64,000 bases of DNA from Dickeya aquatica (GTDB lineage: Bacteria > Pseudomonadota > Gammaproteobacteria > Enterobacterales > Enterobacteriaceae). The DNA lies in NCBI RefSeq assembly GCF_900095885.1, contig NZ_LT615367.1:124001-188000 (forward strand), given 5' to 3'. The stretch's first letter is position 1. Each line of letters begins with the position of its first letter. Shown in pieces: positions 1 through 64,000 of this stretch. The notes beneath the pieces are model-generated. The model was given only the letters and a program-made list of their open reading frames with translations, did no database searches and had not been told where the DNA came from. The translations under genes were made by a program, and so were the position numbers.

Positions 1-360
1 CTGTCTCAGACTATCGTTGAATACTATCTGGAAACCGGGCGCTTACCGGCGCAGATTGACAAAATTCGTCAGGCGTATCGCCGCAAAGGCGAGCTGTTGT
101 CGGAACTGGTGGCGCATGAGCTGGGCGATGTGATGAGCTTTAACCAGCCGAAAGGCGGCATGTTCCTGTGGGCGCGTTTCCGCCAACCGTTCGATACCAC
201 CGCCTGGCTGGAAAAAACGCTGGCGCAGGGCGTGGTGTTCGTGCCCGGCGAGTTTTTCTTCGCCGATACGCCGGATCGCTCAACGCTGCGCCTGTCGTTT
301 GCGACCGCCACCGAAGCGCAGATGCATGAGGCAGTGGCCCGCCTGCGCCGCGCGCTGTAA
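1..360 (+). CDS. PLP-dependent aminotransferase, C-terminal part
   Basis: The reading frame is open from base 1 and ends with TAA at 358-360, so only the last 119 residues are in the window. The segment reads as the small C-terminal domain of a fold-type I class I/II aminotransferase: a helix rich in Arg/Lys (about residues 20-45), the strand FNQPKGGMFLWAR, the stretch GVVFVPGEFFF, and the strand STLRLSFATAT. The pattern KGGMFLW...VPGxxF...LRLSFA is typical of 2-aminoadipate/MocR-like transaminases. The catalytic lysine and the N-terminus lie outside, so the substrate and any fused GntR domain cannot be judged. It converges with the FAH-family gene 46 bp downstream. Confidence 0.8.
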   Translation: MSQTIVEYYLETGRLPAQIDKIRQAYRRKGELLSELVAHELGDVMSFNQPKGGMFLWARFRQPFDTTAWLEKTLAQGVVFVPGEFFFADTPDRSTLRLSFATATEAQMHEAVARLRRAL

Positions 361-406
361 CGAGCGGTGTCACCGATAATAACTGCTGCCATCCGGCAGC
401 GGTTAG

Positions 407-1291
407 TCAGACGGCGCAAGGTTCCGGGCGGTGTGCCTGGCTGCTGCTGGCAGGCTGCGAGGTGGCGATACGGTTCACCAGCCGGCCAATGCCGCTGATT
501 TCCACTTCCACCACATCGCCTTCGCGCATAAACAGCGGCGGCGTGCGCTTTTTACCTACCCCACCCGGTGAGCCGGTGATAATCACATCGCCGGGCGACA
601 GCGGGGTAAACCGGGAAATGTACTCAATTAATTCCGCCACGGATCGCACCATGTTGCCGGTGTGGTCATTTTGTACCTGGTTGCCGTTCAGGTAGGTGCT
701 GATGGCCAGTTGTTGCGGGTCGCCTATCTCATCGGCCGTGACCATCCAGGGGCCAAAGCCACCGGTGTGACGCCAGTTTTTACCGGAAGTGAACCAGGTG
801 TACTGCATGTCGCGTACCGAGCCGTCCATAAAGCAACTGTAACCTGCCACCACCGATAATGCCGTTTCGCGGCTAACGTTGTCAGCGTGTTTGCCGATGA
901 TCACCGCCAGTTCGCCTTCGTAGTCAAATTCGTTGGTGGAGTGCGGTTTTAGCAGCGGTTGCTGATGGCCGCTCAGGGTGTCGGCAAAGCGGATAAACAG
1001 CGTCGGCGCATCAGTGGTTTGTTCAAATTCGATGCGTTTTTCCATGTAATTCATGCCGACGCACAGGATTTTTGACGGCCGTTCAATGACCGGCAGATAG
1101 GTCACTTCATCGAGGAAAAAATCGGCCCCGCTGTGTTGAGGCAGGCCGGTCAGCCCATCGGCCCGCAGCAAGGAGCCCAGATCGCTAAAGCGCCCGGACA
1201 GACGGCGGCCCAGGTCGATAAGCCCGTTACCGTTTACCATGCCGAAGGTTTTCGCACCGCTTTGCGGGTTGATAAAACTCGCCAGTTTCAT
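407..1291 (-). CDS. fumarylacetoacetate hydrolase (FAH) family protein
   Basis: This 294-residue protein has an N-terminal cap of about 70 residues followed by the FAH catalytic fold. Visible landmarks are ILCVGMNYMEK (about 75-85), the metal-binding FDYEGELAVIIGK (about 122-134), YSCFMDGSVRD, and GDVIITGSPGGVG near residue 240. The family includes oxaloacetate decarboxylases, acylpyruvases and ring-cleavage hydrolases. It is the last gene of the leftward MFS-ttdA-ttdB run, 72 bp after ttdB. Because tartrate dehydratase makes oxaloacetate, an oxaloacetate- or oxo-acid-processing role is a reasonable inference but is not shown by the sequence. An alternative is hydrolysis of an unrelated beta-diketone. 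The tail after about residue 278 is Ser/Pro-rich and outside the usual domain. Confidence 0.8.
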   Translation of the reverse strand: MKLASFINPQSGAKTFGMVNGNGLIDLGRRLSGRFSDLGSLLRADGLTGLPQHSGADFFLDEVTYLPVIERPSKILCVGMNYMEKRIEFEQTTDAPTLFIRFADTLSGHQQPLLKPHSTNEFDYEGELAVIIGKHADNVSRETALSVVAGYSCFMDGSVRDMQYTWFTSGKNWRHTGGFGPWMVTADEIGDPQQLAISTYLNGNQVQNDHTGNMVRSVAELIEYISRFTPLSPGDVIITGSPGGVGKKRTPPLFMREGDVVEVEISGIGRLVNRIATSQPASSSQAHRPEPCAV

Positions 1292-1363
1292 ACGTGTGTT
1301 CCATTGCTAAACACCGGGGCGATGGGCTCAGGTTTATCGCGCATCGCCAGCCGGTGCGGGTTG

Positions 1364-1972
1364 TTATTTGATAAAGCGGATCTGTTCGTTGATGTCGGCG
1401 ATGATCGGCACTTTACGCTCGTTATAGGTCGCCTTATTTTGCTCAAACAGGTTGTTGCCGTGGGTGTCGATAGAGATGATTAACGGGCCGAAGACCTTCA
1501 CCCGGTTAACCCACAGCGTTTCCGGCATACCCAGATCGCGCCACTGGGCATCTTCGATTTCCTCGACACAGGTGGCCGCCAGCACCGCACAGCCGCCGGG
1601 GAACACCGCGTGTACCGCCTTGAATTGCTGGCAACCGGCTTCGGTGTTTGGCCCCATGCCGCCTTTGCCGACAATCAGCTTCACGCCGGTCTGTTCGATA
1701 AACTCTTTTTCGAATTTCTCCATGCGCATACTGGTGGTCGGGCCGATGGAAATCATGTCGAAGCTGCCGTCTTCTTTTTCCACCACAATCGGGCCTGCGT
1801 GCAGGATGGCACCGCCTTTGAGATCGACCGGCAGTTCACGTCCCAGTTCAATCAGGCGGCGATGCGCCACATCGCGGCAGGTGACTAAGGTGCCCGTCAG
1901 GTACACCACATCGCCAATGTTCAGATCCGCCAAATCTTCATCTTTGATGGGCGTGGTCAGGATTTTTTTCAT
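1364..1972 (-). CDS. ttdB: L(+)-tartrate dehydratase beta subunit
   Basis: The 202-residue protein is close to E. coli TtdB along its whole length: [14 protein letters not shown] at the start, [62 protein letters not shown] and [14 protein letters not shown]. TtdB is the swivelling C-terminal half of the class I fumarase/tartrate dehydratase fold. With TtdA it dehydrates L-tartrate to oxaloacetate in the cytoplasm. The start codon overlaps the ttdA stop by four bases, indicating translational coupling. The split class I fumarases are close relatives, so fumarase activity is the main alternative, but the match is clearly stronger to TtdB. Confidence 0.92.
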
Positions 1973-2865
1973 AATACGGCACCTTCGTGAGACAGGATTT
2001 CATAGGATAAATCGGCACTGAAACGGATAGCGCCGCGACGGTGAGCCCAGCAACCGGTAGAAACGGCAACGCCGATGGTGGACGGGTGGCGTGCGGAAGA
2101 CTCAATGTTGACCCCCATGACGGATGACGCACCACCAAGACCCTGCGGCCCAATACCGACCTGATTCAGGCCGTCTTCCAGCAGTTTTTCCATTTTGGCG
2201 GCATCGGCGTTCGGGTGTGAGGAGTCAACCGGGCGCAGAATGGCCTTTTTCGACAGGCGGGCGGCGGTTTCCACCGAGGTGGACACGCCCACGCCGACCA
2301 GCAGCGGCGGGCAGGCGTTCACGCCGTAAGAGGTAATCACATCAAAGACAAACTGGTTAACGCCTTCGTAGCCCTGGCCCGGCATCAGCACTTTGGCGGC
2401 ACCCGGCAGTGAGCAGCCGCCACCGGCCATATACACTTCAATGGTGCAGTGGTCGTCGTCAGGGATAATTTCCCAGTCCAGCCACGGAATGCGTGAGCCG
2501 GTGTTGGTGCCGGTATTTTTCTCGATAAAGGTTTCTACCGCATTGTGGCGCAGCGGCGATTTTTTAGTGGCTTCCAGCGTCGCCTGCTGTAACACATGTT
2601 CCAAATCACCGAGGAACGGGAAGCGCGCGCCAACCGTAATAAAATATTGAATAACGCCGGTGTCCTGGCAGCAGGGGCGGTCAAGCTTGTCTGCCTGTTT
2701 CTGGTTTTCGAACATCGAGTCGTAGACCACTTTCGCCAGCGGGCTGTCTTCTTTCGCGCGCAGCTCGTCGAGCTTTTTGATGACATCGGTCGGGAGCCGT
2801 TTACCGACATAGCCGGTAAAGCGGGTCATGACATCAATCAGTTCCGATATGGATTCAGTATTCAC
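1969..2865 (-). CDS. ttdA: L(+)-tartrate dehydratase alpha subunit (Fe-S)
   Basis: The 298-residue protein is the iron-sulphur subunit of a heteromeric class I dehydratase. Three cysteine-bearing segments suit a [4Fe-4S] cluster with one open site: RPCCQDTG (about residue 65), [11 protein letters not shown] (about 150) and NACPPLLVG (about 187). The substrate-binding stretch [14 protein letters not shown] and the terminal [15 protein letters not shown] also match the family. A strong ribosome-binding site (GGAGGT) sits just before the start. The gene follows the MFS transporter by 66 bp and overlaps ttdB by ATGA, so transporter, both subunits and the FAH enzyme probably form one transcript. 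It acts in the cytoplasm and is expected to be oxygen-sensitive, as known for the family. Confidence 0.92.
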
Positions 2866-2931
2866 AATAACCTCCGGGTGTAAGAGCCTAATGGGGCAGG
2901 CCTCTAAAAATGTGGTAAGGGTGCGATGGCA

Positions 2932-4227
2932 TCAGGCCAGCGACGTTTTCATGACCTTACGTTTGCGGTTGACTTCAATCAGCAGCGTCAGCAGTGCCGA
3001 GAGCAGCAGCAAACCGGCAATGGCGTAGAGTGCGAGCGAGAAATCACCGGTTTTCTCTTTTAGCCAGCCGATGACGGCCGGGCCGAAAAAGCCGCCCAAA
3101 TTGCCGATAGAGTTAATCGCAGCCAGGCCAGCGGCCGCTGCCGGGCCGGATAAAAACAGTGACGGGATGCTCCACAACGGCGGTTTGCAGGAGTAGATAC
3201 CGATGCTCGCCAGCACCAGCGCCAGCATGGCAAGGCCCAGTGAATGCACCGAACCGGCCAGCACGAAGCCGAGGCTTGCCAGCACACAGGCGCTGACCAC
3301 ATGCCAGGTGCGCTCACGGGTGGCATCTGAATGGCGGGCCCAGAAAATCATGGTGACAACAGCAATCGCTGCCGGAATCGCATTAATAAAGCCAATTTGC
3401 AGCGTGGTTAAACCGAAAGATTTAATAAATTGCGGTGACCAGATATTTAATGAATACAACCCAGCGGAAGTGCCGAAATAAACCAGTGCTAAGGTTAATA
3501 CGCGAATATCCGTCAACCCTTTCAGTGCGCTGGTTTTGGTTTCACTGCTTCTGGCCGCTTTTTCTTCTTGCAGCGTGGTGGTCAGCCATTGTGTTTGTTC
3601 CTGATTTAACCAGGTGTTTTTTTCCGGTTTATCATTCAGATAAAAGAAAGTGAAAATACCCAGTAAAATCGCCGCAGCGGAATCCATTAAAAACATGAAC
3701 TGCCAGCCGGTTAGTCCCATTATTCCATGGAAGCTGAGAATAGTGCCCGCCAGCGGTGAGCCCAGCATGGAAGAAATAGGCGCTGCGGCCATGAAAAAGG
3801 CGATGACCTGCGCACGGCGTTTGGAAGGGAACCAGGTGCTGAGATAAAGAATGATGCCAGAGAAGAACCCGGCCTCAGCCACGCCAAGGAAAAAGCGCAG
3901 AATATAAAAGCCGGTCACGGTTTTGACTGATATCATGCAAGCCGCGACAATGCCCCAGCTTATCATGATGCGTGCCAGCCAGATACGCGGGCCAACTTTT
4001 TGCAGAATAATATTCGAGGGAACATCAGTAAAAAAATAACCAATAAAAAACATGCCTGCGCCAATTCCAAATACGGTAGAGGAAAAGCCCAGATCCTGAT
4101 TCATGGTGAGTGCGGCAAAGCCAATATTAATGCGATCAAAGAAAGCGATAAAATATGCGAACATCACAAAAGGCACTATTCGCCAGGTTATTTTTTTGAG
4201 AGTTTCTCGCTCAATGTCTTTTTTCAT
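2932..4227 (-). CDS. MFS transporter, anion:cation symporter (ACS) family, probable tartrate/dicarboxylate uptake
   Basis: This 431-residue protein has about 12 hydrophobic segments, with a charged central loop near residues 195-235. Family landmarks include FAYFIAFFDRINIGFAAL in TM1, the TM2-3 region GYFFTDVPSNIIL, and RFFLGVAEAGFFSG in TM4. It resembles the GudP/TtuB branch of the ACS family, which moves sugar acids and tartrate with protons across the inner membrane. It is the first gene of the run with ttdA, ttdB and the FAH gene, and is divergent from a LysR regulator. That context makes tartrate or a related hydroxy-acid the likeliest substrate. Galactonate or glucarate are alternatives. 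Confidence 0.85.
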   Translation of the reverse strand: MKKDIERETLKKITWRIVPFVMFAYFIAFFDRINIGFAALTMNQDLGFSSTVFGIGAGMFFIGYFFTDVPSNIILQKVGPRIWLARIMISWGIVAACMISVKTVTGFYILRFFLGVAEAGFFSGIILYLSTWFPSKRRAQVIAFFMAAAPISSMLGSPLAGTILSFHGIMGLTGWQFMFLMDSAAAILLGIFTFFYLNDKPEKNTWLNQEQTQWLTTTLQEEKAARSSETKTSALKGLTDIRVLTLALVYFGTSAGLYSLNIWSPQFIKSFGLTTLQIGFINAIPAAIAVVTMIFWARHSDATRERTWHVVSACVLASLGFVLAGSVHSLGLAMLALVLASIGIYSCKPPLWSIPSLFLSGPAAAAGLAAINSIGNLGGFFGPAVIGWLKEKTGDFSLALYAIAGLLLLSALLTLLIEVNRKRKVMKTSLA

Positions 4228-4596
4228 TTTGCGTTCCAGATTAATAAAGCAGGGTAAGAAGAAATAACGTCGGGCAAGACGATGACTGTGAGATAAACAG
4301 GCAGGAGAACTATGCGGTCAGCGGTGTTTTTGATCATCCCTCTGCGTTTATATAAATAATTTGTATAATTCGCAGAGGTAGAAAAAGCGGAAAGTGAAAA
4401 ATGATCGCAATCAATATTGCGGTGGTTTTTATTGTGACCGGTGTCGCTATTTCTGCGGTTATTAGAAAATACCGTTACCAGATACTGAGAAACGATGTTT
4501 CCCATTCTGTGATAAAGATCAGCTATAACGCAAACAACATGGCCTTCCGGTTGTTCAGAAAAAAAACAGCGTTATGATTTATGCAAATTTTTCACA

Positions 4597-4798
4597 TATA
4601 CCCAAAATAATTCGAGTTGCAGGAAGGCGGCAACCGAGTGAGTCCCCAGGAGCTTACTTAAGTAAGTGACTGGGGTGAGTGACAAATCTGCCGGGAGCAG
4701 ATTTGAACGCAGCTCGCTGCGGCCCTGAAAGGGCGAGGCCCAAGGATGGGTCGAGTAATGAAGCCAACGCATCTGCAACTTGAAGGATGACGGGTATA
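4597..4798. repeat. MITE-like palindromic repeat with TATACCC...GGGTATA ends
   Basis: A 202-bp element begins TATACCC and ends GGGTATA. The inner parts of its ends also pair: AATTCGAGTTGCAG on the left faces CTGCAACTTGAAGG on the right. Inside are smaller palindromes (CAGTCACTTACTTAAGTAAG region and the pair AAATCTGC/GCAGATTT). I recall near-identical elements scattered through Pectobacterium, Serratia and Yersinia chromosomes, but cannot give a formal name. It fills most of the 588-bp gap between the MFS gene and the LysR gene and its right end runs almost to the LysR start. The TATAAT at 4795-4800 overlaps that end but would leave a leader of only about 9 nt. I see no gene in the rest of the gap (4228-4596). 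Confidence 0.75.
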
Positions 4799-4815
4799 AT
4801 CGCCAGAGGAAGACA

Positions 4816-5730
4816 ATGGAGCTTAACCAACTGCGCTGTTTTATTGCTGTGGCGGAAACCCTGCATTTCGGCCATGCCGCCCAGCGGCTGGACATGCTGC
4901 CTTCCGCGCTCGGGCGGCACATTCGCCTGCTGGAAGAGGGGCTGGGGACACGGCTGTTTATTCGCTCCACCCGCAATGTGGCGCTCACGCCGGATGGACA
5001 AACGCTGCTGGAAGAAGGCCGGGTGTTGCTGGCGAGCGCCGATGCGCTGGCGGCACGCTTTCGCAGCCAGGGGCGGCTGAATGCCAGCACCCTGCGGCTG
5101 GGGGCGATTGACAGTGCGGCTATCGGCCTGGTGCCGCATTTGCTGCCTATTTTTCGTCAGGTACACCCGGAAATTGATGTACAGATTTATGAGGATAAAA
5201 GCTCTCGTCTGTTACCGAGGCTGAAATCGGGTCGGCTGGATTTGATTTTTATTCGCCCGCCACCGCAGTGCGATCCGTGGATGACGATGCGATTTCTGTT
5301 GTACGAAAACGTGGTGCTGGCGATTGCCCGGCATCATGAGCTGGCGAGTCGTCAGGACGTGAGTATTCACGAACTGGCCGCTTTGCCGCTGATTGTGCCT
5401 GAACGGCGCTCACGCCCGCACAGCCATGATCTGACGATGAATTTGTTTGTTGAGGCGGGCCTGAAACCTTACGTTGTGCAAAAAGCCGATGAGAAACAGA
5501 CCATTATTAATATGGTGGCAGCTGAGGTAGGTGGGGCGATCATGCCGCGCTGGGTGTCGCGTATGTCGGTGCCGAATGTGCGTTTTATTCCTATTCGTCG
5601 CCAGAATGACTCTTCCTGCAATGGGTTGCCGCTGGCAGCGGCCTGGATGAGTCAGGGACGGGATAGCGCACGCGATGCGATGCTGGCGATTCTGGAGCGG
5701 GAACTGCCACAGATAGCGCGCCAGTTCTGA
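4816..5730 (+). CDS. LysR-family transcriptional regulator
   Basis: The 304-residue protein starts at the ATG preceded by AGAGGAAGA; an in-frame ATG 36 bp upstream lies inside the palindromic repeat and would add 12 non-conserved residues. The N-terminal winged helix-turn-helix (residues 1-60) reads MELNQLRCFIAVAETLHFGHAAQRL and is followed by the PBP2-type effector domain from about residue 90 (LRLGAIDSAAIG). It is divergent from the MFS-ttdA-ttdB-FAH run, the usual arrangement for a LysR activator, so it probably controls that operon in response to tartrate or a related acid (compare TtdR in E. coli). The effector is inferred, not visible. Confidence 0.85.
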   Translation: MELNQLRCFIAVAETLHFGHAAQRLDMLPSALGRHIRLLEEGLGTRLFIRSTRNVALTPDGQTLLEEGRVLLASADALAARFRSQGRLNASTLRLGAIDSAAIGLVPHLLPIFRQVHPEIDVQIYEDKSSRLLPRLKSGRLDLIFIRPPPQCDPWMTMRFLLYENVVLAIARHHELASRQDVSIHELAALPLIVPERRSRPHSHDLTMNLFVEAGLKPYVVQKADEKQTIINMVAAEVGGAIMPRWVSRMSVPNVRFIPIRRQNDSSCNGLPLAAAWMSQGRDSARDAMLAILERELPQIARQF

Positions 5731-5856
5731 ATGGTCGCGGCTTATCCGGGCAGTGGCTAAATTTCAGGTTGCCGTTGCGGTTTAACCCGCCATCAAGGGG
5801 GAAAGCCGCGACCGGGCAACCTGATGGGTTCCCTGCATTCAATCTATTCCCCGCCT

Positions 5857-7500
5857 TCAATGCATGATGGCCTGATGACGGCGGTTTTCCAGGCCGACCA
5901 GCGCGTTTTGGGCTGCCATATCAAGCCGTTGACGGGAAATCATGTCTTCGACGACAAACACTTTAATCAAATCAACCAGGTGTGCTGCCTGGCCACTCAG
6001 GCTATCTGTCGCCGTGGCCGATTCCTGTACCAGGGCGGCGTTCTGATGCGTGACCTGATCAAGCTGGGCAACGGCGGTGTTGATTTGTGAAATCCCCAGT
6101 TGCTGTTCACTGGTTGAGATGCTGATTTCATTGATCAACTGCGCAACCTGACGGGTTTGCTCCAGAATATCCTCCATGGTGCTGCCCGCATGGGTGACGA
6201 GATCGGCACCCGAGGCAATTTTTTGCACACTGGCGGTGATCAGGGTTTTGATGTCGTGTGCGGCACTGGCGGAGTGCTGTGCCAGCGATCGCACTTCGCT
6301 TGCAACCACCGCAAACCCTTTGCCCTCTTCACCGGCACGAGCGGCTTCCACACCGGCGTTCAACGCCAGAATGTTGGTTTGAAAGGCAATGCTGTCAATG
6401 AGTTGAATGATATCGACGATTCTCTGCGAGCTGCTGCTGATGTCGTTCATCATGGTAACAACATGATGAAAGACTTCGTTGCCGTTTTGCGCCGTCCGGG
6501 TGGCGGTATTGGCCAGTTCCGTGACGTGTTTGACGATTTCCACATTATGACTGACCGCATTACTGATTTGCTCCATCGAGGCGGCAGTTTGTTGCAGACT
6601 GGCGGCTTGTTCCTCGGTGCGCTGGCTTAAATCGCTGGTGCCGCTGGCGATTTCACTTGAGCCCAGGGCGATGGATTGGCTGCTCTGGCGTACCTGATCG
6701 ACGATGTGGCACAGGTTTTGGCGCATCACCTCAATGGCGGCCAGCACGCTGTGGGTGTCGTTTTCTTTGAGCGCGATGTTGATGGCCAGGTTGCCTTGTG
6801 CAATTTGCTGTGCGATATACGCCGCTTCAGCCGGTTCACCACCGAGTTTGCCTTTGACCTGTCGGGTAATAAACCAGGCAATGAGGCTGCCCAGCACCAG
6901 CGCCATGATGGTTAGCATAAACATGATATTGCCGGAGTCACCGGCCAGATCGACCGAACCGGCAGCTAACTCATTGGTCTTATTCTTCTGATAAATAATG
7001 ATGTCGTCGATTGCTTCCATAAGCTTAACTTGTGCTGGTTTAAAGTCGTTGAGGATCACGCTTTTGGCTTCTTCAGTGCGATTAGCTAGGCCAAGATCAA
7101 TCACTTTTTTCAGCGCGGCGATGGCGGCTGGCCGTGCATCTTCCAGCGCTTTTAATAGCGTTTTCGCTTCGGATGAGACTGTGACGGCGCTGTAGCGCTG
7201 AAGCAGGGCTGTACTGCTGGCAACCGCCTCATCAATCCGCTGTTTTTCCGCCTGCTTCTGTACAGGGTCAGATGACAACACTAAATCGCGTGCAGCGTTA
7301 GTCACGGTCATGATGTTGCTTTGATAGGTCTCCATCATGATAAGTTTAGGCACGCGATTATCAGATAACTCTTTGATATTGCCGGTTAACTGCCAAAGCT
7401 GTATGCGGCCGAATCCGGCAACGATAAAGCCAATAAGAATGACAATGGCGAAGCTGGAGCCCAGCATGGTGCTCAATTTCATATTATTAAATTTGTTCAT
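5857..7500 (-). CDS. methyl-accepting chemotaxis protein (first of four)
   Basis: This 547-residue receptor has TM1 at about residues 12-32, a periplasmic four-helix-bundle (4HB) sensor of about 150 residues, TM2 near 190-212, HAMP, then the cytoplasmic methyl-accepting coiled coil. AGGGGATT serves as ribosome-binding site. The hairpin tip reads [22 protein letters not shown]: Ala is replaced by Gly and the QGRG of the three neighbours is EGKG, so this copy has diverged at the CheA/CheW contact. The C-terminus ends RRHQAIMH with no xWxxF pentapeptide, so it probably relies on other receptors for CheR/CheB. The ligand is unknown. It is convergent with the LysR gene, 126 bp away. Confidence 0.92.
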   Translation of the reverse strand: MNKFNNMKLSTMLGSSFAIVILIGFIVAGFGRIQLWQLTGNIKELSDNRVPKLIMMETYQSNIMTVTNAARDLVLSSDPVQKQAEKQRIDEAVASSTALLQRYSAVTVSSEAKTLLKALEDARPAAIAALKKVIDLGLANRTEEAKSVILNDFKPAQVKLMEAIDDIIIYQKNKTNELAAGSVDLAGDSGNIMFMLTIMALVLGSLIAWFITRQVKGKLGGEPAEAAYIAQQIAQGNLAINIALKENDTHSVLAAIEVMRQNLCHIVDQVRQSSQSIALGSSEIASGTSDLSQRTEEQAASLQQTAASMEQISNAVSHNVEIVKHVTELANTATRTAQNGNEVFHHVVTMMNDISSSSQRIVDIIQLIDSIAFQTNILALNAGVEAARAGEEGKGFAVVASEVRSLAQHSASAAHDIKTLITASVQKIASGADLVTHAGSTMEDILEQTRQVAQLINEISISTSEQQLGISQINTAVAQLDQVTHQNAALVQESATATDSLSGQAAHLVDLIKVFVVEDMISRQRLDMAAQNALVGLENRRHQAIMH

Positions 7501-8074
7501 AAAATCCCCTGCCTGTGTGATGCAACGGTCTGAGCCAGAATGAAAAGGTGTATGACGTCAGCGCAACGGAGTGCAGATGCCGGTATACCCGTTAACGTTC
7601 ACCCTGTTTTTTATATCAGCCTCGGCCGAGGCTGGCTTTTTCACAGAGAACACCGCCCCGAAGCCACTATTTATGGAATGGCTCTGAGAGTAAGAAATAA
7701 GGTGTTGTCCGTGATAAAAAACACGGTCACATACTTGCTGCCACGCTTGTTGAATAAGCGCTTACTGGTGTTTGGCCATCACATGCGTGATTACACGATG
7801 GAAGGCAAAAAATGTGGGGATCAGCGTAGGGTGTCATCCTGATGGATGCCGTTAGGCGGGATTTTCTTCCGTGATGCTTGTCTCTTCGGCTGACAATTTA
7901 ACTATGTGTGGAGAATGGCGATTTGTCTAATCGGGAGAGAAAAAGAGCGCAGAGGGAACGTCAAATACCGATAATAAAGTGATAAAATTATCTTTATTTA
8001 TTTGATTTTAAATCATAAATATTTTTATACGGTCAGGTGCGCCCTGCCTCTTTCGACGGCAGGGCGCGTGAGGC
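7501..8074. other. 574-bp gap between chemoreceptor genes
   Basis: No convincing gene. A perfect 16-bp palindrome (AGCCTCGGCCGAGGCT, 7618-7633) followed by GGCTTTTTC could be a terminator for rightward transcription, but no gene reads into it. Bases 7690-7842 carry an open frame reading KNTVTYLLPRLLNKRLLVFG and onward that looks coding-like but matches nothing I recognise; it may be a remnant. Bases 7960-8040 are AT-rich. Confidence 0.4.
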
Positions 8075-9772
8075 TTAGAAGGTTTCCCAGTCGCCATGAT
8101 GGGCGCGCCCGCCTGCCAGTGCCACCTTGGCCGGGGCCAGCTTCGGCGCGGTTTTGCGGCTGGCGGGGGCTGCCGTTTTACGGGCGACGGGCTGTGATGC
8201 CGGTGCTACCGTGGCCTGCCCGATGTTAAACACGCTCATCAATTCAACCAGTTTCGCGGCCTGATCGTTCAGGCTGTCTGCGGCACTGGCTGATTCTTCC
8301 ACCAGCGCGGCATTTTGCTGGGTCACGCTGTCGAGCTGGGTAATGGCTTGATTAATTTGTGCAATACCCGATTCCTGTTCCTGGGTCGTGACGCCGATTT
8401 CGCCAATCAGGTTAGCGACGTGCTGGGCCTGAGTGACGATATCACTCATGGTTTCACCGGCGTGGGAAACCAGCTGTGAACCGCTTTCCACTTTCTCCAT
8501 GCTGGTGGTAATCAGTTCTTTAATTTCACGCGCTGCCGAGGCCGAGCGCTGGGCCAGCGAGCGCACTTCCCCTGCAACGACCGCAAAACCACGGCCTTGT
8601 TCGCCTGCCCGTGCTGCTTCTACCGCCGCGTTGAGCGCCAGAATGTTGGTCTGAAACGCGATGCCGTCAATGACGGTGATGATATCGCCAATCTTGCGCG
8701 AACTGGTGCTGATATCGCCCATCGTGTTAATGACATCACGTACCACATCATTGCCTTTGGCGGCGGTCTGGCTGGCGGTGCCCGCAAGCTGGGCCGCTTC
8801 ACGTACGGTATCGCCATTTTGCCGGATGGTTTGGCTGATTTGCTCCATGGAAGCGGCTGTTTCCTGCACGCTGGCGGCCTGTTCCTCAGTGCGACGGCTC
8901 AGGTCGTTGCTGCCGATGGCAATTTCACTCGAGCCGGTCGAGATGGAGGCGCTGCTGTCATGCACCTGCTGCACCATGTTACTCAGTCCGACACGCATTT
9001 CGTTCATAGCAGCAAGCAGGCTGGTGTCATCGCCCGGGCGGAGTTCCACATGGATAGCCAGATTGCCTGCGGAAATTTGCCTTGCGATATCAGAGGCATA
9101 AGCCGGTTCGCCGCCAAGTAAGCCTTTAATTCTGCGGGTAATCAACCAGGCAATCGCCACGCCGAGTACGGTTGAGGTTACGGTGAGTACCAGCATTAAC
9201 AGCCCGGAGGCTTGTGCTGACTGGCTGGCTTCATCTGCTGAATTCTGGGTATCGCCCTTCTGGTAGATCACCATGTTGTTGATGGCTTTAAAATAAGCCT
9301 CCTGAGCAGGCCTCACCTCGTTCATAATGGTGTTTTTGGCCTCATCCAGCTTATTATCCTGGCTCAGCGCAATGGCTTTTTGTGTGGCGGCGAGGCTGGC
9401 CGGGCGCGCCTGATTAATTCCATCGAATAGCGCTTTTTCTTTACTGGTGTGGGCTAATTCATCCAGACGTTTGAGAATTTCGCTATTGCGCGTAATGGTT
9501 TTGGTAATCTGTTGTTTCTCTTGCGTGACCTGATCGGGTGTGGTGAATAATGTCAGGTTGCGAACGGAGATGGCGATAACATTTAAATTATCTTTCAGCT
9601 CTTGAATGAGCAATAAACCTTCTATTTGGTCATTTGCCAAATTATTTATATTGTTACTTTGCTGGCGTAACTGAAATTGGCCATAGGTGGAGACAAAAAA
9701 GCTAATAATCAATACGATGGCGAAACCTGTGCCGAGCATGGTGGCCAGTTTCATGTTTTTGAGAATGTTCAT
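8075..9772 (-). CDS. methyl-accepting chemotaxis protein (second of four)
   Basis: A 565-residue chemoreceptor with TM1 (about residues 12-34), a 4HB-type periplasmic sensor, TM2 (about 190-215), a HAMP domain beginning near GGEPAYASDIARQIS, and a cytoplasmic signalling domain with the canonical tip [22 protein letters not shown]. It ends GDWETF, a C-terminal xWxxF pentapeptide of the kind that docks CheR and CheB, after an Ala/Pro/Lys-rich flexible linker. It is therefore a full-function receptor able to support adaptation of neighbours lacking the tag. GAGGAT precedes the start. A possible FliA promoter lies about 190 bp upstream (9960-9986). The sensed ligand cannot be read from the sequence. 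Confidence 0.94.
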   Translation of the reverse strand: MNILKNMKLATMLGTGFAIVLIISFFVSTYGQFQLRQQSNNINNLANDQIEGLLLIQELKDNLNVIAISVRNLTLFTTPDQVTQEKQQITKTITRNSEILKRLDELAHTSKEKALFDGINQARPASLAATQKAIALSQDNKLDEAKNTIMNEVRPAQEAYFKAINNMVIYQKGDTQNSADEASQSAQASGLLMLVLTVTSTVLGVAIAWLITRRIKGLLGGEPAYASDIARQISAGNLAIHVELRPGDDTSLLAAMNEMRVGLSNMVQQVHDSSASISTGSSEIAIGSNDLSRRTEEQAASVQETAASMEQISQTIRQNGDTVREAAQLAGTASQTAAKGNDVVRDVINTMGDISTSSRKIGDIITVIDGIAFQTNILALNAAVEAARAGEQGRGFAVVAGEVRSLAQRSASAAREIKELITTSMEKVESGSQLVSHAGETMSDIVTQAQHVANLIGEIGVTTQEQESGIAQINQAITQLDSVTQQNAALVEESASAADSLNDQAAKLVELMSVFNIGQATVAPASQPVARKTAAPASRKTAPKLAPAKVALAGGRAHHGDWETF

Positions 9773-10394
9773 GTCTTATCCTCTAAAGGCTGTGTTAATT
9801 CGATGACTCATCATGCTGATGGCATAAAAGGCTGCGTGTATCAAAATCAGATAACAACAATCATTCAGGCGCAATCACTTAATGTAAGCGGTGGGGTTGC
9901 CTGCGATTTCACGATTAATATAATCGATGAGTCTTGGTTATATCTTAAGACGTGATAATTTATCGCTGGTCGGTTATTTATTTTTAATAACTCTGGTTAT
10001 TTCCCGGGAATAAATGAGATGGTAATTTAAATAACAATTTTCTGCGTGATTATCGATTTAATGATGATGTGTATTTTTTCCATTGATTAAAAATATTGTT
10101 ATCACTCTGTATTGGTGTGGTCGTCACATTGTTGCAGCGAGATCGCCGCGCATGGCATGGCGAACCGCCAGAATTTTCTGCCACGATATATTTTATATTT
10201 CACCTTAATATCATGGCGTTATGTGACATGCGAACAGAATTGAGCGGTTCGTGTCTGTGCGTGGTCTAAAGAGGTCGGCAGGATTGCCGTTATGTTTCAA
10301 TGTGTGTCAGAAAAATTCTGCCGGATGGCGAGCGCTAATGCCTGCGGCTTGATTTTCGCTGATGGAACCTGACAGGTATCGCACAGGACTTCGA
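9773..10394. other. 622-bp AT-rich divergent region between MCP 2 and an unrecognised gene
   Basis: Apart from the possible FliA site at 9960-9986 on the minus strand, I see no gene or clear structure. The stretch from 9940 to 10120 is strongly AT-rich and probably holds the promoters for both flanking genes. Confidence 0.4.
9960..9986 (-). promoter_or_regulatory. possible sigma-28 (FliA) promoter for MCP 2
   Basis: On the minus strand a TAAA box (9983-9986) is followed by exactly 15 bases and AGCGATAA (9960-9967). The FliA consensus is TAAAGTTT-N11-GCCGATAA, so four of four core -35 bases and six of eight -10 bases match with correct spacing. Chemoreceptor genes are typical FliA targets. 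I found no equally good site upstream of the other three receptors. Confidence 0.35.
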
Positions 10395-11285
10395 ATGACT
10401 TCTCCTCTTTCTTTCAACCGGTCTGCTACGGGGATCGCCGTACAGAATACCCGAGCCGATAGCGACTCCCGCCCGGCTCCCGCCAGCACAGACACCGAGA
10501 CGTCTGAGCCGCCGTCACTCACGTCTGTGATGGTGCAATTCAGCAACGAGGTGCGTAAACAGTTTGATGCTGCGATGCGCGCCAACATGAATCAGCTTAA
10601 TAACGCCAGGCAAGATCTGGCTCGCTCGCGTGTTGAACAAATCAAGCAACGTATCCAGATGCTGAAGATGATGGTGATGTCTCTGGCCGGGCAGTCGGTG
10701 CCTCCTGGCCTGCTGAGCGAGATCCGCCAGTTGGCCAGAGAGCTGGGGCAGGCCGCGAAAACATTGAGCGAGGGCAGTGGTAGCGGCGCGGCTGGCGGGG
10801 GTGTTGCGGGCATGAGCGGAGGGGAAAATGCGTCTGGCGTGATGCAAGGTGCGACCTCGGCGCAGGCTGGCGCGACGGCACCGGGGGCGAGCGCGTCTGC
10901 TGAATCCGGTAGTGAAGGGGAGCAGGCCGCTGATACCGCCTCGGCGGCAAAAGGCGAGGGTGACGCGCTGGCGCAGGCCGCGGAGCAATTGCAGAACATC
11001 GTGGCGGCATTTACTGAACGGGATAATGGCTCATCGCAGCATCGGGCGGATGCGAAATCGGTACAGGAAGCGGTTCGTGAGCTGAAATCGCTGGTTGCGA
11101 TGGTGAAAAACGCGAGTAAACACGGCGACCAGCAAGCCCATAAGACGATTCAGGAGATAGACCGGGCAATCGCGGATACCGAGAAGACCGTTCAGTCGAT
11201 GGACATGACAGCCGGCGGAGCGGATATCCGCGTTGATGCGGCGGCGGGGTCTGTGGGTCATGTTTCGATAGATGTGCAGGTGTGA
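10395..11285 (+). CDS. unrecognised protein, helical ends with Ala/Gly/Ser-rich centre
   Basis: A 296-residue protein; an ATG 33 bp upstream is an alternative start. I do not recognise the family. It has no signal peptide or membrane segment. Residues about 40-130 are helical and charged (LTSVMVQFSNEVRKQF, then RSRVEQIKQRIQMLKMMV), followed by an Ala/Gly/Ser-rich linker (about 130-195), a second helical part with heptad-like spacing (about 200-275), and a terminal beta-like stretch GSVGHVSIDVQV. The first helical block resembles FlxA-type flagellar-regulon proteins in flavour only. It is the only rightward gene inside the chemoreceptor cluster and converges on MCP 3 with 51 bp between stops, so a motility link is possible but unproven. 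Confidence 0.65.
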   Translation: MTSPLSFNRSATGIAVQNTRADSDSRPAPASTDTETSEPPSLTSVMVQFSNEVRKQFDAAMRANMNQLNNARQDLARSRVEQIKQRIQMLKMMVMSLAGQSVPPGLLSEIRQLARELGQAAKTLSEGSGSGAAGGGVAGMSGGENASGVMQGATSAQAGATAPGASASAESGSEGEQAADTASAAKGEGDALAQAAEQLQNIVAAFTERDNGSSQHRADAKSVQEAVRELKSLVAMVKNASKHGDQQAHKTIQEIDRAIADTEKTVQSMDMTAGGADIRVDAAAGSVGHVSIDVQV

Positions 11286-11336
11286 GTCAGGCGCGCAGCG
11301 TGGCTACGCGCCAGTGTAACGCGACGGGCGCAAGCG

Positions 11337-12962
11337 CTAGCGTGATGCCAGGGCCAGGCGCAACGCGCTGTTGTCCTCAGCAAAGTGATGAGGCTGGTGC
11401 GTATGGCTGGCGAGCACGAACATGTTCATCAACTGCAACATATGGCTGGCCTGAGCGTTCAGGCTGTCGGCGGCATTGGCGGATTGTTCCACCAGCGCCG
11501 CGTTTTGCTGAGTGACCCGGTCAAGCTGGCTGATGGCGTTGTGAATCTGGCCGATGCCGGATTCCTGCTCGGTTGTCGTTACGCCAATTTCCCGAATGAG
11601 CTCAGCAACGTGGTGTGCCTGAGTGACGATATCGGTCATGGTATTACCGGCGTTACCGACCAGTTGCGCGCCGCTTTCCACTTTTTCCATGCTTTCAGTG
11701 ATCAGTGCTTTGATCTCCCGAGCTGCCGAGGCCGAGCGCTGGGCCAGCGAACGGACTTCCCCGGCAACCACGGCAAACCCCCGGCCTTGCTCACCGGCGC
11801 GGGCGGCTTCTACCGCCGCATTCAGTGCCAGAATATTGGTCTGAAACGCAATGCCGTCAATAACGCTGATGATATCGCCGATTTTGCGCGAACTGGTGGT
11901 GATGTCTGCCATGGTACGAATCACATCGCTCACCACGTCATTGCCTTTGGCGGCGGTGGTGCTGGCAGCGCTGGCAAGCTGGGCGGCTTCGCGCACGGTA
12001 TCGCCATTCTGCCGGATGGTCTGGCTGATTTGCTCCATGGAGGCCGCCGTTTGTTGCAGGCTGGCGGCCTGCTGTTCGGTACGGCTGCTTAAATCGGCAT
12101 TGCCGCTGGCAATTTGCTGTGAACCGGAGGCGATGGATTCGCTGCTCTGGCGCACCTGGCTGACAATTTGCCCCAGGCTGTCACACATCACCTGCATCGA
12201 GGACAGCAGGCTCTGGTTGTCGTGGCGTGCCCGTGCCACCTCAACGGCCAGATTACCCTGTGCCACCTGTTGGGCGATGTGTGCGGCATATTGCGACTCT
12301 CCTCCCAACTGGCGGCGGATATAACGGCTCAGGTAGCTTGCCGTAGCGATGCCGATAATGCTGCTTATCAGTGCCAGTGTCAGCATCAGCCAGCCCGATT
12401 GCGTGGCCTGCCGTTCGGCATGATGGGTCATGGCCAGCGTCTGTGATGACTGGTAGTCAATCATCTTCTCCAGTGTGATAAAAATCCCTTCCTGTGCTTT
12501 TTGCAGGTCAGCCACGATGATGTTGCGCGCCTGCACCGGATGCCCTTCCATCCCGGCGTCAACCGCATTTTTCATGGCTTCGTTATAGGCGGGGCGGAAC
12601 TGCTCTAGTTGCTGGAGAAACGTTTGCATTTCCGGGGCATTATCAGCCTGCCTGAGCTGCGTTATCAGCCGGGTCATGCTGCCATTCACCGATTCCAGTT
12701 GCTGGCGCTCTTGCTCGCGCTGTGTTTTATCGTTCAATAACGCGATATTACGTACCCGGCGAGCGGCGTCGTTGACGTGATCTTTGACTTTCTCCAGTTG
12801 CAACAGCATGACCACATGGGATGTTGAAAGTAACTGCATGGAGGTACTGAGTCGGCTTAACTGGAACTGGCCGAACAGCGCAATCAGAAAACCAATTACT
12901 ATCACCCATGCGAAACCGGCATTCAGCCGGGTGGAAAGTCGAACGTTCCTGAAAAGAGCCAT
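11337..12962 (-). CDS. methyl-accepting chemotaxis protein (third of four)
   Basis: The start was set at the ATG behind AGGGGG at 12962, giving [19 protein letters not shown] and 541 residues; the frame is open 79 codons further but that extension has no receptor-like features. TM1 (about 14-34), 4HB periplasmic sensor, TM2 (about 190-212), HAMP and the signalling domain with [20 protein letters not shown] are present. The C-terminus (ALRLALASR) lacks the xWxxF pentapeptide. The segment around [18 protein letters not shown] is near-identical to MCP 2, whereas the DNA over the tip is near-identical to MCP 4, so the gene looks mosaic. Ligand unknown. Confidence 0.92.
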
Positions 12963-13452
12963 ATGTCCCCCTAAGCGGTTGAGGTAATGATCCCGATGGC
13001 ATAAATCCGTTATGCATTTATTGGCGGTACGCTCGTCATGCATCGTCATGTGTGATGGCAGCCGAGTGGTGTTAGCGAATTCTGCGGGGTCATCAGCACC
13101 CGCGCGATTCACTGTCGGGCAACCTCTTCGCGGGCTCGCCCTCTTGTGGGGGACAGGCAGGTTGTGTGCATCAGTCCCGACACTGCGGTTGTGCACCACG
13201 CGACATACAGCACATAGCGATACCGCATTACGTTAACGATCAATCAGATGTTAACTGACTGATGTATGCTTTCCGGCGCGTGTATTCATCGTATACCTGG
13301 CCGGGAAATTCACGATCCAGGTTATAAATAACCAAAATAGTGCGGGTTGAGTAATAGGTATTCGCTATGTCAAGGGATAGCAGGAGAGGGGCAGCGGTGC
13401 AGAGCCCCACAGCCACCGCCGAAAGACGGCGACTGTGGGGGTAACGCGTTGA
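12963..13452. other. 490-bp gap between MCP 4 and MCP 3
   Basis: Contains the MCP 3 ribosome-binding site next to 12962 and presumably its promoter. At 13403-13442 a GC-rich imperfect hairpin (CCCCACAGCC paired with GGCGACTGTGGGG) lies just beyond the MCP 4 stop and could terminate that gene. No gene is supported. Confidence 0.4.
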
Positions 13453-15132
13453 CTAGAACTGTTCCCAGTTATTGCTGCTGCTGGTGGCCAGTGCGAGTTT
13501 GGGCGCGGCCGGTCTTTTCGCCGTTGAGGCGGGCTGGGAGGGCAACGATGAGAAATCATTACCGGCGTGTTTAATCTTGAACATGCTCATCAATTCCACC
13601 AGCCGCACGGCCTGATCGCTCAGGCTATCCGCGGCACTGGCGGATTCTTCTACCAGCGCGGCGTTTTGCTGTGTCACCTGGTCAAGCTGGTTGACGGCAT
13701 CATTAATTTGCGAGATACCCGAGCCTTGTTCATGGGTGGTGACGCCAATTTCCCCTATCAGGTCGGCTACCCGGCGTGCCTGACGCACCAGTTCATTAAT
13801 GGTTGTACCCGCTTCGTCTACCAGCATGGAGCCGGTTTCCACTTTCTCCACGCTGGTATTGATAAGCTCTTTAATTTCTTTGGCCGCGGAGGCTGAGCGC
13901 TGGGCCAACGAGCGCACTTCTCCGGCAACCACGGCAAACCCCCGGCCCTGCTCACCGGCGCGTGCGGCTTCCACCGCCGCATTCAGTGCCAGAATATTGG
14001 TCTGAAACGCAATGCCGTCAATGACGCCAATAATATCGCTGATTTTGTGCGAACTGCTGGAGATCTCCTCCATGGTGCGCACAATGTTGTTGACCGCATC
14101 ACCGCCTTTGGCCGCGGTGGCGCTGGCAGATTGCGCCAGTTCGGTCGCGGTTTTGACGGTATCCCCGTTCAGGCGAATGGTCTGGCTCATTTGCTCCATT
14201 GAGGCCGCAGTCTGCTGCAAGCTGGCGGCCTGCTCTTCGGTGCGCTGACTCAAATCGGTACTGCCTGCGGCAATTTCACCGGCACCGGTGGCGATGGACT
14301 CGCTGCTCTGGCGCACCTGACTGACGATTTGCTCGAGCTTCGCCCGCATTTCGTTCATCGCGGCCAGCACGCTATGACGGTCGCCTGTCTGCAATTCAAC
14401 GGGGAAAGAGAGATGACCATCGGCAATCTGCTGGGCCACGGTGGCCGCATAGGCCGGTTCACCGCCCAATTGACCTTTGACGGTACGAGTAATCAGCCAT
14501 GCGGTCAGTGCGCCGAGCACCGCGGCCACCAGCGCCAGTGCCAGCATGATAGTGCCGTTTGAACGGGCGTCCTGCATGGAGCTGCTCACCACGTTCATGG
14601 TGACTGTTTTCTGGAAATCGAGCATGTTGTCGAGCGCTTTGAACACGCCATTTTGTGCCGTTTGCATCTCGTTGAGAATCAACTCACGGGCCTGATTACG
14701 CTGCTCTGAGTCGGCTGACATGCCAAGGGCGACGGCTTTATTGAACGCTTGCAGGTAGGCCGGGCGAGCCAGTGTCAACTGGTTGAGCTGATCGCGCGTT
14801 TCCGGGGTGTCCAGCCGTTCTGATAACTGCTTGAGTACCTCGGTGTTACGGGCAATTTGCCGGTCTATCTGCTGTTTTTCGCTGGCAATACGCCCGACGT
14901 CGTTACTGAGTGCGATGTTACGAACCAGGCGGGAGTTGGTATCGAAGCCGGTCTTGGCCTCTTGAATGAGCATCATGTTCGTGAGGGTCGTACCGGAAAG
15001 ATGGTCGATGTCGTCTCCGAGGCCTAATAACTGGAGCCGGCCAAATGTTGCGACCAGCAGGCCAATCACGATAACCAGAGCGAATCCGGCACTTAGCATG
15101 GTGCCCAGTTTCATTTTCTTTAGCGCGTTCAT
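13453..15132 (-). CDS. methyl-accepting chemotaxis protein (fourth of four)
   Basis: The ATG at 15132 follows AAGGAAA and gives MNALKKMKLGTMLSAGFAL, the same beginning as its neighbours, and 559 residues; a start 17 codons upstream is less likely. The protein has TM1 (about 13-33), a 4HB sensor, TM2 (about 190-212), HAMP from GGEPAYAATVAQQIA, and the canonical hairpin tip. It ends NNWEQF, a CheR/CheB-docking xWxxF pentapeptide, after a Pro/Ala/Lys-rich linker. Like MCP 2 it should be adaptation-competent. It is divergent from the ugp operon across nearly 1 kb. Confidence 0.94.
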   Translation of the reverse strand: MNALKKMKLGTMLSAGFALVIVIGLLVATFGRLQLLGLGDDIDHLSGTTLTNMMLIQEAKTGFDTNSRLVRNIALSNDVGRIASEKQQIDRQIARNTEVLKQLSERLDTPETRDQLNQLTLARPAYLQAFNKAVALGMSADSEQRNQARELILNEMQTAQNGVFKALDNMLDFQKTVTMNVVSSSMQDARSNGTIMLALALVAAVLGALTAWLITRTVKGQLGGEPAYAATVAQQIADGHLSFPVELQTGDRHSVLAAMNEMRAKLEQIVSQVRQSSESIATGAGEIAAGSTDLSQRTEEQAASLQQTAASMEQMSQTIRLNGDTVKTATELAQSASATAAKGGDAVNNIVRTMEEISSSSHKISDIIGVIDGIAFQTNILALNAAVEAARAGEQGRGFAVVAGEVRSLAQRSASAAKEIKELINTSVEKVETGSMLVDEAGTTINELVRQARRVADLIGEIGVTTHEQGSGISQINDAVNQLDQVTQQNAALVEESASAADSLSDQAVRLVELMSMFKIKHAGNDFSSLPSQPASTAKRPAAPKLALATSSSNNWEQF

Positions 15133-15992
15133 AGATTTCCTTAACGTCGTGTATTCCATGCGTTCATTCGAGACCTCGTCCAAGAGGTAAAGTAGTTCTA
15201 TCTGTTTATAATTTGAGTTAATTCTGTTTCTTGTGAATATTTATTGGGGTTGTTCGATAAATCTCCTGTGAATGATTTTTCGTTGCAGAACATATAGAGT
15301 GATAATGGTTTTATGAAAACAGATAACATGACGATATAAAATATTTCATTAACCAGAATCGGTGCCTCAAATAATAAACACGATAATTTTGATGGAATAG
15401 GTTAAGTATTATGTGGTTATTTTTCAAATATAATGTGCTTACCGTCAAATAAAAAGGTTTTTGTCGGCGACGGGCATGGGCCGTGCCTGCCGCGAGGGGG
15501 GGTCCTGTAGCGTACAGGGCAATATCAGATAAATCAGTGCGGTAGTGCTGATTTTTACACATCAGAATAACGCGATATACCACCGGTTAAAAATGCCATA
15601 AGCCTTGAAAAATGTGTGGCGGAGCGCGCATTTTTCTCTCGGATATTCCTTAGAGACAGACTAACGCACATGACTATATTGAGAGGGTATTATTTTAATC
15701 GCGGAATATAAGCACGTTACTCCCGAGGATAATTTCTGTTTTTTTCAGGGTGATCACCGTGTGAAAATATATGCTGTGTCACAGACTCTTTTTTCATTTA
15801 TGGTTTTAGGTCGTGTTATATCGCCTTACCAACGGTGTTGAGTGCTGACTGAACGCAGCGCCGTTATCTCCTTTCGCGGTTATGCCCTTTTTTATATTGC
15901 AGCTCTGCTGCCAATTAACCCGCTGAAAAGAAAAAGAATAATGATTTTTTCCATGGCTGCGTGGCTCAGGTGGTGAAGGCTATCGTCTGCCG
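15133..15992. other. 860-bp gap upstream of MCP 4 and ugpB
   Basis: No gene supported. The region is AT-rich except for a GC-rich hairpin-forming stretch at about 15468-15500 (GGGCATGGGCCGTGCC). It must contain the MCP 4 promoter on the minus strand and upstream control for ugpB on the plus strand. I found no FliA-type site here. Confidence 0.4.
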
Positions 15993-16043
15993 GTGTCATC
16001 TGGCTGTCATGATGCAGTTATTTTTCTGTCATCCGAGCATGTC
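15993..16043 (+). promoter_or_regulatory. Pho-box array upstream of ugpB (PhoB binding)
   Basis: Four heptamers lie in exact 11-bp phase: GTGTCAT (15993), CTGTCAT (16004), CAGTTAT (16015) and CTGTCAT (16026), with a weaker fifth (GCATGTC, 16037). Two consecutive CTGTCAT-type repeats with a 4-bp spacer make one Pho box, so this is at least two boxes. A CATAAAAT at 16059-16066 could be the -10 element. ugpB is a known PhoB target in E. coli, so phosphate starvation should induce the operon. Confidence 0.85.
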
Positions 16044-16121
16044 ATGTTACCTGCCGAACATAAAATGCGCTTTTTCGCTCAAATATACGCGCCCAAGCCT
16101 AACACTATCTCAGGAGACAGC

Positions 16122-17441
16122 ATGTTTCAGCACGCTATCCGTAAAACCGCCGCCATTGTCATTATGGCGTTAGCCGCCAGCGCTCAGGCACAGGCGGTTA
16201 CCGAAATTCCGTTCTGGCATTCGATGGAAGGTGAACTGGGTAAGACCGTTAACTCTCTGGCTGACCGTTTCAACCAGACGCACAGCGATGTCAAAATTGT
16301 GCCGGTATATAAAGGCAACTATGAGCAGAGCCTGGCGGCGGGTATCGCGGCGTTTCGTAGCGGCAATGCGCCAGCCATTTTGCAGGTGTACGAAGTCGGT
16401 ACGGCGACCATGATGTCCAGCAAGGCGATTAAACCGGTCTATCAGGTGTTTAAAGACGCGGGCATCCCGTATGACGAGAGCGTGTTTGTTCCAACGGTTT
16501 CCGGCTATTACTCTGATGCGAAAACCGGCCACCTGTTGTCACAGCCGTTTAATAGCTCGACGCCGGTGATGTACTACAACAAAGATGCGTTCAAAAAAGC
16601 GGGTCTTGACCCGGAGCAGCCGCCGAAAACCTGGCAACAGATGGCCGAGTACACCGCCAAACTGCGTGCGTCGGGTATGAAGTGCGGCTACGCCAGCGGC
16701 TGGCAGGGCTGGATTCAGATTGAAAACTTCAGCGCCTGGCATGGCCTGCCGATCGCCAGTAAAAACAACGGCTTCGACGGCCTTGATGCGGTGCTGGAGT
16801 TCAATAAACCGGTTCAGATCAAGCATATTCAGATGCTGGAAGAGATGAACAAGAAGGGTGATTTCACCTATTTTGGCCGTAAAGATGAACCGACCGAGAA
16901 GTTCTATAACGGTGATTGCGCCATAACCACCGCCTCATCCGGCTCGCTGGCCAATATCCGTCAGTACGCCAAATTCAATTACGGCGTGGCCATGATGCCG
17001 TATGACGCCGAGGTGCAAGGTGCGCCGCAAAACGCCATTATCGGCGGGGCCAGCCTGTGGGTGATGAGCGGCAAAGATGCCGCGACCTACAAAGGGGTGG
17101 CAGAGTTCATGCAATTCCTGTCTGCGCCGGAAATTGCTGCCGAATGGCACCAGAAGACCGGTTATCTGCCTATCACCACGGCGGCTTATGAGCTGACCAA
17201 ACAGCAGGGCTTCTATGACAAAAACCCCGGTTCTGATATCGCCACGCGCCAGATGCTGAACAAAGCGCCGCTGCCGTTTACCAAGGGGCTACGTCTGGGC
17301 AATATGCCGCAGATCCGCACCATCGTGGACGAAGAGCTGGAAAGTGTCTGGACGGGTAAGAAGACCCCGCAGCAAGCGCTGGATACAGCGGTTGAGCGTG
17401 GTAATGCGCTGCTGCGTCGCTTCGAGCAAGCCAACAAGTAA
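16122..17441 (+). CDS. ugpB: sn-glycerol-3-phosphate ABC transporter, periplasmic binding protein
   Basis: The ATG at 16122 follows AGGAGA and gives a signal peptide ending near [11 protein letters not shown], for 439 residues in total (E. coli 438). Identity to E. coli UgpB is obvious throughout: [66 protein letters not shown] and [18 protein letters not shown]. The protein captures glycerol-3-phosphate and glycerophosphodiesters in the periplasm and hands them to UgpAE. First gene of ugpBAECQ; longer in-frame starts upstream fall within the Pho-box leader and are rejected. Confidence 0.97.
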
Positions 17442-17506
17442 TCGCCTTGCGGGCCGAAAGGATTCGGCCTCTCCTGTCAGAACCCTGTTTTCCGAGAACG
17501 ATGTGC

Positions 17507-18394
17507 ATGACTGCTTCCCGTCCTGTTTTTGGCCGCAGCCTGTTGCCCTACCTGTTGGTGCTGCCGCAACTGGCTATCACGATCATTTTCTTTATCTGGC
17601 CTGCCGGGCAGGCGCTCTGGTATTCACTGCAAAGCGTTGATCCCTTCGGCTTGTCCAGTCAGTTTGTCGGGCTGGATAACTTTATCAATCTGTTCCACGA
17701 CGGTTACTACCTCGGCTCGTTTTATACCACGCTGCTGTTCAGCGTGCTGGTGGCGACCTCCGGGTTGCTGGTGTCACTGTTTCTGGCAGCCCTGGTGGAT
17801 TACACCCTGCGTTTTAGCCGCCTGTACCAGACGTTGCTGATTTTGCCCTACGCCGTCGCGCCCGCCGTGGCAGCGGTGCTGTGGATGTTTCTGTTCAACC
17901 CCGGCCTTGGGCTGATTACCTGGCTGTTGCATCAGTGGGGCTACGACTGGAACCACGCTCAGCACAGCGGTCAGGCGATGTTTCTGGTGGTGCTGGCCTC
18001 GGTGTGGAAGCAAATTAGCTACAATTTTCTGTTTTTTCTCGCTGCGTTGCAGTCCATTCCCCGCTCACTGGTGGAAGCGGCGGCAATTGACGGTGCCGGG
18101 CCGGTGCGCCGTTTTTTCAATCTGGTGCTGCCGCTGATTTCGCCGGTGAGCTTCTTCCTGCTGGTGGTTAACCTGACTTACGCCTTCTTTGATACCTTCC
18201 CGGTGATTGACGCTGCCACCGGCGGCGGGCCAGTGCAGGCGACGACCACGTTGATCTACAAAATCTATCGCGAAGGGTTTGCCGGTCTTGATCTCTCCAG
18301 TTCGGCGGCGCAGTCGGTGGTGCTGATGCTGGTGGTGACGGTGTTGACGGTTATCCAGTTCCGTTTTGTCGAGCGTAAGGTGAATTACCAATGA
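17507..18394 (+). CDS. ugpA: sn-glycerol-3-phosphate ABC transporter permease UgpA
   Basis: The ATG at 17507 gives [18 protein letters not shown] and 295 residues, the same length as E. coli UgpA; another ATG six bases upstream is too close to the GAGAA ribosome-binding site. Six membrane segments are expected. The cytoplasmic EAA loop that contacts the ATPase reads [15 protein letters not shown] (about residue 195). It forms the inner-membrane channel with UgpE. The gap to ugpB is 65 bp and the stop overlaps the region of the ugpE start, consistent with one operon. Confidence 0.96.
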
Positions 18395-18420
18395 CCCGAT
18401 TTGCAATGACCGGGAGCCGC

Positions 18421-19269
18421 ATGATCGAAAACCGTCGCGGGCTGGATATCTTCAGTCACGTCACGCTGGTGGTCGCCATTGTGGTGGTGCTATTCCCACT
18501 GTATGTGGCCTTCATCGCCGCGACCATGAGCCAGCAGCAGATGTCGCAGGTGCCAATGTCGCTTATTCCCGGCGGCCACCTGTGGGAAAACATTATCTAC
18601 ATCTGGCAGCACGGCGTGGGTGACAACAACAGCGCACCGTTCGGCCTGATGTTGTTTAACAGTTTTGTGATGGCGCTGGCGATCACCATCGGCAAAATCA
18701 GCGTCTCGATGTTATCGGCTTTTGCCATCGTTTATTTCCGTTTTCCGTGCCGTAACCTGTTCTTTTGGATGATTTTCGCCACCCTGATGCTACCGGTAGA
18801 AGTGCGCATATTTCCAACGGTCGAGGTGATTTCCCATCTCAATATGACCAACAGTTACGTTGGCCTGACGCTGCCGGTGATGGCGTCTGCCACGGCCACG
18901 TTCCTGTTTCGTCAGTTTTTTATGACGCTGCCGGACGAACTGCTGGAGGCGGCACGTATCGACGGTGCCAGCCCGATGCGCTTTTTCTTTGACATGGTGC
19001 TGCCGCTGTCCAAAACCAATCTGGCGGCGCTGTTTGTCATCACCTTTATTTACGGCTGGAACCAATATCTGTGGCCGCTGCTCATTGTCAACGACCCGCA
19101 TCTGGGCACGGCGGTGGCGGGCATTCAGAGCATGATTGCCACCGGCGACACCGCAACACCCTGGCATCAGGTGATGGCGGCGATGCTGATGACGATGCTG
19201 CCGCCGTTGTTGGTGGTGTTGCTGATGCAACGCTGGTTTGTTCGCGGTCTGGTTGATAGTGAGAAATAA
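18421..19269 (+). CDS. ugpE: sn-glycerol-3-phosphate ABC transporter permease UgpE
   Basis: The start at 18421 (CGGGAG five bases upstream) gives [16 protein letters not shown] and 282 residues, matching E. coli UgpE (281); an ATG at 18391 that overlaps the ugpA stop is an alternative and would add ten residues. Membrane segments alternate with the conserved [15 protein letters not shown] loop near residue 180, which docks on UgpC. The block [20 protein letters not shown] is nearly unchanged from E. coli. Partner of UgpA in the inner-membrane channel. Confidence 0.95.
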
Positions 19270-19275
19270 AAGTCT

Positions 19276-20352
19276 ATGGCATGTTTAAAACTTCAGGCCG
19301 TCAGCAAATCCTATGACGGCAAGACGCAGGTCATTCAGCCGATTGATCTCGACGTGGCAGACGGTGAATTTGTGGTGATGGTCGGCCCGTCCGGCTGCGG
19401 CAAATCGACGCTGCTGCGTATGGTGGCGGGTCTGGAACAGACCACCAGCGGCGATATTTATATCGGTGATGAGCGTGTGACGGATAAAGAACCCAAAGAT
19501 CGCGGTATTGCGATGGTGTTCCAGAATTACGCGCTCTACCCGCACATGAGTGTGTACGACAACATGGCCTACGGCCTGAAAATCCGTGGCTTTGGTAAAG
19601 ATCAGATCCGCCAGCGTGTGGATGAAGCGGCGCGTATTCTCGAACTGCAACCGCTGCTTTCGCGCAAACCGCGCGAGCTGTCCGGCGGCCAGCGCCAGCG
19701 CGTGGCGATGGGGCGTGCCATTGTGCGCGAGCCGTCGGTGTTCTTGTTCGATGAGCCGTTGTCCAACCTTGATGCCAAATTGCGCGTACAGATGCGCCTT
19801 GAACTGCAACAACTGCACAAGCGGCTGAAAACCACCAGTTTATATGTCACGCACGATCAGGTGGAAGCGATGACGCTGGCGCACCGGGTTATCGTGATGA
19901 ATAAAGGGGTGGCAGAGCAAATCGGCCCGCCTGCGGACATTTATCGCAAACCGGCCTCACTGTTTGTCGCCAGCTTCATTGGCTCACCGGCCATGAATTT
20001 GTGGGCCGGGCAGGTGAGTGCCGACGGCGGCCGGATTGCGCTGTCAGCGGATTTTGCGCTGCCGTTGCCGGTGGCGAAACCGCAATGGGCCGGGCGTGCG
20101 GTGACGCTGGGTATGCGCCCGGAGCACATTTTGCAGTCCAGCGCCGAGGCTGGCGGCGTGCCGCTGGTGGTGGAAACGCTGGAACTGCTGGGGGCAGATA
20201 ATCTGGCGCACGGCACATGGGCGGGGCAAAATGTCGTAGTGCGCCTGTCGCACGAGCATTGCCCGGCGGTGGGGGAAACCTTGTGGCTGCATTTGCCGCC
20301 CTTATCGTGGCATTTATTTGATTCACAAAGCGGATTACGGATGGAAGCATGA
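19276..20352 (+). CDS. ugpC: sn-glycerol-3-phosphate ABC transporter ATP-binding protein
   Basis: The 358-residue ATPase carries Walker [10 protein letters not shown] (about residues 37-45), the Q-loop in [13 protein letters not shown], signature LSGGQRQR (about 134), Walker [15 protein letters not shown] and the switch His in YVTHDQ. A C-terminal TOBE/regulatory domain follows from about residue 240 (MRPEHI). It powers UgpAE. Six bases separate it from ugpE. In E. coli UgpC and MalK are functionally exchangeable, a known property of this subfamily. The stop overlaps the ugpQ start by four bases. Confidence 0.96.
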
Positions 20353-21092
20353 CCAGAGATTGGCCTTATCCTGCTATCGTCGCTCACCGTGGCGGCGGTG
20401 CGCTGGCCCCGGAAAACACGCTGGCGGCGATTGATATTGGTGCGCAACACGGCCATAAAATGATTGAGTTTGATGCGAAATTATCGCAAGACGGCCAGGT
20501 CTTCCTGCTGCATGACGACACGCTGGAGCGCACCAGTAATGGCCGGGGTGTCGCGGGCGACTTGCCGTGGGACACCCTGGTGGGGCTGGATGCCGGTGGC
20601 TGGTTCGGCCCGCAGTTTAGCGGCGAGCGTCTGGCGCTGTTGTCGGAAGTGGCAAAACGCTGCGAGCAGTACGGCATGGCGGCCAATATCGAAATCAAAC
20701 CGACCACCGGCTGTGACGCGCTGACCGGTCGCGTGGTGGCGCTGGCGGCGCGCGCGTTGTGGCAAGGCCACCCGATTGCGCCGCTGCTGTCGTCGTTTTC
20801 GCTAGAAGCACTGGCTGCGGCACAGCAGGCGGCACCGGAGTTACCGCGCGGCCTGCTGCTGGATGAATGGGACGATGACTGGCGTAACCTGACGACGCGC
20901 TTAGGCTGCGTGTCGATTCACCTCAATCACCAACTGCTCGATGAAATGCGCGTCAGGCAGTTGAAAGAGGCCGGGCTGCGCATTCTGGTGTATACCGTCA
21001 ACCAGCCTGAACGGGCGCGCGTGCTGTTGCAGTGGGGCGTTGACTGCATCTGCACCGACCGGATAGATTGGATTGGACCGCAATTTCATTAA
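20349..21092 (+). CDS. ugpQ: glycerophosphodiester phosphodiesterase, cytoplasmic
   Basis: 247 residues, identical in length to E. coli UgpQ. The GDPD TIM-barrel motifs are visible: [13 protein letters not shown] (catalytic His and the PEN motif), [12 protein letters not shown] with metal-binding Glu/Asp, and [13 protein letters not shown] with the second catalytic His. It hydrolyses glycerophosphodiesters brought in by UgpBAEC to glycerol-3-phosphate and an alcohol. It overlaps ugpC by ATGA, so translation is coupled. It is the last gene of the operon, followed by a terminator-like hairpin. Confidence 0.96.
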
Positions 21093-21124
21093 CGTCGGCG
21101 GATGTCGCCTTTCCTGACGGCAAT

Positions 21125-21153
21125 CACGCCGGTCGATAAACCCGGCGTGTTTC
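21125..21153 (+). terminator. hairpin terminator after ugpQ
   Basis: CACGCCGG (21125-21132) pairs with CCGGCGTG (21142-21149) around a nine-base loop and is followed by TTTCG. The U-tract is short, but the position 30 bp after the ugpQ stop fits operon termination. Confidence 0.6.
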
Positions 21154-21277
21154 GTCAGGCGTTTCCTGTATGACCTCGGGCCATTTTCTGGCCCGCTCCC
21201 CGGTGGGGCTTGCCTCACCGTCGTGACCTGCCATCAGCCTTCGCCCGGGCGATCCGCGCTTTTTTTGAGGAAGGGCG

Positions 21278-22234
21278 ATGCCCACGTTTATTGTTTCGCT
21301 TTGGCACCAGATTTTTCTCTCCCTGCCGCTGTTTGTGCTGATTGCGCTGGGGTATGGCCTGATCCGTTTTGGTCGCTGGCCCTCCACGGTGACGGATGCG
21401 CTGAGTAAATTTGTGTTTTCGGTGGCGCTGCCTGCGATGTTGTTTCGCATGATGTGCGATTTCTCCAAACGACCGGCGGTAGATGCCCGGTTGCTGATAG
21501 CCTTCTTCGGCAGCTGTTTTATTGTGTTTGTGCTGGGGCGCGTGGTGGCGAGCCGGGTATTCCGGCTGGATGGTGTTTCCGGCTCCGTGTTTTCACTGGG
21601 GGGCATTTTCTCCAACAACGTGATGCTGGGTTTGCCGATTGCCACGTTAATGCTTGGCCCACAGGCGATCCCTTCCGTGGCGCTGGTACTGGTGTTCAAC
21701 GGTTTGATCCTCTGGACGTTGGTCACGGTGTCGGTGGAGTGGGCGCGCAACGGCTCACTGTCGATGCAGGGGTTTGGGAAAACCGCTATCGGCGTGCTGA
21801 AAAACCCGCTGATTATCGGCATTTTGTCCGGTACGTTTTACAGTCTTACCGGCCTGCCGCTGCCGGATGTGGTGGACAAGCCAATAGGCATGTTGGGGCA
21901 AATCGCCGTTCCGTTGTCGCTTATAGCGCTGGGGATGGGGCTGGCGGAGTACCGTATCCGTGATGGCTGGCAAATCAGCGTGGCGATTTGTCTGATGAAA
22001 CTGGTGGTACAGCCGCTGGTGGTATGGGGCCTGGCGCTGGCACTCGGCCTGCCGGAGATGGAAACCCGTGTGGTGGTGTTGCTGGGGTCGATGGCGGTGG
22101 GGGTGAATATCTACCTGATGTCGCGCCAGTTTAACGTGCTGGGTGGGCCGATTGCCGCCAGCCTGCTTCTCTCAACGGCACTGGCGGCTATCACGACGCC
22201 GCTGCTGTTAACGCTGATGGGCGTGCGGGTGTAA
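21278..22234 (+). CDS. AEC-family (auxin efflux carrier-type) transporter
   Basis: This 318-residue membrane protein has about ten hydrophobic segments in two repeats of five, the AEC fold. The N-terminal half contains FVFSVALPAMLFRMM; the centre has GIFSNNVMLGLPIA with the paired Asn typical of AEC proteins, and the second half has FKxLxxNPLII-like LKNPLIIGIL and QIAVPLSLIALGMGL. Members export or import malonate, malate or other organic anions; the substrate here is not determinable. It lies between ugpQ and the yhhA-like gene, which are directly convergent in E. coli, so it appears to have been added to that interval. Confidence 0.85.
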   Translation: MPTFIVSLWHQIFLSLPLFVLIALGYGLIRFGRWPSTVTDALSKFVFSVALPAMLFRMMCDFSKRPAVDARLLIAFFGSCFIVFVLGRVVASRVFRLDGVSGSVFSLGGIFSNNVMLGLPIATLMLGPQAIPSVALVLVFNGLILWTLVTVSVEWARNGSLSMQGFGKTAIGVLKNPLIIGILSGTFYSLTGLPLPDVVDKPIGMLGQIAVPLSLIALGMGLAEYRIRDGWQISVAICLMKLVVQPLVVWGLALALGLPEMETRVVVLLGSMAVGVNIYLMSRQFNVLGGPIAASLLLSTALAAITTPLLLTLMGVRV

Positions 22235-22241
22235 ACCGCAG

Positions 22242-22271
22242 CCCGCCGCTGATTGTGAGGTGAGCGGCGGG
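22242..22271. terminator. possible bidirectional terminator hairpin
   Basis: CCCGCCGCT (22242-22250) pairs with AGCGGCGGG (22263-22271), between the convergent stops of the AEC gene and the yhhA-like gene. No U-tract follows on either strand, so this is a weak call. Confidence 0.35.
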
Positions 22272-22286
22272 GCGGGCTATCGTGCA

Positions 22287-22565
22287 TCAATACCGCGGGG
22301 GCGTGCCGGGCGCGGATTGCTGAATGCGCTGCCGGTTTTGCTCCAGCTGTTGTTGCAGCTGTCGCTGCTGCTCGCGGCTGCGCTGCTGGATTTCCTGATT
22401 GAGCTGCTGCTGCTGGAGCTGCTGGTTTTGCTGCATCTGTTGTAACAACCGCTGCTGGCTGCTGATGCCGTTTTCATACTGTTGCTGCTGAGGCGAAATG
22501 GGCTGACTGGCAGCGGTGGCGAGCATTGGCAACGCCAGCAGTAATACCAGTGGAAACTGTCTCAT
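22287..22565 (-). CDS. yhhA: YhhA-like DUF2756 exported Gln-rich protein
   Basis: A 92-residue protein with a signal peptide (MRQFPLVLLLALPMLATAA) and a mature part that is almost entirely Gln, Arg, Leu and Ser (SSQQRLLQQMQQNQQLQ and similar), probably a long helix. E. coli YhhA (DUF2756) has the same make-up (signal peptide, IPSQQRMQTQMQ) and the same place, convergent with ugpQ, which supports the assignment although this copy is shorter. GGAGGC precedes the start. Function is unknown in E. coli as well. The gene is low-complexity at DNA level (CTG/CAG repeats), so length may vary between strains. Confidence 0.75.
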   Translation of the reverse strand: MRQFPLVLLLALPMLATAASQPISPQQQQYENGISSQQRLLQQMQQNQQLQQQQLNQEIQQRSREQQRQLQQQLEQNRQRIQQSAPGTPPRY

Positions 22566-22731
22566 GGTGCCTCCGGGCGGCGGGGTGGTGTGTTGATTTT
22601 AGCGACTCAGAGGGCGGGCGTCGCGGTCTTTGCCCACAATTTTTGATACCGTCTTCAGGCGATTGCTGCTCTGCAACTCGCCCGATGATGAGTATATACT
22701 GCGCCCACCTTTTCCCGTTTTTGGCTTGATT

Positions 22732-23196
22732 ATGTTTCACATTGCACTCTATGAGCCGCAAATCGCGCCCAACACCGGCAATATTATCCGTCTGGCGGCC
22801 AACAATGGCTGCTCTTTGCACTTGATTGAGCCGCTCGGGTTTGATTTTGAAGAAAAAAAATTGCGCCGGGCCGGGCTGGATTATCACGATCTGGCAAACG
22901 TGCAGCGCCATGCCGATTACGCTGCATTCCTGGCGGCCGTGCCCGGATGCCGGATTTTCGCCTGCACCACCAAAGGCAGCCGTCCTTATGATGAACCGGA
23001 CTACCAGCCGGGCGATGTGCTGCTGTTTGGCTCGGAAACCGCCGGGCTGCCGGATGCGATTCGCAACGATTTTGCACCAGAGTTTCGCATTCGTATTCCG
23101 ATGGAGCCTGACTGCCGTAGCCTGAATCTCTCCAATTCGGTGGCGATTATCAGCTACGAAGCCTGGCGACAAAATGGGTTTGGTGGCCGATGCTGA
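22732..23196 (+). CDS. trmL: tRNA (cytidine/uridine-34 2'-O)-methyltransferase TrmL
   Basis: The start at 22732 gives [17 protein letters not shown] and 154 residues (E. coli 157). SPOUT-family knot motifs are clear: PNTGNIIRL (motif 1), [11 protein letters not shown] (motif 2) and [18 protein letters not shown] (motif 3). The enzyme uses S-adenosylmethionine to 2'-O-methylate the wobble base of tRNA-Leu isoacceptors in the cytoplasm. No strong ribosome-binding site is visible. A frame-compatible upstream extension lacks family similarity. It stands alone, with a 53-bp gap to a convergent solute-binding protein gene. Confidence 0.93.
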
Positions 23197-23249
23197 CCTG
23201 CCGCACATGCCATCGCGGTACATGTATTGCGATGGCATACATCCTGTTT

Positions 23250-24359
23250 TTAATGTGCCAAGGCTTCGCGTGGGTGTAAGCCTAACCATCCTGGTGAGGG
23301 CTCGCCTTTCACTTCGCCGAAGTAGAGTGTCATCTGTGAGCGGAAACGTTCAACAGCTTCTCTGTCCTGCATGAAGGCGGCAAAGGCGTCAGGATGGGTA
23401 TTTTTGTACTCCCAGATAGGCTTATAGCCTTTGGGCGGCGTCACATCTGTTCTGACAGACCACATGTACCAGGTATTTTGTTGCGTCTCTTTGTCCGTGA
23501 GCCAGTTGAGATAGAGCCTGGCGGCATCAGGGTGTTTGGCTCCTTTCATGATGGCTGCCCGTTGAGCCCAGGAGACGAAGGGGTCATTTTGTGGGAGGAC
23601 GAAACGCGAATGGGCTTTTTCATCCGGCACCAGGCTGCCGTCGGTTGAGAAGGTCGCTACGGCCTTGCCGCTCTCGACATCATCGGCAGGGGCCTGCGTC
23701 CCTCTGACTAACTGCGGGGCTTGCTCGACAAACTTCTGAACGTATTCCCAGCCATATTGGTCTACGACCTGTTTAAACCAGAAAAGCACCGCATCATCGT
23801 CGTTTGGCCAGGTAACGACAATTTTTCCTTTCAGTGACGGGTTTAAATAGTCTTTAGCTTCTCTTGGCCACTCCTTTTCAGACAGGGCTTTTGTGTTAAC
23901 AACGTTTGAGAACGCGTCCACAAAAACACCTGTCCATGCGCCGTCCTGATCCCTGAACGCCGGATAAATTTTGTCCCATCCTCTGGGCTTGTAGTTCAGC
24001 AACACACCTTCTTGTTTCCAGCGCGGGTAATCCTGTAGCGTTTGCAACTGAACAACGTCAGGCACCAGCGTGCCGCTCACCAGTTGGTTATCAATACGTG
24101 CATCGTGAAACTTGCTGTAATCGACAATCACGTTCAGTTTTATACCCGGGAATCGTTTTTCAAACGCCTTTTTGATGCCATCTTGCTGACCCGCGGTGTC
24201 GCCACCGGCATAGACCGTGACTTCGTTACCTTCTTTCAGTGCTCGCTGGTAAAGTTCGTCAAGGGAACGTGTCTCAGGCGACACCGCGGCATGTGACACG
24301 CCGGCGATAAGCAGAAGCGACAGTGCGCTGATGTTCAGATAGTTAAATTTCTCTTGCAT
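23250..24359 (-). CDS. extracellular solute-binding protein (family 1), orphan
   Basis: The ATG at 24359 follows GAGGT and gives a signal peptide ending SHAAVS; the mature protein totals about 345 of 369 residues. It has the bilobal binding-protein pattern: EVTVYAGGDTAGQQDGIKKAF at the start of lobe 1 and GIKLNVIVDYSKFHDAR, with VTWPNDDDAVLFWFKQ in lobe 2. Similar proteins serve ferric-iron, polyamine or sulphonate-type ABC importers. No permease or ATPase gene is nearby, so it either works with a distant transporter or has another role. A TetR regulator gene lies 124 bp upstream on the same strand and may control it. Confidence 0.85.
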   Translation of the reverse strand: MQEKFNYLNISALSLLLIAGVSHAAVSPETRSLDELYQRALKEGNEVTVYAGGDTAGQQDGIKKAFEKRFPGIKLNVIVDYSKFHDARIDNQLVSGTLVPDVVQLQTLQDYPRWKQEGVLLNYKPRGWDKIYPAFRDQDGAWTGVFVDAFSNVVNTKALSEKEWPREAKDYLNPSLKGKIVVTWPNDDDAVLFWFKQVVDQYGWEYVQKFVEQAPQLVRGTQAPADDVESGKAVATFSTDGSLVPDEKAHSRFVLPQNDPFVSWAQRAAIMKGAKHPDAARLYLNWLTDKETQQNTWYMWSVRTDVTPPKGYKPIWEYKNTHPDAFAAFMQDREAVERFRSQMTLYFGEVKGEPSPGWLGLHPREALAH

Positions 24360-24483
24360 AAATAAACCTCGTTTAAGGTAAATAAACCCGTATGCGACCT
24401 GATTACTCTGTTGCCAGAGTGGCGTGACCGGGCCCGTAAACGACCCGGCATAGTTCAAAAATTTTTACAGGAAAACAGCCTGA

Positions 24484-25065
24484 TTACGGCGTCTGGATGA
24501 TGGAAAGAAAAACGCGCTCGGTCATGCGTTCATCTGGCTGCTCGGTGCCTTCGCTAAGCAGACTGCGCAGTAACCATGCGTCGGTGTAAGCCACGACGGC
24601 ATCCGCCTGTTTTGCATTCATCCGAAAGCGTTCTTGCACAATCACACTGTGCGTTTTGACCCACGCCATCGCACTCTCTCTGAGCCGGGGGCGCGCAACG
24701 GCGGCAACAAAAAGCTCATACTCGCGCAGGAGCCGCGCTTGCTGCTGTATCGTCCAGCAAAGAAACCGGGTTAACTGCACTTCAGGCTTGTCCGGTGGGC
24801 ATTCACTGAACCACGTCAGCGTCTGTGATTTAAAATTTTCAACCGCATTTCTGATAACGGCATCGTGCAGATCGTCAAGCATTCTGAAATGCCAGGTAAT
24901 CGTACCGGGTGAAATATTCAGTTCAGCGGCGATGGCCCGCTGAGTACAAGCGTGCAGCCCGTCGTGCCGGATTATTTCTGATGCGGCTTCCAGAATGCGT
25001 TCTTTGGTCTGTGCGCTTTTTGCGCGTGAAGCAGGCTGAAGCCTGGGTTTTTGGTCATTAACCAT
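24484..25065 (-). CDS. TetR/AcrR-family transcriptional regulator
   Basis: 193 residues with the TetR DNA-binding domain at about 18-65: TKERILEAASEIIRHDG, then TQRAIAAELNISPGTITWHF, the typical helix-turn-helix. The C-terminal ligand domain (about 70-190) is helical and divergent. It is followed in the same direction by the orphan solute-binding protein gene, so that is the likeliest target besides itself. A 17-bp inverted repeat 170 bp upstream (25235-25251) is a possible operator. The inducer is unknown. Confidence 0.88.
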   Translation of the reverse strand: MVNDQKPRLQPASRAKSAQTKERILEAASEIIRHDGLHACTQRAIAAELNISPGTITWHFRMLDDLHDAVIRNAVENFKSQTLTWFSECPPDKPEVQLTRFLCWTIQQQARLLREYELFVAAVARPRLRESAMAWVKTHSVIVQERFRMNAKQADAVVAYTDAWLLRSLLSEGTEQPDERMTERVFLSIIQTP

Positions 25066-25234
25066 GCAGGCTGCCCGCCAGCGTTAACGCCATGCCTAAA
25101 CGGATTATCCGTGTCTTTTTCATCATGCTGTCTTGCGTTGAATGCAAATCGTGGCGTCAATATTAACGGGACGGTTAAACAGTAAAATCCCCTCTGGTTG
25201 AAGGTGTCCTTCAGATTTACTGAAAAATCGAAAA

Positions 25235-25251
25235 GAACGAAAATCTCGTTC
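25235..25251. promoter_or_regulatory. 17-bp inverted repeat, possible TetR operator
   Basis: GAACGA and TCGTTC are separated by five bases in the 383-bp gap (25066-25448) upstream of the TetR gene; a further single GAACGAG half-site is at about 25335. Size and location suit a TetR-family operator, but the match is to geometry only. Nothing else is apparent in that gap. Confidence 0.35.
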
Positions 25252-25448
25252 ACTGCACGGTTAAAGGAGGATTGTTCTTTTTTAACGATAAATTAAACAT
25301 TGTTAAGAGTATTAATCTTAAAATTGTGCGTTTGAACGAGTAAGGGTTGTCAATGCTTTATTCAGTCATGCAAACCTGAGGAGCGAAGCGCCGGGGTGAG
25401 GAAGGGATTTTCTGTGCATGTCGGGTTTAATGCGTCCCTTTATTGACG

Positions 25449-26309
25449 TCATCGTGCGGGCAGAGATAGGCGTGGGTGCGCAGTATCACCGATGGTGAGA
25501 AACCAGAATGGGGAGATGTCGCGCGGGGGCGGGTTGAGCAGGAATACCACCTCGCCCCGGTAAAACGGTGAGGCAGCCAGCCGCCGTTGCCACTGCTCGT
25601 CCCACTTACCGTGTTGTACCAGCCCAAGGCGAAAGGGCACACTCAGTTTCATTAGCGCAGGCAGGTAGTCGGCGTAGTTCTCCACCGTATTGCGGCCCTG
25701 ATAGGTTTGCACCACCAACTCATCCACTACACCATTCAGGCGATTAAGCTGGCGGATATCACCGGTTTTTGCCCAATCGAGCAGGCCGGTGACGCTCAGG
25801 CGACAGTCAGGGGGAAGCTGCTGGCGTAAGGTCTGTAAAAACGTGGCGTATTGCGCCAGATTGTGGCTTTTGGCATCGAAATCAAGCTGGATGCCGTCAA
25901 CGTGATTCCCGGCCGCCACCCAACGCTGCCACAGCCGCAGCATCCGTCGCTGTTCCGTCTCGCTCAGGTGCAGGTCGGCAATGCGAAATGTCAACCAGAG
26001 GTGCTTGACGGCCAGTGTGCTGACCGGAATGCCCTGACGCAAAAACAGTGCTTTACCGTGACGGCGGGCCACTTCGCCCTGATGCAGGTAGAGCGTTGTT
26101 GCCTGGTTCAGTACCGGCTGGGGCCGCACGGCAGCCCACAGCCAAAATGCCTGATAGCGCCCGGCGTTCACCGTGCTGCTTTCAGCAGACAGGCTCAGGC
26201 ACAGTAAGCTTGCCAGTAGCGCAACATCACGCGTTATTCGGTAACCGGGGGCCAGGTAGCGGTGTCCCAGACGACAGGCTACCAATAATATTTGAGCTGC
26301 CTTGCCCAT
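25449..26309 (-). CDS. DUF3142 domain protein
   Basis: 286 residues. After a hydrophobic leader (about 28-43, VALLASLLCLSLSAE) the protein reads YQAFWLWAAVRPQPVLNQATTLYLHQGEV, then GNHVDGIQLDFDAKS and LSVTGLLDWAKTGD, the DUF3142 pattern. The DGIQLDFD motif resembles the active-site strand of glycoside-hydrolase TIM barrels of the chitinase (GH18) type, which suggests a hydrolase-like fold, but activity is unproven. Its start overlaps the end of the upstream 726-residue gene by 31 bp, so the two are co-expressed. Probably exported or membrane-anchored. The exact start is uncertain because the leader is longer than usual. Confidence 0.75.
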   Translation of the reverse strand: MGKAAQILLVACRLGHRYLAPGYRITRDVALLASLLCLSLSAESSTVNAGRYQAFWLWAAVRPQPVLNQATTLYLHQGEVARRHGKALFLRQGIPVSTLAVKHLWLTFRIADLHLSETEQRRMLRLWQRWVAAGNHVDGIQLDFDAKSHNLAQYATFLQTLRQQLPPDCRLSVTGLLDWAKTGDIRQLNRLNGVVDELVVQTYQGRNTVENYADYLPALMKLSVPFRLGLVQHGKWDEQWQRRLAASPFYRGEVVFLLNPPPRDISPFWFLTIGDTAHPRLSLPAR

Positions 26310-28459
26310 TGGCTACCTTTGTATTTCGTTTTTAACTGACGAAACCAGGCCTTGCGCGTTTCAAGGCTAATGTCTTGTGTGCCGCAGTCGTTGCTGCCGC
26401 TGGGGGCGAAGCAGTAGATAGCGCGATATAACGCATAGCTTTTATCGTCTGTTGCGGCTTTGGCATCGGCGATGACTTGCATATAGTTATCCAGCCGGGT
26501 AAAGCGGTTGCCCGCATAGTGAGGGCGGGCGTCGGTCAGGCCGGTGAGCATGTTGCCTTCGTCCCAGTCAAACCGGACATCGGTTCCGGTACGCAGAAAA
26601 AACTCGCCCAGGCAGTTGAGGGAATGGGCATCGCGGGCGTTCTGGCTGAGTGTCGTCACCGTCTCTTGCAGGCTTGGGCAACTATAACCGTCTTCGGTAT
26701 CGCTGCCGTCCCAGCTAAAAGTGTTCAGATCCTCGTTGCCCCAACTGGGGTCATCGCTATTTTGCAGCGGCGTGATGGTTTTCAGCAGGGCGCTGTCTTT
26801 AAGAAAGTCGCTGTAGTTTCGATGCATGAGTTGCCTGGTCAGCAAGGTGTGCAGGGCGATAACCCGTTCTTCATGGGTTTGCTGCGCGCCGGTTTGCTGG
26901 CGCAGTAGCTGCGCATCCGCGCTGGTTTTCAGTATTGCCGAGCGAAAACGCAGATTTTTTACCGGGCTTTCTGGCGTGAAGACGCGCTCCGGCTGGTCGT
27001 TCGCGACCAGCGTTCTGGCCAGCGCCAGTTGCAGGAATTGTTGCTGGATGTAGCTGGTTTTCAGCGTTAGCAGATGCCGCCAGTGTGCTTCGGCGTCGCC
27101 CCACTGTTTTTGCTGCTCCAGCGCCAGCCCGCGTAACACCTGGGTGCTAAACAGCGTCGTGTCGTGCAGATCTTCGGCTGTGGTCATCGGCAACGTGTTG
27201 AGCACCGCGTGGTAATCATGTTGGACGTAAAAGGCGAAAGCCGCCTGCAAATAGCGAAACTCTTCCTGCATGCCCGCCTTTTCAAACAGCGGCTGCTGGC
27301 GGGTCAGCTCTTCTTGCTGCAACGGTGGCATCAGTCTTTGTATTTCAGGGCTACGCAGGCGTTTCAAATCCTGTACCAGCATCAGGAGCGGGGCGTCAGC
27401 CGATGTGGTAAATGACGTGTTTTCCAGTAACTTATTGTCCACTTCATTAATCATCAGTTGCAGTTCCTGAGCGGTTTTAGCCTGGCTTAATGCCTGCCCG
27501 GAACGCATCGCCAGCGCAGCGGTATCGCCGATTATCCATTCCGCCCGCCGATAGAGCCCTGCGGCAGAATCGACATAGTGCCCGTTCGGGTAGCTTTTCA
27601 GGTAATCAGCGATGTGCTCAATCGCCCGCTGCCCGAGGGCTTTATCGGCTTTGGCCGGGTCAAACATGCTGTATTCATCAAGCGAGTCTTTCATCGCCTG
27701 ATTAATCGCTACCCGAATCAGCATATAGCGCGCGGTTTCGGCAACCCAGGCTTGCGTGGCTTTGGTCAGTGACGAGAATTCCTGCTCCGCCCTGTCGAAT
27801 AAACCGTCATAGAACGCTGTAGCCGCAATCAGATAGCGCCGCAGCTCTCCGGCATGGCCGCTCTCCGGTAGCGCGTTCAGATCGGCACTGACATCACTGA
27901 TACCGTATTCGTTGGATAGCATTCTCACACGCACCAGCGCCAGTTGGGTGCGGTGCGCATCGCTTAATTCTTTATCGGCCAGCAGTAAATCGAAGAAGGC
28001 TTCCAGCGCGGGCAAATCATTAGAAACCCAGCGACCATCCAGATCGACCGGCGTTAAATCACGCAGTTTCTCTATTTCCGGGGCAGGAAAATGCAACAGC
28101 GTCGCTTTGTGTACCAGTGAGGTGTTTTTCTCACTGTCTTTGTCATCGTTAGAGCGGCTCAGGCTATCGCTAATGGTGGTGATATCGCTGTCCGTGTCTG
28201 CCACGCCCATCAGTTGGCTGCTGGTAAAAGGGTCGATGCGGGTGCGGGTTTGATCGGGCATGGGCTGAGACAACAGAATGCGATTACGGTAACTTTGCAG
28301 CAGAGCCAGATTGGTTCGGGTGTCGTTTTCAGGAAAAAGGTAAGGAACCGCCATGCTGCAATTCGCGTAGAAACTGTCGCACTCCATATCGCCTGACGCA
28401 AAGGCAGGCATTTGTCCCAGGAGCGTGATAAGTCCGGCCAGCAAGGCTAATCCTTTCAT
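26279..28459 (-). CDS. exported helical-repeat protein of unknown function, DUF3142 partner
   Basis: 726 residues with a clear signal peptide (MKGLALLAGLITLLGQMPAFASG) and AGGAAA ribosome-binding site. The mature protein is helical and TPR-like: repeats with conserved Ala/Leu/Tyr spacing run from about residue 185 to 480, including DYLKSYPNGHYVDSAAGLYR, which is the tetratricopeptide style of outer-membrane lipoprotein BamD-like proteins. Two short Cys-containing regions occur (ECDSFYANCS near the N-terminus; about 600-640). I do not recognise a named family. The overlapping DUF3142 gene downstream suggests a two-protein periplasmic unit. DNA composition matches the chromosome, so this is likely core rather than acquired. 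Confidence 0.75.
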   Translation of the reverse strand: MKGLALLAGLITLLGQMPAFASGDMECDSFYANCSMAVPYLFPENDTRTNLALLQSYRNRILLSQPMPDQTRTRIDPFTSSQLMGVADTDSDITTISDSLSRSNDDKDSEKNTSLVHKATLLHFPAPEIEKLRDLTPVDLDGRWVSNDLPALEAFFDLLLADKELSDAHRTQLALVRVRMLSNEYGISDVSADLNALPESGHAGELRRYLIAATAFYDGLFDRAEQEFSSLTKATQAWVAETARYMLIRVAINQAMKDSLDEYSMFDPAKADKALGQRAIEHIADYLKSYPNGHYVDSAAGLYRRAEWIIGDTAALAMRSGQALSQAKTAQELQLMINEVDNKLLENTSFTTSADAPLLMLVQDLKRLRSPEIQRLMPPLQQEELTRQQPLFEKAGMQEEFRYLQAAFAFYVQHDYHAVLNTLPMTTAEDLHDTTLFSTQVLRGLALEQQKQWGDAEAHWRHLLTLKTSYIQQQFLQLALARTLVANDQPERVFTPESPVKNLRFRSAILKTSADAQLLRQQTGAQQTHEERVIALHTLLTRQLMHRNYSDFLKDSALLKTITPLQNSDDPSWGNEDLNTFSWDGSDTEDGYSCPSLQETVTTLSQNARDAHSLNCLGEFFLRTGTDVRFDWDEGNMLTGLTDARPHYAGNRFTRLDNYMQVIADAKAATDDKSYALYRAIYCFAPSGSNDCGTQDISLETRKAWFRQLKTKYKGSQWARQLKYYW

Positions 28460-28748
28460 GTCTTTTTCCTGTTCAACATACTGAATAATATCAAGCGTAT
28501 TTCTTCTCTGAAGGGGAGCTCGCCTTAATGTGATGGCGCATATCCGCCTGGATTCAGAGGCCGTTTGTTATGGCAGCGACGATATGTTTTTACTGGAATG
28601 TTTTTTTACGGGGATGCCGATACACCCGGCACACTCTACCCGAGCGGGAGAAAAACTCAATCGGAAGGCGTGACGGATGTGACGCCAGACGGATGATGCC
28701 CCGCACTCGTTGGTTCCGGCGGGGCGGTTATTATTGCGTGGCGGCGCG

Positions 28749-30119
28749 TTAACGCAGGTACAACGGCAGCCACACGGTGAGCTGCAAACCGCCGAGCGGG
28801 CTGTTATCGGCTTTAATCCAGCCCTGATGCTGGGAAATCGCCGTTTCGACAATCGCCAGCCCGAGACCTGTGCCGCCGGATTCGCGGTCACGGGCTTCAT
28901 CGGTACGGTAGAAGGGGCGGAAGATTTGCTCACGATCTTCGGGTTTCACACCCGGCCCATCGTCCCCCACCACAATGGTCACGCCTTGATTATCGACGGC
29001 GAACGAGACGGCAATGTGGCTGTATGAGTAGCGCAGCGCGTTACGCACGATGTTTTCCAGCGCACTGTCGAGCGCGGTGGGGTTGCCAAACAGCGGCCAC
29101 GGGCCCGGCGGGGAGAGCACTTCCAGAGTTTTGCCCATTTGTTCGGCTTCAAAACGGGCATCATCCAGCACATCGTTCCAGAGCGAATCGGCTTGCAACG
29201 CTTCGCGCGACAAATCGTGGCGGTGCTGATTACGCGACAGTTCAAGCAAGTCGTTAATCATGCCATCAAGGCGCAGCGTCTCGGTTTCAATGCGATTGAG
29301 CTCGTTTCCCTCTCCCTGCCGACGGCGCAGCAGCGCCGTAGCCAGTTGCAACCGGGTTAATGGGGTGCGTAGTTCATGGGAAATATCGGATAACAGGCGC
29401 TGTTGTGCCGTTACCATGCGCTCAAGGGCACTGACCATCTGGTTAAAACTGGCACCGGTGGCCCGGAATTCCTGCGGGCCGGATTCCAGCTCCGGGTGCT
29501 GTTGCAAGTTACCACGTGACACTTCGTCCGCCGCCATTTTGAGCTTACGGGCGGGTTTCGCCAGGCTCCAGGCCAGCCACAATAGCAACGGTGAGCTGGT
29601 GAGCATGGTGACAATCAGCAACAGTAACGGACGGTCAAACAACAGGTTAATAAAATCTGATTGCGAGTTGCTGGCGGGGCGCAGCATGTACATCAGGTAG
29701 CTGTCTTCACCATCGCGCACCGCAAATGGCCCCAGTAGTTCGAGGCGGCCATATTTTTTCTTCTGCGGAAAATCGGCGCTGTCAGACTGGCCGATAAAGT
29801 TGCGCACCATCTGCATTTCGTTGCGCTGTGCGCCAATAACACGCCCCTCACTTGTCACCAGCAGCAGGCGCTGACCGGGCGGGGCCCATTTTTCAGTAAT
29901 ACGAAAGAGCCGCCGCCACCACAGCAGGTCATTTGCCGGATCGCTCGCCAGTTCTGCTTCAATATGCTGTTCGAGCATTAAACCCTGCCGCTGTTCGCTT
30001 TCCAGCAACGGGGTGAGTTGCCGCGAGTCCAGCTTCGGCAACATCAGCACCAGCATCAGTACCAGTGCCAATGTCAGCCAGAAAATAGCGAAGATTCGGG
30101 CGGTTAGGCTATTAATCAT
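28749..30119 (-). CDS. cpxA: envelope-stress sensor histidine kinase CpxA
   Basis: 456 residues (E. coli 457): TM1 near 8-29, periplasmic sensor to about 163, TM2 (LLLLIVTMLTSSPLLLWLAW), HAMP, then DHp with the phospho-accepting His in SDISHELRTPLTRL (about 248), N-box ENIVRNALRY, G1 GDDGPGV and G2 GGTGLGLAI. It senses misfolded envelope proteins and phosphorylates CpxR; CpxP inhibits it. It starts 16 bp after the cpxR stop, in the standard cpxRA operon. A weak GC hairpin (28698-28725) lies beyond its stop; the 289-bp interval before the next gene holds nothing else I can support. Confidence 0.97.
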   Translation of the reverse strand: MINSLTARIFAIFWLTLALVLMLVLMLPKLDSRQLTPLLESEQRQGLMLEQHIEAELASDPANDLLWWRRLFRITEKWAPPGQRLLLVTSEGRVIGAQRNEMQMVRNFIGQSDSADFPQKKKYGRLELLGPFAVRDGEDSYLMYMLRPASNSQSDFINLLFDRPLLLLIVTMLTSSPLLLWLAWSLAKPARKLKMAADEVSRGNLQQHPELESGPQEFRATGASFNQMVSALERMVTAQQRLLSDISHELRTPLTRLQLATALLRRRQGEGNELNRIETETLRLDGMINDLLELSRNQHRHDLSREALQADSLWNDVLDDARFEAEQMGKTLEVLSPPGPWPLFGNPTALDSALENIVRNALRYSYSHIAVSFAVDNQGVTIVVGDDGPGVKPEDREQIFRPFYRTDEARDRESGGTGLGLAIVETAISQHQGWIKADNSPLGGLQLTVWLPLYLR

Positions 30120-30135
30120 GCCATCAAGACCTGCG

Positions 30136-30834
30136 TCATGCGGTAGATACCATCAAGTAGCCCCTGCCGCGCAATGTCTTGAACCAGGGCAGCCCATCTT
30201 TGCGTTCCGGTAATTTGCGCCGCAGGTTGGAGATGTGCATATCAATGGCGCGGTCAAACGGCGTTAAACGTTTACCCAGCACTTCCTGGCTCAGGTGATC
30301 GCGGGAGACGACTTGCCCCAGACGCTGCGCCAGCAAATATAACAAGGTAAATTCAGTACCGGTCAAATCCAGCACGACATCATCAAAACTCGCCTCCTGG
30401 CGACCGGGGTTCAGCCTGAGCGCATCCACCTCAATAATCGGGGCGCTGGCTTCGCCAGACTGCTGTTGATCGGTCCAGTTTGAACGGCGCAGTATGGCGC
30501 GGATACGGGCAACCAATTCGCGGTCATTGAATGGCTTAGGCAGATAATCGTCCGCGCCCAGTTCCAGACCCAGTACGCGATCAAGCTCGCTGCCGCGTGC
30601 GGTAAGCATAATCACCGGCGTTTGGTAACGCTGGCGCACTTCTTTGAGCGTATCGATGCCGTTTTTCTTCGGCATCATGATATCCAGCAGTAACAAATCC
30701 ACCGAATCATCCAACACGCTTAACGCCTGTTCGCCATCATGGGCGACAACGACGTTAAAGCCTTCCATCTCGAGCAATTCCCGCAACAGGGATGTGAGCT
30801 CGCGATCGTCATCAACCAACAGGATTTTGTTCAT
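30136..30834 (-). CDS. cpxR: envelope-stress response regulator CpxR
   Basis: 232 residues, the same length as E. coli CpxR. Receiver domain (1-120) with acidic pocket DDD (8-10), phospho-acceptor Asp51 in LLLLDIMMPKKNG and Lys in YLPKPF; OmpR-type winged helix from about 135 (LTGTEFTLLYLLAQ, RAIDMHISNLRRKL). GGAGG precedes the start. It is divergent from cpxP over 200 bp that contain a perfect CpxR box, so autoregulation and cpxP induction from the same site are expected as in E. coli. Confidence 0.97.
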   Translation of the reverse strand: MNKILLVDDDRELTSLLRELLEMEGFNVVVAHDGEQALSVLDDSVDLLLLDIMMPKKNGIDTLKEVRQRYQTPVIMLTARGSELDRVLGLELGADDYLPKPFNDRELVARIRAILRRSNWTDQQQSGEASAPIIEVDALRLNPGRQEASFDDVVLDLTGTEFTLLYLLAQRLGQVVSRDHLSQEVLGKRLTPFDRAIDMHISNLRRKLPERKDGLPWFKTLRGRGYLMVSTA

Positions 30835-30888
30835 GATTTACCTACCTCCACGGGCAAAATACGTCATAGATCGCAGCTATTCCATGAC

Positions 30889-30903
30889 TTTACGTAGTTT
30901 TAC
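30889..30903 (-). promoter_or_regulatory. perfect CpxR box between cpxR and cpxP
   Basis: On the minus strand the sequence is GTAAA-ACTAC-GTAAA, an exact match to the CpxR consensus GTAAA-N5-GTAAA. It lies 55 bp upstream of the cpxR start and 130 bp upstream of cpxP, and can serve both promoters. Confidence 0.92.
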
Positions 30904-31034
30904 ATCCTCTGACGCATGTTTGCAGCAGGGCAATTAGACTGAGTTCCATCGATTCGCCAGACAGTATACGACACGCGTCAGGTAATACGCTCGATACGCC
31001 ATCAGAGTCGTATGCAGATACAGAGGAGTTACCG

Positions 31035-31613
31035 ATGCGGGGCACCATCATCACATTATCCTGTGCTTCGTTGCTGATGTTGGTCAGCGGTACTGTTATG
31101 GCAACTGAAAATAGCGTGACCGATAACGACATACAAAGCCATGCTGCCGAAAGCAATACGAACGTACCGGGGCACTGTTATCGGGACGACTCTGCCACGA
31201 AACGCGGGGCGAGTCAGCAGAGTATGTTTGACGGTGTGAAATTAACCGAGAATCAGCGCCAGCAAATGCGCGATTTAATGCGCCAGATGCGTTATGAGCA
31301 GCCGATTTATGACGCTAATGATGTAGAAACCATGCATCAGTTAATGACGGCAGAAAATTTTGATGCTCCGGCCGTTCAGGCGCTGGTGACAAAAATGGTG
31401 CAGGCGCAAATTACGCATAAAGTGGAAATGGCCCGTATCAGCAACCAGATGTACAACATGCTGACGTCAGAGCAAAAAGCAATTTTGAATCAAAAACATG
31501 AACAAGTTATGCAGGCGGTGCGCCAGCAAATGCCCGCCTCAACTACAGCCCCTCAGCGTGTTGAGCAACGTTTAACGCCGCTCCAGCAAGGGTTAGCGAA
31601 CGGTAATGAGTAA
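31035..31613 (+). CDS. cpxP: periplasmic Cpx-pathway inhibitor CpxP
   Basis: 192 residues with signal peptide (to about VMATEN) and GAGGAG-type ribosome-binding site. The CpxP/Spy fold is marked by LTENQRQQMRDLMRQMR (first LTxxQ motif, about residue 70) and LTSEQKAILNQKHEQVM (second, about 150), with ETMHQLMTAENFD between, all as in E. coli CpxP. It binds CpxA's sensor domain and delivers misfolded proteins to DegP. It is longer than E. coli CpxP (166) because of an extended, polar mature N-terminus and a Thr/Gln-rich tail. The tail-fibre array begins 380 bp downstream, after a terminator. Confidence 0.93.
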   Translation: MRGTIITLSCASLLMLVSGTVMATENSVTDNDIQSHAAESNTNVPGHCYRDDSATKRGASQQSMFDGVKLTENQRQQMRDLMRQMRYEQPIYDANDVETMHQLMTAENFDAPAVQALVTKMVQAQITHKVEMARISNQMYNMLTSEQKAILNQKHEQVMQAVRQQMPASTTAPQRVEQRLTPLQQGLANGNE

Positions 31614-31760
31614 TGCCGGTTTCTCCGGGTAGTGTGTAGTAGCAGTAAGTCTGTCGTCACCGCAGTTGTGACGCGTAGTAGTGAGTTGTGCTGAGAGTAG
31701 TGTGTAACGTGTGACAGAAGTAACCTGTTTTCCTTGCCATAGACACCATCCCTGTCTTTT

Positions 31761-31788
31761 AGCCCGCCTTGATGGCGGGCTTTTTTTT
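31761..31788 (+). terminator. Rho-independent terminator between cpxP and the tail-fibre array
   Basis: AGCCCGCC (31761-31768) pairs with GGCGGGCT (31774-31781) around a five-base loop, followed by eight T. The same CCCGCC/GGCGGG hairpin is repeated after later tail-fibre cassettes, so it probably belongs to the array's ancestral unit. The remaining gap to 31994 carries the leader of the first fibre gene. Confidence 0.85.
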
Positions 31789-31994
31789 ATCCCTCGCCCG
31801 TCCATTTGGGGCTCTCTCGTTGTGCCATTACTCTCCCAACGCCGTACGCAGGCGTTGTGTTTAGTCTGTCTGCATACTGTTTTGTGTTGCCTCAATGAAC
31901 GTGAATGCCTTGCACATCGCGTGTTGAGAGGGTGGCGAAGTGGGCTCCATAACAGAGATGGAACCCGTAGCGTGGATTCTGATTGAGAGATGTT

Positions 31995-33110
31995 ATGAGC
32001 GCAAAATATACAACGCTGCTGACGCAGGTAGGGGAAAATAAACTGGCGAAGGCCATCGCTCAGGGCAGGCAACTGGCGATTACCCAGATGGGGGTGGGAG
32101 ACGGTGGTGGCGTGTTGCCCGCCCCGACTCTTAACCAAACCATGCTGATTAATGAAAAACGGCGCGCGCCGCTCAATACACTGAGTATTGACCCAACCAA
32201 CCCCAGGCAGATTATTGCCGAGCAGGTGATCCCGGAAAATGAAGGGGGTTTTTGGCTGCGGGAGATAGGCTTATACGATGCGGATGGGGATTTAATCGCC
32301 GTCGCCAACTGCCCGGAAACCTACAAGCCGCAGTTACAGGAAGGCTCGGGCCGCGTACAGACGGTACGAGTCACGCTGGCGGTCAGTCAAACAAGTGCCG
32401 TGTCGCTGTCAATTGATGCGACCGTGGTATTTGCTACCCGTAGCTATGTCGATAATGCGCTGGCAAATCATGAAAAGAGTCGCAAACACCCGAATGCCAC
32501 GCTGACGGCGGCGGGTTTGGCACAATTGAGTAACGCCATTGATAGTGATAGCGAAACGCTGGCCGCCACCCCGAAAGCGGTAAAAGCGGCAAACGACAAT
32601 GCAAACGGGCGCGTTCCTTCGCTGCGCCAGGTCAATGGCAAAGCCTTGTCTGCCGATATCATCTTAAATGCAGCAGATGTGGGGGCGATATCCATCAATG
32701 AAATGGCGGGCATTCCGCTGCCGTGGCCGCAGGCAAACGCCCCCGCTGGCTGGCTGAAATGTAACGGCCAGGCGTTTGACAAAGCGCTCTACCCTAAACT
32801 GGCGCAAATTTACCCTTCAGGCTCATTGCCGGATTTGCGCGGCGAATTTATTCGCGGCTGGGATGATGGGCGTGGGGTGGATGCGGGTAGAACCATAGGT
32901 AGTTGGCAGGAATCAACAAAAATATCGGGATACGTCGGAAATGACGGGCATGGATCTCTGGCAAGCGGTGTAGTGGAACAAGATATTGCAGAAATTCATG
33001 CGACATACACACGATATGCGGTGACAACATCTGCTGCATTTCTTGGTTCTAATTTATATAGAGTTAAGCCACGCAACGTCGCTTTTAACTACATCGTGAG
33101 GGCTGCGTGA
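31995..33110 (+). CDS. phage tail-collar fibre protein, cassette 1
   Basis: 371 residues starting at the ATG behind GAGAGA. Residues 1-150 are the tail-fibre N-terminal attachment domain (DUF3751 / phage tail-collar fibre type: AKYTTLLTQVG, MGVGDGGG, VIPENEGGFWLREIGLYD, CPETYKPQLQEGSGRVQTV). A linker with tail-fibre repeats (about 160-235, AAGLAQLSNAIDSDSE) leads to the phage collar domain IPLPWPQANAPAGWLKCNGQ and LPDLRGEFIRGWDDGRGVDAG. A unique tip (about 295-355) ends RNVAFNYIVRAA. Such fibres bind host surface receptors. Unlike cassettes 2-4 it has no tail-fibre assembly gene behind it. No capsid, sheath or baseplate gene is nearby. Confidence 0.88.
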   Translation: MSAKYTTLLTQVGENKLAKAIAQGRQLAITQMGVGDGGGVLPAPTLNQTMLINEKRRAPLNTLSIDPTNPRQIIAEQVIPENEGGFWLREIGLYDADGDLIAVANCPETYKPQLQEGSGRVQTVRVTLAVSQTSAVSLSIDATVVFATRSYVDNALANHEKSRKHPNATLTAAGLAQLSNAIDSDSETLAATPKAVKAANDNANGRVPSLRQVNGKALSADIILNAADVGAISINEMAGIPLPWPQANAPAGWLKCNGQAFDKALYPKLAQIYPSGSLPDLRGEFIRGWDDGRGVDAGRTIGSWQESTKISGYVGNDGHGSLASGVVEQDIAEIHATYTRYAVTTSAAFLGSNLYRVKPRNVAFNYIVRAA

Positions 33111-33232
33111 TGCAGCCACGCGCATATGCTGGGTGCTAAAATACCCCTCCCGCTCCTGCTTTCATCTTGAGAGAAAAAGCGTCGGGCTAATCATCCTTTC
33201 TATTTTATCGACCATCAATAGCGCTCCTCTTT

Positions 33233-33255
33233 CCCGCCTGCTGGCGGGTTTTTTT
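33233..33255 (+). terminator. Rho-independent terminator after fibre cassette 1
   Basis: CCCGCC-TGCT-GGCGGG followed by seven T. It lies in the 314-bp interval 33111-33424, which also holds a leader similar to those of cassettes 3 and 4 (TTGTTGTGCCATCG) and no gene. Confidence 0.88.
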
Positions 33256-33424
33256 GCATCGTATTGTTGTGCCATCGTAGCCAGAACGCCTGTTAAAGGT
33301 AATCGCCTGGGTGCATCACCATAATGGTTGTGAGAAAGCCTGGCACGCCTCTGCCATTTGTCTTTATCGCAGGTGCTCCACGGCTGGCTGATTTTCCGAT
33401 TAATCAACGTAGATGAGAGACACA

Positions 33425-34579
33425 ATGGGAACCAAATACTTCACGTTGTTGACCCGCATTGGAGAAGCCCGGTTAGCCGAGGCGATATCGAAGGGACAAC
33501 CGCTGGAAATTGCCCAAATGGGGGTCGGTGATGGTGGCGGCTCGCTGCAAATACCGAATCCGATGCAAACAAAATTGGTGAATGAGAAACGGCGTGCGTC
33601 AATTAATTCACTCAGCATTGACCCGAATAACACCAACCAGATAATCGCCGAGCAGGTTATTCCAGAAAATGAGGGCGGTTTTTGGCTGCGTGAAATGGGG
33701 TTGTACGATATCGATGGCAATTTAATTGCGGTTGCCAATTGCCCGGAAACCTATAAGCCAGAGCTCAAAGAGGGCTCAGGGCGCGTGCAGACGGTGCGCA
33801 TGATCCTCATCGTCAGCCGTACCGATGCGATAACGCTCAATTTTGACCCGACGGTGGCGCTTGCCACAAGACGCTATGCCGATACCTTGCTGTCCGATCA
33901 CGTTGCAGCGGCAAACCCGCACAAGCAATATGCGCCGCTGGTAAGCCCAGCGTTGAGTGGCGTGCCGACGGCACCAACGGCGGTAGTGGGCACCAGTAAC
34001 AGCCAACTGGCGACCACGGCCTTTGTTAAAGGCGCAATTGAGGCACTGGTAGCCTCTTCCCCGGAGGCACTGAATACGCTCAATGAACTGGCTGCCGCAT
34101 TAGGTAACAACCCAAACTTTGCTACCACCATGACCAATGCTCTGGCGAACAAGCAGCCGCTGGATAACACGCTGACGGCTCTGTCAGGAAAATCCGTTGC
34201 GGCACTGCTCAATTATCTGGGCCTGGGGTCGGCGGCGCAGCGTAATGTTGGCGGTATGCCCGACCAAATCCCCGACATGAGCCATTTTTTGGTTGGGCAG
34301 TCTGGCACGCTAGGGGCGTTTCGCTTGCCATCAGGCCACCTTGTGCAGTTTGATTCCGGTGTTTTGAATAATGTTGGCGGATTTACGAAAAGCTATCCCG
34401 TGCCGTTCCCTAATGCCACCCTTGTGCTAATCGGGGTGATGTACGGTACGTTAGGTCTCAGATGGGTGGCCACACCGAACACCTTTGACAGGTCGGCGGC
34501 GAATATCAATTTCGTCGATGCCACCACAGGTAACGGTATGACGGGGCAAACCGTAGGTTATTTGGCGATAGGTTACTGA
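33425..34579 (+). CDS. phage tail fibre protein, cassette 2 (different tip)
   Basis: 384 residues. The N-terminal 150 residues are close to cassette 4 and similar to 1 and 3 (GTKYFTLLTRIGEARLAEA, VIPENEGGFWLREMG). A linker typical of tail fibres follows (HKQYAPLVSPALSGVPTAPT, then SSPEALNTLNELAAALGNN). The C-terminal third lacks the collar domain of cassettes 1 and 3 and instead reads SGTLGAFRLPSGHLVQF...GQTVGYLAIGY, the pattern of the small beta-sandwich receptor tips seen in other tail fibres. The cassette is followed two bases later by its own assembly chaperone, forming a two-gene unit. Confidence 0.88.
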   Translation: MGTKYFTLLTRIGEARLAEAISKGQPLEIAQMGVGDGGGSLQIPNPMQTKLVNEKRRASINSLSIDPNNTNQIIAEQVIPENEGGFWLREMGLYDIDGNLIAVANCPETYKPELKEGSGRVQTVRMILIVSRTDAITLNFDPTVALATRRYADTLLSDHVAAANPHKQYAPLVSPALSGVPTAPTAVVGTSNSQLATTAFVKGAIEALVASSPEALNTLNELAAALGNNPNFATTMTNALANKQPLDNTLTALSGKSVAALLNYLGLGSAAQRNVGGMPDQIPDMSHFLVGQSGTLGAFRLPSGHLVQFDSGVLNNVGGFTKSYPVPFPNATLVLIGVMYGTLGLRWVATPNTFDRSAANINFVDATTGNGMTGQTVGYLAIGY

Positions 34580-34580
34580 T

Positions 34581-35015
34581 ATGAAAAATATGAAAAGCGT
34601 TTATTCACCCTCGCAGAATGTGATTTATCCCGCACAGCTTTACGCCGACTATCAACGTGCTGGCACATGGCCTGCTGATGGAATAGACATCAGCGATGAT
34701 GATGCCGTGCGGTTCAACCCGGTTAATCAACCAGCAGGCAAGGTGCTGGGGTATGTGGCGGGGGCGCTAGCCTGGGTTAATGAGCCTGCACCATCACCTG
34801 TGCAACTGATCAAAGAAGCCGAGCTAAGACGCCAGCAGCTTCTTGCAACGGCCAATACCCTGACGGCCGACTGGCGAACAGAGCTTGCACTGGGGATTAT
34901 TGATGATGAGGATAAAGCGAAACTGGTTGAATGGATGAAATACATTAAAGCCGTGAAAGCCGTAGACACCACGACTGCGCCGAGTGTTAGCTGGCCCGAG
35001 ACACCGAATATGTAG
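34581..35015 (+). CDS. tail fibre assembly protein (Tfa type), cassette 2
   Basis: 144 residues. The N-terminal part (VIYPAQLYADYQRAGTWPADG) and the C-terminal helical part (EAELRRQQLLATANTLTADWRTELALGIIDDEDKAKLVEWMKYIKAVK) match the caudoviral tail fibre assembly family. Tfa proteins chaperone trimerisation of the neighbouring fibre and may stay on its tip. It starts two bases after the fibre stop and is followed by a strong terminator, so the pair is one transcription unit. It differs in its N-terminal half from the chaperones of cassettes 3 and 4, as expected if each is matched to its own fibre tip. Confidence 0.85.
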   Translation: MKNMKSVYSPSQNVIYPAQLYADYQRAGTWPADGIDISDDDAVRFNPVNQPAGKVLGYVAGALAWVNEPAPSPVQLIKEAELRRQQLLATANTLTADWRTELALGIIDDEDKAKLVEWMKYIKAVKAVDTTTAPSVSWPETPNM

Positions 35016-35044
35016 TCGAGTCAGTGGTAATCGTCCCCGTTCTA

Positions 35045-35067
35045 CCCGCCTGCTGGCGGGTTTTTTT
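35045..35067 (+). terminator. Rho-independent terminator after fibre cassette 2
   Basis: CCCGCC (35045-35050), loop TGCT, GGCGGG (35055-35060) and seven T. The 60 bases from here onward are near-identical to those after 33243 and similar to 37134, showing a repeated terminator-plus-leader block. Confidence 0.9.
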
Positions 35068-35237
35068 GCATCGTATTGTTGTGCCATCGCCCCCACAACG
35101 TCCACCGGACGATTTCCCGCCTGCCTGTTTGCATAATGTTGTGAGACGTAACAACGAACAGAGAGGGCTTGCGACGGAGCGGTGTGTACCGGGTCAGTCG
35201 CGATGCCACGAGATGAGAGAAAGCAGGGAGAGAAAGC

Positions 35238-36389
35238 ATGGCAGTGAAATACATGACAGTGCTCACGCAGGTGGGCGCGGCAAAACTGGCGAATGCCACC
35301 GCCCTCGGAAAAATGCTGAATATTACGCATATGGCAGTGGGTGATGGCGGTGGCAACCCCACGATGCCCGACCCGGCGCAAAAAGCGTTGATCAATGAAA
35401 AACGCCGTGCACTGCTTAATGCACTGCGTGCCGACCCGGCAAACCCGAACCAGATTATTGCTGAGCAGGTGATCCCTGAAAACGAGGGGGGATTTTGGCT
35501 GCGGGAAATCGGCCTATTTGATGCCGATGGGGATTTAATTGCCATCGCCAACTGCCCGGAAACCTACAAGCCGCAGTTGCAAGAAGGCTCTGGCCGGGTG
35601 CAGACGGTGCGTATGATTCTGGTCGTGAGTAACACCAGTGCGGTGACGCTGAAAATTGACCCGGCGGTGGTGCTGGCCACGCGCAAGTCGGTGGATGATA
35701 AAGCGCTGGAAGTGAAAGCTTACACCGAGGAGTTGATGGCAAAACATCAGGCGGCCAGCAACCCCCACCCGCAATATGCGCCGCTGGCAAACCCGGCATT
35801 AACAGGTGTACCGACGGCACCAACGGCAGCGGCGGGAACCAATAACAGCCAACTGGCGACCACGGCCTTTGTCACCGCGGCGGCCAATACGGTCTCTGCC
35901 AGCGTATCGGCGACGACAGCCGCAAATCTTGCCAAAAAACTGGATATTGCAGACATCGCGGGTATCCCGCTGCCGTGGCCGCAGGCTAGCGCGCCTGCCG
36001 GCTGGCTGAAATGTAACGGCCAGGCCTTTGATAAAGCGCTCTACCCAAAACTGGCGCAGGTGTACCCCTCCGGCACCTTGCCGGATCTACGCGGCGAATT
36101 TATTCGCGGCTGGGATGACGGGCGCGGGGTGGATGCGGGGCGCACACTGCTGTCGGGGCAGTCGGATGCAATAGGAGTCTTTCAGGCGACAAACAGTAAA
36201 TCTGTGCTGGCATTTTTTGTCAGTACCCTGCGATCTGCTGCTTACCCGGCAACGGATGCAATGGACGGGTTTCAGGCCGGTGAGGGCTTTGGCGGTACGG
36301 AAGCCTCCGTATCACGTGCTGTCTTTCGCAGCGCGGCGGAGACGCGCCCCCGCAACGTCGCCTTTAACTACATCGTGAGGGCCGCATAA
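35238..36389 (+). CDS. phage tail-collar fibre protein, cassette 3
   Basis: 383 residues. The attachment domain (AVKYMTVLTQVGAAKLANA; VIPENEGGFWLREIGLFD; SGRVQTVRMILVV) occupies residues 1-145. The linker contains HPQYAPLANPALTGVPTAPT repeats and an Ala/Thr-rich helix. The collar domain from about residue 237 is nearly identical to cassette 1 (IPLPWPQASAPAGWLKCNGQ; LPDLRGEFIRGWDDGRG) while the tip (about 298-368) is different, before the shared RNVAFNYIVRAA. So cassettes 1 and 3 share scaffolds but not receptor-binding tips. The stop TAA shares one base with the following chaperone start. Confidence 0.88.
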   Translation: MAVKYMTVLTQVGAAKLANATALGKMLNITHMAVGDGGGNPTMPDPAQKALINEKRRALLNALRADPANPNQIIAEQVIPENEGGFWLREIGLFDADGDLIAIANCPETYKPQLQEGSGRVQTVRMILVVSNTSAVTLKIDPAVVLATRKSVDDKALEVKAYTEELMAKHQAASNPHPQYAPLANPALTGVPTAPTAAAGTNNSQLATTAFVTAAANTVSASVSATTAANLAKKLDIADIAGIPLPWPQASAPAGWLKCNGQAFDKALYPKLAQVYPSGTLPDLRGEFIRGWDDGRGVDAGRTLLSGQSDAIGVFQATNSKSVLAFFVSTLRSAAYPATDAMDGFQAGEGFGGTEASVSRAVFRSAAETRPRNVAFNYIVRAA

Positions 36390-37021
36390 TGCAAACCAAT
36401 GACATCGCTGTATTAGGCGAAAATGGACTGGCGTCCAACACTGGCTGGCTGACGGTCTACCACGCCGATACGCAGACCGGCGAATATTATGACAACAGCG
36501 AAGAATACCTGATGGCGGGCACCGGCTTGCCTGCGCACAGCTACGCCGATGCGCCACCGGCGGATGTGGCGACCGGGCAGGCGGTGCGGCGCGCTGTTGA
36601 TGGGTTGAGCTGGGAGGTAGTCGCGGACTTTCGCGGTCAAACGGCGTATGACACCTGCACCCGCCAGCCGCAGGTGATGGGCACGCTCGGTGATTTGCCA
36701 GAGCACCTGACGCTGCTGGCCCCGGCCAGCGAATTTGACCGCTGGCAAGATAACCACTGGGTGACGGATACCGCAGCACAGCACGCTGCCCGTGTACAGG
36801 CAGCGCAGCGTGAAAGTGAGGCATTGCGTCAGGCCGCCCGTGAGCGCATCAGCGAGCTGACCTATGCCGAAGAACTGGAGATGGCGACAGAGCAAGAGGC
36901 GCAGTTGCTCAAGGCATGGAAAATCTATCTGGTGCAGTTGAGCCGGATTAACCCGGCACAGGCTCTGGATATTGTGTGGCCGACCATACCTGACCGTGCA
37001 GTGGAGACTGGCCTGAAATAA
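36389..37021 (+). CDS. tail fibre assembly protein (Tfa type), cassette 3
   Basis: 210 residues, the longest chaperone of the array. The N-terminal half has a tail-fibre-like fold (GWLTVYHADTQTGEYYDNSEEYLM; AHSYADAPPADVATGQAVRR), and the C-terminal half carries the family helix (RVQAAQRESEALRQAARERISELTYAEELEMATEQEAQLLKAWKIYLVQLSRI). The start overlaps the fibre stop by one base, giving coupled translation. Probably specific for the cassette 3 collar fibre tip. A terminator follows after 100 bp. Confidence 0.85.
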   Translation: MQTNDIAVLGENGLASNTGWLTVYHADTQTGEYYDNSEEYLMAGTGLPAHSYADAPPADVATGQAVRRAVDGLSWEVVADFRGQTAYDTCTRQPQVMGTLGDLPEHLTLLAPASEFDRWQDNHWVTDTAAQHAARVQAAQRESEALRQAARERISELTYAEELEMATEQEAQLLKAWKIYLVQLSRINPAQALDIVWPTIPDRAVETGLK

Positions 37022-37124
37022 CGCTGCAAACAGTTTTCTCTGACCGACGTTTTTACGTTTGTTTTCAGTCTGATGGCTTTAATCCCTTTTATCTCGTTGT
37101 CGATAAGATATTTTTTATCTTCCA

Positions 37125-37147
37125 CCCGCCCTCGGCGGGTTTTTTTC
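37125..37147 (+). terminator. Rho-independent terminator after fibre cassette 3
   Basis: CCCGCC, loop CTC, GGCGGG and seven T (37140-37146). The following leader repeats TTGTTGTGCCATCG and a GCATAATGTTGT element seen before cassettes 3 and 4, which may contain the -10 box. Confidence 0.88.
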
Positions 37148-37312
37148 ATCCATCTTGTTGTGCCATCGCCCCCACTGCGCCCATCGGACGATTTCCTGCC
37201 CGTCTGTTTGCATAATGTTGTAAGAAAGCAGAGCAAACCCCGGACATTTGTCTGTATCGTGGTTCTCTGCCCAGGCCGATTTTTCGTTTAATAAAAACAG
37301 GTGAGAGAAACG

Positions 37313-37981
37313 ATGGGAGCAAAATATTTCACGTTGTTGACCCGTATCGGTGAAGCCAAATTGGCAGAGGCGGTGTCAACAGGTAAGCCGCTGGGCATTA
37401 CCCAAATGGGCGTGGGTGATGGGGGCGGCGTGTTACAAACGCCTGACCCGATGCAGACCAAACTGGTCAACGAGAGACGGCGTGCACCCATTAATTCACT
37501 GAGCGTTGACCCGAATAACGCCAGCCAGATAATCGCAGAGCAAATAATTCCTGAAAATGAGGGCGGGTTCTGGCTGCGTGAAATCGGTTTATATGATGCG
37601 TCCGGCAATCTGATAGCGGTTGCCAACTGCCCGGAGACGTATAAACCAGAGCTCAAAGAGGGCTCAGGGCGGGTGCAGACGGTACGCATGATCCTCATCG
37701 TCAGCCGTACTGATGCGCTCACGCTAACCTTTGACCCGACGGTGGCGCTCGCCACCAGGCGCTATGCCGATACTCTGCTGGCCGATCATATTGTCGCTGC
37801 CAACCCGCACAAGCAATATGCGCCGTTGCTCAGTCCTGCTTTTAGCGGTAACCCGACCGCTCCCACTCCGCCGCTCTTTGATGCTGATAGCAGCATTGCG
37901 ACCACCGGGTTTGTGCAGCGTGCGTTGGGGAATTTACGTGGCGTTTATCAAGTAAAAGATAGCACTGTCCTTACTAAATAG
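37313..37981 (+). pseudogene. phage tail fibre protein, cassette 4, N-terminal fragment
   Basis: 222 codons of a tail fibre close to cassette 2 (GAKYFTLLTRIGEAKLAEA; HKQYAPLLSPAFSGNPTAPT), ending RGVYQVKDSTVLTK. Its TAG stop is formed at the junction with the IS630 element. The missing C-terminal end reappears beyond the IS elements at 40445-40651, and the matching chaperone gene is at 40789. The attachment domain is intact, but no collar or tip remains, so the product could attach but not bind a receptor. Confidence 0.85.
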
Positions 37982-37990
37982 CTTCTCATA

Positions 37991-39028
37991 TTACCGCTCC
38001 ACTTTAGCCAGGCCAGGTTGGTTGCCGGGAAATGGTGAAGCTGCATTCATAAATTGCGTTACCTGTTTCAGTAACTGCCACATGTACCGGCACTGATGAT
38101 TTCGCGTTATCGTTTCGTGTAACGACAGCCACAACCGTTCAATTGGATTCAGCCACGGCGAATAGGTCGGCAGAAACAGTAGCCGGAACTTACTGTTCTC
38201 CGACAGCCAGCGCGCCACTTTGTGGCTTTTATGGATGATGTCGTTATCAACCACCAACGTAATGGTTTTCGCCCGCCGGTATGTGCGTCGTAATGCCTCT
38301 AACAGTTGGATAAATAAATCAGAACTCTTGCTGTTGCCACTAACGTAGGAGACTCGGCCCGTCCCCGAATGCAGTGCGCCAGCCAGATAATGTTTCTGGT
38401 TCTGTCCCGGCGTGGCGATACGTTTCTGCTGCCCTTTGGGCATCCAGTCGGCACCGATTTTCGGGTTCAGGTCGATATCGACTTCATCCTGATAAAACAC
38501 GGGATTAGCCGCTGAGCCCTGAGCCAGCGCCTGCTCGATGGCAAGCCGCTTTTCATCATAATGCGGGTCCCTGATTTTCAGCGTCGGTGCGGCCCTGCGC
38601 CAGACCATACCGGCCTGTTTGAGGTATCGGTGCAGGGTGGAGCGGTGAAGCGTCACGTCAAAAAGCCGGTTGACGATACGGGTCAGTAACTCCGTGCTCC
38701 AGCGGGAGCGCAGCCAGCCGAAATCCTTCGGTGAACGTTGAACCAGCAACGGAAGCACACGCTGGATATCGGCGACGGGCCAGCAAGGCGCACGACCGGG
38801 CCTGAGGCTCTTGAGTCCTTCAACACCTTGTAAAGTAAACCAGTTTATCCATCTTCCGACGGATGAACGCGCAGCACAGAGCAGTCTGGCGACGTCGGTG
38901 ACGGTCATTCCCCGATGCAACATCAACATGGCAATGAGTCGTCTGGCATAATTTTTATCGCGTGTTTGTTGGGCTTCTTTGCACATCAGTTGTCGTTCTT
39001 CATCAGGGATTGCTGCTATGATCGGCAT
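37991..39028 (-). CDS. IS630-family transposase
   Basis: 345 residues. N-terminal helix-turn-helix region (RRLIAMLMLHRGMTVTDVARLL; ARSSVGRWINWF) is followed by the DDE/D catalytic domain: VFYQDEVDIDLNP (first Asp), LVVDNDIIHKSHKVARWL (second Asp, with the DN-x-H pattern typical of IS630/Tc1), and LPTYSPWLNPIERLWL (third acidic residue). The frame is intact, so the enzyme may be active, though its right terminal repeat is now separated from the gene by the nested element. Codon use and GC are similar to the host. Confidence 0.92.
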   Translation of the reverse strand: MPIIAAIPDEERQLMCKEAQQTRDKNYARRLIAMLMLHRGMTVTDVARLLCAARSSVGRWINWFTLQGVEGLKSLRPGRAPCWPVADIQRVLPLLVQRSPKDFGWLRSRWSTELLTRIVNRLFDVTLHRSTLHRYLKQAGMVWRRAAPTLKIRDPHYDEKRLAIEQALAQGSAANPVFYQDEVDIDLNPKIGADWMPKGQQKRIATPGQNQKHYLAGALHSGTGRVSYVSGNSKSSDLFIQLLEALRRTYRRAKTITLVVDNDIIHKSHKVARWLSENSKFRLLFLPTYSPWLNPIERLWLSLHETITRNHQCRYMWQLLKQVTQFMNAASPFPGNQPGLAKVER

Positions 39029-39203
39029 CGCTCAGTCCGGTTGGTGATTTGGGATATTTGGCGATTGATCAGATCGCTCAATTCGGACTGAGTTCCCTTC
39101 AAGTGATCTACTATTTTGCGATAATGAAATGGACACCTCCCCATATTGGCTTCAGTGAACCATGCTGTAAGTGTCATCCAACAGCACAATGAAGAGGTGT
39201 CCC

Positions 39204-40226
39204 ATGGAACAAATTATCGGAATTGATCTGGCAAAGCGAGTTTTTCAGGTTCATATCGTTTCTGCACAAGGCGAGAAAAAGGCGAACAAAATGATCACTC
39301 GTGAAAAGCTGATGGCTTTTATTGCTCAGCAACCCTTGTCCAGAATTGTGATGGAAGCGTGCGGGAGTGCCAATTACTGGTCCCGCCAGTTTAAGACATT
39401 CGGGCATGACGTCAGACAAATCAGCCCGCAGTATGTGTCGCCCTTCAGAATGGGAAATAAGAACGACAAAAATGACGCCACCGCTATTGTCGAGGCTGAC
39501 AGTCGTCCGGGAATGCGCTATGTACCAGAAAAAAGTCTTGAGCAGCAGGATATTCAGTGTATTCACCGGGTTCGCCAGCGGTTGATGAAAAACAGAACGG
39601 CGCTGATTAATCAGATTAGGGGGCTGGGTCTGGAATACGGTATTGCGATACCGGAAGGTGCACACAAAATCATGACCTGTCTGCCCGATTATCTGGAAGA
39701 CGCGGAGAATGAACTTACCGCTCTCAGCCGACAACTGTTTCACGAAATATGGCTGGAACTGCAGGACTGCCAGCAACGTATCAAAACGCTGGATGTACGC
39801 CTGGAGCAGATAAGTACACAGAACGAGGATACAGCCCGGCTGGTAAATATACCGGGTATCGGGCCACTGGGGCATTCAGCACTGACGATAGCGCTGGGTG
39901 ACAGCCGAAGTTTTAATAATGGCCGACATTTTGCCAGTTATCTGGGATTGGTGCCCGGTGAGCACAGCAGCGGCGGTAAACCCAGACTTTTGGGAATAAC
40001 GAAGCGTGGCGATGGTTATCTGCGCGGCTTGCTTATCCATGGTGCCCGCTCCGTGGTTTATCGTACGGTTAACCTCCCGGATGAGCGGTGTAGTGCCCTC
40101 CAGAGATGGCTGAAGGGTATTATTGTTCGCGGCGGCGTGAATAAAGCCGTTGTGGCGCTGGCGAACAAAAATGCCCGGGTGGCCTGGGCATTGGTAAACC
40201 AGAGAACAGAGTATAGGATTCAGTAA
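39204..40226 (+). CDS. IS110/IS1111-family transposase (DEDD recombinase)
   Basis: 340 residues from the ATG in CCCATGGAAC. The N-terminal RuvC-like DEDD domain shows IIGIDLAKRVFQVHIV (Asp7), RIVMEACGSANYWSR (Glu) and NDKNDATAIVEA (Asp). The C-terminal transposase_20 domain has VNIPGIGPLGHSALTIALGD, FASYLGLVPGEHSSGGK with the catalytic-type serine, and RRGDGYLR-like KRGDGYLRGLLIHGARS. The frame is intact. Enzymes of this family recombine DNA under the guidance of a structured RNA encoded in the element's non-coding end. Confidence 0.93.
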   Translation: MEQIIGIDLAKRVFQVHIVSAQGEKKANKMITREKLMAFIAQQPLSRIVMEACGSANYWSRQFKTFGHDVRQISPQYVSPFRMGNKNDKNDATAIVEADSRPGMRYVPEKSLEQQDIQCIHRVRQRLMKNRTALINQIRGLGLEYGIAIPEGAHKIMTCLPDYLEDAENELTALSRQLFHEIWLELQDCQQRIKTLDVRLEQISTQNEDTARLVNIPGIGPLGHSALTIALGDSRSFNNGRHFASYLGLVPGEHSSGGKPRLLGITKRGDGYLRGLLIHGARSVVYRTVNLPDERCSALQRWLKGIIVRGGVNKAVVALANKNARVAWALVNQRTEYRIQ

Positions 40227-40239
40227 CAATCTGATTGAT

Positions 40240-40428
40240 AAGAAGTCCAAAGCGTTGATGTACTGACAGGTAGAACCGACTCTCTGTCAACCTGGCAAAT
40301 AGCTCGGCCACAGCAGGCCATGGCGTTAATGAGGCCAGAGAGTACGGATGTTCATCAGGGCTCACGAAGCCGGATATATGTGTGTGACTACGTTGTCAGA
40401 AAAAACCAGCCCGTGCTTGCACTGGGTC
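40240..40428 (+). ncRNA. candidate bridge/seek RNA of the IS1111-type element
   Basis: The non-coding right end forms consecutive hairpins: TGACAG/CTGTCA (40264-40269 with 40284-40289), TGGC/GCCA (40293-40296 with 40307-40310) and GGCC/GGCC further on. The loop of the second contains AAATAGCT (40297-40304), the exact complement of AGCTATTT at the right insertion junction (40440-40447). In guide-RNA-dependent IS110 elements a loop pairs with the target in this way. Limits are approximate and transcription is not shown. Confidence 0.45.
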
Positions 40429-40444
40429 GGTGTCCATATAGCTA

Positions 40445-40651
40445 TTTAGTTCATGGGGACGCGACGCACTAGCTAATGGTGGCTTTAGTACCGCTGCTGC
40501 AGATTACGATGGTTCGATAGAACAGACCCACTCGGCACCTGAATTGGGTTATACGGGGATAGAGTCCTCTACATCTGTAGTTGCCAGAACGACAGCTATT
40601 CGCGTACGACCACGAAATGTTGCCTTTAATTATATCGTAAGAGCAGTGTGA
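40445..40651 (+). pseudogene. C-terminal remnant of tail-fibre cassette 4
   Basis: In the frame FSSWGRDALANGGFSTAAAD...ELGYTGIESSTSVVARTTAIRVRPRNVAFNYIVRAV the sequence is clearly the end of a collar fibre, because cassettes 1 and 3 end the same way. If the ACTAAA before the IS is joined directly to the TTTAGT after it, the frame continues from the N-terminal fragment. The collar domain present in cassettes 1 and 3 is absent, so the insertion was probably accompanied by a deletion. No start is available. Confidence 0.75.
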
Positions 40652-40788
40652 GATTAATTAATGCTATATATTTTCCATGTCGGATTTTTAAGGTAATTGG
40701 TGATTTTTAATCAGTGAGTTTTATTTTTTAAATGTGGTTTTGGTTGGATGTGTATTATTCAGCGGATGCTGGTTATTAAAGGTGTATT

Positions 40789-41175
40789 ATGACAACTTAT
40801 TTTTCTCCTCAATATATGGGTTTTTATTCAAGTAATGTGCATGGTGATAATATCCCCGGCGATGTGGTTGAAATTAACGATGGCTATTATCAACAATTAT
40901 TAAATGACCAGGCCCTTGGTAATGTGATTGTTTTTGATGAATCAACCAGGCAACCCATTGCCGTAACACCTGCTCCGATTTCCGACGTTGAATTAGCGCA
41001 AGCGATGCGGCGTCAGCGTGATAGCCTGCTGGGCGCGAGTGACTGGACTCAGGTGGTGGATGCGCCCGTCGATAGGCAAGCCTGGCGAGCTTACCGTGAA
41101 TTATTGCGTCAGGTTCCTGATCAGGCTGGTTTTCCGCAGGAAATTCATTGGCCTCTATCACCTGAAAATCACTGA
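40789..41175 (+). CDS. tail fibre assembly protein (Tfa type), cassette 4
   Basis: 128 residues: an N-terminal domain (YFSPQYMGFYSSNVHGDNIPGD; IEINDGYYQQLLNDQ-like segment) and the C-terminal Tfa helix (SDVELAQAMRRQRDSLLGASDWTQVVDAPVDRQAWRAYRELLRQV). It matches the E. coli-prophage Tfa length and layout. It belongs to the broken fibre cassette 4, and is preceded by an AT-rich 137-bp stretch. With its fibre gone the gene has no local client, though Tfa proteins can sometimes serve related fibres. Confidence 0.85.
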   Translation: MTTYFSPQYMGFYSSNVHGDNIPGDVVEINDGYYQQLLNDQALGNVIVFDESTRQPIAVTPAPISDVELAQAMRRQRDSLLGASDWTQVVDAPVDRQAWRAYRELLRQVPDQAGFPQEIHWPLSPENH

Positions 41176-41236
41176 TCGTATTGGCGTGATTTCTCTGTTT
41201 TGCTTCCCGCCGCAAAGCACGGGTATTTGCGGCGCG

Positions 41237-41692
41237 TCAGCCTAATGATGTCGTCGCAGGCCACACCATTTCTGCCAGGTTCTCCGGGTAGAATATGTCT
41301 GGTGTGGCAAGCAGTTCTTCACGGCTCCACCAGTGATAATCGCGCATGACGTGGCGTTCGTGATCCGTCCATGCCTGTGTATTGAGCGTGTTTTCGCTGG
41401 TATGGATGATAAAGAACTGCTCCTCGGCCAATACAGTTTCGCCGTTTGGCATCGCCAGAGGAAAGGCCCTTGTTGCCACACTGGGGCCCGCGTTCTGGCG
41501 GCGAATACCGGTTTCTTCCCACAGTTCCCTCAATGCCGCCTGTTCAAAGGTTTCTCCATTTTCCAATGCGCCTCCCGGCGTTGCCCAATAACGCTTTCCG
41601 GCAAGGGCATCATCAGTATGATGAAAGAGAAACAGTAAGACGTGATGTTGCGGATTGAGGATCAACAGGCGTGACGATGGCCGTTTTTTCAT
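41237..41692 (-). CDS. NUDIX hydrolase
   Basis: 151 residues. The Nudix box GALENGETFEQAALRELWEETGI fits GX5EX7REUXEEXGU exactly (about residues 42-64) and gives the metal-binding helix. The N-terminal strand SSRLLILNPQHHVLLFLF and the C-terminal DYHWWSREELLATPDIFYPENL complete the fold. Substrates of the family are nucleoside diphosphates linked to another moiety; which one is used here cannot be read. AGGGG precedes the start. It stands alone between the tail-fibre array and an HTH gene, in the enlarged cpxP-fieF interval. Confidence 0.92.
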   Translation of the reverse strand: MKKRPSSRLLILNPQHHVLLFLFHHTDDALAGKRYWATPGGALENGETFEQAALRELWEETGIRRQNAGPSVATRAFPLAMPNGETVLAEEQFFIIHTSENTLNTQAWTDHERHVMRDYHWWSREELLATPDIFYPENLAEMVWPATTSLG

Positions 41693-41911
41693 TGGGTACC
41701 CCTTAGAAATCGGTGTGTGTTTGCAATCGTGAAGCCATTATCCCCAATGCTCCAAAAGACGTCGATGGTTATCGGCCTTACCTGCATTGCAGAGTAGATG
41801 GGCGTGTCAGGGCACTGTCGGGTGGCTGTCAGGTTGTTGTCGGGTAACTGTCGTGGCATTGGCAGGGAGGCTGCTGCACGCTGCTGGCAGGTTTTATCTC
41901 ATAAGGAGTGA

Positions 41912-42394
41912 ATGATGAACGCAATGAAATCCCAACGCCTTGCCCGGGCCTGGTCGCAGGAGCAACTGGCAGAATTATCTTCGCTGAGTGTCAGAACCAT
42001 TCAACGCATTGAAAATGGCGAGCGCGCCAGCCTGGAAACCCTCAGTGCCATTGCGGCGGCGTTTGACATCAATGTGGCGGTGCTCATGGAGCCGATGGAA
42101 CCCGATGAAACGTCATCTGCCAGCGGTGAATCACTGGAAGAACGTATTGTGCAGGCCAAAGCACAGGTGCGGCGCGAAAGCCGCTTTTGGCGCAGCCTGT
42201 TGCTGTTTATACCGGTTAATGCGCTGCTCTTTGCCATCAACCAGTTTGTCAATCCACAGCAGCCGTGGTTTTGGTGGCCACTGTTAATCTGGGGTGGCGT
42301 GTTGGTGCTGCGTGCCGTCAAAATGTTTTTGCTGCGCGATCGCTGGTCACGCTGGGAACAGCGCCGGTTACAAAAAATCTTACGTAAACCCTGA
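41912..42394 (+). CDS. XRE-type HTH regulator with 2TM C-terminal domain
   Basis: 160 residues behind AAGGAG; a second ATG three bases later is equally possible. Residues 5-60 are an XRE/Cro helix-turn-helix (LARAWSQEQLAELSSLSVRTIQRIENG). Residues about 95-140 hold two membrane segments (LLLFIPVNALLFAINQF and WWPLLIWGGVLVLRAV) of the 2TM-domain type often fused to this HTH. It may be a membrane-tethered transcription factor. Neighbours do not suggest a target. It lies just before fieF in the cpxP-fieF interval that is short in E. coli. Confidence 0.85.
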   Translation: MMNAMKSQRLARAWSQEQLAELSSLSVRTIQRIENGERASLETLSAIAAAFDINVAVLMEPMEPDETSSASGESLEERIVQAKAQVRRESRFWRSLLLFIPVNALLFAINQFVNPQQPWFWWPLLIWGGVLVLRAVKMFLLRDRWSRWEQRRLQKILRKP

Positions 42395-42592
42395 TCATAC
42401 CCTCCTGAACAGGGCGATAATCTGTCGCCGGATGCGAGCATGATGCGCTCCGCTTACTAAGCGCGTCTTATTCGCAACTCCTTTTTTTTAAACGTTATTT
42501 TTATTAAAAAACCCTGGCGGGAAGCAAAACTGTCACGGTTTTTTACGCCCTGAATTCGTTATACTGACCCCTCGATTGGAATGGAGACAGGT

Positions 42593-43495
42593 ATGAATTC
42601 TCATTACGCTCGCTGGGTGACAATGGCCGCTTTTTTAGCGACGGCGACTGCATTGTCACTGTTTGGTTTGAAGGTGTATGCCTGGTGGTATACCGGGTCG
42701 GTTAGCTTGCTGGCCTCGCTGGTCGATTCACTGGTCGATATTGCCGCCTCGCTGGTGAATTTGCTGGTGGTGCGCTATTCGCTGCAACCAGCCGATAGCG
42801 AACATTCGTTCGGTCACGGTAAAGCAGAATCGCTGGCGGCACTGGCGCAAAGTATGTTTATTTCCGGTTCTGCGCTGTTCTTGTTGTTAACCGGCGCACA
42901 GCATCTGATGAACCCTCAGCCCTTGCAGGGGGCGGAATTAGGCATGTGGATTACGCTGGTGTCACTGGTGGCTACCGTGTTGCTGGTGAGTTTTCAGCGT
43001 TGGGTGATCCGCAAAACCCACAGTCAGGCGGTGCGGGCTGACATGCTGCACTACCAGTCTGATGTGCTGATGAATGGCGCTATCTTGTTATCGCTGTTGC
43101 TGAGCTGGAAAGGTATTGGCTGGGCGGATGCCGTGTTCGCCCTGGCAATAGGCATTTATATCTTATACAGCGCCTTGCATATGGCATACGATGCCATTCA
43201 AATGTTGCTTGATAGAGCATTACCGGATGAAGAACGTCAGGAAATCGTCAACCTTATCGCCTCGTGGCCGGGAGTGAGCGGCGCGCATCAGTTACGCACC
43301 CGCCGTGCCGGGCCGACGCGCTTTATTCAGTTGCATCTTGAGATGGACGATAACCTGCCGCTGGTGGCGTCGCACCAGATTGCGGATGAACTCGAGCAGG
43401 CGCTGCTGCGCCGTTTCCCCGGTTCAGACGTGATAATCCATCAAGACCCGGTATCGGTTGTGCCGCTGGCGCAGCGAGGCCGTTGGGATCTGTAG
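42593..43495 (+). CDS. fieF: cation diffusion facilitator FieF (Fe/Zn efflux)
   Basis: 300 residues, the same as E. coli FieF (YiiP), with GGAGAC before the ATG. Six membrane segments: TM2 carries the metal site residues in [14 protein letters not shown] (two Asp) and TM5 the partner HYQSD (His, Asp). The cytoplasmic C-terminal domain contains [23 protein letters not shown] and [15 protein letters not shown], with the regulatory zinc sites. The dimer exports Zn2+ (and reportedly Fe2+) in exchange for protons. It precedes pfkA as in E. coli, which fixes the ancestral order cpxP-fieF-pfkA. Confidence 0.96.
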
Positions 43496-43656
43496 ACGCC
43501 GCTGTAATCTGCTGTTGCTGTGGCTTTCACTGCGCTAACGCCGCGTCAGAGGGCGAGCGATAACCGTATGTCAGCAGGCCGGAGCGAAGAACCTAGCCTG
43601 CAATGTGTTGTAAAAATGTGATATACGATAGATTTTTTTGGGGCGGTGAGCCTGAC

Positions 43657-43690
43657 CTGAATCAATTCAGCTAAGGGTATTTGTTATAAT
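43657..43690 (+). promoter_or_regulatory. pfkA promoter region with Cra (FruR) site
   Basis: CTGAATCAATTCAG (43657-43670) is a perfect palindrome; it closely resembles the Cra operator that I recall upstream of E. coli pfkA. A TATAAT (43685-43690) lies just downstream and 86 bp before the pfkA start. Cra would repress from here until fructose-1-phosphate accumulates. Confidence 0.75.
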
Positions 43691-43775
43691 ATGCTAAAGA
43701 GAAGGTTAGGCGTTGTTCCATCCATTTTAAGATAGAAGAATCTGCGAATTTACATCTACAAACCCAGAGGTTGTC

Positions 43776-44738
43776 ATGATTAAAAAAATCGGAGTACTGA
43801 CGAGCGGTGGCGATGCACCGGGCATGAATGCGGCCATTCGTGGTGTGGTGCGTGCGGCGTTGGCTGAAGGGCTGGACATCTACGGTATTTATGATGGGTA
43901 TCTGGGTTTGTACGAAGACCGCATGGAACAGCTTGATCGTTATAGCGTGTCTGATGTCATCAACCGTGGCGGAACCTTCCTCGGGTCGGCGCGTTTCCCG
44001 GCGTTTAAGGAAGAAGCCGTGCGTCAGGTGTGCGTGGAAAACATGAGAAAACGCGGCCTGGATGCGCTGGTGGTTATCGGGGGTGACGGTTCCTATATGG
44101 GTGCTAAGCGACTGACAGAAATGGGTTTTCCCTGTATTGGCCTGCCGGGCACCATTGATAACGATGTGGCGGGTACGGACTACACCATCGGGTATTTCAC
44201 CGCGCTGGAAACCGTGGTCGAAGCCATTGACCGCCTGCGTGACACCTCTTCCTCCCACCAGCGTATCTCCATCGTCGAAGTGATGGGCCGCCACTGTGGC
44301 GACCTGACGATGGCGGCGGCGATTGCCGGTGGTTGTGAGTTCATCGTGTTGCCGGAAGTCGATTTCAAGAAAGAAGACCTGGTTGAAGAGATCAAAGCCG
44401 GGATCGCCAAAGGGAAAAAACACGCCATAGTGGCGATTACCGAGCTGGTGTGCGACGTCGATGAACTGGCGCGTTATATCGAAGCGGAAACCGGGCGTGA
44501 AACCCGCGCCACCGTGCTTGGTCACATTCAGCGTGGTGGTTCGCCAGTGGCGTATGACCGCATTCTGGCCTCACGCATGGGCGCTTACTCTATCGAACTG
44601 CTTCAGCAGGGGTATGGCGGGCGTTGTGTCGGTATCCAGAATGAAAAACTGGTACATCATGATATTATCGACGCCATTGAGAACATGAAGCGCCCGTTCA
44701 AAGGCGACTGGCTGGATACGGCCAAGAAATTGTTCTGA
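43776..44738 (+). CDS. pfkA: 6-phosphofructokinase I
   Basis: 320 residues, as in E. coli. Landmarks: ATP site [15 protein letters not shown] (about 9-23), [12 protein letters not shown], the catalytic [20 protein letters not shown] with Asp127, [13 protein letters not shown], and the allosteric/substrate site [16 protein letters not shown]. Catalyses ATP-dependent phosphorylation of fructose 6-phosphate in glycolysis; cytoplasmic tetramer. GAGGTTGTC precedes the start. A Cra site and -10 element lie upstream, and a strong terminator follows 28 bp after the stop, so it is monocistronic. Confidence 0.98.
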
Positions 44739-44765
44739 TCGCTCAGTGAGCCTGGCAAAACAGCG

Positions 44766-44790
44766 AATCCCGCTCTCTGGAGCGGGATTT
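44766..44790 (+). terminator. Rho-independent terminator after pfkA
   Basis: AATCCCGCTC (44766-44775) pairs perfectly with GAGCGGGATT (44780-44789) over a four-base loop, followed by TTCTT. Confidence 0.88.
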
Positions 44791-44927
44791 CTTATTGGAA
44801 GAGGCCTACTCTTTAAGCCATCGGCACTGAGACGTGACTGACTGATAGTTTCCCTGACTCTTGCTGGTTTAGGCCGTTGCTGGCACACAGGCTTGAGCAT
44901 CCACACAGAAATGATTGAGGTTTTCGC

Positions 44928-45812
44928 ATGACAAACGTTACCGTTGCCGCCACACAAATGGCCTGCACCTGGGATTTGCCAAAAAATATCGAAAACGCCG
45001 AAAGGCTGGTGCGTCAGGCACATGCTCAAGGGGCGCACATCATCCTGATTCAGGAGCTGTTTGCTGCGCCTTATTTCTGCATCGATCAGAGCCCTGAGCA
45101 TTATGCGCTGGCGCAAGAGCTGGCCAATAGCCCGCTTATCAAACACTTTTCCGCGCTGGCGGCAGAACTGAACGTGGTGCTGCCACTGAGCTTCTTCGAG
45201 CGCGCCAATAACGCTTACTACAACTCGCTGGTGATGATCGACGCTGACGGCAGCGTATTGGATGTGTATCGTAAAACGCACATTCCGAACGGCCCGGCCT
45301 ATCAGGAAAAGCAGTTCTTCATTCCGGGAGATACCGGTTTTAAAGTGTGGCAAACCCGCTACGCCAAAATTGGCGTTGGCATCTGCTGGGATCAGTGGTT
45401 CCCGGAAACCGCCCGCTGCCTGGCTTTACAGGGAGCCGAGCTGATTTTCTACCCAACCGCCATCGGCTCTGAACCGGCCTACCCGGAGATTGATAGCCAA
45501 CCGCACTGGACGCGTGTGCAGCAGGGTCACGCGGCGGCCAATCTGGTGCCCGTTATCGCGTCCAACCGTATCGGCACTGAAGCCAGCAAATACATCGACG
45601 GTCTGGAAATGACCTTCTACGGCTCCTCGTTCATTGCCGATCAAACCGGTGCGCTGGTGGCGCAAGCCAACAAGACCGATGAAGCGGTGCTGGTGCATAC
45701 CTTTGATCTACAAGCTATTGCCGCCCAGCGCGCGTCGTGGGGTCTGTTCCGCGATCGCCGCCCGGACATGTATGGCGTGATTGGTACCTCTGACGGTAAA
45801 ACCTGGAGATAA
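44928..45812 (+). CDS. aguB: N-carbamoylputrescine amidase
   Basis: 294 residues of the nitrilase/C-N hydrolase superfamily. The catalytic triad is visible: Glu in ILIQELFAAPYF (about 43), Lys in YRKTHIPNGP (about 116) and Cys in GVGICWDQWFPE (about 153). FAAPYFC and the substrate-pocket sequence PHWTRVQQGHAAANLVPV fit the AguB subgroup that converts N-carbamoylputrescine to putrescine, CO2 and ammonia. It is followed three bases later by aguA, making a complete two-step arginine-decarboxylase branch from agmatine to putrescine. GAGG precedes the start. Confidence 0.95.
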   Translation: MTNVTVAATQMACTWDLPKNIENAERLVRQAHAQGAHIILIQELFAAPYFCIDQSPEHYALAQELANSPLIKHFSALAAELNVVLPLSFFERANNAYYNSLVMIDADGSVLDVYRKTHIPNGPAYQEKQFFIPGDTGFKVWQTRYAKIGVGICWDQWFPETARCLALQGAELIFYPTAIGSEPAYPEIDSQPHWTRVQQGHAAANLVPVIASNRIGTEASKYIDGLEMTFYGSSFIADQTGALVAQANKTDEAVLVHTFDLQAIAAQRASWGLFRDRRPDMYGVIGTSDGKTWR

Positions 45813-45815
45813 GTG

Positions 45816-46913
45816 ATGGCTGAACTGACTACGCCATGGCAGGACGGCTTTGCCATGCCCGCGGAATGGGCCGCACACGATGCGGTGTGGATGCTGTGGC
45901 CATATCGCCGTGATAACTGGCGTGCTGAGGGCGACGTTCTCCCTGCCCAGCGCACCTTTGCGGCGGTGGCGGCAGCGATTGCCCAGACCACGCCGGTCAT
46001 CATGGGCGTGCCGCATGACCAACTGGCGCTGGCCAAAAGCGTGATGCCAGCAAGCGTCACGCTGGTGGCGATGGACAGCGATGATGCCTGGGTGCGCGAT
46101 ACCGGGCCAACCATGGTGCTGAATGCTGCCGGTGAACGCCGCGGCGTTGACTGGCAATTCAACGCCTGGGGCGGCGCACTGGGCGGATTGTATGAAGACT
46201 GGAGCCGTGACGAGAACGTCGCCGCGCAGGTGCTGGCGCATCATGGCGATGCAGGCTACGCCGCGCCGCTGATTCTGGAAGGCGGCTCTATCCATACCGA
46301 TGGCGAAGGCACGCTGTTGACCACCGCCGAGTGCCTGCTGAACCCGAACCGCAACCCGCACCTGAGCAAGGCGCAGATTGAGCAACACCTGCGGGATTAT
46401 CTCGGTGTCAGCACGTTCATCTGGCTGGAAGAGGGCGTGTATAACGACGAAACCGACGGCCACATCGACAACATGTGCTGCTTTGTGCGCCCCGGCGAAG
46501 TGGCGCTGCACTGGACGGACGATGAAACCGACCCGCAGTACGCCCGCTCGCAGGCGGCCTATCAGGTGTTGTCGCAGGCGCGTGATGCCAAAGGCCGTTC
46601 GCTGAAAATCTGGAAACTACCGGCACCGGGCCCACTGTACGCCACGCCGGAAGAAACGGCGGGCGTCACCGAAGGCAACGCCATCGAACGTAACGCCGGG
46701 TCACGGCTGGCGGGGTCGTACGTCAATTTCCTTATCAGCAATAAGCAGATTATTTACCCGCTGCTGGACGAACGCACCGACGGTGAGGCCCATGCACTGT
46801 TGCAACAGATGTTCCCCGACTACCTGATAAGCGGCGTACCGGCGCGCGAAATCCTGCTGGGCGGCGGCAACATCCACTGCATTACCCAGCAAATCCCGGC
46901 GGCACACCGCTAA
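45816..46913 (+). CDS. aguA: agmatine deiminase
   Basis: 365 residues of the guanidino-group-modifying fold. Visible sites: [11 protein letters not shown], the active-site [42 protein letters not shown] (His/Asp), and the catalytic Cys in [15 protein letters not shown] near the C-terminus. It hydrolyses agmatine to N-carbamoylputrescine and ammonia. ATG at 45816 is preferred to the GTG three bases earlier. Close spacing to aguB indicates one operon; a hairpin terminates it. No decarboxylase (speA) or regulator is adjacent. Confidence 0.96.
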
Positions 46914-46921
46914 TCTTAGCG

Positions 46922-46947
46922 CCTCCCCATAACGGATGATGGGGAGG
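46922..46947 (+). terminator. hairpin after aguA
   Basis: CCTCCCCAT (46922-46930) pairs with ATGGGGAGG (46939-46947) around an eight-base loop, 9 bp after the aguA stop. A weak T-rich stretch follows (CTTTTCTC), so termination may be partial. Confidence 0.65.
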
Positions 46948-46974
46948 TGCCAGCGCTTTTCTCAACTCGCCAGC

Positions 46975-47025
46975 GTTGCCTTTACCAGAATGTTGCTCTT
47001 GCCAGAATATTGCCTTTACCAGAAT
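46975..47025. repeat. three tandem 17-bp repeats
   Basis: Copies GTTGCCTTTACCAGAAT, GTTGCTCTTGCCAGAAT and ATTGCCTTTACCAGAAT follow each other without gaps, 100 bp upstream of the LysE-type gene. Two of the copies differ at only the first base. Confidence 0.85.
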
Positions 47026-47124
47026 AAGGTATGGCGGATGGGTTTCTGCGCAGGTAAGTTAATACTGTGACGGGGCCTACAGGTATCTGTCGGTTAACGC
47101 TTTTTCTACGGTAACGGGAAACCT

Positions 47125-47745
47125 ATGGGCAGTGAAATTATTGCGTTGTGTGTGATTGGTGTTGCCATTTTACTGGGTGCAATGAGCCCAGGCGCGAGTT
47201 TTCTGCTGGTGGCGAGCACCGCTGTGACGTCATCCCGACGGGCGGCGATAGCGGTGTCGCTTGGTATGGGCGTTGGCGCATCGTTGTTTACAATACTGGC
47301 GCTTGCCGGGTTTCAGCTATTGTTGGCGATGGTGCCTTGGCTCTATCTGGTGATAAAAATAGCCGGTGGTGGCTATCTGCTGTGGCTGGCGTTCAGGATG
47401 GTGCGTCGTAAAGCGCCCGCTGCCGCGCAAGTTGCAACCGCCGCTCCCGTAAATGTGTGGCGCGCCTTTGCCTCAGGGATGATGACGCAAATGAGTAACC
47501 CGCAAACTGCGCTGGTGTTTGCCAGTATTTTTACCGCCACGCTTGGCAGCACTATACCAACGTGGATGTATATCGTCTTGCCATTGCTGGCATTGGTCAT
47601 CGATACGCTATGGTACACGCTGGTTGCATTATTACTTTCAACCGATAAGCCACGACGTCTTTATACTCGTTATCGCCGCCTGATAGACCACCTCAGTGCA
47701 GGAGTGATGCTGGCTCTGGGCGTGCGTCTTTTGATTAAGGGGTGA
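47125..47745 (+). CDS. LysE/RhtB-family amino-acid exporter
   Basis: 206 residues with six hydrophobic segments. The family signature near the start reads IALCVIGVAILLGAMSPGASFLLVAST (the SPGP/SPGA motif), followed by GMGVGASLFTILALAGF, IAGGGYLLWLAFRM and the second-half NPQTALVFASIF. LysE proteins export amino acids such as lysine, threonine or homoserine lactone across the inner membrane; the substrate here is not determinable. It stands alone after a tandem-repeat stretch and before AT-rich DNA. The 278-bp gap after it (47746-48023) holds no gene I can support. Confidence 0.88.
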   Translation: MGSEIIALCVIGVAILLGAMSPGASFLLVASTAVTSSRRAAIAVSLGMGVGASLFTILALAGFQLLLAMVPWLYLVIKIAGGGYLLWLAFRMVRRKAPAAAQVATAAPVNVWRAFASGMMTQMSNPQTALVFASIFTATLGSTIPTWMYIVLPLLALVIDTLWYTLVALLLSTDKPRRLYTRYRRLIDHLSAGVMLALGVRLLIKG

Positions 47746-48023
47746 TGTGGGTATTCTTACAGATTTTTAGCAATAACTGCTACTGTAATCATAGCACTTT
47801 ATATCGTTAAACTACTGATAGTAATGTTGCATTTTCTCCTTACTAAGGAGACAGCTTTGGTAGATCCTCCGAAATAAACCATTTGGTAATGGTGATAGCC
47901 TGGTTCTCTATTCTATGAACAGTCAGAATAATGCTGAAAGGTCACAGTCTATGTAGCATTTTTCATATCAGAGGTTATGCTGATTTAACATGGATGGTTA
48001 CTTTGCTTTGATAAATTTACTGA

Positions 48024-49133
48024 CTAATTATATTTAGTGCCTTTCTTCCTTGATGATATGTTTTTTATGAATAATCTTGAAGGCATCTCAATAACACGAT
48101 AGGAAATATGTGCGGCAACCACAATGATAATTGAAAAAGCTATTTGTTTTATGATCCCAACAATATCTAATGCAATATAAATCATAGGGCCAACATGTAA
48201 TTCATAATATCTGATCATTAACTGATGAATCATATACATCGAGAAACTAATTTCACCAAGATGAAGTAGTTTTTTATGAGAGAGGATCTTTGAGATTGCC
48301 CCTTTGTTAAAAGAAAAAACAAAAATTATAAACATAATAGATGGAGCAAAGAAAATGGTTTCGTTCCAGGAGTAAGCATTCGCCATCTTTCTATGGAAAA
48401 AGTATGATGAGAAAAAAATCAAAATCGCAATAATTTCAAATATTGTAGCATAGGTAGTCTTAATGTTTTCAGTTTTATTTGTTTTTCTAAATATAAAACA
48501 TGTAATTATACCAAGAGTAAAATTAAGAATATTTGAAAATGGAGATGTTTCACCATACCACCACTCGGTACTATATTGCTTGATGAATCCACCGATGGAG
48601 ATGCTTGTGATTAATATGCTGAAAATAACTAGTGCTAATAGGAACGTGATTCCTCTCTTTGTTGTGGATAATTTAAATCGATGAGAACCATATAATATAA
48701 ATGGCAATGATATGTAAAAAAATAACTCACAAGAAAGAGTCCACGAAACGCCGTTATATGAAAATATATTGCTTATTTTTGGATACCATGTATGAATAAG
48801 TAATATATTTGATAAGGTGTCAGTTATAGAGTAATTTGCTTCCTTTGCCGTAAGTGGAATGGATATGAGAAATGTTACGAAGTGTATTGGGTATATTCTT
48901 GCAAGTCTAGAAAGATAGAAATTATTTAATGGCGATAGTGATATTTTTTTGAAGTTATCATTATAATTATATGCTAGGATGAAGCCTGATAGGATGAAGA
49001 AAAATATGACACCGATTCCACCAGTATTATAATCGTAACCATAATGCGCAAATACAACCCCCGCAGCGGCAAAAAACCTCATTGAAGTAAGTGGTTCTAA
49101 CGTGATTATCTTGCTTTTGATTTGGCTTATCAT
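48024..49133 (-). CDS. acyltransferase family 3 membrane protein
   Basis: 369 residues from the ATG at 49133, with about ten membrane segments. The acyltransferase_3 domain begins with ITLEPLTSMRFFAAAGVVFAHYG, including the conserved Arg/His, and continues with GIGVIFFFILSGFILAYNY, FYLSRLARIYPIHF and SWTLSCELFFYISLPF. Such enzymes add acetyl or other acyl groups to O-antigen, peptidoglycan or exopolysaccharide. An in-frame start at 49265 would add 44 residues without domain similarity; ribosome-binding sites are weak for both. Composition is markedly AT-rich compared with the neighbours on its left, suggesting acquisition. It lies just outside the predicted island end. Confidence 0.85.
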   Translation of the reverse strand: MISQIKSKIITLEPLTSMRFFAAAGVVFAHYGYDYNTGGIGVIFFFILSGFILAYNYNDNFKKISLSPLNNFYLSRLARIYPIHFVTFLISIPLTAKEANYSITDTLSNILLIHTWYPKISNIFSYNGVSWTLSCELFFYISLPFILYGSHRFKLSTTKRGITFLLALVIFSILITSISIGGFIKQYSTEWWYGETSPFSNILNFTLGIITCFIFRKTNKTENIKTTYATIFEIIAILIFFSSYFFHRKMANAYSWNETIFFAPSIMFIIFVFSFNKGAISKILSHKKLLHLGEISFSMYMIHQLMIRYYELHVGPMIYIALDIVGIIKQIAFSIIIVVAAHISYRVIEMPSRLFIKNISSRKKGTKYN

Positions 49134-49685
49134 TTTGGGGAAGTAACCTCTTTTTGAGTGGACACATGCTTTTATAGTTACTTTGATTGGTAAATTATAA
49201 ATGTTTCGTTTGGCTATGGCCAATGAAATTTTGCATGCAACATATTTTTTATTAACCAACTTCATTGACTACCATTCAAATATAATTATTTTGATATTGG
49301 TCTTTTTTAAAATTAGCAAGAGGTAAAGGTTTTTCCCAATTGAATCTGAATGTTGATTTCATATGCAAATGTCTGAATTTATAGATAAAAATAAATTCAA
49401 TATTAAATTAAGTACACGTTTAAGTACATGTTGATTTGCATTGTTTTGTGTTACGGATTTGTGTATTGAGATTCGGTACACTTATCATGCGCTTGCGCAT
49501 TCTGGCCTTACAGACTGGAGTATGAGAGGACGCTAAGTAAAAAGTGAACAATCTGTAATTATACAATTTGATATGTAAAATATAATAAGCTGATTTTTAT
49601 GATAAAAACATGTAGATGTGAAGCTATACCTTTTTAACATTTTATTTTAAGATAGTTCTTATTTTTCACGTCATTGGAAGGATAT

Positions 49686-50636
49686 ATGGGTGAGCTATCT
49701 AGATATGTTGGTGAGGTCGGTGAAAATATAGCAAAGGTCTTTTTTGAGCGGATTGGCTGGGGAGCTTCATTATCTGATACTCCGTTACCCTGCATTCATT
49801 CTGATAAACATGCTCTTAAGAAGGGTACACCAAGAACGACACATGGTGTTGACAGGTTATTTACTTATATCAGTAACGTAGAATATCAAGCTATACAAAA
49901 CGTATATATATCCTGCAAAAATACCTTAAAGCCTTATCCAGCGGCACCCGTTACAACCTTTAAGAAACATATGAACGATCTCATTACTGGCTTAGAATGT
50001 TTCAGGCGTTCCCAATTGAAACGAGACGTAACCAGTCGATTTAAAGGATATTCTAATCAAATAGATACCGGCGTTCTTTTTTGGGTATCTTGTGCCAAAG
50101 ATACCTACGATAATGTTGTTGAAAAAATATCCTCATGCAGACTAGATACGGACTATGAATTCGGAAATGTCTTTATAGTAGATAATGATGTTGTGAATTT
50201 TCATATGAAAGTATTGAATTATATTGAGACTAAGTTTACTGGGCAGTATTGGTCTTATTATCTATCTGAAACATCAATGAATTATGCAGATAAAAAACTT
50301 ACTAGAAAAACTAAAATTTTACCAGTGGAATATTTAAATTCAAGATTTATTGCATTCGTCGTTGAAAATCCGCTATTACCTGATGATAAACCGAAATTTA
50401 TTATTGTCTGCAAAGATGGTTTTAGCAAAAATAATTTAGAAATGTATATTCAGGCCTCTCGAGAGTATACTAGCGAAATGACGAACAACTATCTATTTGT
50501 TTTTCCTGATTATAATAAAATTGAACATGATACTGATGTGAAACAGGTGAGAATGAGTCTGCCTGACCAGTTAGACATATTATTTTCTGTTGATACTTAT
50601 AACGATCATGGAGTACGAGGTATGCATAATGAGTAA
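49686..50636 (+). CDS. GapS4a-like predicted PD-(D/E)xK nuclease, first gene of a defence-type pair
   Basis: 316 residues from the ATG behind GGAAGGA. The N-terminal part resembles a restriction-endonuclease-like core: Glu13 in GEVGENIAKVFFERIGW, Asp56 in HGVDRLFTY and Lys78 in VYISCKNT, i.e. E...D...SxK with Ser where Glu or Gln is usual. The rest (about 100-316) is mixed alpha/beta without a motif I can name. Size, N-terminal layout and the overlapping second gene recall GapS4a of the GAPS4 anti-phage system; this is from memory, not from a search. It starts 280 bp inside the proposed island end. AT-rich. Confidence 0.55.
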   Translation: MGELSRYVGEVGENIAKVFFERIGWGASLSDTPLPCIHSDKHALKKGTPRTTHGVDRLFTYISNVEYQAIQNVYISCKNTLKPYPAAPVTTFKKHMNDLITGLECFRRSQLKRDVTSRFKGYSNQIDTGVLFWVSCAKDTYDNVVEKISSCRLDTDYEFGNVFIVDNDVVNFHMKVLNYIETKFTGQYWSYYLSETSMNYADKKLTRKTKILPVEYLNSRFIAFVVENPLLPDDKPKFIIVCKDGFSKNNLEMYIQASREYTSEMTNNYLFVFPDYNKIEHDTDVKQVRMSLPDQLDILFSVDTYNDHGVRGMHNE

Positions 50637-51735
50637 AAATAATTTTTTACCGACGAGAGACTTTTTACGTCAACTTATTGGGCAGCATTATGTAAAGCCT
50701 GGAGAATTGAAAAATATACTTCGCGCCCGTGGTGTGTTTTCTTCAAGCGAAGATAAAAAATTACTGGGTAGTATATTAATAAAAACTGGCTTATCCGCAG
50801 AGGAGTATTCAGAATTAAAAGAAACATACAAGACAAGAGAGGAGAACCCTAAAATACTCACAAGGAGAATAAAGTGGTCTTCGGATTCTTCTTTAACTGA
50901 TGCTTTGGATATTAATATTGATTTTGAAAGTTTATTAGATGATAAGTTTGGAACTGTTAAGCTATCATCATCTCCTTTTTTTGTAACACCAGATACAAAA
51001 CAACCTAATATTGTGAGGCTTGACTTTGAAATTGAAAGGCAAGATATAACAAAAAACTGGGGTGAAAATATAACTTATCATAAGGGTTATATTGAATTAG
51101 ATAAGAATACCACAACATTAGACGTCCAGTTGAACTTTTGTCATTCCTCAAAAGAAGTAAAGGATTTTGGTAATCGAATAATATCATATGTGACAAAAGA
51201 ACTTAAAAAGCAAAATCATATATTAGATGAAGAGGAAATGTTATCTATTAAATTTGGCGACTTTGATAACATGGGGAGAGTTAAGTTTTTAAACGATTTA
51301 TCATTTAATTGGCGAGTCAACGAACTCTATTTCAAGGATACTAAAGATCTGCAATTCTCTCCTGATGGAGTTGATGATAAAGCGCCAGATAATTTGAAAT
51401 GGATGAAAGATACAATTGAAGACTTAAAATTAAAGGGAAAAGGTATTCACTCGACTTTTTTTGTATCAAATAAAAATTATCACAAATATATTAAACTTTA
51501 TAAAATCGCATGTGACTATACATTCTCATGCTCCGATTATATAGGAACATGTAGAATAAATTATGAATTCAATGATATTGAATCGATGCATTCAGAATTG
51601 AACGTTGAAATAATTAACTTAAATTTATCCGAGAATAAAAGTGGTATAGGTCGAGAGTTGATTAAAATATCATTGTTGAAATTATTAGATCAAAAGAAAA
51701 TACAATTGCATGAGAAATATAAACTCAAAGGTTAA
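50629..51735 (+). CDS. GapS4b-like partner protein
   Basis: 368 residues; the ATG at 50629 overlaps the end of the previous gene by eight bases, so the two are translated together. The N-terminus (NNFLPTRDFLRQLIGQHYVKPGELKNILRARGVF) has a SAP- or helix-hairpin-like look often used to bind DNA, followed by a mainly beta central domain (about 90-270) and a helical end. I recall GapS4b proteins starting in this way. No catalytic motif is visible, so a sensor or regulatory role for the nuclease-like partner is inferred. The frame is intact. The pair is followed by about 590 bp of non-coding DNA. Confidence 0.5.
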   Translation: MSKNNFLPTRDFLRQLIGQHYVKPGELKNILRARGVFSSSEDKKLLGSILIKTGLSAEEYSELKETYKTREENPKILTRRIKWSSDSSLTDALDINIDFESLLDDKFGTVKLSSSPFFVTPDTKQPNIVRLDFEIERQDITKNWGENITYHKGYIELDKNTTTLDVQLNFCHSSKEVKDFGNRIISYVTKELKKQNHILDEEEMLSIKFGDFDNMGRVKFLNDLSFNWRVNELYFKDTKDLQFSPDGVDDKAPDNLKWMKDTIEDLKLKGKGIHSTFFVSNKNYHKYIKLYKIACDYTFSCSDYIGTCRINYEFNDIESMHSELNVEIINLNLSENKSGIGRELIKISLLKLLDQKKIQLHEKYKLKG

Positions 51736-52326
51736 GTTTTTCAGTCCATAGTATTGCTAGAGTCATTCAGCAATAGTTATCAAACTAATGGGTTTATTTA
51801 TGGGGAATAACATGTTTTTTATTTTAGCGATTGCACATTGGTTAAGAGTATATATTCAATTTTGCTTGGGATGTATAAATGGAGGATTCTCTCATTAATA
51901 ACTCCTTTTCTAGGTCATAAAATAAAAATGCACTCTGAGGCAATAATCAAGGCAAGGGCACCTGAGTATCAGTTGATGCTAAAATTATGAGAGTTAGAAC
52001 AAGAACATTATTTGCTATCTACCAATGAACTTCATTGTGTAAATACTGATGGGGGATCATTGCTAGGATTTATGATATAGCACAAAAAATACATAAAATG
52101 AGGAAAGCGAATTTAATGATGAATTTTAAGCAAATATATGTTGAAAGCTACGAATTTTATACTAAAAGATGGATAGATATGGAGGAAATCTCCGGCATGA
52201 TGGGAGTAAATTTATGGTCTAAGCATTAACGATTAACTATTTTAAAAAGAGTAATGTTATGTTTATGGCTCAGCCCAACGTAGAATAAAAAGCACCCAAA
52301 CTCTCAATTTATATTACGCATGTGGC
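51736..52326. other. 591-bp AT-rich gap between two defence-type modules
   Basis: No open frame of useful length and no recognisable structure. Short broken frames (for instance MMNFKQIYVESYEFYTKRW near 52118) suggest an eroded gene, but nothing can be named. Confidence 0.4.
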
Positions 52327-52704
52327 TTATATATTTATTCTGTGCTGGTAATCAATGAATATATTTTTAAATAATTCAATGATCATTTTGAATTTTGAAA
52401 AATCAATATCTTTATGATTCTGTTTAACAATTATCTCTGCAAATTTTTTCTTGCCAAAATAAAGATTTTTGTCAAATTTATTGTTGGTGGTGAAACTTTT
52501 TTCTCCTAATTTTTTAGATAAAGTTTTTGTGTCGAAAAAATCCTCGATTTTTGTTTCTTTCATATCAAATATCAAAGGGGTTTTAACAACATAAAAATTT
52601 TCACATACATAAGTAAAACCATCGAGTATTTCCCGTGTCTCCATAAATTCTCTGTTGATCACTCCTTCGACCCCAACTGATCCGCTGTCGTTATCAAGTA
52701 GCAA
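52327..52704 (-). pseudogene. retron TOPRIM effector domain, C-terminal fragment (out of frame)
   Basis: 125 residues continuing the TOPRIM domain of the retron reverse transcriptase gene in another frame. It begins MLLDNDSGS, the Asp-x-Asp metal motif of TOPRIM, and continues FYVVKTPLI, TKIEDFFDTKTLSKKL and DFSKFKMIIELFKNI, parallel to the end of Ec67 RT (LDNDTG, LYIVLTPL, SMEDLFP, DFKAF). The upstream part of the domain (VVICEGETDNIYL with the catalytic Glu) is in the RT frame. The start codon of this fragment is fortuitous; in the intact gene it would be residues about 430-555 of one protein. Confidence 0.8.
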
Positions 52705-54005
52705 TATAACTGGAAACTTTCTCGGGGAGATGAAAATCTACTCATTCTTTTCTGATAAGTATTTAATAACTTGATGTTATTCCCTGCTCCATCGGTAATA
52801 TTTAATAATCGGTAAAGTAACTTGGTCTGCTTGAATAAATGAATATCTATTCTTTTTTTGATTCCCTTTCCATAGTTTTGTAGTTCAGGATAATAGCTTA
52901 CCAAGTTTTTAAAAGCATAATTCAAATATATGTTATCGGTTTCACCTTCACATATTACAACTGTTCTATTATTTGCTGCAAAATTTTTATAAAACAAAAA
53001 ATCAGAATAAGTTTTTTCAAATGAGTCATGTGTTTTTCTAGGTTGACCATTGGCATTTTGCATATCCATTCTATTTCTTATTTGATATATGAAACTTAAC
53101 ATTCCATTAAGTTTTTCAAGGCTTATAGGCGTTTTTTCTCCGTTTAAAGATATGAATGCTTGATTATTTTTGAAAAAATTATTGGCCATTGCTCTGGCAA
53201 GATGTTTGAATTCAGATTTGACATTAACTTTTTTGTTTACGATCAAGCCCGTAACGTCCTGCCTTGAATCCTTACATTGGACTCTTGTTTTATTATCATT
53301 AATCGTGAAACCAGATCTTTTTATTTCATTTATTAATGATTTTCCAATAATAGGTTTGTGGTCATGTAATTCCATAATATCATTAGGAAAGATATTTCTA
53401 TTGGTTGATATAGTCAAATCATCGACGTATCTGGTATAGAAACATTTGTTTTTCTTTGCTAATGCACTGAGTTTTACATCTAATATTTGAGCAATCATAT
53501 TGGATATTACAGGGGAGCAGGGGCTGCCTTGGGGAAGACTGTTCTCATGGCAAGCAATTTGGGCAATAATCGTTGCTGTCTTTTCTGGAAGCATAAAGTT
53601 TTTGTTGTGGATAAAATATCCTCTGACTCTTCCAAAATTGATACTGTCGAAAAAATTCTCTAAATCAAGATTTAGTACAAGATTTTTATTTTTATGCTCA
53701 TAAGCATTCGTAAAAATTGATTTTCCTTTTGTATAACCATGCGAAGATATCCTTTTATTTTTTTTACCATTGATCTCTTCGATACACTCTTGTAATCCTT
53801 TAGCAAGCCGCCGCTGCAACTCCTTAAGTTTTTTTGCTGGTGCTTTAATATCTCTGTGACCACCATTTTTCTTTCTAATTTTAAATGTTATATAATTATT
53901 TTGGCTTTTATAGATTGTATATGCTAATGATTTTGGTGAGCAACCAAGCAGATTTGCAATATCTGAAATGTTCTGAGATTCTTTTAGTTTAGCCAGGAAA
54001 CTCAT
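52659..54005 (-). CDS. retron reverse transcriptase with N-terminal half of a fused TOPRIM domain, Ec67 (Retron-Eco2) type
   Basis: 448 codons. Retron RT motifs: LVLNLDLENFFDSINFGRVRGYF (motif A), LPQGSPCSPVISNMIAQ, the catalytic YVDD in CFYTRYVDDLTIST, and INDNKTRVQCKDSRQDVTGLIVN with the retron-type VTG. The C-terminal TOPRIM begins KNFAANNRTVVICEGETDNIYL. Order and sequence parallel Ec67 RT, whose fused TOPRIM is the toxic effector and whose msDNA keeps it in check. After SSPR the frame runs on with unrelated residues to a stop, while the TOPRIM DxD motif continues in the -1 frame (52327-52704); the shift maps to a run of four C at 52724-52727, where a fifth C would restore SSPPRKFPVILLLDND. 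The RT itself is intact. Confidence 0.88.
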   Translation of the reverse strand: MSFLAKLKESQNISDIANLLGCSPKSLAYTIYKSQNNYITFKIRKKNGGHRDIKAPAKKLKELQRRLAKGLQECIEEINGKKNKRISSHGYTKGKSIFTNAYEHKNKNLVLNLDLENFFDSINFGRVRGYFIHNKNFMLPEKTATIIAQIACHENSLPQGSPCSPVISNMIAQILDVKLSALAKKNKCFYTRYVDDLTISTNRNIFPNDIMELHDHKPIIGKSLINEIKRSGFTINDNKTRVQCKDSRQDVTGLIVNKKVNVKSEFKHLARAMANNFFKNNQAFISLNGEKTPISLEKLNGMLSFIYQIRNRMDMQNANGQPRKTHDSFEKTYSDFLFYKNFAANNRTVVICEGETDNIYLNYAFKNLVSYYPELQNYGKGIKKRIDIHLFKQTKLLYRLLNITDGAGNNIKLLNTYQKRMSRFSSPRESFQLYCYLITTADQLGSKE

Positions 54006-54030
54006 ATGATTCCCTAATAGAATTGATAAA

Positions 54031-54155
54031 GGGCACTATAGAAACTCTTTAGCAGGGCGTGAGGTAGTTCCTCATGACCGAGCATACTTAAGGCGTTGCC
54101 TCTAACTTTTTTTTCACATATCACGAAACATGATACAAAATCTTTCTATAGGCCC
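54031..54155 (-). ncRNA. retron ncRNA (msr-msd)
   Basis: On the minus strand GGGCCTATAGAAA (54155-54143) and TTTCTATAGTGCCC (54044-54031) are inverted repeats with a single bulge, positioned as the a1/a2 pair that frames a retron ncRNA immediately upstream of the RT gene. Inside lie a TATCATG-TTT-CGTGATA hairpin (msr-like), an AGGC-AAC-GCCT hairpin and a TGAGG-AACTA-CCTCA stem-loop (msd-like). Length about 125 nt suits the family. The branching guanosine cannot be fixed by eye. Confidence 0.7.
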
Positions 54156-54308
54156 ATGCTTATGCTAACAAGATTTTTTTCTATGTCAATGATTAGTTAA
54201 TGCTGGTAGAGTAATAATATATTACCTTCTTTATAATAAAACAGGCTATTATAAATTCTGCACGTAATTTTTCCTCGTGCGTTTTATATTTCGTTAATAA
54301 TAGACTGC

Positions 54309-54920
54309 TTATTCTTTACTACTATATTCTTGAGCGATATCCAGTATGCATCCTATTTTTTTGACTAATAGTGGCCACCTATACCAAAAATTATGTTTAT
54401 TAAACAGATCTATTTTATGCTTTTTTATTTCATTTATAATGTTCCGGGGCAGGCGTGAGTATTGCATATCTTTTAAGATATATTGTTTCAACCTACCCAG
54501 ACTTGGTTCATTCGGTATTTCAAAAATAAATCCTTTTCCCAAAAGTTGATGAGGCATGTCTTTAGAGTAAACTTGCAGCCGTTCGAAAGGGTTTTTCATG
54601 GTAAGAAGATCGGCAAGCATCATTGGTCTACCATTTTTACTTGTAGGTTTAGCATTTGGTCTATAGCGAGATTCAATACGCAAAAATCTTTTATGATTAT
54701 TTGGATTTATTTTTATAAATTTTGATTGGCCTTTAAATTTTTGAGATTTATTTCCATAAGCATCTATCTTTTCATAACAAAGCAGATGGATTTGAGAGCG
54801 TTTACTTCCAATCTGTATCCCCGGCAAACCTTTTAATGTATCATAATACATGGTTTTTCCTGCCCTCTCTAAGCTCCATATATAATCATGTAAACGGCGG
54901 CCATACAAATCGAGAGCAAC
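54309..54920 (-). pseudogene. phage-type replication protein, C-terminal part (split by IS3)
   Basis: About 202 codons starting, after the duplicated CAAC, with ALDLYGRRLHDYIWSLERAGK, then GIQIGSKRSQIHLLCYEKIDAYGN and FLRIESRYRPNAKP, the pattern (target strand, GSxxS-x-hhhYdK, RiExR) of rolling-circle-type replication initiators from filamentous-phage and satellite elements. Joined to 56142-56589 without the IS it makes one uninterrupted 351-residue protein (reading QIDV-ALDLYG). It probably initiated replication of the island. Now lacking its start. Confidence 0.75.
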
Positions 54921-54991
54921 TGACCTGCTCCCCATTGATTAACACACGACGATGTTAGTAATGTCTTCATCAGCAACATGAGGACAACCCC

Positions 54992-55255
54992 ATGAAGAAG
55001 CGTTTTTCCGACGAACAGATCATCAATATTCTTCGCGAAGCCGAGGCGGGTGTTTCCGCCCGCGAACTTTGCCGTAAGTACGCCATCTCCGACGCCACGT
55101 TTTATACGTGGCGTAAGAAGTTTGGTGGCATGGACGTACCTGAAGTAAAAAGGCTTAAGTCACTTGAAGAAGAGAACGCCCGCCTCAAGAAGCTGCTCGC
55201 CGAAGCCATGCTGGATAAAGAGGCACTACAGGTGGCTTTGGGCCGAAAGTACTGA
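54992..55255 (+). CDS. IS3-family transposase OrfA
   Basis: 87 residues: helix-turn-helix [42 protein letters not shown] (about 4-46) and a leucine-zipper-like helix [25 protein letters not shown] (about 53-78), as in all OrfA proteins, which bind the IS ends. It ends at TGA 55253-55255. A -1 shift at the A-AAG of GGCCGAAAG about 12 bases before the stop would fuse it to OrfB ([12 protein letters not shown]). Confidence 0.93.
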
Positions 55256-55278
55256 CGACAGACCAGAAGCGGGAAGCC

Positions 55279-56112
55279 GTGACAGTGATGTGCAAAGCGA
55301 CAGGTCTGTCGCAACGGCGTGCCTGCAGGCTGACAGGTTTGTCCCTGTCGACCTGCCGTTATGATGCGCACCGCCCGGCTACTGATGCGTATCTGTCTGC
55401 ACGTATCACCGAACTGGCAATGGAACGCCGACGTTTCGGTTACCGGCGTATCTGGCAGCTTCTGCGTCGTGAAGGCCTTTGCGTTAACCACAAACGGGTC
55501 TACCGCATCTATCATCTCAATGGCCTGGGCGTAAAACGCAGACAGCGCCGTAAGGGTCTGGCGACTGAGCGGCTTCCGCTTCTTCGCCCGGATGCGCCGA
55601 ACCTGACATGGTCGATGGATTTTGTCATGGATGCACTTGCCAGCGGCCGCCGGATTAAGTGCCTGACTTGTGTGGATGATTTCACGAAGGAGTGTCTGAC
55701 GATCACTGCTGCTTTCGGTATTTCAGGCGTTCAGGTCACGCGTATTCTGGACAGCATCGCGCTCTTTCGTGGCTATCCGGCGACAATAAGAACCGATCAG
55801 GGCCCGGAATTTACCTGCCGTGCGCTCGATCAATGGGCCTTTGAGCATGGTGTGGAGTTGCGACTTATCCAGCCAGGTAAGCCAACGCAGAACGGATTTA
55901 TTGAGAGTTTCAACGGTCGCTTTCGGGATGAATGCCTGAATGAACACTGGTTCAGCGATATTCTTCATGCCCGGAAAATCATTAATGACTGGCGGCAGGA
56001 CTATAACGAGTCCAGACCTCATTCATCGCTGAATTACCAGACGCCGTCTGAATTTGCAGCAAGCTGGAGAAATGGAAAATTAGAAGGTAAACAAACCGAT
56101 ATTACTAACTGA
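55279..56112 (+). CDS. IS3-family transposase OrfB (DDE integrase domain)
   Basis: 277 residues from an internal GTG, normally made as an OrfAB fusion by -1 frameshifting. HTH_21 region [25 protein letters not shown] is followed by the rve catalytic core: [13 protein letters not shown] (first Asp), [11 protein letters not shown] (second Asp), and [22 protein letters not shown] (Glu), with spacing D-D-35-E. C-terminal [19 protein letters not shown] is standard. The frame is complete, so the element is probably functional. Confidence 0.94.
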
Positions 56113-56141
56113 TCGTTGTATCTAATACTGGGGGCAGGTCA

Positions 56142-56589
56142 CAACATCAATCTGCGTTATCCATGCTCTTGCTAATAACTGGTAAAAAACCTCTCCTAAT
56201 TTCTTATTCATCCATAAGAGTAGATGCTTAAATTTTTTAGTAGTGAGATGTTGTGGATGGAAATCGAACCTTATGCCTCCGGTATTTTTATTAATTGGTG
56301 AGTAATCTATGCGTAACAAAACTGTAGGCTTCTTATTTCTTCTTTTTATCAATAATGCACGTCTATAGGGCAAATTATCTTTGTTTTTTATATGTGCTAT
56401 GGAATAATTTTCACTTTTTTCTTTTCCAATGTTTTTTAATTTTAAATAGCTTTCTTTCATTTCTGTTTTTCCCATAAAGAAACTTACTAAGGTTAGCTTG
56501 TCTATTCGTGTTTTTAAAAAATTACCATCCTTGTCTTTCCCAATCTTCAATGAGGAACAAGTATCTATGTTATTTTTATTGAGAAGCAT
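56142..56589 (-). pseudogene. phage-type replication protein, N-terminal part (split by IS3)
   Basis: 149 codons reading MLLNKNNIDTCSSLKIGKDK...RRALLIKRRNKKPTVLLRIDYSP and GGIRFDFHPQHLTTKKFKHLLLWMNKKLGE, ending WITQIDV at the IS junction. The alternation of RFDFHPQHLT (start of the replication domain) and RAWITQIDVALD (after restoring the frame) is that of Rep proteins of filamentous-phage type, where the conserved aspartates follow. In the present sequence six foreign residues from the IS follow before a stop. See 54309-54920 for the remainder. Confidence 0.75.
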
Positions 56590-56773
56590 AGTTAATCCAT
56601 ACGGCTATCAGCCAGAATTAGGATAGAGTATTAAATCAGCCAAGTATTTTATCGGCTATATATTTTAATAGAGAACATCAAATAGATAATATTTAAAAAC
56701 TTACAACTGATAGATGCTCTATTGATATATTAAGTGTGTCTATAACGGGCTATTAGAGGAGAAATTATTTAAC

Positions 56774-56968
56774 TCAACGCGAAGGTACTTTGAGACGCTC
56801 AGCTATCCACTCCAAAACCTCCTCTTCCCGCCATGCAACTGCGCGTGCTCCGGTTAGGCTGACTTGCCGAGGAAATGCACCTGCTTCGATTTGTCGGTAG
56901 AGCGTTGCGCGAGAAATTGCGCATAGTTCCAAAACAGTTTTAACCTTGATCAGGCGTTGATTTGACAT
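56774..56968 (-). CDS. alpA: AlpA-family excision/transcription regulator
   Basis: 64 residues from the ATG at 56968. RLIKVKTVLELCAISRATLYRQIEAGAFPRQVSLTGARAVAWREEEVLEWIAER is the MerR-like winged helix of the AlpA/phage_AlpA family. AlpA controls integrase or excision genes in P4-like and PICI-like elements, which suits its place between rep and the integrase. GC content is higher than in the surrounding AT-rich DNA. Intact. Confidence 0.93.
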   Translation of the reverse strand: MSNQRLIKVKTVLELCAISRATLYRQIEAGAFPRQVSLTGARAVAWREEEVLEWIAERLKVPSR

Positions 56969-57039
56969 CGTTTGAATCCACATAAAAGCGCATCGGATTG
57001 ATACCTCAACGATTTACAGTTTTGTAGATAAATCGAATG

Positions 57040-57200
57040 TGACGATTTAACTATATGAAATGTATGAGTTTTTATGCTTAAAAATTTCAGAAAATTTCAG
57101 AAAATTTTAAATGCCGAAAAGTTTCGAAATTTCTGGGTTTCAAAACAAACGTTCGGCGGCGGAAATTTTCAGGTTTTCTATGTGAAAAGTTTCGCGCGTT
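57040..57200. repeat. A/T-rich TTTC/GAAA repeat cluster, candidate origin or operator region
   Basis: Within the 460-bp gap between alpA and the XRE gene, AAAATTTCAG occurs twice back to back (about 57081-57103), followed by further GAAATTTC, GTTTCGAAA and GAAAATTTTC words, many partly palindromic. Iteron-like repeats beside rep/alpA genes often form replication origins in satellites; they could also be AlpA or XRE binding sites. Nothing else is visible in the gap. Confidence 0.45.
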
Positions 57201-57428
57201 CTGAGTGAAAAAGATGAGTTTGGTAGATCATGAGAACAGCTTTTTTTTGCTGATCCCTGCGGATGTCGTGAGCAAAAGAATTGCTATTTTTCCGGCAACG
57301 GATTGGAGTTTAATGAGTGATTTTTAATCAACTAACTCGGAATGATATAGAAATTATGGAAGTAAAATATATAGCTTTCATGACAAAAACATATTTCTGT
57401 CTGAAAAGCTTCTTGTAATATAAATTAA

Positions 57429-57803
57429 TTATGTGTATTCATCTAGGAACATGATTAAAACTCGGCGTTGTTCATGTGTTAGACGAGGCCAAACTTGTTC
57501 AAATCTATTCTTTAGATCTACATCTTTTACTGGAACAAATTCTGGTTGTTCGTTATTTACATAGGAACTGTCATCTAAGCAATCAATAAAAAACCAACCA
57601 ATAGGGGTGTTCATTTTTATTGCAATATTTACCAGATGCGCGACATTTATTTTATTTGTTCCTCTTTCGTAACGTGAAAGCTGTTGCTGAGAAATATCTG
57701 CATACTCAGCGAGCTGCTGCGCAGTCATACCGAGTTCTTTTCTGCGCATCTGGATACGTTGACCAACCAACTTATCTGCAACCTCTGATGCAAGCTTCGC
57801 CAT
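57429..57803 (-). CDS. XRE-family HTH regulator
   Basis: 124 residues. Residues about 12-66 are a Cro/C1 helix-turn-helix: VGQRIQMRRKELGMTAQQLAEYADISQQQLSRYERGTNKI. The remainder (VAHLVNIAIKMNTPIGWFF...PRLTHEQRRVLIMFLDEY) resembles the tail of MrpJ-type regulators of fimbrial operons. As part of the island it may repress excision or cargo genes. It is divergent from two exported proteins (58051 onward), over 247 bp. Target sites were not identified. Confidence 0.85.
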   Translation of the reverse strand: MAKLASEVADKLVGQRIQMRRKELGMTAQQLAEYADISQQQLSRYERGTNKINVAHLVNIAIKMNTPIGWFFIDCLDDSSYVNNEQPEFVPVKDVDLKNRFEQVWPRLTHEQRRVLIMFLDEYT

Positions 57804-58050
57804 TTTTCCGCCCCATGCTCATCAAAAATGTCTATAAATGGCATTTTGATGTTATTTTACGCTTGCATGAACATCTCTAATGGACTATAAAGTAAATTTT
57901 ACTCTCTTATGGATTTTTTGATGGTTGTGGACTTAATCTCTCAGTCTTCACACGCTCAATAAAAGGATTTAACTCAAATTTGATGTCTCTTGTCTGGAAG
58001 TAGCGAGCTGAAAATTTAAAAACTGTTTACGATTAACTTAAGAGGAAAAT

Positions 58051-58584
58051 ATGAAGATTTTATCTTGTGCTAAATTTTTAATGATACCTTTGATGATTTT
58101 TTGTAGTTCTGCTTATTCGTCATCTGAACCTTCTGTTGTACAGATGGTTGCGGGGAACGATAATGCGAGGACGATAGAGTCTGCTTTTCATCATCTTGTG
58201 GCTAAACATGATAAAGAAATTTCATCCTTAGGCCTCTCCGATAATCAACTCAATTCTATCGTATACGCTCGACCTAGTTGGGTTCATAATTTTGGAAGGT
58301 TTTGTACCGTAAGAGAATTTATTTCTGTTTTATTTGACATTCAAAATATGCAATCCATCCGTACTATTCGTGATGGTAAATATATTGGGTTTAAAATTAA
58401 ATTCAAAGGAAATCCATCCATGGGATTCGCACTTTATAAGGATGGTGACGAGTTTTTTTTAAATTCACTTGTTGATGATGATGGTATTACATCAGCAGTG
58501 GATGCGAAAGAAGAAGCTATAGTCTTTAGTTCTTTTTATTCAATCCTTGTTAATGTAGCAATGAATAATGGTTTTAAAGGTTGA
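58051..58584 (+). CDS. exported protein of unknown function
   Basis: 177 residues with GAGGAA before the ATG and a signal peptide (MKILSCAKFLMIPLMIFCSSAYSS). I do not recognise the family. The mature part is mixed alpha/beta, with HHLVAKHDKEISSLGLSDNQLNSI (helical) and a beta-rich end IGFKIKFKGNPSMGFALYKDGDEFFLNSLVDDDG. It is followed 18 bp later by another small exported protein, so the two are likely co-expressed. AT-rich, island cargo next to the integrase. Confidence 0.7.
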   Translation: MKILSCAKFLMIPLMIFCSSAYSSSEPSVVQMVAGNDNARTIESAFHHLVAKHDKEISSLGLSDNQLNSIVYARPSWVHNFGRFCTVREFISVLFDIQNMQSIRTIRDGKYIGFKIKFKGNPSMGFALYKDGDEFFLNSLVDDDGITSAVDAKEEAIVFSSFYSILVNVAMNNGFKG

Positions 58585-58602
58585 TTATATAAGGATTATT
58601 TT

Positions 58603-58962
58603 ATGAAAATTTTCATTTTAACTATAATAATATCTTTATCTGTTTCAGCCTATGCTAGTGATTATAAAAAGAGAAATGGAGTTCTTTCCCTCACCCCAGA
58701 GGGAGGTTATGCCAGATTTAATATCAATGCATCGTATGATGCTACATCTGGCGTATGTGAACTGGATGGTAAAGCAATGCCTAGTGTCGCTCAACAAGGA
58801 CAACGTAATCGGTGGGTTTATAATGATCAATCGAGTATGTGTATAGCAGTGATCAGTGAATTAAGAAGTGGGGCGATGCAGGTTATTACTAAAGATTGTG
58901 ATAGTTACTGTGGCGTGTCAGCCATAGGGGCTATGGACGGGAAGTATAAGAAAAATAAATAG
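58603..58962 (+). CDS. small exported cysteine-containing protein of unknown function
   Basis: 119 residues: signal peptide MKIFILTIIISLSVSAYAS, then about 100 residues predicted to be mainly beta, with four Cys in the mature part (GVCELDG, SSMCIAVI, KDCDSYCGV) that could form two disulphides. AAGGATT precedes the start. This size and Cys pattern is seen in periplasmic inhibitors and in lysozyme- or protease-inhibitor families, but I cannot assign it. Operon with the preceding gene. No TA-type or immunity motif is visible. Confidence 0.7.
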   Translation: MKIFILTIIISLSVSAYASDYKKRNGVLSLTPEGGYARFNINASYDATSGVCELDGKAMPSVAQQGQRNRWVYNDQSSMCIAVISELRSGAMQVITKDCDSYCGVSAIGAMDGKYKKNK

Positions 58963-59038
58963 CCCATAGATATGGTCCCCTGAGCAGATTACCTTAAGTC
59001 AGGGGACTAAACGTAAAAAATCTTGATGATGTTTTTAT

Positions 59039-60112
59039 TTATGCGATTTCTTTTCTAAAAGGGGTTACGTTGTAAGCTTCCCCATTTTCTAATGAAACAA
59101 GCAATGCGCACCATATATCTAATGCTTTTTTACGCTCATCAAAGTACTGATAGCGATTGTATATGCCTTCTACACCCTTTATTTTGTGGTTTAAGCAACG
59201 CTCTGCTATCACCGGATCTACACCCAGCGCAGCCAAATGGGAGCGTGCCGTTCGCCGAAAATCATGAATCGTGAAATTTGGTACGTCTGGCATATTTGCT
59301 CTTATTTTAGCTAACGCTACAGGCAAGGTACTTTCCTGAATATGAGGAATCATGCGGTGTTGCATTTTTCTTGCCGGGAGGACCCATTCACTGTTGCCGG
59401 ACATGTTTTGCAATTCTGTAAGCCAGCCAATAACGGGGGCAGCAAGCGGGATATCAATACCATCGCCGTTTTTAACGCGTTCAGCGGGCAAATGCCAGAC
59501 ACCTCCATCCAGATCAAATTCTGACCATCTAGCGCCACACAATTCCATCTTTCGGCAACAGAGGGCCAAAATGAGCTTCATAGTTAGTTCATTCTGCCGG
59601 GAAAACCCCTTGGTCAACGGCATTACCTGAAAAAGCTTTACCAGTTCTTCTCGGCTTAACCAGCGTTCACGACTTTGTTCTTGTCCTCCGGCATCAGAGA
59701 TATCAAATGCACTTGCTGGATTAGTAGCCAGCATGTGCCGCTTGATACCGTAGTCAAAGATCCGTCGAGTCCACCTGAGAACGTCATTGGCAACGGTAGG
59801 CGCTCCCCGCAGAAGGATTTTTTGCAACATATCATCAATATGATAGGGGCGAACGTCCTCTATTCGCAGATTGCCTATATTTGGATTTATATCTTTTTCG
59901 ATGCGGCGGCGCAGTATCTCGGGGTGCTTCCAGCGTTTAAGTATCTGACGTTCAAAATATTCGCTGGCTAATTGGGAAACCCGAAGTGCGTGCTTTTCAG
60001 ACTCCATTTTTTTGAGGGCATCAGCTTTCCGTTCTTGCTTCTCTCCGGCTACGTCATAACCCAATGCTACACGCGCAGAGAGCTCTTTAGCTGTTTCCCG
60101 CGCTCTTGCTAG
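59039..60112 (-). pseudogene. P4-type tyrosine integrase, main part (split by IS5)
   Basis: From the IS junction it reads ARARETAKELSARVALGYD, the end of the N-terminal domain, then the SAM-like core-binding domain (VSQLASEYFERQILKRW) and the catalytic domain with Arg in ALCCRKMELCGARWSEFD, His-x-x-Arg in IHDFRRTARSHLAALG, and the final LNHKIKGVEGIYNRYQY with the Tyr nucleophile. Together with 61034-61225 it gives a 420-residue P4-like integrase. The IS has removed the normal start, so excision is unlikely unless the fragment is expressed from the IS. Confidence 0.88.
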
Positions 60113-61032
60113 GGTGTGTCCCGTAACTGTTTTTTGTACAATCAGGGACATGATTTTGCCACAAAAAGTACTTCAATTTGGCTCGTTACGATTTTCCCGA
60201 TGATGCATGGGCGCTGATTTCTCCCATGCTGCCGCCTGAAAGAGGCTCTTCCAGAGGCGGCCGTCCTTACTTTGCTCACCGGCATGTCATGAATGGCATA
60301 TTTTGGGTGCTTTGCTCCGGCGCACCGTGGCGGGATTTACCTGAGCGTTATGGTCAATGGAAAACGATTTACAACCGCTTTAACCGGTGGTCTAAAGCCG
60401 GAGTAATAAACAGTATTTTCAATAAATTACTCCAGATTCTGGATGAGGGCGCACTGATTGACTGGGATGTTATCGCGCTGGATGGCAGTAACGTTCGCGC
60501 CCTGAAAGCGGCCGCTGGTGCGAAAAAAAACATCCCGATGAACACGAGGACCATGGGCTGGGTCGCTCACGCGGCGGCTTTGGCACCAAAATCCATCTGG
60601 CGACAGATGGCACAGGATTACCGCTAAGTTTTTGCCTGAGCGGTGGACAGGCCCACGAAAGCCGGTATGCGGAAACGTTGCTTAACCGCGTCGGGATTAT
60701 CCGAAGAAGTGGGCATCTGAAATCGCGTCCGAAAGCGGTACTGGCGGATAAGGGTTACTCAAGTAACAGCCTCCGCATTCATTTGAAAATAAAGGGAATA
60801 AAAGTGGTAATTCCGTTTAAATCGAATGAGAAAGCCAGTCAGGACAGACGTCGGCCCCTCGACAGAGGCCTGTACAAAAAACGCAATGTCGTGGAGCGCT
60901 GCTTTGCGATACTCAAAGAAAATCGTCGTATCGCTACACGCTCGGAAAAAACAGCCAGAAACTACCTGAGTATGCTAAAGCTGGGGGCGATCAGGTTATT
61001 TTTGAAGCGGTTGTTAAGTTAAGGGACACAGC
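60113..61032 (+). mobile_element. IS5-family insertion sequence, IS427 group
   Basis: 920 bp with terminal repeats GGTGTGTCCCGTAAC (left) and GGCTGTGTCCCTTAAC (right, read inward), flanked by CTAG on both sides (60109-60112 and 61033-61036). IS427-group elements give 2-4 bp duplications around TA, often at CTAG. It interrupts the integrase gene and encodes a two-frame transposase. Confidence 0.9.
60178..61022 (+). CDS. IS5/IS427-group transposase, two frames joined by -1 frameshift
   Basis: The first frame (60178-60627; likely TTG start, ARYDFPDDAWALISPMLPPE) carries the N-terminal DUF4096-type domain (YFAHRHVMNGIFWVLCSGAPWRDLP) and the first catalytic Asp in ALDGSNV. It passes an A-rich slippery site at about 60519-60527, A-AAA-AAC in phase, after which the -1 frame reads DEHEDHGLGRSRGGFGTKIH through the second Asp (ADKGYSS) and the final Glu (NVVERCFAILKENRRIATR) to 61022. 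This is the usual expression strategy of the group. Both frames are complete. Confidence 0.9.
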
Positions 61033-61033
61033 C

Positions 61034-61225
61034 TAGTGATAGTTCGGCATAGGAACCGATGCCCATTACTCGCTGCTTTCCAGAGAAACGATAGCGAAAA
61101 CGCCAGAATGGAGCAGCATACTTCTTTGGAAAACAAAGGTATAAGCCATTACCATCCGACTTTGCTTCGAAACGTTCGTCAGCTCTGATCCATGCCTTGA
61201 TTTGTATGTCTGTCATTTTTGCCAT
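61034..61225 (-). pseudogene. P4-type integrase, N-terminal fragment
   Basis: 64 codons: MAKMTDIQIKAWIRADERFE, SDGNGLYLCFPKKYAAPFWRFRYRFSGKQRVMGIGSYAELSL, the DUF4102 N-terminal domain typical of P4-like integrases that binds arm-type sites. The frame then enters the IS5 end and stops. Restoring CTAG once gives ELSL-ARARETAK in frame with 59039-60112. Confidence 0.9.
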
Positions 61226-61417
61226 GTATGACTCTGCTTATCTGCTATGTGTACATACTCATGATGACATAAAAATCATTATGTACATAGATAAGTACAC
61301 GCTAAACATGCGCTTTAGTGATACACGATGAGACAATGCGACAAAAAATAGCCCGTAAATACGGGCCGTTAGAGGTGGGTTTAGCTTGGGTGAGACAAGG
61401 TGAGATCGCCTGAGATA
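61226..61417. other. right attachment region of the island
   Basis: 192 bp between the integrase start and yicC hold several TGTACATA / TATGTAC words and TAAGTACACG (61292-61301), also found at 49409-49418 near the other end. They look like arm-type integrase sites. The core candidate ATTCAATATT starts two bases into the yicC stop codon (61420). Confidence 0.45.
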
Positions 61418-62284
61418 TTATTCAATATTCTGAATCTGCTCCCGCATTTGCTCAATCAGCACTTTCAGTTCGATGGCGGAGGCGGTGACGTCGGCGTTGA
61501 TGGATTTGGAACCCAGCGTGTTCGATTCGCGGTTGAATTCCTGCATCATGAAGTCCAGGCGGCGGCCGACGGCTTCCTGCTTGTTGAGGATTTTGTAGGT
61601 TTCCTTCACATGGGCTTCCAGCCGGTCAAGCTCTTCGGCCACGTCGATGCGTTGCGCCATCAGCACCAGCTCTTGTTCCAGCCGGTTGCCGTCAAGCTGC
61701 TGTAGCTGCGCTTCGTCGAGCTTGCTTTGCAGCTTTTCCCGCTGCCATTGCAAAATCTGCGGCATGTGGGCGCGCACCTTGATGACTTCGGCACTGACGC
61801 CTGCCAGCCGCTGTTCAATCAAGGCTTTGAGCGCGTTGCCTTCGCTTTCGCGCGCGAGGATGAAGTCACCCAGCGTCGCTTCCAGCGCCTGTAGCAGTTC
61901 TGCGCTGATGGCGTCCAGGTCCTGCTCTTGTGCCGACATCACCCCCGGCCAGCGCAGGATGTCGAGCGGGTTGACCTCGCCTTCGTCGCTTTGCATTTTG
62001 ACCCAGTTCGCTGCGGCTACCAGCTGTTTCGCCAGTGGTTCGTTGAGAATGAGTTGCCCTTGTGCGCGCGGGTCGAGTTCAAAACGCAGGTTGCATTCAA
62101 TTTTGCCGCGTGTCAGGCGGTTGCGGATGCGTTCGCGGATTACCGGCTCCAGGCTTCGAAACTGTTCGGGTAAACGGATGTAGGTTTCCAGATAACGCTG
62201 GTTAACGGAGCGAAGCTCCCAGGCGGCGCTGCCCCATTCACCCTTGATGTCTCGCCGGGCGTAAGCGGTCATGCTACGAATCAT
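61418..62284 (-). CDS. yicC: YicC family endoribonuclease
   Basis: 288 residues (E. coli YicC 287). N-terminal YicC domain with IRSMTAYARRDI, SVNQRYLETYIRLPEQF and FELDPRAQGQLI; the conserved DUF1732 C-terminus LDFMMQEFNRESNTLGSKS and ELKVLIEQMREQIQNIE. YicC proteins are single-strand-specific endoribonucleases; in E. coli YicC degrades the small RNA RyhB. Its last codons include the island's proposed attachment core and remain intact. It is the first chromosomal gene to the right of the island. Confidence 0.95.
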   Translation of the reverse strand: MIRSMTAYARRDIKGEWGSAAWELRSVNQRYLETYIRLPEQFRSLEPVIRERIRNRLTRGKIECNLRFELDPRAQGQLILNEPLAKQLVAAANWVKMQSDEGEVNPLDILRWPGVMSAQEQDLDAISAELLQALEATLGDFILARESEGNALKALIEQRLAGVSAEVIKVRAHMPQILQWQREKLQSKLDEAQLQQLDGNRLEQELVLMAQRIDVAEELDRLEAHVKETYKILNKQEAVGRRLDFMMQEFNRESNTLGSKSINADVTASAIELKVLIEQMREQIQNIE

Positions 62285-62422
62285 CGGTGCATACCTGTTA
62301 AGAAATGATGGGGTAATTATAACGGGCGCACTGCCAAAAGCGACAGCGCTGAACAGGTTTGGCGGTGCGTGCGGGCGGCAGACCGTTTATTTACCGATAA
62401 ATGCAGGCCGGGGCGTGTACTG

Positions 62423-63331
62423 TCAGGCGGCTTCGAGTAGCGGCTGACACTGACTGGCAAGTTCACGGCATTGGTTTTTCAGCACCTGTTTGAGTTGCAG
62501 CATCTCGCGGGATTGCGGGATATCACGGCGGCTTATCAGCATCACTTCGAACGGCAGCGGCTGGCTGATGGGCACGATTTTGAGCTGACCGGCATAGCGG
62601 CGAGCGGTAAATAAATCAACAATGCCGGTGCCGCCGCCTGCCAGCACCATGTCGGCTATCACCGAATAGGTTTTGATGTACAGCGAGGCCGCCGGTTTGA
62701 GGTGGCGGTCGCGCAGGGCGCGGTGTACTACCTGGCCGAGCGGGTCTTGTTGCTGCATCATCAGCAGGTTGTTGTGGCACAGCCACTCCAGTGATACCGG
62801 CCCCTGCTGCGGGCTCTCTTTGGGCAAAATCGCCACCATACGTGACTGGCACAGCGGCTCGGCCAGTAAATCCGGCGGCACTTGCTGGCCGAACACCAGC
62901 GCCAGGTCGAGCTGCTGCTGCTGAATGTTCTGGCATAGCGTACAGAAGTGCTCGGTGACCAGCTCCATACGCACTCTGGGTGCCTGCTGCTGAAAGGCCA
63001 CCATCGCCGGGGCGACAATCATCTGGCCGAAGGCGTGAGCGGCTCCGAGGCGCAGGGTCTGATGCTGGCCTTGGCGGATCTGCTCGGTGAGCGCCGTTAT
63101 CTCTTGCAGGTGATGGTAGAGCCGTTCTATCTCGGGCATCAGCCGCTGCCCTTCCACCGTGGGCACCAGCCCTTGCGGGCGGCGCTCGAACAAGGCGAAG
63201 CCAAGCTGTTGTTCGGCATGGTTTAGCACCCGGCTGACATTCGGCTGGGAGACATTGAGCAGCCGTGCCGCACCGCTGATGGTGCCAGCCTGAGTAATCG
63301 CCTGAAAGACTTCGATGTGACGTAAACGCAT
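62423..63331 (-). CDS. LysR-family transcriptional regulator
   Basis: 302 residues from the ATG at 63331 (AAGGTAAC upstream); an in-frame start 33 bp earlier is less likely. N-terminal helix-turn-helix MRLRHIEVFQAITQAGTISGAARLLNVSQPNVSRVL, then a PBP2-type effector domain from about residue 90 (LRLGAAHAFGQMIVAP). The SQPNVSRV recognition region resembles NocR/OccR-like and GcvA-distant groups, but no specific assignment is safe. It follows the dipeptidase gene in the same direction by about 117 bp and may regulate it. Confidence 0.88.
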   Translation of the reverse strand: MRLRHIEVFQAITQAGTISGAARLLNVSQPNVSRVLNHAEQQLGFALFERRPQGLVPTVEGQRLMPEIERLYHHLQEITALTEQIRQGQHQTLRLGAAHAFGQMIVAPAMVAFQQQAPRVRMELVTEHFCTLCQNIQQQQLDLALVFGQQVPPDLLAEPLCQSRMVAILPKESPQQGPVSLEWLCHNNLLMMQQQDPLGQVVHRALRDRHLKPAASLYIKTYSVIADMVLAGGGTGIVDLFTARRYAGQLKIVPISQPLPFEVMLISRRDIPQSREMLQLKQVLKNQCRELASQCQPLLEAA

Positions 63332-63447
63332 GGTCGTTACCTTGTGAGAGGGCGAGTGGCCCAAATTTGCGTCAACGGTAAAACCAGCAAGAATCAGGCC
63401 ATCCTTTCAGCCAGGGCGACAACTCATCTGCCGCGCCAGCCTGTGCG

Positions 63448-64000
63448 CTACTCGCCCCAGGTGGCGTGCAATACCCGCAGCCAGTTGCGGTAACTGAGTT
63501 TCTCCAACAAGGTGCGTGCGTAGCCGCGTTCGGCCAGCGCCTGCACCAAAACGGGGAATCCGGCGGCATCACGCAAATCGGCGGGCACGGTGGTGCCGTC
63601 GAGATCGGAGCCGAAACCGACGCCGTCTTCGCCGAGCTTGTCGAGCAGGTATTCAATGTGGCGCACAATCTCCGCCACGGTGGTGGTCGGGTCTTTTTGC
63701 CCGTCGGCGCGTAAAAATGAGGTGCCAAAGTTGACGCCGACAAAGCCGTTGCGCTCACGAATAGCCGCCAGTTGCTTATCGGTCAGGTTGCGTGACTGGG
63801 CACACAGTGCGTGGGCGTTGGAGTGGCTGGCCACCAGCGGTGCATCGGAAATCTGTGCGGTTTGCCAAAAGCCTTTTTCATCCATGTGTGACACATCCAC
63901 CAGAATGCGTTTGGCATTACAGGCGCGCACCAGCCGGATACCGGCTTCGGTCAGCCCGTTGCCGGTATCCGGCGAAGAGGGAAAGCGAAACGGCACACCC
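63448..64000 (-). CDS. membrane dipeptidase (peptidase M19), C-terminal part
   Basis: The gene runs off the right edge; about 184 residues are present. They show the second half of a renal-dipeptidase-type (M19) metalloenzyme: RLVRACNAKRILVDVSHMDEKGFWQ, ASHSNAHALCAQSRNLTD, VGVNFGTSFLR and VGFGSDLDGTTVP, including metal ligands His and Asp (VDVSH, ASHS, GSDLDG). M19 enzymes cleave dipeptides, including D-amino-acid ones, using two zinc ions. The N-terminus and start are outside. Upstream of a LysR gene on the same strand. Confidence 0.9.
   Translation of the reverse strand, partial: GVPFRFPSSPDTGNGLTEAGIRLVRACNAKRILVDVSHMDEKGFWQTAQISDAPLVASHSNAHALCAQSRNLTDKQLAAIRERNGFVGVNFGTSFLRADGQKDPTTTVAEIVRHIEYLLDKLGEDGVGFGSDLDGTTVPADLRDAAGFPVLVQALAERGYARTLLEKLSYRNWLRVLHATWGE

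What the first reader, a model, noticed from the sequence alone, without database searches (positions are those of the whole stretch)
31995..41175. Orphan array of tail-fibre cassettes between cpxP and fieF
Four fibre genes share a nearly constant attachment domain (about 150 residues) but have different tips: two collar-type, one beta-sandwich-type and one broken; three have distinct Tfa chaperones. No other phage or tailocin gene lies nearby, and the flanks cpxP and fieF-pfkA are adjacent in E. coli. This looks like a reservoir of interchangeable receptor-binding genes that could recombine with a prophage or R-type tailocin elsewhere in the genome and change its target range. That use is inference; the layout is seen directly.
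Basis: partly seen in the sequence, partly recalled or inferred. Interest (0 to 1): 0.8.

Follow-up and report, generated by a model that had tools for sequence, protein, structure and literature searches.

The report
Remote fibre set wired to tailocin
Dickeya bacteria keep a row of spare receptor-binding fibre genes far from their phage-tail-like killing machine, and most of these genes carry the same kind of on-switch as that machine, which suggests that the weapon could be loaded with several different targeting tips at once.

Summary
The array is real. Window 31995-41175 holds four P2 gpH-type fibre genes (PF12571 anchor): three open, the fourth broken by two transposase genes, with three assembly chaperones. 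It is a genus trait: 9 of 9 Dickeya species genomes have 2-6 anchors just downstream of cpxP, against 0 of 78 cpxP loci of other genera in the flanks held. Of 40 array anchors, 36 are preceded by one composite promoter, TGTTGTGCCAT-N7-ACAACG, 29-30 bp, GCATAATG. This is the layout of P2 late promoters, which need the activator Ogr. The same left half-site and 30-bp spacing stand before the sheath operon of the unlinked dickeyocin-type tailocin in 8 of 8 loci with a sheath gene. The tailocin encodes Ogr; 5 of 9 genomes have one ogr gene only, the tailocin's (in G007 inferred). Anchors show purifying selection (dN/dS 0.05-0.08); 35 open fibres give 27 tip clusters. Best reading: an unlinked fibre regulon, switched on with the tailocin and loaded onto it in trans, rather than a silent recombination reservoir. 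The shared promoter is shown by sequence; Ogr dependence and loading are inferred.

The parts
31761..31788 (+). Terminator-like hairpin after cpxP, upstream of cassette 1
   Evidence: hairpin -17.3 kcal/mol followed by T8
31818..31879 (+). Cassette 1 late promoter: Ogr-type site 31818-31841, -10 GCATACTG 31872-31879
31995..33110 (+). Fibre 1: PF12571 anchor, Phage_fiber_2 repeat, Collar tip
33233..33255 (+). Terminator-like hairpin upstream of cassette 2
33265..33326 (+). Cassette 2 late promoter: site 33265-33288, -10 CCATAATG 33319-33326
33425..34579 (+). Fibre 2: PF12571 anchor, Gp53-like_C tip
34581..35015 (+). Tail fibre assembly chaperone (Caudo_TAP) of cassette 2
35044..35067 (+). Terminator-like hairpin upstream of cassette 3
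35077..35138 (+). Cassette 3 late promoter: site 35077-35100, -10 GCATAATG 35131-35138
35238..36389 (+). Fibre 3: PF12571 anchor, Collar tip
36389..37021 (+). Tail fibre assembly chaperone (Caudo_TAP) of cassette 3; a similar gene (by eye) follows the fibre gene of the resident P2 prophage
37124..37146 (+). Terminator-like hairpin upstream of cassette 4
37156..37217 (+). Cassette 4 late promoter: site 37156-37179, -10 GCATAATG 37210-37217
37313..37981 (+). Fibre 4, N-terminal part only (anchor present), broken by transposase genes
37991..39028 (-). IS630-like (DDE_3) transposase inside cassette 4
39204..40226 (+). IS110-family transposase inside cassette 4
40450..40652 (+). Remnant of the collar-type C-terminal end of fibre 4 (approximate start)
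   Evidence: repeat family D6
40789..41175 (+). Tail assembly chaperone (Phage_tail_APC) of cassette 4

Best explanation
The cpxP-fieF array is an unlinked part of the Dickeya tailocin (dickeyocin, P2-type). Each cassette is its own late transcription unit: a P2-type late promoter, then a fibre with a P2 gpH-type baseplate anchor and a variable tip, often with its own assembly chaperone. When SOS induction turns on the tailocin cluster, its Ogr protein also activates the array. The alternative fibres then compete with the tailocin's own H fibre for the same baseplate sockets, so a producer population, perhaps even one cell, releases particles with several target specificities. Shown here: anatomy, genus-wide conservation, promoter likeness to the tailocin's sheath promoter, purifying selection, tip shuffling. 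Inferred: Ogr dependence, induction, loading in trans, and the effect on killing range.
For: (1) 36 of 40 array anchors in 9 genomes carry the composite promoter with fixed 29-30 bp spacing. (2) Footprint between anchor clades: left half-site 89-97% and -10 90-96% identical, right half 61-79%, spacer 35-42%, 30 bases upstream 28-39%. (3) TGTTGTG-N47-GCATAATG, a pattern drawn from the arrays: 21 exact hits in 9 genomes, 21 of 21 in arrays; in 392 family genomes 5 hit, all Dickeya, 0 of 387 others (reversed control: 1 exact hit each in 2 genomes). (4) The sheath promoter of 8 of 8 tailocin loci with a sheath gene has the same 11-base half-site and 30-bp spacing. TGTTGTGCCAT-N9-AAC exact gives 29 hits: 17 in arrays, 9 sheath-type sites, 3 elsewhere. 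All 9 tailocin fibre genes have a promoter of the same geometry. (5) Ogr in 9 of 9 genomes; 5 of 9 have a single ogr gene, the tailocin's (in G007 inferred). (6) Anchor dN/dS medians 0.054-0.079; tailocin H 0.054. (7) Published precedent: a fibre gene (xnpH1) placed at attTn7 restored or shifted xenorhabdicin killing (PMC13280938, passages).
Against: No transcript or particle data were available. MS of eight gel bands of D. dadantii 3937 tailocin reported only two fibres, both from the tailocin cluster (PMC10719855, section read); whether that strain has the array was not checked. Array anchors are 68-73% identical to the tailocin anchor in the window's genome and form a separate side of the tree, so fit to the tailocin baseplate is not assured. 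The tailocin's own fibre promoters have TGTTGTC, and only 58-61% left-half identity to the array's. In 4 of 9 genomes further ogr genes exist that might act on the array. The array is degraded in places: one of four cassettes here is broken, and G002 keeps one open fibre and one truncated anchor.
Confidence: 0.66

Rival explanations
1. Recombination reservoir: the cassettes are donors whose tips are copied into the fibre gene of the tailocin or of a prophage.
For: Tips do move between anchors inside the array: G000_c2/G004_c4 tip 96% versus anchor 68%, G000_c1/G004_c3 92% versus 69%, G001_c5/G007_c3 94% versus 79%. Some P2 prophage fibres have tips about as alike to array tips as their anchors are (G006_y/G008_c2 71% versus 73%). 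Recombination of carotovoricin fibre loci is reported for Pectobacterium (PMC13195805, section read).
Against: Best array tip match in all tailocin DNA held, alternative tips included, is 68% over 152 aa; the 9 pairs with tips more alike than anchors include no array-tailocin and no array-P2 pair (fibres with N runs dropped); anchors of array, tailocin and P2 fall on separate sides of supported branches; conserved promoters are not needed by silent donors.
Confidence: 0.12
2. Decaying remnant of a P2-type prophage that integrated downstream of cpxP; it now has no function.
For: cpxP 3' is a P2-type integration site: 7 of 13 non-Dickeya cpxP loci without fieF in the flank held carry a P2-type integrase just after cpxP, P2 prophage records begin there, and E. 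coli W has P2-type Wphi1 at cpxP-fieF (PMC3032704, one passage). Good as a statement of origin.
Against: Anchors present in 9 of 9 species, 35 of 40 fibres open over at least 300 aa, dN/dS 0.05-0.08, promoter motifs conserved while the spacer drifted, no other phage gene left.
Confidence: 0.08
3. The array serves or sabotages P2-like phages: Ogr of a resident or infecting P2-type phage switches it on, and the fibres are built into that phage's virions, widening or misdirecting its adsorption.
For: Ogr/Delta-type activators act in trans (established for P2/P4, recalled); the window's genome has a P2-type prophage with head and tail genes and an adjacent partial one; 4 of 9 genomes have more than one ogr gene.
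Against: 5 of 9 genomes keep 4-6 anchors with no ogr other than the tailocin's (in G007 inferred); in the P2-type stretches held the TGTTGTGCCAT half-site occurs once, outside the late genes, at G000:C1:1901103.
Confidence: 0.1

Closest known systems
Dickeyocin P2D1 (P2-type R tailocin of Dickeya dadantii 3937; PMC10719855)
   Same: Same genus; P2-type tail cluster with fibre, sheath and tube genes; fibre anchors of the same family here; promoter code shared with the array here
   Different: Described as one 22-kb cluster with two fibres found by MS; a word search of the paper found no cpxP, fieF or Ogr (passages and one section read)
Xenorhabdicin loci with extra fibre genes (PMC13280938, passages)
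   Same: Many tips for one tailocin; an ectopically expressed fibre sets the killing profile; the locus is flanked by an ogrK gene
   Different: There the extra fibres lie inside the tailocin locus and lack the conserved anchor (per the paper); here they are remote, keep the anchor and have their own promoters
Carotovoricin of Pectobacterium: Ein inversion and genus-wide fibre recombination (PMC13195805; abstract, passages, one section)
   Same: Maintains fibre diversity by recombination of C-terminal tips on a conserved N-terminus
   Different: Changes one fibre locus in cis; here several complete fibres stand in parallel. The Dickeya tailocin has a serine-invertase gene as well, in 8 of 9 loci (the ninth is cut by a contig end)
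Bacteriophage P2 late promoters P_P, P_O, P_V, P_F (TGT-N12-ACA, Ogr-dependent; PMC3931495, passages)
   Same: Inverted half-sites with N12 and a -10 placed as expected for a site centred near -55 (the -55 value is recalled)
   Different: In P2 they drive phage operons; here they drive single chromosomal fibre cassettes outside any phage

Membership tests
P2 gpH-type tail fibre (PF12571) | N-terminal attachment domain of about 150 aa | tested here: met
   E 5e-60 to 5e-65 for all four in the window; also in the tailocin and P2 prophage of the same genome
P2 gpH-type tail fibre (PF12571) | Encoded behind baseplate gene J/I in a tail operon | tested here: not met
   The array has no baseplate gene; the tailocin and P2 copies do
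Ogr-dependent P2-type late promoter | TGT-N12-ACA site | tested here: met
   36 of 40 anchors have a site with at least 9 of 12 matches to TGTTGT-N12-ACAACA plus a correctly spaced -10. The TGT half is invariant; A, C, A of the other half stand in 28, 33 and 33 of 36
Ogr-dependent P2-type late promoter | Fixed distance from site to -10 | tested here: met
   gap 30 bp in 31 and 29 bp in 5 of 36 array promoters; 30 bp before all 9 tailocin fibre genes
Ogr-dependent P2-type late promoter | Transcription requires Ogr | not testable with these tools
   no expression data
R-type tailocin locus | Sheath, tube, baseplate and ogr present, no head or terminase genes | tested here: met
   for the separate cluster at G000:C1:2578-2601 kb; no hit there to the resident prophage's terminase, portal or capsid, and none seen by eye
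R-type tailocin locus | Fibre genes lie inside the cluster | tested here: not met
   array at 0.16 Mb, cluster at 2.58-2.60 Mb of a 4.50-Mb contig
Invertase-switched fibre cassette (carotovoricin, Gin/Cin/Min type) | Invertase gene and inverted repeats at the array | tested here: not met
   no inverted repeats of 30 nt or more (seed 12), no invertase seen; all cassettes face the same way
Prophage | Integrase, replication, head or terminase genes | tested here: not met
   none seen between cpxP and the Nudix gene

The most novel reading that the evidence does not exclude
A contractile bacterial weapon with its targeting parts split off from the chassis: Dickeya keeps a second, unlinked, genus-wide bank of complete receptor-binding fibres that shares the late activator of its tailocin, so each induction yields a mixed cocktail of particles with different targets. 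That would be diversity by parallel expression in trans, instead of by DNA inversion or gene conversion at one fibre gene.
Probability: 0.55. Interest if true: 0.82.

Novelty: new variant of a known kind. Interest (0 to 1): 0.73.

Why it matters
Tailocin killing range is usually read from the fibre inside the cluster. If Dickeya loads fibres from a remote array, genome-based predictions of who kills whom miss much of the repertoire, and cluster-only studies see only part of the weapon. It also gives a simple way to keep several specificities at once: one activator, many small late transcription units. The array can be tested by deletion and RT-qPCR in a laboratory strain.

Tried and rejected
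A short pattern (TGTTGTG-N12-CAAC) alone did not beat its control in the own genome (5 against 4); the composite with the -10 did. Site score alone is a weak test: shuffled 300-base stretches reach 9 of 12 or more in 181 of 2000 and 10 or more in 18 of 2000, against 18 of 23 cassettes at 10 or more there; the fixed -10 spacing carries the argument. With one mismatch, 8 of 36 composite hits lie outside arrays and the 74 hits compare with 15 in its control. The strict terminator criterion held for 20 of 36 array promoters, so insulation is claimed only for the window (4 of 4). A DNA-inversion switch at the array was rejected. Recent duplication from the tailocin fibre was rejected by the anchor tree. 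Prodigiosinella has an 8-kb insert at the same place, but it looks like amino-acid transport genes, not fibres. Rfam found nothing at the array at gathering scores. No structure prediction was run: it would not decide regulation or loading.

Rows dropped: the anchor tree used 50 rows; four of 40 array anchors (G001_c2, c3, c4, G002_c2) were left out as truncated or behind runs of N. dN/dS used 30 of 36 full array anchors in four hand-made groups; pairs with saturated or tiny dS were left out (for position 1, 32 of 36 pairs remain), and dS is high (medians 0.5-1.5), so the ratios are rough. The four anchors without a promoter are three in G001 (one truncated, two behind N runs) and G003_c2. Tip comparison dropped fibres with N runs (G002_x, G008_x) and could use G007_x and the tailocin fibre of G000 only in part; one search covered the DNA instead. 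Notebook entries are wrong in three counts: 39 anchors (it is 40), G001 four (five) and 8 of 13 integrase loci (7 of 13).
Full report
OBSERVATION. The interval between cpxP (31035-31613) and a Nudix gene (41237-41692, -) holds four fibre genes with the PF12571 attachment domain, in the same orientation, with three assembly chaperones. Fibres 1 and 3 end in Collar tips, fibre 2 in a Gp53-like_C tip. Fibre 4 is cut by an IS630-like and an IS110-like transposase gene. The four anchors are 67-86% identical. No other phage gene was seen. The window is G000:C1:124001-188000 of a 4.50-Mb genome in one contig. The genus is Dickeya: contigs of G005 and G007 match D. oryzae ZYY5 and D. undicola 2B12 in length and coordinates.

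THE ARRAY IS A GENUS TRAIT. PF12571 and CpxP were sought in the 9 Dickeya genomes held, one per species. In 9 of 9, anchors lie directly downstream of cpxP: 4, 5, 2, 4, 5, 5, 5, 4 and 6 in G000-G008 (40 by the tblastn, truncated ones included). A Nudix gene and fieF follow (no Nudix gene was listed in G002). Among 80 named cpxP loci with up to 10 kb of flank (some shorter), the two with anchors are the two Dickeya loci; 0 of the 78 others (Pectobacterium, Lonsdalea, Brenneria, Serratia, Yersinia, Citrobacter, Escherichia and more) have one in the stretch held. 35 of 40 array fibres are open over at least 300 aa. Anchor dN/dS medians are 0.054-0.079 in four groups (30 of 36 full anchors used; dS high, so rough), against 0.054 for tailocin H and 0.057 for P2 H.

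MOST CASSETTES HAVE A P2-TYPE LATE PROMOTER. P2 late promoters carry TGT-N12-ACA and need the zinc-finger activator Ogr (PMC3931495, passages). In 36 of 40 array anchors the sequence TGTTGTGCCATcGCtGccACAACg is followed after 30 bp (31 cases) or 29 bp (5 cases) by GCATAATG (consensus). This puts the site about 55 bp upstream of the expected start, as recalled for P2. The exact 11-base left half occurs 25 times in the nine array stretches, always on the fibre strand. Shared descent alone does not explain this: between the three anchor clades the left half-site is 89-97% and the -10 is 90-96% identical, but the right half is 61-79%, the spacer 35-42%, the 30 bases upstream 28-39% and the leader 22-53%. 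Genome-wide, TGTTGTG-N47-GCATAATG (a pattern drawn from the arrays) has 21 exact matches in the 9 genomes, all 21 in the arrays. With one mismatch there are 36 matches, 28 in arrays; the reversed control gives 1. In 392 family genomes 5 match exactly, all Dickeya; 0 of 387 others do, and the reversed control matches in 2 genomes.

THE SAME CODE RUNS THE TAILOCIN. The window's genome has a P2-type tail cluster without head genes at about 2.578-2.601 Mb: V, W, J/I, H fibre, serine invertase, alternative tips, chaperone, sheath, tube, tape measure, U and ogr (names from relatives and by eye). Its counterparts lie in the other genomes (G007 only in part, at a contig end). This matches the dickeyocin type described for D. 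dadantii 3937 (PMC10719855), though that strain was not compared directly. The sheath promoter in 8 of 8 loci with a sheath gene has the half-site TGTTGTGCCAT, a C(A/C)AAC right half and, after 30 bp, GCACTAT(T/G). All 9 tailocin fibre genes have a promoter of the same geometry, with TGTTGTC instead of TGTTGTG; their left half is 58-61% identical to the array's (7 of 9 measured). Searching the 9 genomes for TGTTGTGCCAT-N9-AAC gave 29 exact hits: 17 in arrays, 9 sheath-type sites (8 confirmed before a sheath gene, the ninth on the contig that carries G007's ogr), and 3 elsewhere at what looks like one shared site. With one mismatch there are 74 hits against 15 in the control, so these include noise. 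In the P2-type prophage stretches held the half-site occurs once, outside the late genes. Ogr (PF04606) is found in 9 of 9 genomes. In 5 of 9 (G001, G003, G005, G007, G008) there is one copy; in four of these it lies in the tailocin cluster, and in G007 it is on another contig and taken as the tailocin's from its score and the sheath-type site beside it. So a P2 prophage is not what keeps the array.

EVOLUTION. A maximum-likelihood tree of 50 anchors puts 36 array, 9 tailocin and 4 P2 prophage rows each on one side of a branch (support 97/93, 100/95, 100/97); position-1 anchors of all 9 species group together (92/96, below the starred level). So the array is old and its anchors are largely inherited by position. 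Tips are not: 35 open fibres give 27 tip clusters at 60% identity, and some tips sit on different anchors in different species, for example G000 cassette 2 and G004 cassette 4 (tip 96%, anchor 68%). Nine pairs have tips more alike than anchors: 8 array-array, 1 tailocin-tailocin. The best array tip match in tailocin DNA is 68% over 152 aa, in P2 prophage DNA 79% over 155 aa. G006 has one further lone orphan fibre with an array-type promoter, between genes that look like ycgN and dsbB. The place itself is a P2-type integration site in other genera (E. coli W Wphi1, PMC3032704, one passage). An ancestral P2-type prophage reduced to its fibres is therefore a likely origin (inference).

MECHANISM. 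Best reading: tailocin Ogr switches on cluster and array together, and the array fibres compete for the tailocin baseplate. Shown: promoter code, conservation, selection, tip exchange. Inferred: Ogr dependence, induction, loading, effect on killing. Two published results bear on it. Xenorhabdus xnpH1 expressed from attTn7 restored or shifted tailocin killing (PMC13280938, passages), so a fibre of this anchor family (DUF3751 there) need not come from the cluster. In D. dadantii 3937 the cluster fibre gene rises 191-fold two hours after mitomycin C (PMC12297226, passages), so induction can be measured. Against: MS of eight gel bands of that strain's particles reported only the two cluster fibres, and the array anchors of the window differ from the tailocin anchor by 27-32%.

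NOVELTY. Extra tips inside a tailocin locus, invertase switching and recombination of fibre loci are known. An unlinked, genus-wide bank of complete fibres under the tailocin's late-promoter code was not found in print in the searches made (listings; the library holds open-licence papers only, and subscription papers were not seen). I rate it a new variant of a known kind.

Noticed in passing
G000:C1:2587801-2589224 (L012:7801-9224): The tailocin's own H fibre of the window's genome reads as two pieces in different frames. If real, the array holds most of this strain's open fibres.
   Followed up: partly
L058:4485-6998 (G006): A lone orphan PF12571 fibre of about 812 aa with an array-type promoter, between genes that look like ycgN and dsbB: a second, unlinked fibre site.
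   Followed up: partly
window 31724-31791: The 3' region of cpxP (source of the CpxQ sRNA in E. coli, PMC4817254, start of abstract in the listing) is conserved and matches the ends of P2-type prophage records: a P2-type integration site in other genera.
   Followed up: partly
G000:C1:1909146-1953200 (L008-L010): A P2-type prophage with head and tail genes lies next to a second, partial P2-type element; its fibre chaperone resembles that of cassette 3 by eye.
   Followed up: partly
window 52659-54005 (-): ORF that looks like a retron-type reverse transcriptase, in a stretch that also has an integrase-like ORF (59039-60151) and an IS1222 frameshift element (Rfam, 55222-55339).
   Followed up: no
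G002, G003, G007 (G002:C11:3408682, G003:C1:3721027, G007:C15:56137): One similar extra TGTTGTGCCAT-N9-AAC site outside array and tailocin in three genomes; the gene next to it was not looked at.
   Followed up: no
arrays of G001, G005, G006, G008: A 162-aa ORF on the other strand, with a start close to MKMNFSFL, lies between cpxP and the first cassette in four of nine species; unidentified.
   Followed up: no
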